A stretch of 64,000 bases of DNA from Acholoe squamosa (Eukaryota > Annelida > Polychaeta > Phyllodocida > Polynoidae). The notes under the pieces are model-generated. The model was not told the origin of the DNA. It did no database searches and saw nothing but the letters and a program-made list of their open reading frames with translations. Shown piece after piece: positions 1 through 64,000 of the stretch; positions within the stretch are counted from its first letter, which is position 1; each line of letters begins with the position of its first letter. A program made the position numbers and the translations under genes. Location: assembly GCA_949317995.1 (NCBI GenBank), contig OX439035.1:4215227-4279226 (forward strand), read 5' to 3'.

Positions 1-509
1 TTCAACTGTAGCTTCAACAGAAGCCACATCATGGCTTCTACTGTAGCTCCAACAGAGGCCACATCATGACTTCAACTGTAGCTCCAACAGAAGCCACATC
101 ATGGCTTCAACTGTAGCCCCAACAGAAGCCACATCAGGGCTTCAACTGTAGCTCCGACAGAAGCCACATCATGGCTTCAACTGTAGCTCCAACAGAAGCC
201 ACATCATGGCCTCAACTGTAGCTTCAACAGAAGCCACATCATGGCTCCAACTGTAGCTCCAACACAAGCCACATCATGGCTTCAAATGTAGCTTCAACAG
301 AAGCCACATCATGGCTTCTACTGTAGCTCCAACAGAAGCCACATCATGGCTTCAACTGTAGCCCCAACAGAAGCCACATCATGGCTTCAACTGTAGCTTC
401 AACAGAAGCCACATCATGGCTTCAACTGTAGCTCCAACAGAAGCCACATCATGGCTTTAACTGTAGCTTCAACAGAAGCCACACAATAGTTTCAACTGTA
501 GCTCCATTG
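1..509. repeat. 35-bp tandem array, cut by the window edge
   Basis: About 14 head-to-tail copies of a 35-bp unit built on 'caactgtagctccaacag' and 'aagccacatcatg'. Copies differ by one to three substitutions and the last ones decay near 480-509. There are no unique spacers, so this is a minisatellite and not a CRISPR array. The left border is outside the window. Confidence 0.95.
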
Positions 510-1760
510 AAAAGCTAGCATCTGTTGAAGGTACAAGGGAGCATACATTGAAATATAGAATACATCCACGCCAAGGTGTGGAATGAACACGGCGGCGAAT
601 GACCGCTCGGGCCTTACACTTCTCATAAACATTTCGTCGCCATGCCGGTCTTCCGCCCCGGGACCAATCGTCTCCCTGTTCACTCGCCATATTGGATTTT
701 TCTATTTTGACAATGTCACGAGTATAACAATGGCTTTTTTTTTTAAAGATAGTCTCTGTAGGTACCACTTGTCACTTTTGAGAGGGGGAGAGGTCAGATA
801 CTACATTTAATCTACGGCTCTCGACAAGATTGCATACGACCTTGACCTTGCTGCCTCTTTGTGAACAATTCTGTTCAAAGTTTCAATCTCTAAACCATAG
901 ACCTACGGTATGGGCGTTTGGTGCTAGCTTGCACCAACTCTCGTGACTTCTCGCAATATACAGGAGATATTGCGATACTTCTACCGGTCTTAATGCTACC
1001 GTCTTATCTGGAAAATTTGTCACTTTACTACCCTTTTTCCCATAATAATACACTGTTTCACAAAGAAATATAAGGATTACATTGTGTGCCAACATGTTCC
1101 CCTTCATTTCCACATAATTAGAATAGAGGATGGTTGAGATTTCTTACTTTTAAGGCAGGTTGTAAAAGCAATACATCAAGCTCCCCTACATGTGTGTCAT
1201 GGCTTTTTGGGCGATACCAGAAACGCAGCTCCGTCGCATTAACCAATATATGCCACACAGTACCTTTAGCAGACAAAACTGAACCCCTCATGAGATCTGT
1301 ATTCCCAGCATAGCAAAAAGAAGAATTACTTCCAAAAAAAAGAGGACACAAGGGTAATATATATGGAAATGAATAAAGTGTATTTATCTACTGCTACAAC
1401 ATACATACTGAATTCACACCCTTGGACTGTGGCCGTGCAACCAGTCACTCAGTCCCTGACCATATTATATGCAGTAGGGTGGATAAACACAGTTTGTCTG
1501 CAGACTAAACATCATGACGCAGGCTTACATCCCTTGCTACCTTCTAATTCTTTCGCCCAAAACCGTGCCTTTCCCTTCATTTGAATCGCTCGATTATCAC
1601 TTCTACAACCCTACTGTGGGTAAAAAGGCCGATGTTCCCTTCTGAATCTTTTATTTTGCTTTCCTGTACAGACCTTTCCTTCATTTCTGGTAACATCAAA
1701 AAGCATCTGCTTCCAACCCTTCCCTGTGTACTTGCTTTTACTTCATCATTTCTAATGTAA
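510..1760. other. Non-repetitive stretch with no recognised gene
   Basis: Apparently single-copy sequence. Two adjacent minus-strand open stretches (883-1113 and 1118-1351) resemble no family I recognise and show no convincing splice pattern. Nothing functional is claimed. Confidence 0.5.
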
Positions 1761-2210
1761 AACCCTGCTTATAAGCCTGGGATAGCCTCTTCCTATAGGT
1801 CGATTTTACAGCTTCATTTACACCATTCTCTCTCTAATCCATTAAAATATAACCCTGCTTATAGGCCTGGGGTAGCCTCTTCCTATAGGCCGATTTTACA
1901 GCTTCATTTACACCATTCTCTCTCTAATCCATTAGAATATAAACCTGCTTATAAACCTGGGATAGCCTCTTCCTATAGGCCGATTTTACAGCTTCATTTA
2001 CACCATTCTCTCTCTAATCCATTAAAATATAACCCTGCTTATAGGCCTGGGGTAGCCTCTTCCTATAGGCCGATTTTACAGCTTCATTTACACCATTCTC
2101 TCTCTAATCCATTAGAATATAAACCTGCTTATAAACCTGGGATAGCCTCTTCCTATAGGCCGATTTTACAGCTTTATTTACACCATTTTCCCTCTTATCC
2201 ATTAGAATAT
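1761..2210. repeat. 90-bp tandem array with a 180-bp higher-order unit
   Basis: Five copies of a 90-bp unit start at 1761, 1851, 1941, 2031 and 2121, each at 'aa[ca]cctgcttata'. Alternate copies match best: 1851-2030 is almost repeated by 2031-2210, so a two-monomer block was itself duplicated. The last monomer has several substitutions and the array ends at 'aaacccgcag'. Confidence 0.93.
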
Positions 2211-3127
2211 AAACCCGCAGGGGTAGGCTTTAAGCTAATTCTAGAAGCCAATTTTGGCACAAAATCCCAAAATAAATTTGACCGGGGTTTTACGGTAGTC
2301 TAGTCCTTTCCCATCAAAGCTCTACCCTCCATTTGCCTCCCTTCAACCCGCTGTCCTGTATTCCCCCTCCTTATTTAATAGTGTATTGAGGGGAAAAAGG
2401 CGAAAATAGCCTTTTTATCTTTTATTAAAGGTTTTTACGGGGCCATTTATAGTACTCTTACAGTTCTGTCACTTCCCTCAAAATTCCCCCACCTCAGATT
2501 GCTGGTTCTGACATCTTTATCCATACAGTGGCGGCTCAGTGACTTTGCCCCCTCCCCACACTAAGCCCACCTGACACCTATATCTAAACTGCCATGTGTG
2601 TTTAACTCACTCCATCAGGTCTGCACATACATGAACCCTTTAACCCTTGAAGGACGGCTGATGCATTAATGTATCATACCCATGGATGTCACGATGCACC
2701 AATGAGGTGCGAGACTGCTCACCAGCACTTCATTGGAGGATCATGCTGAACCTACGGGGTCGATACATAATCTCCCGAAGGGTTTGCATGATGTACCAAT
2801 GAAGTGATGGTGAGCAGTCTCGCCAGCACTTGATTGGTGCATCATGCCAACCAATGGGCATGATACATTAATGCATCAGCGGTCACTAGAGGGGCTTAAT
2901 GCTTAACAGTGTTTAGAATGACTTACATCACATGTATGCATCATGTCATACTAAAAGCCTGCCAAGGAAAGCCGATATAGGTGAAAATGAATATTCTCTT
3001 CTTACCAGGAGCTTCACAAATTGGCCCTCTATGCCATCTGCCGGTGTGTGATGAATGGAAAACACATGCAGCATCTGCAGTGTGATCTCTACCCTCTATG
3101 GCTCTTTACACTACCGCAAAACCCTGC
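2211..3127. other. Intergenic or intronic DNA with one palindromic TGATGCAT element (about 2640-2900)
   Basis: The 2640-2900 part begins with 'aacccttgaaggacggctga', carries inverted 'cagcacttcattgg' type arms around 2720-2850 and ends with 'atgcatcagcggtcac'. That is the layout of the palindromic repeat family seen intact at 48170-48427. Nothing else was recognised. Confidence 0.6.
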
Positions 3128-4130
3128 ATTTGGCCTGTATTTTGTATAAGCGTATTGGCCTATATACTGTATAAGCGTATTGGCCTGTATACTGTATAAG
3201 CGTATTGGCCTGTATATTGTTTAAGCGTATTGGCCTGTATATTGTATAAGCGTGTTGGCGTGTATATTGTATAAGCGTATTGGCATGTATATTGTATAAG
3301 CTTATTGGCGTGTATTTTGTATAAGTGTATTGGCCTGTATACTGTATGAGTGTATTGGCCTGTAAACTGTATAAGCGTATTGGCCTGTATTTTGTATAAG
3401 TGTATTGGCCTGTATATTGTATAAGCGTATTGGCATGTATATTGTATAAGGGTATTGGCCTGTATATTGTATAAGCATATTGGCCTGTATATTGTATAAG
3501 TGTATTGGCCTGTATATTGTATAAGTGTATTGGCCTGTATACGGTATAAGCGTATTGGCCTGTATATTGTATAAGTGTATTGGCCTGTATATTGTATAAG
3601 TGTATTGGCCTGTATATTGTATAAGTGTATTGGCCTGTATATTGTATAAGCGTATTGGCATGTATATTGTATAAGGGTATTGGCCTGTATATTGTATAAG
3701 CGTATTGGCCTGTATTTGGTATAAGCGTATTGGCGTGTATATTGTATAAGTGTATTGGCCTGTATACTGTATAAGCATATTCGCCTGTATACTGTATAAG
3801 TGTATTGGCCTGTATACTGTATAAGTGTATTGGCTTGTATACTGTATAAGTGTATTGGCGTGTATATTGTATAAGTGTATTGGCCTGTATATTGTATAAG
3901 TGTATTGGCCTGTATACTGTATAAGCATATTGGCCTGTATACTGTATAAGCATATTCGCCTGTATACTGTATAAGTGTATTGGCCTGTATATTGTATAAG
4001 TGTATTGGTGTGTATACTGTATAAGTGTATTGGCCTGTATTTGGTATAAGCGTATTGGCGTGTATATTGTATAAGTGTATTGGCCTGTATATTGTATAAG
4101 CATATTCGCCTGTATTTTGTATAAGCAATT
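3128..4130. repeat. 25-bp tandem array, about 40 copies
   Basis: The unit contains 'ggcctgtatattgtataag' followed by a 'cgtatt/tgtatt' segment and repeats every 25 bp. No stop codon occurs in any of the three minus-strand frames of the unit. Because 25 is not divisible by 3, each frame cycles through the same 25-residue pattern, giving long overlapping open frames with no coding meaning. Confidence 0.95.
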
Positions 4131-5814
4131 TCAAGCAGGTCTTAATTTCTTTCTCTAGATGCTCAATCAAGATGGGCATTTTTAAAAGATAACAGCGTAT
4201 CTAAAAATTTAAAAGCCCCTGTACCTCAGTGCTTATTCGAGGCTGACGCCTATTTAAGACCCAGCGCTTATACAGGCCAATGGTGTATTCCTGCAATCCG
4301 GGCTTACAATACAATGCCTATAGCATGGGTACGAGAATATTTGAGGTTGTCAATTTCTCAGGTCCCTCTGCTGGCTACTCTTGCCAGTCATAAATTTTGA
4401 ACTGCAAATAGTGTATGATGCACAGAAATTAGATCTTATGATTATGATTGTCTCATTAGAACTGGATGTTGGGATGGGGAGGGAGGAACTGGGGAAGGGT
4501 CTCAGTGGCAGATCCAGGAAAGGAGGGGGTGCGCCCCTCTTGGCTAAATTTTGGGGATAAACCCTTACCTCAGTGACAGATCCAGAAAATGAGGGGGTGT
4601 CGTGCCCCGGCTAATTCCGCCACTGTGGGACATGAGGGATGAGTGAGACGTAGAAGTCATTCTGATTATAAGAGGTTAATTCTTTCTTACTTTGTCATTA
4701 TCTTCCTCTTTTTACCATGTTAAATGATGACAAGTGATGTGGGCCCTCATCCTCACCCCCCAGCACAGTATGGAACTCTCTATGGGCCGCATCATGATGC
4801 ACTTAGGTTCAGTCTGCATTGGTGCATCATGATGACAGCTTGAGAGTGTATCAGCCCTGTAGGGTTGGCATGATGCATGAATGCAGCCAGGGATGCAGGT
4901 ATCATGTATCATGCCAACTGAAGTGAATTGTTAATAGGTATCATGTGACCCTTACCAACCATTTAAAGACCAATGATGCAGGAGTGCATCATGCCAATTG
5001 GTCACGTGCATCAATGAAGTGCTAGCGTTCCTGAGTCGGCTGCATTGATTGAAGCATCATGCTTACCTTCTGTGAGCGTATCAACCCTGACGAGTCCGCA
5101 TGATGTATGAATGTAGCCCTGGCGAGTTACTCGCCGGGGCTACAAAAGTATAATTAATTCACAGAAGGCTATGATAGCATGAACAGTGCCCTGGCCAATG
5201 AAGATCTCAGCTAAAAAATCCTGTACAATTACATGGCCTAATGGACACGATGCGTCAATGCCAACTTAGGTAATTATATAGAGTCTGCACCAGTTACCAA
5301 ATCTCGGCGCTATCTCGTAGAGTCACACAGTTCTCAGTCAGGTTCCATGCATTTTTCCCTCTTTGTGGTGTTTATTTTTTTGGCCACTGACAAATTACCC
5401 ATACATTTCGCAAACCATATCTGCATATGTTTGGATGTATGATGACTATTTTTAGTTGATATATATGTCAGAGAATGTTGAGATTTGAATGTCCATTGAG
5501 CTAGATGAGTGGAAAGTAAACATCACAAAGAGGAAAGAATTCTGGGAACCTGACTGTGGGCTGCGTGAATCCACGAGATGAGGCCCGGGATTTGCAACCG
5601 ATGGACAGTCTATAATGATGTACAAGTATTCAGTAAGCGGCCCTACAGGGGGTTGGCAGCTAGGCACCCTCAGGGGGCCAACATGAGGATGCCAAGGTTA
5701 GCTTGGACGTGGTTTGAATCCTTCGCTACTACACTCAACAGGTAGGTCAATTTTTTATGGCCCTCCGGCGTCCTTGCCTAACTGGAGTAAGTGTTTTTAC
5801 TGTAAGTGATAGGG
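4131..5814. other. Gene-free spacer with palindromic repeat fragments
   Basis: Between about 4790 and 5130 there are several inverted 'gcatcatgatg' and 'tgatgcatgaatg' pieces and a hairpin around 'ctggcgagttactcgccggg', which are fragments of the TGATGCAT family. At 4505-4600 a short 'cagatccaggaaa' segment is imperfectly duplicated. No exon was recognised. Confidence 0.55.
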
Positions 5815-8800
5815 CCCATTAACATCTCTCCACTCCTACTATATTAACTGGTACTACACTTAACCCTATACAGGACTACATGGTGTATTAATACACTGTG
5901 TGTGTAAGTGATAGGGCCCATTAACATCTCTCCACTCCTACTATATTAACTGGTACTACACTTAACCCTATATAGGACTACATGGTGTATTAATACACTT
6001 CTACTATATTAACGGGTACTACACTTAACCCTATATAGGACTACATGGTGTATTAATACACTGTGTGTGTAAGTGATAGGGCCCATTAACATCCCTCCAC
6101 TCCTATTATATTAACGGGTACTACACTTAACCCTATACAGGACTACATGGTGTATTAATACACTGTGTGTGTAAGTGATAGGGCCCATTAACATCTCTCC
6201 ACTCCTACTATATTAACGGGTACTACACGTAACCCTATACAGGACTACATGGTGTATTAATACACTGTGTGTGTAAGTGATAGGGCCCATTAACATCCCT
6301 CCACTCCTATTATATTAACGGGTATACACTTAACCCTATACAGGACTACATGGTGTATTAATACACTGTGTGTGTAAGTGATAGGGCCCATTAACATCCC
6401 TCCACTCCTACTATATTAACGGGTACTACACTTAACCCTATATAGGACTACATGGTGTATTAATACACTGTGTGTGTAAGTGATAGAGCCCATTAACATC
6501 TCTCCACTCCTACTATATTAACGGGTACTACACTTAACCCTATATAGGACTACATGGTGTATTAATACACTGTGTGTGTAAGTGATAGAGCCCATTAACA
6601 TCTCTCCACTCCTACTATATTAACTGGTACTACAGTTAACCCTATACAGGACTACATGGTGTATTAATACACTGTGTGTGTAAGTGATAGGGCCCATTAA
6701 CATCCCTCCACTCCTACTATATTAACTGGTACTACACTTAACCCTATATAGGACTACATGGTGTATTAATACACTGTGTGTGTAAGTGATAGGGCCCATT
6801 AACATCTCTCCACTCCTATTATATTAACGGGTACTACACTTAACCCTATAGAGGACTACATGGTGTATTAATACACTGTGTGTGTAAGTGATAGGGCCCA
6901 TTAACATCCCTCCACTCCTATTATATTAACTGGTACTACACTTAACCTTATATAGGACTACATGGTGTATTAATACACTGTGTGTGTAAGTGATAGGGCC
7001 CATTAACATCTCTCCACTCCTACTATATTAACGGGTACTACACTTAACCCTATAGAGGACTACATGGTGTAATAATACACTGTGTGTGTAAGTGATAGGG
7101 CCCATTAACATCCCTCCACTCCTACTATATTAACTGGTACTACACTTAACCCTATATATAGGACTACATGGTGTATTAATACACTGTGTGTGTAAGTGAT
7201 AGAGCCCATTAACATCTCTCCACTCCTATTATATTAACGGGTACTACACTTAACCCTATATAGGACTACATGGTGTATTAATACACTGTGTAAGTGATAG
7301 GGCCCATTAACATCTCTCCACTCCTACTATATTAACGGGTACTACACTTAACCCTATACAGGACTACATGGTGTATTAATACACTGTGTGTGTAAGTGAT
7401 AGGGCCCATTAACATCCCTCCACTCCTACTATATTAACGGGTACTACACTTAACCCTATAGAGGACTACATGGTGTATTAATACACTGTGTGTGTAAGTG
7501 ATAGAGCCCATTAACATCTCTCCACTCCTATTATATTAACGGGTACTACACTTAACCCTATATAGGACTACATGGTGTATTAATACACTGTGTGTGTAAG
7601 TGATAGAGCCCATTAACATCTCTCCACTCCTACTATATTAACTGGTACTACACTTAACCCTATATATAGGACTACATGGTGTATTAATACACTGTGTGTG
7701 TAAGTGATAGAGCCCATTAACATCCCTCCACTCCTACTATATTAACGGGTACTACACTTAACCCTATATAGGACTACATGGTGTATTAATACACTGTGTG
7801 TGTAAGTGATAGAGCCCATTAACATCTCTCCACTCCTATTATATTAACGGGTACTACACTTAACCCTATATATAGGACTACATGGTGTATTAATACACTG
7901 TGTGTGTAAGTGATAGAGCCCATTAACATCCCTCCACTCCTACTATATTAACTGGTACTACACTTAACCCTATATAGGACTACATGGTGTATTAATACAC
8001 TGTGTGTGTAAGTGATAGAGCCCATTAACATCTCTCCACTCCTACTATATTAACGGGTACTACACTTAACCCTATAGAGGACTACATGGTGTATTAATAC
8101 ACTGTGTGTGTAAGTGATAGAGCCCATTAACATCTCTCCACTCCTACTATATTAACTGGTACTACAGTTAACCCTATACAGGACTACATGGTGTATTAAT
8201 ACACTGTGTGTGTAAGTGATAGGGCCCATTAACATCCCTCCACTCCTACTATATTAACTGGTACTACACTTAACCCTATATAGGACTACATGGTGTATTA
8301 ATACACTGTGTGTGTAAGTGATAGGGCCCATTAACATCTCTCCACTCCTATTATATTAACGGGTACTACACTTAACCCTATAGAGGACTACATGGTGTAT
8401 TAATACACTGTGTGTGTAAGTGATAGGGCCCATTAACATCCCTCCACTCCTATTATATTAACTGGTACTACACTTAACCTTATATAGGACTACATGGTGT
8501 ATTAATACACTGTGTGTGTAAGTGATAGGGCCCATTAACATCTCTCCACTCCTACTATATTAACGGGTACTACACTTAACCCTATAGAGGACTACATGGT
8601 GTAATAATACACTGTGTGTGTAAGTGATAGGGCCCATTAACATCCCTCCACTCCTACTATATTAACTGGTACTACACTTAACCCTATATATAGGACTACA
8701 TGGTGTATTAATACACTGTGTGTGTAAGTGATAGAGCCCATTAACATCTCTCCACTCCTATTATATTAACGGGTACTACACTTAACCCTATATAGGACTA

Positions 8801-9962
8801 CATGGTGTATTAATACACTGTGTAAGTGATAGGGCCCATTAACATCTCTCCACTCCTACTATATTAACGGGTACTACACTTAACCCTATACAGGACTACA
8901 TGGTGTATTAATACACTGTGTGTGTAAGTGATAGGGCCCATTAACATCCCTCCACTCCTACTATATTAACGGGTACTACACTTAACCCTATAGAGGACTA
9001 CATGGTGTATTAATACACTGTGTGTGTAAGTGATAGAGCCCATTAACATCTCTCCACTCCTATTATATTAACGGGTACTACACTTAACCCTATATAGGAC
9101 TACATGGTGTATTAATACACTGTGTGTGTAAGTGATAGAGCCCATTAACATCTCTCCACTCCTACTATATTAACTGGTACTACACTTAACCCTATATATA
9201 GGACTACATGGTGTATTAATACACTGTGTGTGTAAGTGATAGAGCCCATTAACATCCCTCCACTCCTACTATATTAACGGGTACTACACTTAACCCTATA
9301 TAGGACTACATGGTGTATTAATACACTGTGTGTGTAAGTGATAGAGCCCATTAACATCTCTCCACTCCTATTATATTAACGGGTACTACACTTAACCCTA
9401 TATATAGGACTACATGGTGTATTAATACACTGTGTGTGTAAGTGATAGAGCCCATTAACATCCCTCCACTCCTACTATATTAACTGGTACTACACTTAAC
9501 CCTATATAGGACTACATGGTGTATTAATACACTGTGTGTGTAAGTGATAGAGCCCATTAACATCTCTCCACTCCTATTATATTAACGGGTACTACACTTA
9601 ACCCTATATAGGACTACATGGTGTATTAATACACTGTGTGTGTAAGTGATAGAGCCCATTAACATCCCTCCACTCCTACTATATTAACTGGTACTACACT
9701 TAACCCTATACAGGACTACATGGTGTATTAATACACTGTGTGTGTAAGTGATAGGGCCCATTAACATCTCTCCACTCCTACTATATTAACTGGTACTACA
9801 CTTAACCTTATATAGGACTACATGGTGTATTAATACACTGTGTGTGTAAGTGATAGAGCCCATTAACATCTCTCCACTCCTACTATATTAACGGGTACTA
9901 CACTTAACCCTATATAGGACTACATGGTGTATTAATACACTTCTACTATATTAACGGGTACT
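5815..9962. repeat. 102-bp satellite, about 40 monomers, with a 1,532-bp higher-order repeat
   Basis: Monomers run from 'taagtgatag(g/a)gcccatt' to 'gtattaatacactgtgtgtg', about 102 bp each. Diagnostic variants recur exactly 1,532 bp apart: the 'tacagttaac' monomer (6631 and 8163), 'aataatacac' (7071 and 8603), 'cttaacctta' (6941 and 8473) and a monomer lacking 'gtgt' (7281 and 8813). About fifteen monomers thus form a higher-order unit present twice, roughly 6580-8111 and 8112-9643. Truncated monomers joined at 'ttctactatattaacggg' lie near both ends (about 6000 and 9940). Confidence 0.95.
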
Positions 9963-11030
9963 ACACCTGACCGTACAGGGATGCCATTTTGTACTAATGA
10001 AACTATATTGAACAACACCATGGCGGCAGCTAATTATCAAAATAACAAAGACCCCGTTAAATGTTATAAAATTTTCTCATTGGATCTCATGAGGGTCGAC
10101 CTTCTGGGCCAGAAGTGTAGTAAATTCTAGAGATGTAGGAGACAAGGCATTTCTGCCCTTATAGGCTGTATATTAAATAATTTACACACTCCTACAGGTG
10201 GGCGTGGTGAGTGAGTGAGTAATAGATGTTTAACGCCATTTCGACAGCTAAGGTCATATTCATGGCGAGAACGACATTACACAATTTCACTGGGGAATGT
10301 GTTGGTGCCCGCACATATGTGCACCACACACATCCTGAGGGGATAGAAAAGAGGAGAAATAGACCCTTCTAAGTGGGCTAGGGAAGCCCGAGGTGGGCGT
10401 GGTGTACTAGAGCACGTACACACTGTGGACTTTAAGGATTGTTGATGCATTGATGCATCGTGCCCATTGGTATTCATGATGCATGAATGCAGCCCTGGTG
10501 AGTAACTCACTAGGGCTACATTCATGCATCGCCTGGGGGTCGGTATGATGCACCAATGAAGTGCATTGGTGCATCATGAAGACCAATGGGTATGATGCAC
10601 TCCTGCATCGACAGTCCTTAAAGGGTTAAATGGTAAGAGAAGGCATCCGAAATCACGTAGGCCTCTCCATTACAGTGCAGAGAGGTGAAGGTTTGAGGGG
10701 AGGGAAATCTCATCTCATAACGATGGGTGACACGTGCAGGTTATAAGTGCACCTAGGGCATGGCAACATGCCAGAGTTGCCACTCACTGGCCAACAAAAA
10801 CCAGGAAAACTGAACTTTTGGATACATTTTCCCAGGAATTTAACATGATTCAATACAGGTATCTTGAAACGAAAACCAGGAATTCCTGGTAAACCAGGAC
10901 AAGTGGCATCTCTGCATGCTCACTGACTGATGTAGACACAGGTTTTATGTTCCTTTTAGATTGTTTTACCGTGAATTGTGCAGTTTACATTGATCGTTCT
11001 TTGATCTGAATGGCCATTAGGCATTCTGAA
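9963..11030. other. Gene-free stretch: SINE-like copy (reverse, 10196-10390) and palindromic element (10430-10627)
   Basis: 10196-10390 is the reverse complement of the dispersed repeat at 28505-28682: same 'tgtgcaccacacacatcctg' block and the reversed tail with 'gtttaacgccattt'. 10430-10627 is a TGATGCAT palindromic element ending near 'gacagtccttaaagggtta'. The remainder is unremarkable. Confidence 0.65.
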
Positions 11031-12254
11031 CAGGGGTGTGAAATGCCAAGAATGAAACAATCTGAGACGCGATATATCTCTTCACGGGAACATCTAGATA
11101 ATGTTTTACAACCTAACTCGGAAGAGGAGGGTTGGCTTATGGTATGACATTAAATTTGCTCAATTCTTTTTTTTTTTTAATTATTTAAATGCAATAAATT
11201 ATGTTTGTAGATCTAGGCTAACACAGCCACCACTGAGGGGGTAGGGGAGGGGTGAGGGGTTATTGAGTAGAGGCTAACACAGCCACCACTGAGGGGGGAG
11301 GGGAGGGGTGAGGGGGTATTGAGTAGAGGCTAACACAGCCACCACTGAGGGGGGAGGGGAGGGGTGAGAGGGTATTGAGTAGAGGCTAACACAGCCACCA
11401 CTGAGGGGGTAGGAGGGGTGAGGGGGTATTGAGTAGAGGCTAACACAGCCACCACTGAGGGGGGAGGGGAGGTGTGAGGGGGTATTGAGTGGAGGCTAAC
11501 ACAGCCACCACTGAGGGGGGAGGGGAGGGGTGAGGGGGTATTGAGTAGAGGCTAACACAGCCATCACTGAGGGGGTAGGGGAGGGGGTATTGAGTAGAGG
11601 CTAACACAGCCACCACTGAGGGGGGAGGGGAGGGGTGAGGGGGTATTGAGTAGAGTGTGGACTAAACCCTACAGACTGCCACCAATCCAGTATGACATCA
11701 GCACTGCAGCTGGTTAACACACCACAAAAGGGCGGGAAAAAAGGTTCACAAAGGTTTCCAAATGGAATGTATATACTTTAATATTAGACACTGAACGTCC
11801 CCTCTGCACAGGTTCCAGACACCAATTTGTTATCAATGATTTATGATAAGTTAAGACCTTCTATGAGTAACCAGTTGTAATCTACATGACCTCTACACCT
11901 TAGTCATCACATATGATACCACATTTAAAGAAGAAAACACTTATTTGATGGTTTATTTCGGCAATAATTCCACTTTTTTGTCTCGTTTTCAGCACTCTAA
12001 AAGTTTTAATCCATGGTGGTGCCTATAACTCTTCCGAGTTAATAAGGGGCCCATTGATCAATATCATAACAATCTTTTGGTGCACAGGGTTCAAATTTCA
12101 CATTGGGATAGTGAAATATCCAGAATATGCAAAGGGATCAGATATGTAATGTCACCCCCCCCCCCATAATAAACAGTAAAAGATTTTACCTGGATTTACA
12201 GAGATCTCAGGAACTATCTCTTTATAGACAAAGAAGTCCGATTTCACACCCCTG
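11031..12254. mobile_element. Probable non-autonomous DNA element with CAGGGGTGTGAAAT ends, carrying a minisatellite
   Basis: The left end reads 'acaggggtgtgaaat' at 11031 and the right end is its inverted form 'atttcacacccctgt' near 12240-12254. The same terminal sequence bounds the element at 55767-60988. No transposase frame is present inside. The 11215-11655 minisatellite lies within it. Confidence 0.5.
11215..11655. repeat. 56-bp G-rich minisatellite, eight copies
   Basis: Units start with 'aggctaacacagccaccact' and continue with runs such as 'gaggggggagggg' and 'tgagggggtattgagtag'. Each unit has at least four G-runs of three or more on the plus strand, so G-quadruplex or triplex formation is plausible. 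One unit is shortened near 11575. Confidence 0.93.
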
Positions 12255-13038
12255 TCATTCTGCATTATTTAAGGCACTATCAGAATAATGAATTTGAAAT
12301 ATTTGAACATCCAAGGGTCGCTAACGATGCATGGATGCATCATGCTGACCCGACAGGGTTGATACTGGTACACTCAAAGACTACCTCTCGTTTATGCCGC
12401 CGCGGTCGTCATGATGCATTAATGCAGCCTTGGCAAGTAACTCGCCAGGACTGCATTCATGCACCATGACCATTGGTCGTCGTGATGCATGAATGCAGCC
12501 TTGGCGAGTAACTCGCCAGGGCTGCATGCGTCTTTCCATGCTAATGGTGCCTCCCTACCTGCATACCTTAGTCCACACACGTACACCACGTACTTGTATT
12601 TATTATGACACACGTACACCACCTTACACACGTAGTGCACCTTATCTTACTTCTCACCCACATCATGACTATATACCGACACACTCATCCTCTTCCTTTT
12701 CATTGTACATCCCCCGGGCGGCCATGTACCGGTAGTGAACATGTGTCAACAAACCCATTTGGTACTCTATACACAGGTAGAAGTTTGACTCATCCCTTAG
12801 CTAGGAAAACTGCGAAATACCATACCCTAATTAAGGGAAGGTCCCTCCAAAAAAGAACCCTAACCCTAGGAACCTGTATTCAGATAACACAACAGTGCAA
12901 ACTGTTCCCACTTAACATATATAATCGATGTATCTGTATGACAAAATGAATAATACATCTAAATATAGTCACCTACCGCTTACCATCTGTCCCTGCCCAC
13001 CCACCCCCCCCCCAAAAAAAAAAACAACAACCTAACCC
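12255..13038. other. Gene-free stretch with a palindromic TGATGCAT element (12310-12530)
   Basis: 12310-12530 holds 'aacgatgcatggatgcatca' and two hairpins built on 'ggcaagtaactcgccagg' and 'ggcgagtaactcgccagg'. The rest is AT-rich single-copy DNA. Confidence 0.55.
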
Positions 13039-13453
13039 AGGGCTTTTGACAGGATTTTTTGCAATGCGACAAATTGCGCAGTTTTGCAGTATCTAATGCG
13101 CCATTTTGAGAGGCAATGGGGCAAAAAAATTGAAAAGCAAAACATTTTGTTGGGGAATACAGCTCCTTATTATGTATAAACGACCACTGCAGATAACTTT
13201 TACACAAATACTTGTACAGTGAGTTCTAATAAGTGCTACAGAGTGGTTAAATTTGCAGAGGTTAAATCTGCAGACTTTTATCTTTCCAATGAGGGGTCTG
13301 CCATTTCTGTGTCATTCTTAGTATGAAACCCAGATCCTTTCCAAAAAGGAAAAACCTTTCTATGTGACTTTTGTCACACATCTTACCATTTAAATGCGCA
13401 ATTTAAGGCTTAATTGTGTGTATTAAACGCTGCACGGCCCTGTCAAAAGCCCT
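13039..13453. mobile_element. MITE with 15-bp perfect terminal inverted repeats
   Basis: AGGGCTTTTGACAGG at 13039-13053 is exactly inverted as CCTGTCAAAAGCCCT at 13439-13453. The 415 bp between have no coding capacity. Confidence 0.7.
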
Positions 13454-13479
13454 GCTAACCTCAATACTAACCTCATAAA

Positions 13480-13752
13480 AAAAGTTGTTTGTTTCAGGTA
13501 ACCCGACCCTACAACAGGGCCAACAATAGCTTTTTCTCCAATTTGGAACAAAATCTGGGGACATATTTTGGTTGATTTAGTTGTCCACGAGTCATCGTGG
13601 TGAGTGACGAGTCAATGAAACATTGAAAAATATTCACACAAAAGAGGAGATACTTTTTCTCAATTTTTGAAGATTTCTTTTTGGTTTTTAGGTAATTTAG
13701 TCGCCCCTGAATATTCGACCTATGTACCTTACTTTTTTCAGCATGTTATACA
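13480..13752. mobile_element. MITE-like copy related to the one at 24817-25166
   Basis: It starts with 'gtttcaggtaacccgaccct' and ends with 'ttttttcagcatgttata', mirroring 'gttcaggtatcccgacctac' and 'ttttttgagcatgttacct' of the copy near 24.8-25.2 kb. The termini are degraded. Confidence 0.4.
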
Positions 13753-13802
13753 ATTTTTTCTTACCCAATCTATTAAACATCTAGAGTCATGTACTTTCTC
13801 TC

Positions 13803-14037
13803 GCTTAAAATGCTAGTCTTATACGCGAGGTTTTAGTTCTCCCTGGATCCGCAAGGGGGACACCAAGACCTAAGTGATAATAAGGGGTTTCGGGAGTTTA
13901 CGGGAGGCCCAAGCTACACATAGCTTTTTGAATTTTCAAAATCCATTCAGTAGAACAAAAGTTATGAATGTTTCATTTTTTTGACCATTTCCTAAAACTC
14001 TAGGTGCGTCTTATATATGCGGGATGAGATTACAGTA
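13803..14037. mobile_element. Degraded copy of the CCGTAATCTCCCGCG MITE family
   Basis: The interior 'ttttagttctccctggatcc' followed by 'gcaagggggacaccaagacc' and the end 'gggatgagattacagta' match the intact copy at 34202-34498. The left inverted repeat is largely lost. Confidence 0.65.
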
Positions 14038-15326
14038 GGATCACTTAAACACTGGTAACCTGACTGGTAACCTTTATTTAACATATGTCACTCGGTCCAA
14101 GGTACTTGTGCTATATTGTTGTTTTTAACCCCCTCTTTTTGTATTCCTGGTCTATGTCCGTCAATCTTAACCCTTTAAGGGGCTTATTGCTTGTTTGTTT
14201 GTGTTCTTTTATTTGCCTGGTCCCATAGGCAGGGCCAGTCTTATTGCAAAAGAGCATCACGCCCATTGGTCAGCACGATGCCCCAAAAGTGCATCATGCC
14301 CATTGGTCGGCACGATGCCCCAAAAGTGCATCATGCCCATTGGTCGGCACGATGCACCAATGAAGTGCTGGTGAGTCTGTCTGCTCACACACATTTCATT
14401 AGTGTATCGTGACGACCGATGGGCATGATGCAATCTGGCATCCAGTCACCGTCTTTAATAAAGTACATAAGTCATGAGTGGGTTAAGTATTCTCCTTGTC
14501 TCATTGTTTATTCTGAGTTAGCAGGTTGTCACATGGGCGCGGCCATTGCTGGAGCTTGTTACCAGCGAGTTCTACTGATAAGACCTATCAGATGGGTACC
14601 AGATGGCCCCCGAAGGACCGCAGTGAATAGATTGGGGTTCTCTCATTGGCTAATAATTAAACCTGCTAAGTCCGTATAGCGTAGGTGACTACGTGACATG
14701 CGGGGTTGGGGGAGGGGAGGGTTGGAGAAGGGGAGGGGAGGGGGGGATCATTGTTCATCGGGTCACTTTTTACATCCAACATGGAGATGATAATCCCGTC
14801 CATTAGTTATACATACATGGTACATATCTACACCATTACTGCTTCCTTTTTTTTCTTTTAATCCTTTAAGGGCCACTGATGCATTTATGCATCATGCCCA
14901 TTGGTCGTCATGATGCATGAATGCAGCCGTGGTGATTAACTCGCCATGGCTACATTCATGCATCATGCCGACCCTAACAGGGTTGATCCCGGAGGGTGGC
15001 TCCGATGAAGTGCTGGCGAGCAGTCTCGCCAGCACTCCGACCAATGGGCATGATGCACTCCTGCATTCCTGCATCAGCAGCCCTTAAATGGTTAAGTAGA
15101 CCACATGGGTCGTACCAGGCTGACTTCTACTCATTATCTATTTTCACTTGTTAGAGAATTGTATTTTAATCGTTAACTCTTTACGGCTGCTGATGCACAA
15201 TTATTAAAGCGCATCATGCCTAATGGTTGTCCGGATGCACCAATGAATAGATGCCCCCACCCTGTAGGAATGTACCATCCCTGAAGGGTCATCATGATGC
15301 ATCTTTAATGCCATTATGGTGGCTAA
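14038..15326. other. Gene-free stretch packed with palindromic TGATGCAT copies and a dispersed repeat
   Basis: Palindromic elements or pieces lie at about 14168-14450, 14863-15096 and 15176-15310. The second begins 'aatcctttaagggccactga' and ends 'cagcagcccttaaatggtt'. 14515-14690 is a reverse-oriented relative of the dispersed repeat at 34625-34830 (shared 'gcggccattgctgg' and 'cagatgggtacc' segments). 14700-14750 is a G-rich tract. Confidence 0.6.
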
Positions 15327-15616
15327 GGCCACCCTTAAAAATGTTTGTTTCCTGTCCAGAGGCCTGGTGGAATTAATTTTAGAATGGGAAATTTTTTTTC
15401 TTGAGTTCTAAAAAATTTTTTTTTGTCTATTAGCACAAGAATCTAGGTTTTCAATCACTAAATCCTAGAACGCGATGACAAATTCACGCCATCCCCACTT
15501 GCGATGTTCATGACAAATAAAAATCTTTTCCTAAAAATTTTTTTTCCCTCCCTCCCTCATGGGTCTGAAAAATCCCACCCTCTGGACAGGAAATGAACAT
15601 ATTTTTAAGGGTGGCC
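15327..15616. mobile_element. GGCCACCCTTAAAAATATG-family MITE, intact
   Basis: The left end 'ggccacccttaaaaatgttt' is inverted at the right as 'atatttttaagggtggcc'. An inner 'cctgtccagagg' is mirrored by 'ctctggacagg'. Same family as 20906-21174, 21656-21913, 33553-33846, 37438-37600 and 46435-46735. No coding capacity. Confidence 0.82.
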
Positions 15617-16968
15617 TTATTGGGGGGATAGTGGTTTAAAATTTCTTTACCTCCCCCCTCAAAATTCTTTGTCCACCACCCCGCGGAGATTTTTCATGCC
15701 TACCTTGATCTGTTCCCGTAGTACCAAAAAAGGGTGCCAAAAAGAGGGGTCAAAAGATTTTACCTGGGGATTTTACGCCCCCCCCCCCTCAGCAGGGGTC
15801 AAATGTTTTTGCCCCCCCCCCTCAAACCAACAACCCCACCTGTTGATAGATAATGACTTTAACCGGGTATGTTAATGACATGTAGTAAACAATGCAAGGA
15901 AAGTACTTTCCAACTTAACATAACATGGCACTAGAAGAGAAGGTGAAGGCCACACGTGCCAACACACAACCACGACCTATATGACCTTCAAACACACACA
16001 GACGCCGTCTGCCAACCTGCACGTCCGCCATGTTGTTGTCCACTGGTACCCGTGTGTCTACATGACAACTGCAGCAGCAGTCCGCCAGACACCAGCCGCA
16101 GTAGGAAAAGCAGACGACAATTCTCCACAATTCCCGCCCTTTTTGGTGCCGTCTTCATAATCACAGTCACTGTGGATACAAGCCGTGGGCGTGGAATGAT
16201 TACATGTATAAAAGGGAGGGGGAGGGGTGGCTTTTGTGGCTAATTGAGGGCAATGTCTCTGAGTGGAGCTAGAGATATTTCCGACAGTTTGGACACGTGA
16301 TTAGTCAATCACCTAATTAGTAAGGTAACCATAGAAACAGCGTTTGAATAGTTCACGAAGGGAAGGGAGAGAGAACCCTAGTGGGAAGAGGAGGGAGGGA
16401 GCAGGAGGGTGTGGGGTCCTAGGATGAGGATCGGGCTGAGGATGGAGCTCTGATCTTGCAACAGGAGGTAGAAAGCAAAAGCAATCTTGCTGTAGCCGCG
16501 GGCATATTGAGCTCTGAGAGAGACGCAGAGATCTATGTGTGAAGGAGGAAGTACATAAGAGAGCTTGTATTTACACTGGTGGGAATATCAGCTTCCATCT
16601 GGGTGGGTCTGAATACTGCATTTATAGGTCTCTATCGGTACAGAGGGGGTCTTGGTATGGCGGGCTACCCCAGAAGGCCGTCACCTTACAATCCTTAGCG
16701 TCCACTTCATGAGTAGACCTACATTAAGAGAGTAATGTATGGGCTAACGGGCACCGAATTCCTTGTATGGTAGGATATCAAAACCAGTGGACCGCTCCAC
16801 TATAGGTGCACCCGCCAGCTGCTGGCTTGGTTTGAACGCGTCCAGCAGTCCTTTATAATTATAACGCTATTCTAACTTTGCGCATGTGAGAGTTGCTGTG
16901 GTCGCTACTATTCAGGTAGGGGCTATGGCATTATACATATACAGGCAAACACCCACACTTTCTGGTCA
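15617..16968. other. Spacer with a CpG-richer, promoter-like block
   Basis: 15630-15830 has C-runs and degraded repeat. 15900-16560 is less AT-rich than its surroundings and contains 'tataaaaggg' at about 16207 and a possible RFX X-box 'gtaaccatagaaac' at 16325-16338. 16590-16700 is a dispersed repeat shared with 19060-19165 and 19570-19740 ('gaatatcagcttccat', 'ggtctgaatactgca'). No first exon could be supported. Confidence 0.35.
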
Positions 16969-17040
16969 GTCCCTGTGGCGCAATGCATAGGGAGTTGGAT
17001 TTGGGATCAGGAGACTGCAGGTTCGACCCCTACCTCTGGC
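16969..17040 (+). pseudogene. tRNA-derived sequence (tRNA-Arg-like pseudogene or SINE head)
   Basis: The start 'gtccctgtggcgcaat' resembles the start of animal tRNA-Arg, including an A-box-like segment. 'ggttcgacccc' at 17020-17030 is a good B box / T-loop. The T stem has one mismatch, the acceptor strands pair at only about four of seven positions, and the anticodon stem does not form, so a working tRNA is unlikely. Confidence 0.5.
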
Positions 17041-17075
17041 AATGAAAATTTCGTAGGTTTTAACATGTAACATAT

Positions 17076-17124
17076 GACATGTAAGAAGTGCTGATATCCA
17101 TGATATCAGCACTTCTTACATGTC
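17076..17124. repeat. Perfect 23-bp inverted repeat with a 3-base loop
   Basis: Positions 17076-17098 (starting GACATGTAAG, ending GATATC) are exactly complementary to 17102-17124, with only 'cat' between. A second 'cttcttaca' follows directly. It lies 35 bases after the tRNA-like sequence and would form a very stable hairpin or cruciform. Confidence 0.9.
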
Positions 17125-17290
17125 TTGCACTTCTTACACTCCTTACAAACATGCATCATAACATGCAATATCGACAGGTATCAGAACGGGAATGTCCTGA
17201 AAAAGCACCCAAAATCACACATCGTGTAATAAACATGTATATTGTCTATTGGCCTGATTCAGCCGCTAATCCTTCAAGGGCCGCTGATGC

Positions 17291-17435
17291 AGGGGCGTGG
17301 GAAGCAGTTTCAGAGTAGGTGGGACCAGGGGGGTTTTCTGCAATTTTTGACCTCCTTTGCTTGACCTTTTAGTTTTGACCTTTTGAGGAGTTGGCCAAAA
17401 GTGGGGGGACATGTCCCCCCTGCTTTCCACGCCCA
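17291..17435. mobile_element. Short element with AGGGGCGTGGGAA / TTTCCACGCCCA ends
   Basis: Near-identical copy at 20547-20699. Both lie inside a palindromic repeat, directly after 'tgatgc' and before 'tgtgatgca', so this small element has inserted into, or travels with, that family. Inner palindrome 'gggggacatgtccccc'. Confidence 0.6.
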
Positions 17436-17504
17436 TGTGATGCATTTATGCATCAGGCCGAAAGGTTGAAGATTTTAATTAGGTCATTTCCCACGGAGAG
17501 GCAC

Positions 17505-18625
17505 TTATTCATGGTCCGTCATTATGAGGTCATTGATTGATTTGGGCGCTTATTCAAGGTCTATCATTATGGTTTCATTGATTGATTTAGGCGCTTATTC
17601 ATGGTCCGTCATTATGGGGTCATTGATTGATTTGGGCGCTTATTCAAGGTCTGTCATTATGGGGTCATTGATTGATTTAGGCGCTTATTCATGGTCCGTC
17701 ATTATGGGGTCATTGATTGATTTAGGCGCTTATTCATGGTCCGTCATCATGGGGTCATTGATTGATTTGGGCGCTTATTCAAGGTCTGTCATTATGGGGT
17801 CATTGATTGATTTAGGCGCTTATTCATGGTCCGTCATTATGGGGTCATTGATTGATTTAGGCGCTTATTCATTATCCGTCATCATGGGGTCATTGATTGA
17901 TTTAGGCGCTTATTCAAGGTCTGTCATTATGGGGTCATTGATTGATTTAGGCGCTTATTCACTGTCCGTCATCATGGGGTCATTGATCGATTTAGGCGCT
18001 TATTCATTATCCGTCATCATGGGGTCATTGATTGATTTAGGCGCTTATTCAAGGTCTGTCATTATGGGGTCATTGATTGATTTAGGCGCTTATTCACTGT
18101 CCGTCATCATGGGGTCATTGATTGATTTAGGCGCTTATTCAAGGTCCGTCATTATGGGGTCATTGATTGATTTAGGCGCTTATTCACTGTCCGTCATCAT
18201 GGGGTCATTGATTGATTTAGGCGCTTATTCACTGTCCGTCATTATGGGGTCATTGATTGATTTAGGCGCTTATTCACTGTCCGTCATTATGGGGTCATTG
18301 ATTGATTTAGGCGCTTATTCACTGTCCGTCATTATGGGGTCATTGATTGATTTGGGCGCTTATTCAAGGTCTGTCATTATGGGGTCATTGATTGATTTAG
18401 GCGCTTATTCACTGTCCGTCATCATGGGGTCATTGATCGATTTAGGCGCTTATTCATTATCCGTCATCATGGGGTCATTGATTGATTTAGGCGCTTATTC
18501 AAGGTCCGTCATTATGGGGTCATTGATTGATTTAGGCGCTTATTCATGGTCCGTCATTATGGGGTCATTGATTGATTTAGGCGCTTATTCATTATCCGTC
18601 ATTATGGGGTCATTGATTGATTTGT
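17505..18625 (+). repeat. 45-bp tandem array, about 25 copies, open in one frame
   Basis: The unit 'ggggtcattgattgattta' plus 'ggcgcttattca' and a variable 'NNNtc[ct]gtcat[tc]at' repeats every 45 bp. Since 45 is a multiple of 3, the plus frame from the ATG at 17524 stays open to a stop ending at 18684 (386 residues: a 15-residue repeat with LIDLGAYS in each unit). Most variation among units is TTA/TTG, ATT/ATC and TCC/TCT, which are third-position silent changes in this frame. One codon alternates among TGG, AGG, CTG and TTA. No signal peptide, domain, splice context or homologue is known to me. I annotate it as a repeat with an open frame, not as a proven gene. Confidence 0.9.
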
Positions 18626-20027
18626 TTAACGTCCTAAGGCTCTTACACCTCAGGGGACTGCCTCACTACGGGATTCAAAGATAAAAGGGCACCTTATTCA
18701 ATTCAATTCTATACTGACAAAGCGGGATCGATTATAAGCCAATGAAATAGTCACTGCATACTTCTCAGGGGTAGTTGGTGCCTATCTGATAACTTATATC
18801 AGTGATAACTGCTGGTAAACAGCGTCAGCAATGGCTGCACCCATTACACATCCCACAACCTTGGTATTCCATTCATACACAACCAATTTCGGGGCAAAGG
18901 AAAAAGGGTCACACGACGGTAAACCCTTTAGGGGAAATGAGAAAGGGAGGCCAGCGTTCCACCCAAATCTCCAATCTTTTCAATCTTGCCTATAGGACTG
19001 TTTCGGACACTCGAGGGCCCGCCAGATTGCGTTCCACCATGACAACAAGTCTCGATGTTTACAGAGGTTTCCATGGATACAGGGAGCGTCTTGGTATGCC
19101 AGGAGTGTGCACGACTTGTAAACCAGAAGGCTGTCACCATTCCGTCCACACACTGCATGCATAAAGCTGCATTATATTATCTATTGGTCTGATCTAGTGG
19201 ACGATTGATGTTTACTGATGGCAGAGGCGTAGGAAGCAAATCTTCATTGGGGGGGCCCAGCGAGGGCCCCATCGCAGCGACCTAGTATTGTTGGCTCAAG
19301 TGAGACACCCCTCATACATATATGTACATGGAATTTGTTTAGAAAGGTAATTTCTAGTCAATTTTGCATCTGACTTTAGGCTCAGGCCCCCATTTTTCCT
19401 ATCCTATCACCACATCAATCTAATTTGAGATGCAAAGTTTTACCTTCTTTTCCATTTTGTTATGAGTTTGTGGCAAATTTTGGGGGGGGGGGGCCAGACA
19501 TACTTGGGCCCCACATCCTTTGTGATTAGGGGGCCCCCCTGGCCCCCCCTTTTCCTACGCCCCTGGGTGGTGGGAATATCAGCTTCTATATGGGGCGGGT
19601 CTGAATACTGCAATTACAGAGAAGGTTTCCATGGGTACAGGGAGGGTGTCGGTATGCCAGGCTGCACGTCTCCTACCTCAGAAGGGCGTCACCTCATACC
19701 GCCCACTGCCTGCATAAAGCTGCAGTTATTGTCTATTGGTCTGATTCACCAGGGCGTTACTCATGCTTACTAGTACACCACACTTGGGTGGAAAGACCAT
19801 GGAAACTGGCTAATAATTTATCTCATAAAGCTGTTGTAAGTTAAAGTGGTCCTTTATGGCCACCCCCCCCCCCCCGCCCATTCCCGAGGTTGTGAATGGT
19901 TTGAGTGGGTGTCAAGTGTGGCATAAGTGAGATATACACACCTCTTTGGGCAGCCTGCTGTCAATATATTGAACTCGGTGACCAACTCGGTGTTTATCTA
20001 CCACAAGCCTGCTAGGGTGAAATATAT
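18626..20027. other. Gene-free stretch with dispersed repeats
   Basis: 18770-18870 shares 'cagtgataactgctgg' with 34740-34830. 19060-19165 and 19570-19740 are copies of the repeat at 16590-16700 ('ggtttccatgg.tacaggga'). 19221-19566 is bounded by 'aggcgtaggaa' and 'ttcctacgccccct', probably a MITE. 19860-19877 is a C-run. Open frames here fall in repeats. Confidence 0.55.
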
Positions 20028-20386
20028 ACTGTGGTCGTAGATTATTTTACGCTGTACATTTTTTCGCGGACTTCACGGAAGTGTAAAATCCGTGAATTTA
20101 TGTCCATAGTGAATATATCTATCATATAGAATAGCAATAGCCAATTTTGAGAATCCGTGAATTCAAATACACATAAATTACAGGGATGAAAGTTACAGAG
20201 CACGAAAATCCCTGAAATGGTCCAATATTCGCCCCAAAAACCTGGGGTTCTATATGAATGTATAGGGCCCTGGAACTTCAAAATCCCTGAAATCAGGAAA
20301 TTCCCTGAAGACTTTCATCCCTGAAATTAAGGCCTTTTATCAATTCCGTGAAAATTTATACCGGTGAAAATATCTACGACCACAGT
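20028..20386. mobile_element. MITE with ACTGTGGTCGTAGAT termini
   Basis: ACTGTGGTCGTAGAT at 20028-20042 is inverted exactly at 20372-20386. The interior repeats 'ccgtgaatt' and 'ccctgaaat' motifs and shares 'gttc.atatgaatgtatagg' (reverse) with 45270-45390 and 54185-54310. Confidence 0.7.
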
Positions 20387-20394
20387 ACTGCTTA

Positions 20395-20815
20395 ACTCTC
20401 TAAGAGCCACTGATACAGGAGTGCATCAGACAAATTAGCCACCATGATGCACCAATGAAGTGCTGGTGAGACTGCTCGCAGCACTTCATTGGAGCATCAT
20501 GCCGACCCCCTGTGTGTGTATCCACCCCGTAAAGTCGTCATGATGCAGGGGCGTGGGAAGAAGTTTCAGAGTGGGTGGGACCAGGGGGGTTTTCTGCAAT
20601 TTTTTTACCTCCCTTTGCTTGACCTTTTAGTTTTGACCTTTTGAGGAGTTGGCCAAAAGTGGGGGGGGGGGGACATGTCCCCCCTGCTTTCCACGCCCAT
20701 GTGATGCATGATTGTAGATACATGTGGAGAGTTACTCGCCAGGGCTACATTCATGCACCATTACGACCAAGGGTCATGCATTAATGCATTAGCGGTACTT
20801 GAAAGGTTAAGGGGG
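20395..20815. repeat. Palindromic TGATGCAT element, enlarged by a nested insertion
   Basis: It begins 'taactctctaagagccactg', holds 'gaagtgctggtgagactgct' paired with 'cagcacttcattgg', and ends 'gcattagcggtacttgaaag'. The 20547-20699 element lies inside it. Confidence 0.6.
20547..20699. mobile_element. Second copy of the AGGGGCGTGGGAA element, nested in a palindromic repeat
   Basis: Over 90% like 17291-17435 by eye, including 'gggaccaggggggttttct' and 'gaggagttggccaaaagtgg', with a longer G-run. Confidence 0.65.
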
Positions 20816-20825
20816 CGCTATGCGG

Positions 20826-21174
20826 GCTTCCATAGCCTACTTAAAAGGGTCTATATCTCCTCTTTCCTATCCCCTCAGGATGTGTGTGGTGCACATATGC
20901 GCGGGTTCCTGTCCAGAGGGTGGGACTTTTTAGAGGGAGGGAGGGAACTTCTTTTTTTTTTAGGAAAATATTTTTATTTGTCGTGAGCATCGTAAGTGGG
21001 CACGGCATGAATTTGTGATCACATTCTAAGATTTAGTGATCGGAAACCTAGATTCTTGTGCTGATGGACGTAAAAATAAATTGTTTTTCAGAACTCAGGA
21101 AAATCTTTTCCCATTCTCACAAAAAAATACACCAGGCCTCTGGACAGGAAAAGAAAATATTTTTAAGGGTGGCC
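20826..21174. mobile_element. Truncated SINE-like repeat fused to a 5'-truncated GGCCACCC MITE
   Basis: 20826-20903 matches the start of the 28505-28682 repeat ('cctatcccctcaggatgtgt'). It breaks at 'gcgcgggttcctgtccagag', where a GGCCACCC-family MITE takes over and runs to 'tttttaagggtggcc' at 21174. The MITE left terminus is missing. Confidence 0.65.
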
Positions 21175-21500
21175 TGATGCAGTCTGTCGGGTGGGCAATC
21201 TGACCCATACATCATCAAGACCAATGGTCGTGATGCATTAATACATTAGCGGTACCTGAAGGGTTTAGGGGGCGCTATGATGCAGTCTGGTGGGTGGGCA
21301 ATCTGACCCATACATCATCAAGACCAATGGTCGTGATGCATTAATGCATTAGGGGCGTTAAATCAGTTAACCCTTTCAAGACCAATAATGCAGTAATGCC
21401 CATTGGTCGTCATGATGCACGAATGCAGTCCCGAGGGTTGATACATTGGTGCATCACGCCAACCAATGGGCATGATGCGCTCCTGCATTAGCAGCCGTTA
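21175..21500. repeat. 103-bp tandem duplication of palindromic-repeat sequence plus another fragment
   Basis: 'gatgcagtctg' at 21176 recurs at 21279, and about 100 bp after each match closely ('ggtgggcaatctgaccca'). 21365-21500 is a further palindromic-family piece beginning 'taaccctttcaagaccaata'. Confidence 0.7.
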
Positions 21501-21655
21501 AACAAAACTAAAGGGTCAAGGTCACATGAGTATTAAAGTAAGATTGTGGGCGATGACAAGTGCATACTTTAACAATACATGGGCCTATCATACCAACACA
21601 TCATATTGATATGAAATGACTAAAGATAACAAGATCGGTCCATGTTTTCCCGCAA

Positions 21656-21913
21656 GGCCACCCTTAAAAATATGTTCGATTCCTGTCCTGAGGCCTGGTG
21701 GATGTTTTTGTTGAGGGTGGGATTTTTTTTTTCCTGTCAGCACATGAACCTAGGTTTCCAATTCCCAAATCTTAGAACATGATGGCAAATGCGCACAGTC
21801 CCCGCTTTATAATACAATGGTAATGAAAAGTACAAAATTTTCCCCTCCCTCTCTCATGGGTCTGATAAATCCCACCCTCTGGACAGGAAATGGACATATA
21901 TTTAGGGGTGGCC
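21656..21913. mobile_element. GGCCACCC-family MITE
   Basis: 'ggccacccttaaaaatatgt' at 21656 and 'tatttaggggtggcc' at 21913 are inverted ends. Interior as in 15327-15616, including 'ccctccctctctcatgggtc'. Confidence 0.78.
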
Positions 21914-31620
<9,707 letters not shown>

Positions 31621-32280
31621 GTTGCCTGTTGTCTGCTCAATCTCTTTCCGTTGTCGCACTATGAATCGATCGAGGTGAGGCCAGTGGGATTTCTGCTAGG
31701 CCAACATTCTCCGCAGATCTGTAGATAGGGCAAAGTTCAACTTTATTCAGTCCCTACGATATAAGAAGATCACTTTCCATATTATTTTGATGAGATTTGA
31801 GGGCGCTATTTGGTGAACTCGAAGTTTTCGCAGTGTTTACGTTGAGATCATACGAAACTGATCCAGGAAGTTGCCATTATGTAACAAAGTCTCGAACCAG
31901 AATAAAAACAAAAATTTTCCTAAATAAAGGTTCAATTTTCACCAATTTGATGTGTATTCCACTTAAATTGACTTTAAATGACTGAATTTTGATCTATTGA
32001 AATAAATATTTACTTCCATGGACCCAACTCCTAACACTAGTTTTGGTTTGAGACTATAAATATGTACGGGTAGAAAATATTTAGCAGGTTTCAACTTTTG
32101 TCACTACTGCTGGTTTCTGGCTATTTCGCAGCAATTTATGTTTACTTCACATTATTGACCAGCGGAACCGCATGTCAAGGATTGTCAAGTGGTCAAAAGT
32201 TGCTTGGCGTTTCATCATTCCCGTTATTTCTATAAATTCAAGCAAAGAGACGTGTTTGTCAGATACATTGTGACTCCACT
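31621..32280. promoter_or_regulatory. Short divergent (head-to-head) intergenic region of EGLN and EPRS
   Basis: 660 bp separate the two start codons, so both 5' UTRs and core promoters must fit here or overlap. There is no clear TATA box for either gene. An ACGTG core at 32250-32254 fits a HIF response element half-site (RCGTG), but one 5-base match is weak and it lies only 26 bases before the EPRS ATG, possibly in the UTR. Confidence 0.5.
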
Positions 32281-35200
32281 ATGAAGTTACTGACATGTAA
32301 AAACACTCCTCCCATCGGTAAGTACATCACTACATGTATCATTGATGATTGTATGATCTAGAATGAGTTTTTGTCACTCACTGTCAGTGTGAGTGTCACT
32401 TGACTTGTGTCTAGACCTACCAACCGGTCCCTAGCCTGGCCTAGGCATATGATGTTTATAGGGACCGGCTCCTCTCTATTATGAGACCTTTCAGCTACTG
32501 CCCATGCACAATTCGTCCTGGGTTAATAAATTTCAATTTTTCCTATCTTACCATAATGATGATAATCATAGGATCCCCAAACTTTCAGCGAAGCTAAAAG
32601 AGGGTTGGATGTATGTATATCTAAATTTGTAGAAGGATTGGTTAAGGATTGAATGCATTAGAGTTGCGTGGAGAGTGCTCCCGCAGGACTGAAACATTTG
32701 CCAATATAAGTATCCCACACTGTACACAGCTCCTGAGCGGCAGACAGTGTGGAAACCCCCACACTATTTGTGTCAGACACTGACTCTGTCTGTGCAGTCT
32801 GTGGCACTGTCACTGTCACTTACTCCGTAGACACCCTGAGGGAACCTCAGAAACCAAAGGTGTCTGTTGTGTTGGTAGTCTATCTACTCTGCCAGATTGG
32901 CAGAGTGCCCAGTTTTCACGGAAGTACTTACTGTCAGGTCCAATGCTTTCACCAACACTTCCCTAAATTATTAATGTATATACAAATTTTAATGCACACA
33001 GCACTTGAAATACACAGAAGTTACAATCCAGGTCGTTTCTACTTTCCTCAGTAAACAGCATGGCCTTCCATGTTGGAGACTGCACTCTGAACATAAACAT
33101 GCCTGATTTATTGGAAATACTTCATGCTTCGACCACTTTAAGTTGCTGTACATGAAAACTACATGTTTGCAAATAGGAGGGACAATTTCCAGGAAGTGAC
33201 ATTGAGTACTTAGTTCAGAATAACCATGTGTTTGTGCCACTATAGACTTGTATACATGTTGGATCCTGCCTGTGAGCAGGCAGGTGTTTCGGCCTACTGT
33301 CACTTTGCCTGTGTCAAGCTGTGGGACAAGCCTAGAGGCTAGGCCAGAAGGCCCCTTGACCCGGGCCTCAGCCTCGACCAGCGGCTTAAATTCTAGTTCA
33401 ATAGCCTGGCATCACCTCTACATTTCACTGGATCATGGATGGATGTGTATTCCACTTAAATTGATTGAAGTGAGTCCACTGATTAAAGTGGGATGTGTAT
33501 TGGACCTTGTCCTAGCTCAGTAGCTGTACCAATTCAAAAGTATAATTCAGGCGGCCCTTAAAAATATGTCCGTTTCCTGTCCAGAGGGTGGAATTTTTCA
33601 GAACCATGAGGGAGGGAGGAAAAACATTTTTTTTAGGAAAATATTTTTATTTGTTATGAACTTCAAAAGGGGGACGGCATGAAATTGTCATGACATTTTA
33701 AGATTTTGTGATTGGAAACCTAGTTTCTTGTGCTGAAGGCGAAAAGAAAAATCTTTTTTTCAGAACTCAGGAAAAAAAATTCCCATTCTCACAAAAAATT
33801 TCACCAGGCCTCTGGACAGGAAACGAACATATTTTTAAGGGTGGCCTCAGACTTTAGTTGTTCAAAGGTCCATAGCCTAGGAAAATAAATTCTGCTGTAA
33901 TACGGGGCACAGGGCTTGTTTATAGTCTCACCCTTTTCTTGTCAAGAAGGCATTAAAAAGATGTTCACCGCAAATGGATCACAATTTTTTGGCCACTTAT
34001 ACTCGGAATTTCTTTGAAGTTTCAAGTGCCAGTGATGCCGAAATGACGCCGACTATTGCCGGTGTAGAATTGTAACGGCCAGCGTAGCCCCTTGGGGCGC
34101 AGGCCAAGATGGCCTGGCATGATCTCAGCTTTCCAATGGTGAAGAATTTTTCAAATTGGCCCATTAGAAGCAAAGATAGGGAAATTCTTGTGAATTTGTT
34201 TTACCGTAATCTCCTGCGTATAAGGCGCGTCTTATACGGGGGGTTTTAGTTCTCATTGGATCCACAAGGGGGACACCAAGACCTTTCTTTTGATATCTTA
34301 CATGCCCCGTTGGTCATAATATGACATAAGGGGGCCCAGGAGGGTCTGGGGTGGCCCAAGCTACCCATAGGTTTTTGAATTTTGAAAATTCATTCAGTAG
34401 AACCAAAGTTATGAATTTTTCATTTTTTTTGAAAATTTTCCAAAACTCTATGTGCGCCTTATACGCGGGCTGCGCCTTATACGCGGGAGATTACGGTATA
34501 TTTAAAAGTTTTCTTATTTCTTTGAGTTTAAATGGGTACATATGGCCTGTGTGAGAGGCCTATGGTAGGGTTCAGTGTTTTCGGCAACACTGAAGTGCAC
34601 AGGCCTCAGTAGAACTCACTGGTACCAACCTCCAGAAATGGCCGTGCCCTTTACACAATCCGCTACACCGACTTAGCTGGTTTAGTTAGCAGCCAATAAG
34701 ATAACACCAACTCTTTACTGCGTTCCTCCCAGGGGGCAGGTGGTACCCATCAGATAACTGTTATCAGTGATAACTGCTGGACATCAGCTTCAGCAATGGC
34801 CACGCCCATTGGACACTCCGCTACCTCAGTATAGTGTATAATGCTATATCCATTAACCTACAGGAGTTTTACTGACAGCTGAGTATGTCAAGGGAGACTT
34901 GGACGTCACGTTAGAGGAAGGCCAGGCCAACAACCTCATTGTCAACAGGTAAGATTTTATAGACAAATAATGGAATGAATAACCCGCAAATTCCCGAATA
35001 TAAGCCGCACCTTTATAAGGTGCTATAAGCTACATCTGCGGCTTTGTAGGTTTAGTGCTTTTTAAATGTAATTACATGTTATAAATGCTTGATGATAGTC
35101 TTAATGATACAATCGACTGGTTCACAGGGTGAAATTCGCTATGTTGATAATCTCTCCAAGGGGAAAAAATGACATGAAGGTGATTTAAAAAAAAGTGTAT

Positions 35201-37848
35201 AGTTACAATCAATCCTTACATGTAGTACCGTAAAACGCCACATATAAGCTGCGGCTTATAGGCCATTTCAGACTCTACTTACGGCTTATGTGATTTACCT
35301 AAACAAGGAGTGTGGCTTATAGGCCATTTCAGACTCTACTTACGGCTTATATGATTTACCTAAACAAGGAGTGTGGCTTATAGGCCATTTCAGACTCGAC
35401 TTACGGCTTATGTGATTTACCTAAACAAGGAGTGCGGCTTATAGGCCATTTCAGACTCTACTTACGGCTTATATGATTTACCTAAACAAGGAGTGTGGCT
35501 TATAGGCCATTTCAGACTCGACTTACGGCTTATATGATTTACCTAAACAAGGAGTGTGGCTTATAGGCCATTTCAGACTCTACTTACGGCTTATATGATT
35601 TACCTAAACAAGGAGTGCGGCTTATAGGCCGTTTCAGACTCTACTTACGGCTTATATGATTTACCTAAACAAGGAGTGTGGCTTATAGGCCATTTCAGAC
35701 TCGACTTACTGCTTATGTGATTTACCTAAACAAGGAGTGCGGCTTATAGGCCATTTCAGACTCTACTTACGGCTTATATGATTTACCTAAACAAGGAGTG
35801 CGGCTTATAGGCGAGGTTCTGTAAAAAGGCACTAAAAGAGCATTTTTCAAGCCCAAGGTGCGGCTACTGGTACTAGATTCTTCTAAAGTTAGGGTCGGGG
35901 CTTTATATGCGGGGGTTTTTTGCAGCACTTATATATCTCTGGTGCCGATGTTCCCATTCTCAATTGTGCAATCACCCCGTCTATGGGTGATATCCTTAGG
36001 CCACACCAAAAAATTAAGTTGGTCTTCGGATCGCCCTCTCCATATTTTCGGAAATACAAATTTTTTTTTCTATGATAAAAATCTTGTCTACGGATTTCGC
36101 TCGCTTCAGTTTCTACACGTTTTCTCACTTTCCCACCAAGGAATTCATTGGACGCCAAAAAATTCTTTTAAAAAAAAAAAAAAATTTGCTCGCTCGCACC
36201 ATTTTTTCAAAACCAAAATCCGTAGACCAACTTCCTGAAGTTTCATACACAAACATTTTAAGCACCCCAATATCTAAACACCCCTCTACTCGCTTTTGAG
36301 GAAATAAATTTTTTTTTGAGGAAATCATGTTGACTATGATCATGTCAAAAACAACTTAACGTATTTGCGCATAAAATGTATGTTTAGTAGTTAAGAGTTT
36401 AATTAGGCTTCAAAAATTGAAATATTTTGGTAAATTTAAGTCAAGGATATGAGCCAAAAGAGGGTGTGTGTGCTTGTGAGGGTATGTGCGCTTATTACGT
36501 CGAATGTGGTATGCCCGCCAGATGTCCAACAGTCTGAAGCGAGTTATTCAGAGATCTTGATGAGTCTTGTTAACTTTCAGCAATGTCTCGTTCAATGCGC
36601 CAGCCTCCATTTCGCGGTACTTGGCCAGGGCTGCTCCGGCTAAAGCTCTGTATGGGCAAAACAACCTGCAGCACTCTGAGGTATGTCTTTTCTCATGAAC
36701 TAACTGAGGTTTGTCTCTTTATCGGGAAGTAACAGAACCCCTGGTTATCCATGGTAATAGAAAACATGAACTAGTTGAGCCTTGACAATCTCATTGATTT
36801 ACGCTATCCCATAGTCCTCAGCTTGAAAAATAGAATTATACAGTAAAATTCCTTTAAAACAAAATTTCGTTTGCCCCAAATGAACTTCATAAAATTTCTA
36901 AAGTAAAATTGTCCTTTTATAATCAAATATGTCTACACAACATTAAGTGCTTTCAAATCTAGAAAATACAACATGCATAATGACAACACTTATCAAACAA
37001 ACTAGACATGGTCATATACGTATATAATTTCTACATAAAATCATATTTCTTGATTGGTATAGATATTGGCCTGCTTGCGAATTTTGGGATTGAACTGTTA
37101 TACTAATCCATTAATGTTTAACCAAGGTAACATGAAAACATTTAATAAAAAAAAAAAAAGAAAACACATAACATTACTATGTTTAGGTTGACCACTGGCT
37201 TGAGTTCAGTTACGGACGTCTCTCGTGTACCTCGGAGGTACAGGACGCGCTGCTTTACCTGGACCAGGTCCTTGGTCCCGTCACCTTCCTCGTCGGACAT
37301 GATGTCACCATCGCTGACTTCTCCGTCTGGGGAGTCCTCAGAGGTCAGTGTCAACCATGTCCATTGGTTTGCACCATACACCAGTGATGCTGTCCAGCAC
37401 CAATTGCTGGGGAGTCGAGCACCTCATTGATGTATCAGGCCACCGTTAAAAAACATAGCAGTTACCTGTCCACAGGGTGGGATTTTTTAGACCCATGAGG
37501 GAGGGAGGGAAAAACTTTTGTTTGAGAAAAACTAAACTTTTGTCATGAACATTAAAAGGGCTGCCATCAAGTTCATGTCATGAATATTGTTAAGTTCACA
37601 GTCCAGCTATTGTGTTTTTTTAATGCTAACATGTATCTGATATGTGGTTTCATAATCTGTTATTTGTAATAAATAGATATAGAAAATGAATTGTGTTTTC
37701 AGCGAGTCCACTGTGGGCCCAGCTCTTGGCGACTGGTGAGGCGCCTAAGAACGTGGCCCGTTACTACAAGTTCCTAGCCGCGCAGGACAAGTTTGTTACG
37801 GTCAATAAGAAAGTGCCTGAAGTGAAGGCACCAAATCAGAAACCCCAG
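32281..37848 (+). CDS. EPRS1: EPRS exons 1-5: N-terminal GST-like domain
   Basis: Exons: 32281-32317, 34864-34948, 36581-36680, 37187-37343, 37703-37848 (cumulative 175 codons). Start ATG at 32281 gives [13 protein letters not shown], then [38 protein letters not shown], then the GST-C signature-like [19 protein letters not shown] and [13 protein letters not shown]. This domain mediates docking in the multi-synthetase complex of animals. Exon 1 is only 37 nt; the first intron is 2.5 kb. The start is set by homology to the N terminus of animal EPRS. Confidence 0.94.
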
Positions 37849-40800
37849 GTAGGTGGGAGATTTCAGCACAGGTGATGTATGAATGCATCATGCCCATTGG
37901 TCGTCACAATGCATGAATGCATCACGCCCATTGGTCGTCACAATGCATGAATGCATCACGCCCATTGGGTGTCATGATGCATCAATGTATCATGCCCATT
38001 GGTAGTCATCATGCATGAATGCATCATGCCCATTTGTCGTCACAATGCATGAATGCATCACGCCCATTGGTCGTCATGATGCATGAATGCTTCATGCCCA
38101 TTGGGTGTCATGATGCATCAATGTATCATGCCCATTGGTAGTCATCATGCATGAATGCATCATGCCCATTGGTCGTCATGATGCATTGATGCATCATGCC
38201 CATTGGTAGTCATGATGCATGAATGCTTCATGCCCATTGGGTGTCATGATGCATGAATGCATCATGCCCATTGGTCGTCATGATGCATTAATGCATCATG
38301 CCCATTGGTCGTCATGATGCATGAATGCATCATGCCCATTGGTCGTCATGATGCATGAATGCATCATGCCCATTGGTCGTCACGATGCATTAATGCATCA
38401 TGCCCATTGGTCGTCACGATGCATGAATGCATCATGCCCATTGGTCGGCATGATGCATGAATGCATCATTCCCATTGGGTGTCATGATGCATCAATGCTT
38501 CATGCCCATTGGTCGGCATGATGCATTCATACTAGTAAGCACTTCATTAGCGGTCGTGCCCTCGTATATAAGGTGCACTCTAAGTTATTGACAATCTATA
38601 AGCTGCATCTTATCAATACATGTAGTGAGAAGCAGCTCCATTCCCGCTCATAGCCAATAAGCCGGTTCATGTATAAGGCGCCACATGTATCCAGAGATTT
38701 ACGGCACTAAGCCGAGATTTATCTGATATGAACCCTTCACACTATGGTATGAATAATGGTGTGATATTTTCCTCACTGCAGCAAAAAGAACGTAAGGAGG
38801 AGGGAAAGTTTATTGACCTGCCGGGAGCCGAGAAGGGCAAGGTGATCGTCCGATTCCCACCGGAGGCAAGCGGGTATGTAGTAGTACTGTTTTCATTGGC
38901 TCAGTGTATCTACTTAGTCTATACTGTCGGGTTGGCAGTGTCGTTTTCCAAGAGCAGTCATCCAGTTTCCAATCTCAATTTTCATTCAACATTTCCAAAT
39001 AAAGTTTCCAAAAACACATGCAGATGGATGAACAAGATGTTATTGTGTCCATCAGACACAAAAAAATGAAGAAAACCCGAAGTAAACCCACCATTTTTTT
39101 TTTTTTGTTTTTTGAAATAAGTAATGGTTTCAGGTCCAATTTTCCTTGTTGGGATGCCCCCATATATCTAACTACGAAAATGATTTCCCATTCAATGATT
39201 TCCCTCTGTTCTCATATAGATACTGCTGAGTATTTACTGGGCCTTCTGTGCTTCACCACACACCCAGTTTTCTATATTGTAGCTCTTTATGAATAACCTG
39301 AAAAAAACTCGTCTTCTTCCAGCTACCTGCATGTTGGTCATGCTAAGGCCGCGCTGCTAAACCAGTATTACCAGAATGCGTTTGAGGGAAAACTCATCAT
39401 GAGGTTTGACGATACAAACCCCGCCAAGGAAAGCTCCGAGTTTGAACAGGTATTTAGGAGATTATTATGACTAAATACACAAAATATACTCATTTAGAAA
39501 AGAATTATATTCCTTGCACTGCTATAAACACATGAATAAAAGTATTTGAATGAAAGAACTTAATGAATATTTTATGTGTACAACTATGATTTTGATAATC
39601 TCCATTACCTACTTAAATAAGAAAAAAAATCCTTATTATTACATAGAGTGAAAAATGAAATTTGGATAAAAAGAAGAAGCTTTGCAGCCATTCTTACACA
39701 AACAAAATGTAATTGAAATTTTAGTAAAAAAAAGATATTAATGATTTTTAAATGTATATTCCTAAATTTGAGAAAATTTCTTCCCTTTTTTTCCCACCCA
39801 TTACAGGTGATCCTTGAGGACCTTAAGATGCTGGGTATAAAGCCAGATATCTTCACGCACACGTCGGACAGCTTCGACCTGATCCAGTCGTATTGTGAGA
39901 AGATGTTGGCTAATGGGATGGCATACTGCGACGACACCGAGCCTGAACAGATGAAGAAGGAACGCGAGGAGCGTGCAGAGTCAGTCAACCGCAACAACAG
40001 TAAGTTTTACCGTAGTCTCTCGTGTCTTAAACGCAGGGTTTTAATTTTCCCTGGATCCGCAAGAGGAAAACTAAGACCTTTCTTTTGATATTTTACACTT
40101 CCACTAAGTCCTAATAGGACATAGGGGGGGTTCAGGGGGGTCCTGGAGCCCTAGCTACACATACCTTTTTCAATTTTAAAAATCCATTCAGTGGAACAAA
40201 AGTTACGAATTTTTCATTTCTTTGACTTTATTCTAAAACTCTAGGTGTGTCTTATATGTGGGATGCGCCTTATACACGGGAGATTATGGTACATTTATAG
40301 GCACACACTGGAAGAATAATACTGAAACAAGAGTAACTTTTACATGTAAAGATCTATGTGCCGGTTTTTGCCGACTCGTATGCATAATGCATTAACGAAA
40401 TGCACCACATCGGTGAGTACTATGGGCGAGCTGTCAAATTTGATTACCATATTTGATGCAATGAGCACCCAGGGTTCTGATAAAATTATTTCTATGATAC
40501 TTTGGGTTGGACATCGAATATGGTAGATCATGTGCTGAATTACTAATTAATGAAATAAAACAAAAATCAAGAACTATAAACATTTTTCAGCCCCAGAGAA
40601 GAACTTCTCCATGTGGGAGGAAATGAAGAAGGGGACGGAGTTTGGACAGAAATGTGCCGTGCGTGCCAAGATAGACATGAAGTCAGACAACGGCTGTATG
40701 CGGGACCCGACCATTTACCGCTGTAAGAACGAGGTCCATGTACGCACCGGCACCAAGTATAAGTATGTATCTGTATTAACATAAAAACTTTACGTACCGT

Positions 40801-43800
40801 AAGATGGTCATAAGCCGATCTTTTTTTCCTCTAAAATCGACTTATAACATTTTCTGAAAGTCTACTCCCAGCTACTCATGGCAGGGGTCGGCGTATGACC
40901 AAGGTTTTACTTTGTAAGCTAAATCTTTATTGATATTTTGGTGCAAGTTCACTACATTCATCCGGCCGTATCATGTTTTACTCTCCACTCACTCTTGGTT
41001 GAGTGATGAGAAAAAATAACAGGCTCACATTGAGGGTTGTAGTTTTCCACACAAAAAAAAAAGAAAGAAAAAGAAGAAATTCCTGTGTCATAATTGGTCA
41101 AGCCAGTGACAACAGTACTAGAGCCGCCACATCTATCAGTCCACCGGATGATATCGCAGTATAGGTCAAACCTGGAAGTTTGAAGAAGCTTTTAAGTTGA
41201 TTTTCTCTGATAAAATGTATCAAAACCCCAACTACTTTTAGAATGTGAGTTTGAGGGGATACATTTTGCTAATTGGAAATATATTACTATATATGTACAT
41301 TATTTATCAAATGAATTTTCATATAAAGTTTTTCATTAAGTGGATTTTGTGTCACCAACACCAGTTTTTGGAAACCTTCTAGAAAAAAAGTTGATAACGG
41401 GTAATGCTATTTACATCAACTATAATCTAATTTTTCAGAAAGGACCTTAGGGAGTGGTCATTTTTTAACAACAGGGGGGACGGGAAAATTTCAGACCTCT
41501 CCACGCACACAGAATTTCACCGACCCCCCCCCCCCCCTGATGTTAAAAAAATGACCACTCCCTTAGGTAGATATTTCTTAGATGGTAATATTATCAATAG
41601 AACTTATCAAATTGTGTTTGATTGATTTGCCTTGGTGCTTATCAAACCCTTTACGGTAGTCCTTCTAATAAGCATACACCCCATTTTTTGGACCATAAGC
41701 GCCCTCCCCTGGTGTCAAATCATGCAAATGAAGGGTAGAAATACAGATTTTTAGGGCGTCAGGGGATGCGCTTATTCGAATTATCTTTGTTTTAGGATTT
41801 GAGCTTCTCAAAAATATTTCCTCAGAGCTTAAAGTAAATACCCCAGTATGCTTAAATTAGCTATTGCTATTTCTAAGATTCCCCTATAAGGCAAATGCTG
41901 ATTTAGAATAATAATGATTGAAAAATCAATAGATAAGAAAAGGGGACAAAAGGAATTTTGTGTAGGATAATGCACGGCTGCCTACAAATCTAGTGCGTTG
42001 TATTTTAGACTTTTCTCTCAAGCAAGAATATAAAATCTCTTTTCTCTGTAAAAAGAAAAAAAAAGGTGGGGGGGTGCCCCTCCCTTTTCTAAATCCAGGA
42101 TCCACTATTGAATTCGTCCTTTTTGTCATCCAGGCTTCCCTAGCGCATTTTTAACCCTTTAAGGACCGCTAATGCATCACGCACATTGGTCGTCATGATG
42201 CACCAATGAAGTGCTGATGATACTGCTCGCCAGCACTTCATTGGAGCATCATGATGACCCTCCAGGAGTTTGTATATCAGTCACATAGGGTCAGCATGAT
42301 GCATGAGTGTAGCTCTGGCGAGTAACTCGCCATGGCTACCACGACGACCAATGGGCATGATGCATTAATGCATCAGCAGCCCTTTAAGGGTTAAAGGGGT
42401 CTCTGTCTTCCTTTCCTGTCCTCTCTGAGTGTCTGGTGTCCGTACCATATTGACCCGTTAACCACCGGGTCTCGAGTAAAATAAGCACCTCTCCCCTATA
42501 AGCACTGCGGATAAAGTGTGATTGAAATCAATAAGCGCCCAGGCGCTTATATATATGGGCTACAGTGGTATGATTTTTTATAAAAGCACACATTCATCTC
42601 TTTATCTCATCTTTCTTGTCCCCTCCTACATGTGTCCGATGTCCACATGCACGGTCATGAACGCATGTGTTTTGTTAGTGAAATTAATGTCTAATCTAGT
42701 TTTCTCGCCATGAATATGGCCTTAGCTGTTAAAAAGGTCATTCAATAAGCATTGCTCATTCTTTCTATCCTCCTTTCAGGGTGTATCCGACATATGACTT
42801 TGCGTGTCCCATCGTGGACAGCGTGGAGGGAGTGACTCATGCGCTGAGGACCACTGAGTACCATGACCGTGACCCACAGTTCTACTGGTTCATCGACCAA
42901 CTTGGTGAGTTTTTGATGAACCCGGAGACCGCCAAAGTTTCTACATATTGTAACCTTAGTGCAAGAAGGATGTAACTGACATTTTGGCAAAAATTAGATT
43001 TCTTCTGTTTTAATAAATTATTGACTCTTATCTAGCTACTGTGAAAGCGCTGGAGCTCTGTCTATGATATGTGTGCCTACAGGCCACAGACCAATATTGC
43101 TGTTTCCACTTTGTGATATAGTAAGTGGAACACTTCTTTTGCCCCTCCTGCAAAACCTGAAGAAAAAAATGTCAGTAACAACCTTCTTGATATAGTAATT
43201 AGGAATTCTATCATTTAGATAAAAAGTTGTCTGTAACAGCAGGTGAGGAAGTGAGCAAATTAGTTTGAACCATTTTGTGGGATGTGGAAGTTTTAACCTA
43301 ATTGTAGGTCAATCATGATATCCATCGTTTCTGTTGTTTGATGACAATCGTTCTCTTATTTTCAATTTGGTATTTTTTTTCTCTCATGTTTTTCTTTTTA
43401 ATGAGATACTTGACACTGTTGATTTTAGGTCTGCGTAAACCCTACATCTGGGAGTACGCTCGACTTAATCTCCAGAACACGGTGATGTCTAAACGTAAAC
43501 TCACCTGGTTCGTCAACGAGGGCATCGTAGACGGCTGGTAAGTCAGAAATACTGTTCCCTGTATCAATGTGCTATACACAGGTGACATAACTCTTTAAAC
43601 CTTTAAGGGCTAGTCACCCAGGAGTGTATTATTGGCCCAGGGTCATTTGCGGCGCCTTTTCAGTAAAAAAACTGATGATCATGAATTGGAACTTTATAAG
43701 GGAATTGCTCATTGTAATTGGGGGATAATTAAACAATAAAATCATGGAAACATGTTCTTTAGGATCTAGTCTTTCATTGTACATGCACAATTCCCAAAAA

Positions 43801-45597
43801 AGAAATGTTTTTACCTACTTTCTCGTGAAAACGAGGCTCCATAGGATTGTATTGGGCAGTCAATTACGGCGGTCGACAGGGGATCGAAATAACACAGTGT
43901 ATTATGAAGAATTCCCATAACTGCGATTACCTTCATTCATGTCCATTGGTCGTCATGATGCACCAATGAAGTGGTGGTAAGACTGCTCGCTAGCACTTCA
44001 TTGGAGCATCATATTGAGCCTGCAGAGTATATATACCCCGTAGAGTCGTCATGATTGCGGCTCTTTCAGGCCTGCATTAATGCACAGGGACAACAAGATG
44101 TACAATAAGCCTTTAAAGGGATATGAATTCAATAAGCCTTTAAAGGGATATGAATTCAGAAAGAACAAAGGTTAAATACCAATTTAAAAGGAACATGTCA
44201 TGTATAGTTACCATGAGTGTGGAGGCGTGTGAGTCAAGTCTTACAAGAAGATAAGAAAATCTAAAAAATAAAAAGGCAAAGGAAAATCTTAAAGTCGATT
44301 ATCAAACTTGTCTTGAGTGTGTCAAAGTTGAATATCTAGGTGTTTTGAATGTATAATTGATTCCAATGTAACCCGTTCCTTTGTAGGGATGATCCACGTT
44401 TCCCCACAGTGCGCGGTGTGCTACGCCGGGGTATGACCGTCGAGGGGCTCAAACAGTTCGTCATTGCTCAGGTGGGTTTACAGCAGGCTATATATAACCT
44501 TACACCTACAGCACTGCAAACCATTATATTAAGAGTAATCGTAATATATTGGATATCAGTGACACTTCTACTGAATCATTGAATCGTCGTATCTGCATTT
44601 TCCCAGTTTTGCAGGAGATGCAAATGAAGTGCTCTAATTACTATAGCACACAGTTGATACAATAATAATTTACTGGGGCCTGTTGGCACACATATCATAG
44701 ACAGAGCCTCAATACTTTCATAGTAGCTAGATAAGGGTCAATACATGTTAAAACAGAAGAAATCTCAATTTTGCAAAAATGTCAGTTACAACCTTCTTGC
44801 ACTAAGGCAGCAGAATGCAAATCTCCAATCCAATTTCTCCAGGGTTCGTCTCGGTCGGTGGTGATGATGGACTGGGAAAAGATCTGGTCGTTTAACAAGA
44901 AGGTGATCGACCCTGTCGCTGCACGCTACACGGCCGTGCAGTCTGCGGGCGCTGTCGAGGTCCGAGTGTCTGGAGTCACCGAGGAGAAGAAACAGGTCCA
45001 GAAACACCCTAAGGTCAGTAAGCATGTTTTGCAGCTCAGACGTCGTCATGATTTTACTTTACATTATCCTATGATCCAATTCAAATATTGAACCAGAGAT
45101 TATGTTGAATATTTAATAATGATAGGTCTGCATTGAGAATCAGAATGATTAACAGAATATTGAAAATCTATAAGCAGGATATAGTTTAGTTTTCTAGGTC
45201 CCTCTCAGACTTGAATTGCTGTCACGTTCAAGCCTTCTGTCTCTTCCTTCTGTAAACGGTGTTTATCTGATATTTTGAAGTTCCAAGGCCCTATACATTC
45301 ATATAGGAAAAAAAAAACATGGTTTTGGGCCGATATCGGACCATTTAAGGAATTGTCTTGCTCTGTGACTTTCATCCCTGGAATGAGGGCCGGTCTCAAA
45401 CAAGGGGGGGTATAGGGGAGCTGATTTGACTTTTAAGCATTGAAAATAGACCTTGAATAAGCTCCTGTCTTGTATAAAGGCCGGGGGTAATCACATCTCC
45501 AAATATATATTGGCGCTGAGGAGGTTTATCATGATGATACAGTATTTTTGGAATCAAAACTCTGCTGAGAAACCTCTCTCTTTCCACATGTCTCTCA

Positions 45598-45644
<47 letters not shown>

Positions 45645-48600
45645 CATTTATTTCTCTCATTCCACATTTGTTCCTCTCTCTCTTTGTCCACATCTACTTC
45701 TCACATCTTTCCCACATTAGTTTGTCTCCCTTGCACTTTCCAGCCCACTTAAAAGGGTCTAAATCTCCCCTCAGATATTTGTGGTGCACATATGGGGGGG
45801 GCACCGACACATTCTTCTGTGAAATTGTGTAGGTATAGCCATGAATATGACCTTAGTTGTTGAAATGGCGTTAAACATCTATTACGCACTCAGACTTTCT
45901 CTTTGTGAACAACAGGACCCTGCGGTAGGTATGAAGGACGTATGGTACGGACCGCGTGTCCTCATAGAGGGCGCAGACGCTGAGGACTTCAAGGAGGGCG
46001 AGAACGTGACATTCATCAACTGGGGCAACCTCCTCATCAAGAAGATCCACAGGTAGGTTTAGTCTCACCTACACCTGAATGTGTCTTATCATATATGGGC
46101 AGACAATGGCCACTATCGTAATATCCCGCTTATAAGGCGAGTCTTATAGGCAGGGTTTTAGTTCTCTTTGGATCCTCGAGGGGGATATCAAGAGCTTTCT
46201 TTTGATATGCTACACGCCCCCTAAGTCATAATAGGACATAGGGGGTCCAGGGGGCCATAGGTTCACATAGCTCTTTGAATTTTGAAAATACATTAAGTAG
46301 AACAAATATTGTTAATTTTTTTATTTTTCTGACCAAATGCTAGACCTCTAGGTGCGTCTTATAGGCATGGTGCACCTTACATGCGGGAGATTACGGTATT
46401 GCTCAATTTGAAATTTGTATAGATTTATGGAATAGGCCACCATCAAAAATATCCAGAGGGTTGGATCTTTCAGACCCATGAGTGAGTGAGGGGGGGAATT
46501 TCCTTATGAAAATGTGCCTTTTTTGTCATGAATATTGTAAGGAGGGACAGCATGAATTTGCCATCACGTTCTAATGTTTAGCAGTTGGAAACCTAGATTC
46601 TTGTGCTGAGGGACAAAAGATAAAGGCGCCAAGAAAAAATCTTTTTGAGAATCCAGAAAAAGATTTTCCACCCTCAACAAAAAAAATCGACCAGGCCTCT
46701 GTTGACAGGAAGCAAACATATTTTCAAGGATGGCCATATTTACAGGTTATTCAGCCTCACAAAGCGTCCAATTAGCTTGTCACAGTTGTTTCTTCCCATT
46801 TTATTTTTTGTTTCTATGTACAAAATCATAAATAAGATAACATTGACCTTGATTACTCTGACATGTTCAGGACTGATGGAAGCGTTACGTCCATAGACGC
46901 AGACGCTAACTTCACTAACACGGACTTCAAGAAAACCCAGAAGGTGACGTGGCTAGCGGCTACGGACTCAGCGCCTCTCATACCCACTGTGTGTGTCCAC
47001 TTTGATAATATCATTACTAAGGCCGTCCTTGCCAAGGATGATAACTTTAAGGATTACGTCAACAAGGATTCAAAGGTTAGTGTCGATCAATACTGCAAAG
47101 TCGTGTTACATGCCCCCCCCCCCCACCTCCGACCTCCCGAAGGAGCTATAAGCTGCACCTGGGACTTGACAATTGTAGGTTTATGGTTTAAGCACCCTCG
47201 TATAAGCTGCACCCCCGACTTTGGAGGGAGTTAAAAGCCCCTTTTGTTGATTGAAAATTGTACATTTGGTACTGTTCTGTAGTATGATTATTTATTATTT
47301 CACCTGTCCTCGTACAGGCCACCACGGAGGTGCTCGGTGACCCGATGTTGGCCACGTTAAAGAAGGGTGACATTATCCAGCTACAGAGGAAAGGGTTCTT
47401 TATCTGCGACAGTCCCTGCGAGGAACCAAGGTAACTAGAACTAACTTTTATCTTCTTTTTATTATTATCACATTTCACCCTCTTTTTCCTGTGATGTATA
47501 AATGCAGTATTTGTGCAAAAAAGCCTAAAATGGCCCAAAAATATACCTACAAATTATTTTCATAATACCTTCTTTTTTTTTTTAGTGTAGTGTCTGGTGT
47601 GGATGGTTCCTAAATATTCATAATACCTTGTGGAAAATATCTGCAAAGTGTTATATAACTTTGATAATGGGTACATTTCAGGATTTTTTAGCGCCTCCCA
47701 CGCCACATAGCGGCGGTACCGCGAACCGGTACGAGAGTGCACTATGATGATTGCATTTGCCCCATGTGATGAGGTCTCACAATACAAAATTACTGAATAG
47801 AGAAATTGATAATTGTGAAATCTTCTTTATGTCTGCTTTTATGAGACATGTCATTAAACACTGGTATACCGACATTAACGGCGGGAGGCGTTTTTTTACG
47901 CGGTCACAACCGCATTTCTTGTTATACACTACTAGCATGGCACAAAAAAAAAATTAAATTTGTTGTTGCTTTTGAGTCAAATCATAAATATTTTGTAATG
48001 TCTTTGATTGGTGATATAACTGATTATATTATTAACGTATAGTCGTTACAGCGGGAGAGCGAGCCCCGTGGTCCTGTTCCACATCCCGGACGGACACGTC
48101 AAGGATGTCCACCAGGCCGGATCTAAACACAAGGCTGCACCCGCCAGTGCCAAGGAGGTACGACTCATAATTAACCCTTTACGGACTGCTGATGCAGGAG
48201 TGCATCATGCCCATTGGTCATCATGATGCACCAATGAAGTGCTGGCGAGACTGCTCGCCAGCACTTCATTGGTGCATCATGACGACCCTCCAGGACTGCA
48301 TCAACCCTGTAGGGTTGTCATGATGCATAAATGTAGCCCTGGCGCATTACTCACCAAGGCTACATTCATGCATCATGACAACCAATGGGCATGATGCATT
48401 AATGCATCAGCAGCCCTGAAAAAGTTAAATCAACTTTTTTTCTGAAATAGTTCAACAGGAATTCCTGTTTTATTTTTGTTTTGACAAGATTTCTTTACTA
48501 AGTAATGTTAATTCCCCAGGAAAGGGTGTCCAAAATCCAGTTTTCCAGGTTGTTTGTCGGCCCGTTAGTAGTTTCTGTGAGTCGAGATGGGGATGTAAAA

Positions 48601-51600
48601 TTTCAAATGCCACCTAGCTTTCACCTATCCAAGTGTTTCTTCCTATTTCTTACAGTTTGGTCTCTCCATCCACAAATTTGTTTCCAAAACGAAATATTTT
48701 GTAAATCAAAACACCTTCACTTTTCATAAAACCTTCAGAAGGCGCAGTCCAAGAAAGGGAAGGCTGCGGAGAAGTCTCCCCAGGAGGAGCAAGCTCCGTC
48801 TGTCCCCGGGGCAGATGACCTTCACGCCAAGGTCACTGATCAGGGCAACAAGGTCAGGGACCTGAAGGCCGCCAAAGCATCCAAGGTACACCAGCATTTT
48901 CTTCAAGTACTATGATATATTTTCCGTTACTCTAACAAATGTGGCACTCAGGAGACGCTCACCAGCACTAAGCCATTGAGGAAACAAAAGGGTCAAGTTT
49001 CAAGTTTTTCATGCAAATCTAGTAGATAACTGGCTGTAAAAAGATGTTTTTTAAGATATCAATACCTTATGCTACATTATCCTAGATGGACTTGATGCTA
49101 GAAATTTCAAATCAACTGAAATTTCAATTTCAGGACGAGATCCAGGCAGCAGTGAAGGTTCTCTTGGACCTTAAAGCTGAATACAAGAAGGTGACGGGTC
49201 AGGACTGGAAACCCGGCGCAGCCCCCTCCCCCTCTAAGGCTGCCCCCGCCCCAGCAGGATCTGATGCTGCAGGACTGGACGCTAAGATCACGGCCCAAGG
49301 CAACAAGGTCCGCGACCTGAAGGCTGCCAAGGCAGCAAAGGTAGGTTAAATTTGTAATTTTTTCTTTCCTTACTCCCTCCCTAGGGGGCTAAGGTTAAAT
49401 AGAAATTTCAGGAAAAAAAATACAAGGAGATACTGGATATACCAACTCCCTGGTGATTTTATAAATTTTTCTTCACTCGAGTGAGTGTGGAAAACAACAT
49501 CAACCAATCAGATTGAGTAGATTGTTTCACATGACCTGTCTCTACCTGTAGAAGCGGCAAAAATGACTTACCTGGGTCATTCAGAGTGTAGTGTTGGGAT
49601 AGTAGGTTAAATTTGTAGTTTTCTCGCTGAATAGAATCGTACACAAAATGTCAGCAAGATTGGTAAATGAACCCCAGTGATGTAAGAGTCCCCCAGTGGA
49701 GTAGGGACCTTCATGATGAGGGTATGAAGGAGCAGAATAACTTCATCGGGAGATCATGAAGTAAAAATACCCTTCTATGCTAACAGTGGGCATATTGGAC
49801 ACCATACAAATAAAAATTTTAATGCATCATATCATCCAATGAAATGTGGGCCATCATAGAGGTCATGATAATTACTGCTGTTTAGAACCCATTTCCTGCA
49901 ATATGGTCACTTGATACATATAAATCTAACATATTATATTTCCTACAGGACGAGATCCAGGCAGCAGTGAAGGTTCTCTTGGACCTTAAGGCTGAATACA
50001 AGAAGGTGACGGGTCAGGACTGGAAACCCGGCGCAGCCCCTGCCCCTGCTAAGGCTGCCCCCGCACCTGCTGGAGCTGATGCTGCGGGACTAGATGATAA
50101 GATCACGGCCCAAGGCAACAAGGTCCGGGACCTGAAGGCTGCCAAGGCAGCAAAGGTAGGTGCAACTTGTAGTTTTCCAGCTGAATACAATTGTATGAAA
50201 AGTGTTATGAAGATGGGTAAAATCCCCCCCCCCCTTAGTGTTATTGATTCCATCCGATCACCTTTGAAAAACAGTAAAATCTCATCTGTAGCACAGTAAA
50301 ATCTCATCTGTAGCTGCACATGCTTATCCCCAATATAAGCCGCACCTTGGGCTTGCAGTTTCAATGCAAAACCTTTATGATTTATGGTATTACCCGATAA
50401 AGAGAATTGAGAAAAATCAAGACTCCCAAAATAGATTTAAAAACTGAAAAAAAAGGGGAAAGACCAGTGCCTTTTGTTGATTGAATGAACTGGTATTCAT
50501 GCCACCCCCAAAATTGTGGGCATCTTGGAGACTATGATACTGTGATATTCATCCTTTATCATTTCATCAAATGCTGTAATATCTTTAACTCGAAAAGCGA
50601 GTTATAAGGAGACACCCTGGGGCACCTCACTTTCAGTCATTTTGGTGGTGCAAATAAGTTTTAAAAAAGATGGAAATTTTATATATAAGAGGCAGAATTA
50701 CTTAATGAATTTGTAGTGCCATTAAAGGAGGAGATGTAAGGGTCTTGCAGTAAAAGGTATTTCATTACCAAGTTTTGTAAATTTTGAGAAATTGTCAATA
50801 TTGTACAGACTCGGTTGGTTGGCAGTCATAAGATGCTTTTTGCCTCCAATGGTGAAGGCATATGATGTTGATCCATGTATCAACTTTCCTGCCTTTTTTG
50901 GCAATGTGGTGCGAATAGCGCAGTTTTGGCAGAAGTTGTGCGAATTGTGGCTTGGTGGTGCAAATAACCTGGGTGAGGGAGTGCTGATGCAACAGGATGA
51001 GTGCACAACTCATGGGGGGCCATCCACAAATGATATCATGCTGAAGGGGGGAGGGGGGGCAGGCGCGGCATGACGAAATAAATTTTCCATACACCTTCAG
51101 CATTGCAAAATTGACAAAAAAAAAACATGACGAGGGGGTCTAAAAAGGTCAAATTTTGCCTGATGTCATTTATGGATGGCCCCTGGGAGCCAATCACAGG
51201 CTTTTCACTTTTCAAGTTATCAGCAATTTACATTGCTGCATTATATTCGCTCATCTAAAACTAATGTGCTGTGGTATGGTCGCCTGATGCATGTAAAACT
51301 AACATATCGTGATATTTCACACAGGACGAGATCCAGGCAGCAGTGAAGGTTCTCTTGGACCTTAAAGCTGAATACAAGAAGGTGACGGGTCAGGACTGGA
51401 AACCCGGCGCAGCCCCCGCCCCTGCTAAGTCTGCCCCCGCCCCAGCTGCAGGAAACGCTGATGCTGTGGGACTAGACGCTAAGATCACTGCCCAGGGCAA
51501 CAAGGTCCGCGACTTGAAGGGCAAGAAGGCTGCCAAGGTAAAGATCTATCCATAGACACCACATAACCTGAAGGAGGCCTCGGTTTGTTTATCCAAACCA

Positions 51601-53112
51601 GGGTCCTACAAGTCATGGCATAAAAATATGTCAGGGAAAGTCATAGAATTTCATTGTATGTCCTCAAAAGTCATGGAAAATGAGAAAAATTATCTTTTGA
51701 TGGAATTTCTTGAACATATTCAATGTTCCTCCCTTGAATGAATACATTTCTGTAGTGGGTGACTTTGCCTGCTCATGTCCAAAAGATTATAATTATAAAT
51801 CAGTTTGATTTTTGTCATGGAAATGTCATGTAATTTCAATCAGTGAATTTTGTGGGAACCATGTTTAAAATTTTAAACCTGATGCCTTAACATTACAGGA
51901 TGAAGTACAGGCTGCGGTGAAGATCCTGCTCGACCTTAAAGCTGAGTACAAGAAGGCAACCGGTGCCGACTGGAAACCTGGTGCTACTCCTGCCCCCGCT
52001 GCCACCCCTGCCCCCGCTGCTGCGGCCGGGTCTGCTGCCAGCGACCTGGACGCCAAAATCACAGAGCAGGGAACCAAGGTCCGCAACCTGAAGAGTGCTA
52101 AGGCCGCAAAGGTAATTAGAACTAGAGATGATGGGGATGACCATCTTCAATAGCGAAGCAAAACCAACCCTTCCCCCCCCCCTTTTTTTTTAGACTTCAA
52201 AACAGGTAGATTCTCACAATTTTGCAGGCAACTCTTGTAACAAATAAAGTTGCCACCGGTCAGTTAAATGTCAGTAAGGCCACACCAAAAAAATAAGTTG
52301 GTCTACGGATCGCCCTCTCCATATAGATACTTTTTTTTTTCTTTGAAAACAATTTTGTCTACAGATTTCGCTCGCTTCAGTTTCTACAAGTTTTCTCTTT
52401 GTGATGTTTGGCAAAATTTAAAAAAACAAATTTGTTTGCTTGCCTCAATTTCCCAGCAAGGAATCCATTGGATGCCAAAAACTTCTTTAAAAAAAATAAA
52501 ATAAAATTTGCTCGCTCGCACCATTTTTTCAAAACCAAAATCTGTAAACCAACTTATTTTTTTTGTTGTTTTTTTTCTTCTTTAAAGATCAGTAAAGACG
52601 TGTTGTTTTATTTTTCTTTAAAGATCAGACAAGAGTCGGTTAAAATAAGTTAATACCTTGATGGATAGACAATGGAAACCCTGAAAAGGACCTTATGCCC
52701 AGAAACCATAGTCTCTCCTAACCTTTTATAACAGTTAGTGGAGGTAAAATCAAACAAACCAAACCCTGAAATAAATTCATGTTTTATGAATAAGACACAT
52801 GATTTACAACTCTCTACCACAGATACGTTAATAAATCACAGCATTCTTTTCTTCTTTTGCCTCTCTTGCAGAACTTGAAATATGCAGATACAACCTTGTT
52901 GCACTGATACAATGCATACATTATAATGATACACCTTTTTCTACCTTCAGGATGAGGTCCAGGCAGCTGTTAAGGTCCTGTTGGACCTAAAAGCTGAATA
53001 TAAGAAAGCAACTGGAGCCGAGTGGAAACCAGGCGTTACCCCTGCTGCTGCAGGTGTAACCCCCGTAGCTGCATCGACCACCGCGGCAGCACCGGCCGGG
53101 GATAACGCTAAG
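32281..53112 (+). CDS. EPRS1: Glutamyl-(prolyl)-tRNA synthetase, EPRS type: GluRS half plus five WHEP domains, 23 exons
   Basis: Charges tRNA-Glu with glutamate in the cytosol. In most animals the same chain also holds prolyl-tRNA synthetase and sits in the multi-synthetase complex. All 23 exons have GT-AG borders and compatible phases and join into 1,106 codons with no stop. Order: GST-like domain (1-175), class I catalytic core (HVGH at 209-212, MSKRK at 431-435), anticodon-binding domain (about 477-720), Lys-rich linker, five WHEP repeats (about 748-1080), then an Ala/Pro tail ending in DNAK. Strong identity to animal EPRS runs throughout (for example [19 protein letters not shown] and [11 protein letters not shown]). 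The ProRS half was not recognised between 53,113 and 64,000. Read-through past the last donor would add nine residues and stop at 53137-53139. Introns carry many MITEs. Confidence 0.97.
33553..33846. mobile_element. GGCCACCC-family MITE in EPRS intron 1
   Basis: 'ggcccttaaaaatatgtccg' at the left, inverted at the right as 'aacatatttttaagggtggc'. 'ctgtccagaggg' and 'ctctggacagg' are mirrored inside. Full length, about 294 bp. Confidence 0.8.
34202..34498. mobile_element. Intact CCGTAATCTCC-family MITE with TA target duplication
   Basis: 'taccgtaatctcctgcgtat' and 'acgcgggagattacggta' are inverted ends, flanked by TA as in Tc1/mariner-type insertions. It interrupts another repeat: the flanks 'gtgaatttgttt' and 'tatttaaaag' are joined in the related copy near 29120 ('gtgaatttgtttcatatata'). 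Confidence 0.82.
35235..35812. repeat. 61-bp tandem array in EPRS intron 2, about 9.5 copies
   Basis: Unit 'gtgtggcttataggccattt' through 'atgatttacctaaacaagga'. Copies differ at a few sites (gtgcgg/gtgtgg, ctctac/ctcgac, tatatg/tatgtg). Confidence 0.93.
35999..36233. mobile_element. GGCCACACCAAAAAA-family MITE, right end lost
   Basis: Begins 'ggccacaccaaaaaattaag' and ends inside 'aaaatccgtagaccaacttc' without the terminal 'ttggtgtggcc'. Same family as 52278-52563, 54458-54756 and 54945-55240. Confidence 0.7.
37438..37600. mobile_element. Half of a GGCCACCC-family MITE in EPRS intron 4
   Basis: 'ggccaccgttaaaaaacata', then 'acctgtccacagggtgggat' and 'gagggagggaggg'. The right half is missing. 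Confidence 0.6.
37860..38530. repeat. 34-bp tandem array of the TGATGCAT motif in EPRS intron 5
   Basis: About 19 copies of 'gcccattggtcgtcatgatg' plus 'catgaatgcatcat', period 34. The array starts about 12 bases after the exon 5 donor. Each unit contains the core of the dispersed palindromic element, so the array looks like local amplification of that core. Confidence 0.92.
38782..45013 (+). CDS. EPRS1: EPRS exons 6-13: class I GluRS catalytic core
   Basis: Exons: 38782-38873, 39323-39449, 39807-39999, 40591-40762, 42780-42904, 43429-43537, 44387-44471, 44843-45013 (residues 176-533). Exons 6-7 carry [20 protein letters not shown] and the HIGH-type HVGH that binds ATP; exon 7 also has [12 protein letters not shown]; exon 9 [11 protein letters not shown] and MRDPTIYRC; exon 10 [20 protein letters not shown]; exon 11 the KMSKS-type [13 protein letters not shown]; exon 12 [17 protein letters not shown]. 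All key motifs are intact, so the enzyme should be active. Confidence 0.96.
40008..40291. mobile_element. CCGTAATC-family MITE starting two bases after the exon 8 splice donor hexamer
   Basis: The donor is gtaagt at 40000-40005; 'taccgtagtctctcgtgtct' begins at 40008. The right end is 'acacgggagattatggta'. Interior as in 34202-34498 ('ccctggatccgcaag'). Confidence 0.78.
40763..42779. other. EPRS intron 9, contents
   Basis: 41445-41567 is a 123-bp MITE with 'gggagtggtcattttttaac' inverted at the right as 'taaaaaaatgaccactccct'. 42151-42395 is a palindromic element. 42600-42765 is a diverged SINE-like copy ('catgaatatggccttagctg'). The rest is AT-rich. Confidence 0.6.
42151..42395. repeat. Full-length palindromic TGATGCAT element, EPRS intron 9
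   Basis: Ends 'ttaaccctttaaggaccgct' and 'agcagccctttaagggttaa' are inverted, with two internal hairpins as in the 48170-48427 copy. Confidence 0.78.
43538..44386. other. EPRS intron 11, contents
   Basis: 43915-44105 holds a diverged palindromic element ('gcaccaatgaagtggtggta' paired with 'ctagcacttcattggagc'). 44105-44160 has a direct duplication of 'aataagcctttaaagggata'. Otherwise featureless. Confidence 0.5.
45014..45915. other. EPRS intron 13: CT microsatellite and SINE-like repeat
   Basis: 45596-45641 is a (CT)n run of over 20 units, continuing as imperfect CT-rich sequence to about 45690. 45745-45895 is a SINE-like copy ending 'gaaatggcgttaaacatcta', only 20 bases before the exon 14 acceptor. 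45270-45390 is a dispersed repeat shared with 54185-54310. Confidence 0.75.
45916..48157 (+). CDS. EPRS1: EPRS exons 14-17: anticodon-binding domain
   Basis: Exons: 45916-46052, 46871-47075, 47318-47430, 48043-48157 (residues 534-723). They encode [55 protein letters not shown], then [18 protein letters not shown] and [13 protein letters not shown]. These match the C-terminal beta-barrel anticodon-binding region of eukaryotic GluRS. The last exon runs into a Lys/Ala-rich linker. Confidence 0.95.
46114..46398. mobile_element. CCGTAATC-family MITE, EPRS intron 14
   Basis: 'tatcgtaatatcccgcttat' and 'atgcgggagattacggta' ends; interior 'ggttttagttctctttggat'. Confidence 0.72.
46435..46735. mobile_element. 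GGCCACCC-family MITE, EPRS intron 14
   Basis: 'ggccaccatcaaaaatatcc' at the left and 'catattttcaaggatggcc' at the right; it follows the previous MITE after 36 bases. Confidence 0.72.
48170..48427. repeat. Best-preserved palindromic TGATGCAT element, EPRS intron 17
   Basis: Inverted ends 'aaccctttacggactgctga' and 'tcagcagccctgaaaaagtt'. Hairpin 1 pairs 'gcaccaatgaagtgctggcg' with 'cgccagcacttcattggtgc' around 'agactgct'. Hairpin 2 pairs 'atgtagccctggcg' with 'caccaaggctacat'. No coding capacity; it looks like a MITE or foldback element. Confidence 0.8.
48739..53112 (+). CDS. EPRS1: EPRS exons 18-23: five tandem WHEP domains
   Basis: Exons: 48739-48885, 49134-49340, 49949-50155, 51325-51537, 51899-52111, 52951-53112 (residues 724-1106). 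Each WHEP helix-turn-helix is split at the same place by a phase-0 intron: helix 1 '[15 protein letters not shown]' closes one exon, helix 2 '[19 protein letters not shown]' opens the next, followed by TGQDWKPG and an Ala/Pro linker. Four middle exons (207, 207, 213, 213 nt) are symmetrical repeat units; 19, 20 and 21 are almost identical in DNA. WHEP domains bind RNA and, in vertebrates, the GAIT complex. Exon 23 has helix 2 only and ends [10 protein letters not shown] at donor 'gtaaaa'. Confidence 0.96.
52278..52563. mobile_element. GGCCACACC-family MITE, EPRS intron 22
   Basis: 'ggccacaccaaaaaaataag' at the left; the right part 'aaatctgtaaaccaacttat' with a T-run, terminal bases lost. Confidence 0.7.
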
Positions 53113-53294
53113 GTAAAACCATTTACAGCATGTTTTTAACATGATCGCTGTACTATAAAAGTGTGTATTAGCTGTACCCTTAAATCTCCCTTATACGCAT
53201 TGACTAGTGCCAGAACACAAATCAAAATGTGGCTTATAGGATCTGCCAAAAGTCAAGGTGCAGCTTATAGGGGGTATTTAACCCTATAGAATAA
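53113..53294. other. Sequence just after the last recognised EPRS exon
   Basis: Starts with donor 'gtaaaa'. Unspliced, the frame reads nine more residues to TAA at 53137-53139. No AATAAA was seen close downstream, so a polyadenylated short form is possible but unsupported. Confidence 0.4.
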
Positions 53295-54054
53295 TACCGT
53301 AATCTCCCGCGTAGAAGGCGCGTCTTCTACGCCAAACAAAATGCTGCTGGGTCTTATACGCGGGAGGGTAACTGCCTTGAGTTGGGGGTGCGCCTTATAC
53401 GCGGGTTTTTCCAACATCTCATTTGGGAAAATGCGCCGATGACAGCTTGAACTCATATAGCCAGCACCGCGGCAGACCGGTCGGTGTAGATTTGCTCGGC
53501 GGGTTTAACGTCGACCGTGTGCCGATGACAGCATAGACTCAACAGGTTGACAATGCGGTGTGGCTTGCCGGGGTGTAGGGAACACGTGGGCCGATGACAG
53601 CATCGACTCATAGCGCTAGCGCCGCGGCAGACCGGGAGGTGTCGACGCGCTCGCCGGGGATAAGGCCCACCATACGCCGATGACAGCTTGAACTCATAAC
53701 ACGAGCAGCGCGGCAGACCGGGAGGTGTCGACGGGCGCTCGGCGGGTTTGACGCCGACCGTGTGCCGATGACGGCTTGAACTCATAGCGGCAGCCCGGTC
53801 GCTGTAGATTTGCTCGCCGTTTTTTTACGCCGACCGTGTGCCGATGACAGCTTGAACTCATATAGGGGGGTGGGGAGGGGGGGCGCCTTCTACGCGAAAC
53901 AGCCCCCCTGTGAGTTGGGGGGGCGCCTTATACGCGGGTTTTTCCAGAAATCAATCCAGAGGAGGTACGTGCGCCTTCTACGTGAAAAGGCCTTCTCTGA
54001 GTTGGGGGTGCGCCTTCTACGCGAGCTGCGCCTTCTACACGGGAGATTACGGTA
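53295..54054. mobile_element. CCGTAATC-family MITE with an expanded GC-rich inner repeat
   Basis: Ends 'taccgtaatctcccgcgtag' and 'cacgggagattacggta' mark a family member, but it is 760 bp instead of about 290. The extra length is five to six tandem units of about 70-87 bp starting 'gtgccgatgacagc' (53432-53860), with 'gcggcagaccgg' and 'gtcgac' inside. Much more GC-rich than its surroundings. Confidence 0.75.
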
Positions 54055-54457
54055 ATATAAAAACTTTATTTTTGGTGTGGCTTATAGTGACTGCCTCCAA
54101 AACCTTGAAAATATTCCCTTGAGTCTGAAAAAAAAAAGTTAAATTTTAAAATGGTGAGAGGGCACTTTTTATGTAGTATACTGTACAGGGGTGAAGGTCT
54201 CCAGGGATTTCCCTGATTTCAGGGAATTTGAAGTTCCAAGGCCCTATACGTTCATAAAAAAAACAGGTTTTTGGGCGGTATTGGACTTTTATCCCTGTAT
54301 ACAGATAAACTGCAAAGTTGGGTGGTAGGAGTATACACATTTAAGATGCAATCTTATGGGGCTTGACTTCAGTTAGGTCTATTTTAATGTATAAATACCT
54401 ATGCTTATAAGGTACACCCCAAACTTCCGCTGCGCTCACTGGTACGTAGCAAGCTTA

Positions 54458-54756
54458 GGCCACACCAAAATAAAAAGTTTGTCTACGGACTTTGGTTTTA
54501 AAAAAATGGTGCGAGCAAGCAAATTTTTTTTTTTCCATTTATGAATTTTTTTGCGTCCAATGGATTCTTTGCTGGAAAAGTGAGGCGAGCGGAAAAAAAA
54601 TATTTAAAAAAGAAATTTGCCAAAGATCACAAAGAGAAAACTTGTAGAAAGGGAACCAAGCGAAATCCGTAGACAAGATTCTTTTCAAAGAAATTTGTAT
54701 TTCTGAAAATGTGGAGAGGGCGATCCATAGACCAACTTATTTTTTTTGGTGTTGCC
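54458..54756. mobile_element. GGCCACACC-family MITE
   Basis: 'ggccacaccaaaataaaaag' at the left, 'accaacttattttttttggt' plus 'gttgcc' at the right. Inner 'aaaaatggtgcgagcaagca'. Confidence 0.75.
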
Positions 54757-54944
54757 TTATAATAGTTCTAGCACTTAAATATAGGTTAGGACCTATCTCA
54801 TTTAAACCAGAAAGTGTACCCAAGTACTTTAGCTAGCCTAGTACTTTACCTTAATAACAACAGGATATATTGCCAAAAAAAAAACCTGTTTCAAACCATC
54901 GAAAATTAAGAGAACCTTTTTGTGTGGCAATAGAATTTAGCTTG

Positions 54945-55240
54945 GGCCACACCAAAAAATTAAGTTGGTCTACGGATTTTGGTTTTGAAAAAATGGTGCG
55001 AGCAATTTTTTTTTTTTTAAGAATTTTTTTAGCGTCCAATGGATTCTTTGCTCAAAAAGTGAGGCGAGCGAGAAAATTTTATTTTAAAAAAAAAATGTTG
55101 CCAAACATCACAAAGAAAACTTGTAGAAAGTGAAGCGAGCGAAATCCGTAGACAAGATTTTTTTCAAAGAAAAATAAATTTGTATTTCCGAAAATATGGA
55201 GAGGGAAATCCATAGACCAACTTATTTTTTTGGTGTGGCC
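54945..55240. mobile_element. GGCCACACC-family MITE, complete
   Basis: 'ggccacaccaaaaaattaag' is inverted at the right as 'cttatttttttggtgtggcc'. It lies 188 bases from a sister copy in the same orientation. Confidence 0.82.
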
Positions 55241-55980
55241 TTGTTTGCTTTTTTTGGTGGTTTTCATTTATTTTGTTGTTTTTTTTTCACGGGAGTTGAA
55301 GGAATAGGAAAATGAGGAAATGCAAGTGTGTTTCATCATTGATTATCAGACAATTTATTTAGTCTCTTGCTTCATCATTTCATCATGCTCACTATGTTAT
55401 GTAACCCTGTATTTACACCAAATATATATTGGATAAACCAGAGATACCGTTTTCTTTTACGAAGGTTGAAGGAATAAGAAAATGAGGTAATGTGTGTCTG
55501 TTTCATCATTGATTATCAGACAATTTATCTAGTCTCTTGCTTCATCATTTCATCATGCTCACTGTGTAATTGTATTTACAACAAATGTGTAGTGGATATG
55601 GCACAGATAAAAATAGGGCGGGTGAATCCACTACTGTAATCGCACAGTATATCAAAGATGTGTCTTACATGTAAATCTACTGTGCCTTATATAGAACCTC
55701 CCAAAAGATGGGGTGAGACTTATAGGCCTAGTAAACCTTCAAAAACCAGGCCCCAGGTGCCTTATACAGGGGTGTGAAATCTCCGCGGAAACACGGAATT
55801 CCGCGGTTTTGATGCTCACAGGGACCATTCCTGAGATCTATGCAAATCCACTGAGAAAATGAATAACCATTTATATGGGGGGGGGGTCCATAGAATTTTA
55901 TCAAATGTTCAGATCTGTTGTCATCTGAAATCTGAGTATCCGAGTAGTAGTTCTTAGCCTGCCTGTACAAGAGAAGATAG

Positions 55981-55990
55981 CATGTGTCCA
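55981..55990. repeat. Left target-site duplication of the PLE
   Basis: CATGTGTCCA, matching 60879-60888 exactly. Confidence 0.88.
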
Positions 55991-56350
55991 TTTTTTTTCT
56001 CTCCATATACACTTTACGAGTCAATAATAATTTGTTCAGGTGGACTCACCCCATTTGGGAGCCTTCTTGCCAGCTCTAAAAATAACTTTACACACCCCAT
56101 GTGTTGGGAGCCATCTTACAGACTGCAGTTACCATTTGTTATGATTAGAATTTTACTAGTTGTGAAGGAGCCTGAAAAGGATCCGTTGGGCAAATCAGTC
56201 CTATTGAGTTCAATAATAAATTAGCCTTGACGAAGACTTGAAAAAGTCGAAACATGTCGGCACAGTTAATTTTCATTTTTCAGTGAATTATTTATTAGGA
56301 ACAATACGAGCATAAGTGAGGTGGTTTTGGGAATATTTAACACCTTTCAA
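55991..56350 (+). repeat. Left pseudo-LTR of the PLE
   Basis: Runs from T8 'ctctccatatacacttta' to 'gaatatttaacacctttcaa'. Contains a hammerhead-like motif at 56218-56272. Leader 56351-56467 follows before the first frame. Confidence 0.93.
56218..56272 (+). ncRNA. Hammerhead-ribozyme-like motif in the left pseudo-LTR
   Basis: Stem I: AAATTAGCC can pair with GGC...TAATTT after the cleavage position. Core TTGACGA stands where CUGANGA is expected; stem II GACTT/AAGTC is capped by GAAA; then GAAAC...GUC as in hammerheads with a tiny stem III. Hammerheads are known in PLE terminal repeats. Departures: U replaces the core C, and one extra A separates the core from stem II, so activity is uncertain. 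Confidence 0.42.
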
Positions 56351-56467
56351 TATTTTGACATATACCCTCAGCATCCCCGAGTGGGATCCTACCTTCACTA
56401 CCGCCAAGAGAAACCCGAGGTTTAGTGAGCAAAGCCCTTCACCGGGCCTAAAGATCCCTCCAAAAAC

Positions 56468-57244
56468 ATGTCTCACACGAATTCTAGGTCAGGATCACCT
56501 ACGGGCAAAAGTGGTCAAACACCTACCGGCGGCCCCTCAAGTTCTCGTAGTGACACATCCTTTGTAACACCCACTGAAAATGATAGAAAAAGAACCAGGA
56601 GAGAGTTTGAAACCGAAGATAACCGTTTAGAGAACGACTTCACAAATGGCCAAGGTCAAGGCCGTGGTCGCGGCCGAGGCCGAGGCCGTGGTCGAGGATG
56701 CGGTCGTCAAGGCAACGCTACCAACATAACAACCGAGGACGCGGAATACAGAAGGCTCCCGCGCCAACAATCCACCAACCCCCGCCTGATTCAAATCCTC
56801 AATAACACCAACCGTGTGTGGTACAAGACATTAAAAAAGCTTGCCCTGGGTATCACTAAAGCCTCCCATCACTCTAATTTCCTCCAGTCCCATCTGGAGA
56901 AGCACACCTGCCCGAAAGGGCTTATTGTGAATGTCAATGCCCAAATACCAGATATCACTGCTGAATTCTCCATTTCTTGGGAAACAGCGCACTGTGACTT
57001 TAGCACAGAGCTTACCAAAATCCTGAAAAAATTCTGGGTTGATCGAGAGAGTAAATTAAAATCAGATTACGACAATACGGTTGAAAGAGTCAGAGCATCA
57101 TGCTCCCCAGAACACTGCCAGATCCTACTGGAGGCGGTCCAAGAGGAACAGAACCAGCTGGCCAAAGAGCTCCTAGAAAGGGCAGAAGGAAAAATAGGCA
57201 CTACCGGAAATTTGATCACTCCAAACACAACTCCGATACAATAG
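56468..57244 (+). CDS. PLE ORF1: N-terminal domain with an RG-rich tract
   Basis: 258 residues from ATG 56468. Residues 1-60 are Ser/Thr-rich and disordered. An RG/GRGRG tract (about 63-78) suggests RNA binding. Then comes SHHSNFLQSHLEKHTCPKGL and an acidic, coiled-coil-like C terminus (LAKELLERAEGK). The 'FL..H....CPKGL' part matches the region that normally precedes RT in PLE proteins. The frame overlaps the RT frame by 145 nt and lies one base out of register. Most likely ORF1 and ORF2 were one protein. Confidence 0.8.
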   Translation: MSHTNSRSGSPTGKSGQTPTGGPSSSRSDTSFVTPTENDRKRTRREFETEDNRLENDFTNGQGQGRGRGRGRGRGRGCGRQGNATNITTEDAEYRRLPRQQSTNPRLIQILNNTNRVWYKTLKKLALGITKASHHSNFLQSHLEKHTCPKGLIVNVNAQIPDITAEFSISWETAHCDFSTELTKILKKFWVDRESKLKSDYDNTVERVRASCSPEHCQILLEAVQEEQNQLAKELLERAEGKIGTTGNLITPNTTPIQ

Positions 57245-59430
57245 TAAATTTGTCTGACCACCAATTATCAGATGACGAGAGGTCTTTACTATCAAAGGGT
57301 CTTAGCTTCATACCAACCCCAAAGGACCCACATCCAGCACACACATTGCAAGATTGTCTCACATTCACTAGAAAAATTCGCCTCACAGAATTCTTCAAAG
57401 ATGAAGAAAGACCACCCACTGAAATCAATTTCAGACCTGAACTTCCACCTAAAACATGGACCCCCATGTCGGGCAAGAATCAATTTGTGGACTGCTTCGC
57501 CACTACAGTCATCCATCAAGTCTCGTCCCTTAATAAAACCCACCACACTAAGGATAACCTCACTCCAGGAGAGAGATCAGCCCTAAAGGACTTGTCCCAA
57601 AACCAGGACATCATAATTAAATCTGCAGATAAGGGAGGCGCTGTAGTCATACAAAATACGACAGATTATGAGAGAGAATGTCTCAGACAACTAGAAAACC
57701 CCACCTTCTATGAAGAAGTCCATAGGGACTATACAGACCGCTTTAACATCAAATTACTTCAACAATTGAACATCCTGGAAACCTGTGGACACATAACTAA
57801 AAAAGAGAAGTTGGCTCTATCCAATCAGAATCCCAGAACACCCATCTTCTACACACTTCCCAAGATACATAAAGCTAATGTACCAGGGCGTCCTATTGTA
57901 TCGGCCTGCAGTGGACCCACAGAAAAAATCAGCTCCTATGTTGACAAGATCATAAAACCCCTTGCCCAATCACTGCCAAGTTACATCAAAGACACTACAG
58001 ATTTTATCAATCACATAGAAGCCCTACCCCCATTGGACCAGGAGGATGTTCTAATGACCATTGACGTCTCTGCACTCTATACCTCCATCCCACATAGTGA
58101 AGGTATACAAGCCGCCGTGGAATACCTTAACAGTAGAGTAGCACAAGACCCCCACACGTTCATTATTGCTAAAATGATTCATATCATCCTCACCTCCAAT
58201 GGATTCCGCTTCAAAGATAGATTCTTCATTCAGATTCATGGCACTGCCATGGGCACACGTATGGCACCCAATTTTGCAAACTTGTTCATGGGTTCATTAG
58301 AGAAAAAAGTCCTACAACAGTCGCCAGTAAAACCAAAGGTTTGGCTACGGTTCATAGACGATATATTTACTATAGTACCAGGTGAAGATGCAGCTAGGGA
58401 TTTCATGGAATTCCTCAACCACTTCCATGACACAATCAAGTTCACAGGGGAACATAGTTCCACTGAAGTCAACTTTCTAGACACCACGGTCTTCATAACA
58501 CCGGAAAGGAAACTGAGCACCAAACTCTATGTGAAACCTACAGACGCCCACACCTATTTAAACTTCCATTCCTACCATCCTATGGCATTAAAGAGGTCAA
58601 TCCCATTCTCTCAACTCTTGAGATTGAAAAAAATCGATGCAAGGGCAGAAGATTTTAACAGAGACAGTCAAAGAATGCTAGCCACATTCCGCCGCCATGG
58701 ATACCCTAACAGGATCCTAAAGGTAGCCTTAGCGAAGGCTAATGCACTGGAAAGAAAAAACCTACTTCACCCCATGGAGATACAAACATCTGAGGTAGTT
58801 ACCTATACTACAGAGTACAATCCCAAGCACATGCCAATCCCAAAGATCCTTAGGGAAAACATCACAATTTTAACAGCAGACCCTTCCAGAAACCATCGTC
58901 ATCCACCTAGAATGATGATCGCTTACAAGAAATCGAGAAACTTGAAGAGTGCCCTCATGCACACTCCACACCCACATGTGTCACTACCACCAGGATCATA
59001 CCGTTGCGGAAAGTGCTCATTCTGCACCCGAGTCCTAATCCAAACTGTGATCACCAGCCACTCCAACGGACGCTCCTACAGAATTGTAGGTCACAATGAC
59101 TGCAACACCAATAATGTTATTTATGTCCTGTCCTGCACAAGATGTGGCCAACAATATGTGGGCCAGACATCACAACCACTGAAGAAACGCCTGGGCCAAC
59201 ACCTAAATGGTATTGACGCGGAACTGAGAAGAAATCCCCGGACCCCCGTAGAGGCAACACCTGTCACTGAACATTTTAACTCCTCTACTGGTTGTGGGAA
59301 GACATCACTGAGAGTAACCATCGTAGACAGCACAGCACAGACAACGGCATCAATGCTACGCCTAGAGGAGTCATGGATACGTCTCTTAGCAACATGGCAT
59401 CCCCATGGCATCAACGTCAAGACTCAATAA
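57100..59430 (+). CDS. PLE ORF2: reverse transcriptase with C-terminal GIY-YIG endonuclease
   Basis: 776 codons from the first in-frame ATG; real similarity starts near NRHYRKF (residue 32) and DTIVNLSDHQLSDDE. RT motifs: FYTLPKIHK and GRPIVS (253-270), TIDVSALYTSIP with D322, IHGTAMGTRMAPNFANLFMG, WLRFIDDIF with the D420-D421 pair, VNFLDT, and KLYVKPTDAHTYLNFHSYHP. A CGKCSFC cluster (636-642) precedes the nuclease: VIYVLSC (673-679), CGQQYVGQT (683-690), R697, E756 in LEESWIRLL. All catalytic residues are present, so the protein should be functional if translated. Its N terminus probably comes from ORF1 by frameshift, or was lost by a one-base deletion. Confidence 0.94.
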   Translation: MLPRTLPDPTGGGPRGTEPAGQRAPRKGRRKNRHYRKFDHSKHNSDTIVNLSDHQLSDDERSLLSKGLSFIPTPKDPHPAHTLQDCLTFTRKIRLTEFFKDEERPPTEINFRPELPPKTWTPMSGKNQFVDCFATTVIHQVSSLNKTHHTKDNLTPGERSALKDLSQNQDIIIKSADKGGAVVIQNTTDYERECLRQLENPTFYEEVHRDYTDRFNIKLLQQLNILETCGHITKKEKLALSNQNPRTPIFYTLPKIHKANVPGRPIVSACSGPTEKISSYVDKIIKPLAQSLPSYIKDTTDFINHIEALPPLDQEDVLMTIDVSALYTSIPHSEGIQAAVEYLNSRVAQDPHTFIIAKMIHIILTSNGFRFKDRFFIQIHGTAMGTRMAPNFANLFMGSLEKKVLQQSPVKPKVWLRFIDDIFTIVPGEDAARDFMEFLNHFHDTIKFTGEHSSTEVNFLDTTVFITPERKLSTKLYVKPTDAHTYLNFHSYHPMALKRSIPFSQLLRLKKIDARAEDFNRDSQRMLATFRRHGYPNRILKVALAKANALERKNLLHPMEIQTSEVVTYTTEYNPKHMPIPKILRENITILTADPSRNHRHPPRMMIAYKKSRNLKSALMHTPHPHVSLPPGSYRCGKCSFCTRVLIQTVITSHSNGRSYRIVGHNDCNTNNVIYVLSCTRCGQQYVGQTSQPLKKRLGQHLNGIDAELRRNPRTPVEATPVTEHFNSSTGCGKTSLRVTIVDSTAQTTASMLRLEESWIRLLATWHPHGINVKTQ

Positions 59431-59482
59431 CGTCACGTCACTATGACGTCACGTCTATTCCACTTCCACGTCGAGGCCCAAC

Positions 59483-60439
59483 ATGAACTACGCTGTAGCC
59501 TGCGCACTTTGTGACTTAAATCTAAAGTCTAAACAGGCTTTAAGACTCCACTTAAATAGTACCCACGGACAAACAAAGGTAACATGTGCCTATTGCGGGA
59601 GTATTTTCGATAGGAAGTCAAACTTAAATCGCCATTTACGCAGGAAACATCCACATCAAAAGCCCGACCATGGATTACTGTACTTGAAACCACCGCCTCT
59701 ACAACCTCCTGGGGCTGTCAACAAAAATGCAATTTCATATAAACTCTCCAGGAAACAGACGAAGATAGCCACTCGTCAGAGTTATTGTAAACAATGGAAC
59801 CTCAGTGATGAAATGATCCCCAAAGTAAAATTCAGAGTAGTCCCAGCCACTCGTGACAAAGACAAGCCCAAAAGTCCACCACCTCAGGAATTTATCAACG
59901 CCGTGAAAACCCCTATACTAGGTAAATTCAATCCCATACCTGAATCTTCTTCAAAACGGCAACCTTATATACACCCACAGGCCACAAGACTGCCCAGCGT
60001 CATTCCAGTATTCAATACTGAACTCCAGGACTATATGAAAATAACACCACCTGCAACAATATTCAGGCCTCCAATTATGGATAGCATTGATGACACCACC
60101 AAGAAGGAGGGCACACCAATAATACCATGGTCACCTGATCTATTATCACCTATGAAAAATTTGAGCACTGAGGAAAAAGAATTCCTGACAATAGACTATG
60201 ACACTGCCTGTGGAACTCTAGGCCTAGACCTTCACTCCGCCAAAGAGCCTAACAAAACTGGTCCCACCTCATCACCTAAAGACCCACCAGAGGACGTATC
60301 GTCTGGTTGCGACATCTTAGACTGGGTTAACATCCCATGGCCTGACATGGAGTACCCACCAGTATTGTTCAACAATGAAAAAGACCTCCCTATCACTTCC
60401 AGAGAGGATAGAAAGCTACTAGTCTTCAAAGATATCTGA
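59483..60439 (+). CDS. PLE ORF3: accessory protein with two C2H2 zinc fingers
   Basis: 318 residues from ATG 59483, 52 bases after ORF2 stops and in a different frame. Two classical fingers open the protein: C7-x2-C10-x12-H23-x4-H28 and C35-x2-C38-x12-H51-x4-H56, with basic HLRRKH. The rest is Pro/Lys-rich and then acidic (TEEKEFLTIDYDTACG), probably disordered. It lies inside the element between the RT and the right pseudo-LTR. A separate zinc-finger ORF is not part of the usual PLE layout I know. It may bind target DNA or element RNA, or be captured host sequence. Function is inference. Confidence 0.8.
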   Translation: MNYAVACALCDLNLKSKQALRLHLNSTHGQTKVTCAYCGSIFDRKSNLNRHLRRKHPHQKPDHGLLYLKPPPLQPPGAVNKNAISYKLSRKQTKIATRQSYCKQWNLSDEMIPKVKFRVVPATRDKDKPKSPPPQEFINAVKTPILGKFNPIPESSSKRQPYIHPQATRLPSVIPVFNTELQDYMKITPPATIFRPPIMDSIDDTTKKEGTPIIPWSPDLLSPMKNLSTEEKEFLTIDYDTACGTLGLDLHSAKEPNKTGPTSSPKDPPEDVSSGCDILDWVNIPWPDMEYPPVLFNNEKDLPITSREDRKLLVFKDI

Positions 60440-60519
60440 ATTGGGACATATGACTCTTTATGTGACCTGTGATAAGAAACTGTGATATAAATTATTCTAC
60501 CCAGGGCAACCTGACAATG

Positions 60520-60878
60520 TTTTTTTCTCTCCATATACACTTTACGAGTCAATAATAATTTGTTCAGGTGGACTCACCCCATTTGGGAGCCTTCTTGCCA
60601 GCTCTAAAAATAACTTTACACACCCCATGTGTTGGGAGCCATCTTACAGACTGCAGTTACCATTTGTTATGATTAGAATTTTACTAGTTGTGAAGGAGCC
60701 TGAAAAGGATCCGTTGGGCAAATCAGTCCTATTGAGTTCAATAATAAATTAGCCTTGACGAAGACTTGAAAAAGTCGAAACATGTCGGCACAGTTAATTT
60801 TCATTTTTCAGTGAATTATTTATTAGGAACAATACGAGCATAAGTGAGGTGGTTTTGGGAATATTTAACACCTTTCAA
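60520..60878 (+). repeat. Right pseudo-LTR of the PLE
   Basis: Identical by eye to 55991-56350 except for one fewer T at the start. Hammerhead-like motif at 60746-60800. Confidence 0.93.
60746..60800 (+). ncRNA. Hammerhead-ribozyme-like motif in the right pseudo-LTR
   Basis: Same sequence as 56218-56272. Two copies in direct orientation could release a unit-length RNA if the motif cleaves. Confidence 0.42.
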
Positions 60879-60888
60879 CATGTGTCCA
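60879..60888. repeat. Right target-site duplication of the PLE
   Basis: CATGTGTCCA, matching 55981-55990 exactly. Confidence 0.88.
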
Positions 60889-60988
60889 ATTGACTATATA
60901 AATGACCTTTTTAGAATGTTAAAATGTAAACTGGAAATCATTGCGAAGTAGCTTCAGAGGAAATGGATTTTAGGATTTCATACCCCTG

Positions 60989-61217
60989 ATATGTTAATTG
61001 CACACCACATCTCTCAATGACAACCTGTTACACCAGATATACCAGTACCTTATAAAGATGATGCAATGTCACTAGGAACACCACACACCTCAACGGTAAG
61101 GGAGCGGTCATTTGGTATGAACCGAGGTGGTAAATATGGTAAATAGACTAGTTACTAACTCTTATAAGTGACTTAAACAAACCAGATCTATGGATAGTAG
61201 ATATGATAGACCAGTTA
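60989..61217. other. Spacer between MITE remnant and the next element
   Basis: AT-rich, with no gene or repeat recognised. Confidence 0.5.
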
Positions 61218-62403
61218 GGGTAAAGTGACCATGAGTCGTCCACCTGGGTCATCTTACCACCTACTAGTTAGTCTAGGTTCTTTGTAATAGTAGGAAAACT
61301 TGCAGGGGTCATCTAAAATGGATATAAATATTACCCAGATGTCTTACTCTTTCCATCCAGCAATGTTACAACTTTCATACCCATACTCATGGAGCTCTTT
61401 GAGCACCCATTATTCAATAGATGTGAATTTTCTTTCATCAGTACCATGAGTCGGCCACTGTGGTACCTTGAGTCAGCCACATCATAAAATGACTCAACTA
61501 ATTCATAGTAAAGAGTGTGCTTTTGAGGCAAAACAAGGAAAACATTTATTCCCGGCTGAGTGATCTTGGTCAGAGTGTTTCTGGAATGATTTTACTAATT
61601 ATAATGCTGATTAATACCATTCCTTGGGTAAACATAAATTATAGCAAACTTATCCCCATTTATCAGCTATCTGTTATTTCAAAGTGGCTGTCAATCTATC
61701 AGAAGACCTCTCTACCTAATTTCTAGAATATAGTTGATTTTGTTGAAAAATAATGGATAGTGCTAGATTCCCTTTCCCAAAGATGGAAAGATAGCAGGTG
61801 CTACAGCTCAACATATTCTAGCAGTGTAAATAACTAAGAACCCAATGAAATGGTCACTACTAAGTTCATTTTGGACCAAAAAAACATAGTGGCCGACTCA
61901 AGGTACTTCTATAGTGGCCAACTCAAGGTACATGTATTGCTCGAAGACACCTTGGGTCAGTCTTATCATACCACAAGTCAACTTCTATACAGCAGATTGT
62001 TGACTTTTGTACTGAACACTATAAAAGGAATAATTTCAAGTTAAATGATGTTTAACAGAGTATGAATGCAATGATTTTTTTCCAATTTTAGTTAGGTTAA
62101 ACTCTGTTACTTGGTCAATATCACATTATCACTCATCTATCATTTTGTTGCTGGTAAATCATCGGAAACCTATATCTGACTTCAAGAATAATTCACAAAA
62201 TCTAGTGTCATCTCGAGCTCCTGGAAGGTCCTAGACTTATATTCCAAAAGATCCTAAGATAGCTTATAGCATATCTTGCCATATAGCACCATTGTAGATA
62301 GCTTAGAATCCACTAATTTATTCATTAACACATTCATTTTGGGCCCAAAACCAAGCAAACTGGCCGACTCAAGGTACCTGGACGACTCAAGGTCACTCTA
62401 CCC
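61218..62403. mobile_element. 1.19-kb non-autonomous DNA element with multiple GACTCAAGGTAC repeats
   Basis: 'gggtaaagtgaccatgagtc' at the left is inverted at the right as 'gactcaaggtcactctaccc'; both ends are flanked by TA. Copies of 'accttgagtc' or its complement also occur near 61440-61485, 61895-61930 and 62360-62390, forming subterminal repeats in both orientations. No transposase frame. TA duplication and subterminal repeats suggest a Tc1/mariner-like origin, unproven. Confidence 0.55.
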
Positions 62404-63235
62404 TACCCTTTACTTTATAGCACCAGGAACATTTCTAGGAAGGTTTTTTTTATTTATTTTTTCTCTACTCTTGGGTTTTCTCTTCTTACCCGTCCTTCTA
62501 TTAGCACCATTACTTCTGCATAATTTAAAGCTATCCACGATTATTCTGCAGAATTTGGATTTGCTATTAAAGATTTTGGCCCGAGTTGACAGGTCTTGGC
62601 AATTTGCATAGGATTTGTTGATAAAAGTTTTTCACACAGAGTGCACTTTTTATCCCCTCTTTCGATGTTATTATACCTCCATGCTCAACTGATGGTTGCC
62701 ACATCTACTTCTCATAGCAGAGGTTTTTATCGAAAAGACTGTAGAGATGATAGTGTCCTGATTTGTTGAATCTGCATCTCCATTCCTGCTCATCAATATC
62801 TAATATCCTTCTTCTATAAGTAGTTTTTCTACGAGGGGGGGGGGGGCTAACATATCAGATAGCATGCAGTCTGGGCAGTGGTAAAAACTACCTGATGTAA
62901 ATGGCGGGAAATGTCCCTCACAATAACCACATACCACCAGGTAACTAGGTCATGTACACGTCACGTGACCAGGGTGACCCATTTAGGGACCGGTCGGCAG
63001 GTGCTACCCCCCCCCCCCCACCTCCATACCTCCACCATATACAGAAACCAGACCAAAACAGGTCAAACGTGACATTCCCATACTCCTTCCTTCACACACA
63101 CTTAGTGACAGACAGACAGAGACATGGCTCGTGGATTGTGACCCAGGCTCTCACCATCTCCTATAATACACAAAGTGTTCTTACCCCAAACACGGATATA
63201 TTTATACATACTAGATCTGAAGGGCAGCTGTCAAA
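62404..63235. other. Single-copy stretch upstream of a candidate first exon
   Basis: G-run near 62837-62846 and C-run near 63006-63019. 62900-63230 is less AT-rich, with 'acgtcacgtgacc' at about 62957-62969, an E-box/CRE-like palindromic site. No ProRS-like exon here. Confidence 0.4.
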
Positions 63236-63253
63236 ATGGCTACTTCTGTGACG
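63236..63253 (+). CDS. Candidate first coding exon of an unidentified downstream gene (MATSVT)
   Basis: ATG at 63236 in context 'gtcaaaatggc' is followed by six codons and a good donor 'gtaagg' at 63254. It lies after a promoter-like stretch. Six codons cannot identify a gene. If real, EPRS would have to end before it, or the exon belongs to an overlapping or alternative transcript. Confidence 0.28.
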
Positions 63254-64000
63254 GTAAGGATTTGTAAATCATGTCAGGCCTGTACTTGTACTAATTATAG
63301 CGATACCGGTATGTTGACTAGATTGGGCAGTTGAGTTGACAGTAGTATGACTAGTTTGGATTGTGTGTGTGAGTGGCCAGTGTCAGTGGCCAGGCCGGTT
63401 TGGGACCACTCCACGTGGCAGACTGACACTGTTACTCTGTGGTGTTGTGATCACCTCCTGCTATAAACAATCAATCAATCAGTGACACCGACAGCTGTCA
63501 ATGGTGTTAATAATATGGGTCAATCCACTGAAAGTGGGCACTTGTCCATGGTAGAGGGTCATTTTTAAAAACTAAGAATTAGATCATGAAACTTAATTTT
63601 ATTGATAGCCCTATATCTTGGCTCTTAGGAAAGGTTCATTCAAGTCACTAACTCCCAAGCGGTCAGTTTTTATTGCAAATATTCAAAATTATGAAAATGT
63701 AATGGGCGTGAGCAAAATGAATTCTTCTCTACATCACAGAAATATTTGTCAGAACTACATGATTTTCAGTTAGGATATTTGACAAAAGGTCCCAAAGCCA
63801 CACTATGAAGAAAATAGGAAAAAAACATGGATATTTACAATACATAAGGAAATAATATGAATGTAATGGGCGTGAGCGTAATGGGCATGAGCGAAACAAC
63901 TTTCCCAGACTTCAGACAGCAACTCAGCAATATAACCTCACCCAGAATTAATCTAGGCAATAAAAATAATCTAAGAATACTTATAGGATGCATTTGGAAT
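63254..64000. other. Sequence to the window end, no gene recognised
   Basis: AT-rich. Contains a short direct repeat 'atgaatgtaatgggcgtgag' / 'aatgtaatgggcgtgagc' (63690-63720 and 63855-63890) and 'caatcaatcaatca' near 63469. Confidence 0.5.

Follow-up and report, generated by a model that had tools for sequence, protein, structure and literature searches.

Neptune-like Penelope-like elements (PLEs), as reportedly described by Arkhipova in 2006, encode a reverse transcriptase (RT) and a GIY-YIG endonuclease (EN) with a Cys-rich domain in between. PLEs with permuted domains (Naiad/Chlamys type) carry the EN N-terminal to the RT. Neptune-like PLEs are mentioned in the available portions of PMC3846280 and PMC5408684, and the latter portion describes esterase ORFs in those of fish and molluscs. 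Tandem or partial-tandem arrangements of PLEs have been described (PMC11167929, PMC8969392). In PAc, a Poseidon element of Anolis carolinensis, the ends of genomic copies coincide with sites inside the RNA at which the RT starts, and the later steps of the scheme for the pseudo-LTRs (pLTRs) were left unvalidated (PMC11167929).

When the window (the whole 64,000-nucleotide stretch of the Acholoe squamosa genome that was analysed) was compared with these systems, one element with direct pLTRs and three ORFs was delimited (Table 1). The initial annotation had described a very young PLE with near-identical terminal repeats, a perfect 10-bp target duplication and intact RT and EN motifs, and these points were borne out. 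The pLTRs are identical at 359 of 359 bases apart from the additional left T, and the target-site duplication (TSD) is exact at both flanks, which supports a very young insertion. When the two 100-bp stretches were compared, no exact match longer than the TSD was found, and the chance of a 10-bp match is about 1e-6 for one given pair of 10-mers.

Table 1 Features of the element in the window
Feature	Position	Strand	Remarks
Target-site duplication, left copy	55981..55990	.	CATGTGTCCA
Single additional T, left end	55991	+	T-run of 8 T left vs 7 T right
Left pLTR	55992..56350	+	359 bp, same as right pLTR
Hammerhead-like motif (minimal), left pLTR	56224..56261	+	Predicted from fold and covariation among relatives
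Leader, pLTR to ORF1	56351..56467	+	Absent from right end
ORF1	56468..57244	+	258 aa; RG-rich tract, then conserved domain
RT-EN ORF	57100..59430	+	776 aa; -1 frame vs ORF1; overlap 145 nt (57100-57244)
RT core	57856..58485	+	LPKIHK, GRPIVSA, TIDVSALYTSI, GTAMGTRMAP, RFIDDIF, VNFLDT
Cys-rich linker	59005..59145	+	C636-x2-C639-x2-C642...C668...C679-x2-C682
GIY-YIG endonuclease domain	59113..59421	+	R697, H701, E756, N772
ORF3	59483..60439	+	318 aa; two C2H2 fingers at about aa 7-56; conserved C-terminal block from about 60311
Right pLTR	60520..60878	+	359 bp; from T-run to CTTTCAA
Hammerhead-like motif, right pLTR	60752..60789	+	Predicted from pattern and fold
Target-site duplication, right copy	60879..60888	.	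Exact match to left copy

In the RT-EN ORF, only RVT_1 (E-value 1.3e-9) and GIY-YIG (PF01541; E-value 7.9e-7, aa 672-763) exceeded the Pfam cut-offs, and no RNase H or integrase of LTR retrotransposons was found there. The EN lies C-terminal to the RT, in contrast to the permuted Naiad/Chlamys-type layout. The RT motifs are of a kind that we take to be characteristic of PLEs. When ten unbroken copies were aligned, nearly all RT and EN positions inspected were invariant, and the six linker cysteines and four EN residues named in Table 1 were invariant in all ten. The RT and C-terminal EN in one ORF, the direct pLTRs and the TSD support the PLE identity, and with its Cys-rich RT-EN linker as in the Neptune group the element is almost certainly a PLE. 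Open frames from stop to stop reached 781 codons (RT-EN), 271 (ORF1) and 330 (ORF3); the longest forward frame among 2000 Markov-1 sequences of the body length had 238. A single-sequence AlphaFold2 model of RT-EN had a mean pLDDT of 34.7 and was not used.

Relatives were fetched with an internal RT probe (20 from the same genome). The earlier remark was that full-length copies are uncommon; both pLTRs were present in 16 of the 21 loci examined, a sample that the probe biases towards long copies. The ends of the copies are largely fixed, on the left at a T-run and on the right just after CTTTCA or a similar sequence. By eye, the left end was placed at the T-run in 15 of the 16 two-pLTR copies and a CTTTCA-type right end was seen in 12. 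L024 does not start at the T-run, the left end of L022 was not pinned, the right ends of L017, L024, L026 and L028 differ from CTTTCA, and in L013 the left T-run counts 26 T and the right one 9. An apparent adjacent TSD of at least 9 bp was observed in nine two-pLTR copies; the match in L013 is weak and 8 bp long, a microsatellite forms the end of L019, and a convincing TSD was not found for L018, L022, L024, L026 and L028.

Pieces of pLTR were also analyzed. Among 40 scored matches, 35 reached position 352-359 of 359 and two stopped at position 275. A TSD of 12-13 bp beside the match ends was found in four of the 20 pieces fetched and a less certain one of 10 bp in L044, and 14 had no convincing TSD. 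A 25-bp candidate in L046 was spurious (6-bp spacing) and was dropped, and weak matches in L047, L050 and L052 were left out of the counts.

Within each of the 16 two-pLTR copies the left and right pLTRs were 98.6-100 % identical. When the right pLTRs were compared between copies (120 pairs), only the two same-family pairs reached 97 %, the next pair had 84.6 % and the median was 57 %. Because the pLTRs are alike within copies while the families differ widely, both pLTRs were probably made from one template. It is very likely, judging from the ends, that the RT is primed at the 3' end of the pLTR, and a template jump as the specific route is a tentative choice to which we give somewhat less than an even chance. 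The single template could also be a tandem transcript, or an RNA circle closed through the hammerhead, with the RT passing round more than once and making no jump; near-identity within copies would again result. Such a template accords with the descriptions of PLEs as tandem or partial-tandem and with the retention of a covarying hammerhead in the pLTRs. However, all 16 two-pLTR copies are single units and the 10-kb stretches showed no obvious complete tandem array (although a third piece resembling a pLTR is present in L014). A circle would not readily explain why the RT halts at the T-run in its second round but not in its first, and the ribozyme core of the window is not canonical. We regard a tandem or circular template as possible and rather unlikely.

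The motif in the pLTRs consists of stem I (GCC/GGC), a 5-bp stem II with a GAAA loop and the core UUGACGA...GAAAC...GUC, in which U3.G8 takes the place of the canonical C3-G8 pair. Stems I and II covary across relatives, and by fold and covariation the motif corresponds to the minimal type I hammerhead of PLE pLTRs. No hammerhead match was found in Rfam. A first scan, in which stem II had to abut A9, returned no matches; a second, which let one unpaired A in and whose pattern was set after the motif was seen, returned two in the window and five when both strands of 100 Markov-1 sequences, each of 64 kb, were scanned. As a hairpin fold on its own, the motif does not stand out (z -1.77). Among 32 readable loci the 3-8 pair is U-A in 23, U-G in four (window included) and C-G in five (L024, L025, L028, L029 and L050). 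The motif, ORF1 and ORF3 were not mentioned in the initial annotation.

These counts could be read as decay, in which activity was lost when C3 became U and G8, which lies at a CpG, became A, so that only the hairpin was kept. U3 occurs in 27 of the 32 readable motifs, 28 of the 41 loci examined either can be read and have no C3-G8 or are just partly unreadable, and the wobble in the window and the empty Rfam search are in line with such a relic. Against it, both stems covary, no C3-A8 mismatch occurs among the 32 readable loci, and relatives largely retain both GAAAC and the cleavage region. We consider that a relic would be the less likely state of the motif.

Relatives of the window element were found in the same genome, as the initial annotation had proposed to search for, and none of the scored RT or pLTR matches was a second copy of its family. 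The nearest RT core was 81-82 % identical (among 40 of 87 candidates scored) and the nearest full pLTR 84 %, with other pLTR pieces at no more than 92 % (among 40 of 94 scored). Three other families have two copies each at 99.1-99.8 % identity, which suggests that the wider lineage moved recently. The claim of an active or recently active family has to be amended, since the window family itself is one copy among the scored matches. One young copy with no close kin, together with a dS of 0.5-1.5 between the window element and its nearest relative L010, would fit a recent arrival by horizontal transfer. This is unlikely, as the same pattern is seen in many families of this genome, related pLTR pieces at 85-92 % are present in it, and low-frequency insertions with quick loss explain the pattern without repeated transfer. 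No relatives were found in viral contigs (by protein, hammerhead pattern or motif-B pattern) or in phages and plasmids (by tblastn). The scans of prokaryote contigs yielded no relative either, since a motif-B pattern match in Corynebacterium (L001) was a chance hit with 10 identical residues and no RT-EN nearby.

Gene conversion would likewise yield left-right identity if a read-through RNA passed on the two pLTRs independently and they were homogenised later. It is improbable, since all 16 copies stand at 98.6 % or above and the internal left-right differences of L010 and L012 are private, with none shared.

ORF1 was detectable in 15 and ORF3 in 19 of the 20 relatives from the same genome, and both are kept beside RT-EN across divergent families. 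All three ORFs have low dN/dS against L010 (ORF1 0.10, RT 0.048, ORF3 0.10). ORF1 had no Pfam family above the cut-off. Of the 16 loci that have both ORFs, 15 pass from the ORF1 to the RT frame by a -1 step; the RT-frame ATG is replaced by CTG in 3 of 15, and no classic -1 slippery heptamer was recognised. ORF3 could be a host gene captured as a passenger by the window copy alone, comparable to the Pen1 spacers of host DNA known from Adineta vaga (PMC3846280): it shares their position between EN and right pLTR, and its fingers resemble host C2H2 proteins. This capture was rejected as extremely improbable because nearly all relatives carry ORF3 and its dN/dS against L010 is low.

Taken as a whole, the recent insertion of an unbroken Neptune-type PLE from a three-protein lineage is the explanation that we favour, with reasonable though far from full confidence. 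Its relatives suggest that the lineage carries two additional conserved genes, along with a hammerhead-type motif in which a core pair is altered. Judging from the DNA ends, its RNA would start in the U-run of the left pLTR and serve for ORF1 and RT-EN, the latter being reached either through frameshifting or through internal initiation at the ATG in the overlap. ORF1 may coat the RNA and the fingers of ORF3 may bind nucleic acid, while the GIY-YIG domain would cut AT-rich DNA at staggered positions about 10 bp apart. The RT would start at an internal site, the pLTR end, much as for the Anolis PLE (PMC11167929), and copying to the RNA 5' end would give the first pLTR. A jump of the RT to an RNA 3' end, followed by copying as far as the 5' end of that RNA, would then give the body and second pLTR; short 3'-anchored pLTR pieces may be products without a jump or stopped early. 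The full proposal, that three-ORF Neptune PLEs rebuild their two pLTRs from a single template whenever they transpose (RT start near the RNA 5' region, run-off and jump) and carry a working hammerhead whose C3-G8 pair became U3-A8 through a U3.G8 step still present in the window copy, is speculative and we hold it doubtful in its entirety.

Because this genome holds many families that are young and unbroken, whose ends are fixed and whose pLTRs stay alike in each copy, comparison of DNA can separate the models of separate inheritance, tandem or circular template and template jump. The three-ORF layout offers candidate RNA- and DNA-binding partners for RT-EN, and the C-G, U-G and U-A states of the 3-8 pair in one genome are a natural test of what the hammerhead core needs.

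Neptune-like PLEs share with the window element RT and GIY-YIG with the Cys-rich domain between, and extra ORFs occur in them, as far as the available portion of PMC5408684 describes. The extras of the window element are different, namely an ORF1 that is rich in RG and overlaps RT-EN in the -1 frame, and an ORF3 with C2H2 fingers that follows the EN, and none of its ORFs matches an esterase in Pfam. No account of this ORF1 and ORF3 pair was found in the literature searched. PAc is alike in RT, EN and a pLTR with a hammerhead motif, whereas it belongs to the Penelope/Poseidon clade and has one ORF beginning at the ribozyme and tandem copies (PMC11167929); the window pLTR is non-coding for ORF1, and the examined copies are single units with three ORFs. 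According to the available portion of PMC3846280, Penelope of Adineta vaga has low copy number, 9-10 bp TSDs and pLTRs as well, but the families belong to the Penelope/Perere group, the Pen2a pLTR reaches into the ORF, inverted pLTRs occur, and the Pen1 spacers consist of unique host DNA instead of a conserved ORF. Terminons/Athena likewise have hammerhead motifs and several additional ORFs beside an RT of the PLE type, and differ, in the available portions of PMC6431247, PMC5718144 and PMC5408684, in being telomere-associated, endonuclease-deficient and up to 40 kb long.

When the reverse transcriptase (RT) region of the Penelope-like element (PLE) in the window (57400-58900) was used as a probe against its own 1.48-Gb assembly (63 contigs), at least 49 matches were found (40 of 87 candidates scored), with the self match at 100 % followed by matches at 82 % (partial), 81 % and down to 65 %. 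Twenty stretches of about 10 kb each (L010 to L029) were fetched, covering 21 of the 48 non-self matches; those at C7:29635047 and C18:21507822 were left unfetched though they ranked above some fetched matches. The same-genome search proposed in the initial annotation yielded diverged relatives, and no second copy of the window family among the scored matches. Neither blastn nor tblastn found further fragments of the PLE within the 64-kb window.

Sixteen of the 21 loci carry a pair of terminal repeats (pseudo-LTRs, pLTRs), and within every one of these copies the left and right pLTRs share 98.6-100 % identity. When the right pLTRs were compared with each other (120 pairs), only L013/L014 and L010/L012 exceeded 97 %; the next best pair reached 84.6 % and the median was 57 %. 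In the case of L010/L012, four internal left-right differences were found, each private to one of the four pLTRs, together with two differing columns at the target-site duplication (TSD) junction. In the window element, the repeats had been described as matching apart from one T and flanked by a perfect duplication, and both descriptions held exactly (see table); the absence of differences gives a 95 % upper bound of 0.83 % on pLTR divergence. As near-identical pLTRs in each copy are combined with wide divergence among families, the two repeats must, on these comparisons, become alike during each transposition or shortly afterwards. If they were inherited separately, they would be free to diverge to the extent seen between families, and no such drift was seen.

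The ends of the two-pLTR copies are largely fixed. By eye, the left end lies at a T-run in 15 of 16 (exception L024; no TSD pins that of L022). At the right, 12 copies stop directly after CTTTCA or a similar sequence (exceptions L017, L024, L026 and L028; the final bases of L010 merge with its TSD), and no copy extends into the leader by more than a few bases. T-run length is unequal between left and right in nine of the 16 by rough count; at the left pLTR junction of L013 the run is 26, against 9 at the right. Adjacent TSDs of at least 9 bp, counted without a shuffle control, were observed in nine copies (9 bp in L012 and L014; 10 bp in the window, L010, L015 and L020; 11 bp in L029; 14 bp in L016; 16 bp in L017). 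In L014 another pLTR-like piece, the third at this locus, lies some 2 kb beyond the downstream end of the element (865-994, minus strand) and contains a ribozyme-like motif.

Template jumping is a feature of R2 and is proposed for the window PLE by analogy. RT would initiate at the 3' end of the pLTR, within the 5' part of the RNA, proceed to the U-run that forms the RNA 5' end, jump onto the 3' end of an RNA and copy again to the 5' end. The outcome would be a pLTR-body-pLTR arrangement in which the ends are fixed and the two pLTRs match, whereas aborted synthesis would leave 3'-anchored pLTR pieces.

With a pLTR probe, 40 of 94 candidates were scored and at least 40 matches obtained. The window copy accounts for two of these, at 100 %; four at 84 % belong to L010 and L012, and the rest are pieces at up to 92 %. 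The 3' limit lay at position 352-359 in 35 of the 40, at 347-348 in three and at 275 in two. Twenty pieces were fetched, leaving out both matches stopping at 275, and every match among them stopped at 356-365 of a pLTR-plus-leader probe. TSDs of 12-13 bp adjoin the match ends in L035, L036, L037 and L040 (inserts of 122, 124, 131 and 88 bp), and L044 (236 bp) has a less certain 10-bp TSD. These pieces support a model in which synthesis by RT begins at the 3' end of the pLTR and the product is 5'-truncated. L035, L036 and L037 have their 5' ends inside the hammerhead-like motif, in its 5' strand.

Both window pLTRs contain the motif GCC-UUGACGA-A-GACUU-GAAA-AAGUC-GAAAC-AUGUC-GGC, and passages of PMC7761336 and PMC6155905 describe minimal type I hammerheads without helix III in PLE pLTRs. 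In 14 aligned motifs from the two-pLTR copies (L012 and L014 excluded as repeats of L010 and L013; stem I of L028 and L029, misplaced by the alignment, scored as broken), 94.4 % of cells were paired vs 77.6 % in shuffles, a level that none of 500 shuffles reached; slid versions gave 26-57 %. Cells changed on both sides numbered 28 vs 8.7 (0/500). No rise was seen in pairs with both-side change (6 vs 4.8, reached by 100 of 500 shuffles) or in further pair types (10 vs 12.3, reached by 497 of 500). Core pair 3-8, C3-G8 in the canonical hammerhead, was U-A in 10 motifs, C-G in three and U-G in one. Across all 32 readable loci (19 of 21 long loci and 13 of 20 pieces, same-family copies counted separately) it was U-A in 23, C-G in five, U-G in four and C-A in none. 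This pair matters, since C3G or G8C alone abolished cleavage and the double mutant partly restored it (PMC11167929); a U3-A8 combination preserves the pairing. C-G was basal on a tree of host-genome sequences rooted, by our choice, on L028/L029. As C7-G8 of the window is a CpG, deamination could lie behind the second core-pair step.

Families with two copies at 99.1-99.8 % identity are L010/L012, L013/L014 and L016/L021. The genome holds many families, each young, with few copies and distant from its neighbours, a pattern that fits low-frequency insertions with rapid loss; recent horizontal transfer of single families is a less likely alternative.

Three ORFs lie between the pLTRs of the window element, and the RT and endonuclease (EN) motifs reported as intact are both recovered by Pfam.

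Features of the window element and its surroundings
Feature	Position	Strand	Details
Left pLTR	55992-56350		359/359 bases identical to right pLTR; extra T at 55991
Right pLTR	60520-60878
TSD	55981-55990, 60879-60888		CATGTGTCCA, exact
ORF1	56468-57244	+	258 aa; RG tract; no Pfam family above cut-off
RT-EN	57100-59430	+	776 aa; RVT_1 E 1.3e-9, GIY-YIG E 7.9e-7
ORF3	59483-60439	+	318 aa; C2H2 E 2.7e-7
Open frame	30145-31695	-	Egl nine homolog 1 (E 1e-23); MYND finger
MITE-like repeats	52276-52566, 54475-54757, 54951-55242, 35998-36233	both	up to ~290 bp; inverted ends GGCCACACCAAAAAA...AAGTTGGTC
Tandem array	5801-9941		102-bp unit, ~39 copies, 95 % matches
Further long tandem arrays	1-506, 3130-4126, 17499-18623, 35253-35812, 37873-38526
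Dispersed repeat	15323-15617, 20906-21175, 33549-33850		~300 bp; 80-83 % identity; inverted ends

A 271-codon forward frame was reached in 0 of 2000 Markov-1 sequences with the length of the element body. In the 20 stretches, ORF1 was detectable in 15, RT-EN in 20 and ORF3 in 19; L011, L021, L023, L025 and L027 showed neither ORF1 nor a pLTR pair. Ten of the 21 loci retain the full set of three ORFs without a break (window, L010, L013, L015, L016, L017, L018, L019, L024 and L029), the remaining 11 being shortened or broken. Between the window and L010, dN, dS and their ratio were 0.054, 0.53 and 0.10 for ORF1, 0.056, 1.16 and 0.048 for RT, and 0.157, 1.55 and 0.10 for ORF3. Beyond this pair most comparisons are saturated, with dS below 2 in two of 45 pairs for RT, two for ORF3 and 29 for ORF1 (median ratio 0.22), where dS is lowered because the last 48 codons overlap RT; for ORF3 of the window vs L024 the ratio was 0.38 at dS 2.05. 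Two parts of ORF3 are conserved. One is a pair of C2H2 fingers that are similar to the fingers of CTCF and of further C2H2 proteins with known structures. The other is a C-terminal block, which reads IPWPxxEYPPVxF ... SREDR in the more closely related families and is less strict in L029. In L012 the RT region is duplicated internally, query aa 323-442 being matched twice in one open frame.

Both ORF1 and RT could be placed in 16 loci, and in 15 of these the RT frame is -1 relative to ORF1, the sole exception being L028, in which the RT frame is broken. An RT-frame ATG stands at the equivalent position in 12 of 15 aligned overlaps (CTG in L018, L019 and L022), which is weak evidence because it overlaps a conserved ORF1 Cys codon. 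RT-EN might be expressed through internal initiation, through a frameshift or through splicing.

Elsewhere in the window, the minus-strand open frame is predicted to be an exon that encodes part of a HIF prolyl hydroxylase of EGLN1/PHD2 type, including a MYND finger, and what looks like the exon end follows GRTKVSV, where the homology stops. These matches make an animal host the most likely one. Three of the MITE-like repeats lie within 4 kb to the left of the PLE.

The RT-to-EN linker C-x2-C-x2-C ... C ... C-x2-C is invariant in all ten unbroken copies, and the RT tree was drawn from host-genome sequences only. The literature searched, with partial coverage that leaves priority unproven, yielded neither a PLE with a comparable ORF1/ORF3 pair nor a natural U3-A8 hammerhead. 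Extra ORFs in PLEs are not new as such, since passages of PMC5408684 mention esterases in Neptune-like PLEs from fish and molluscs. The RT start proposed here from the short pieces resembles the start measured for an Anolis PLE (PMC11167929).
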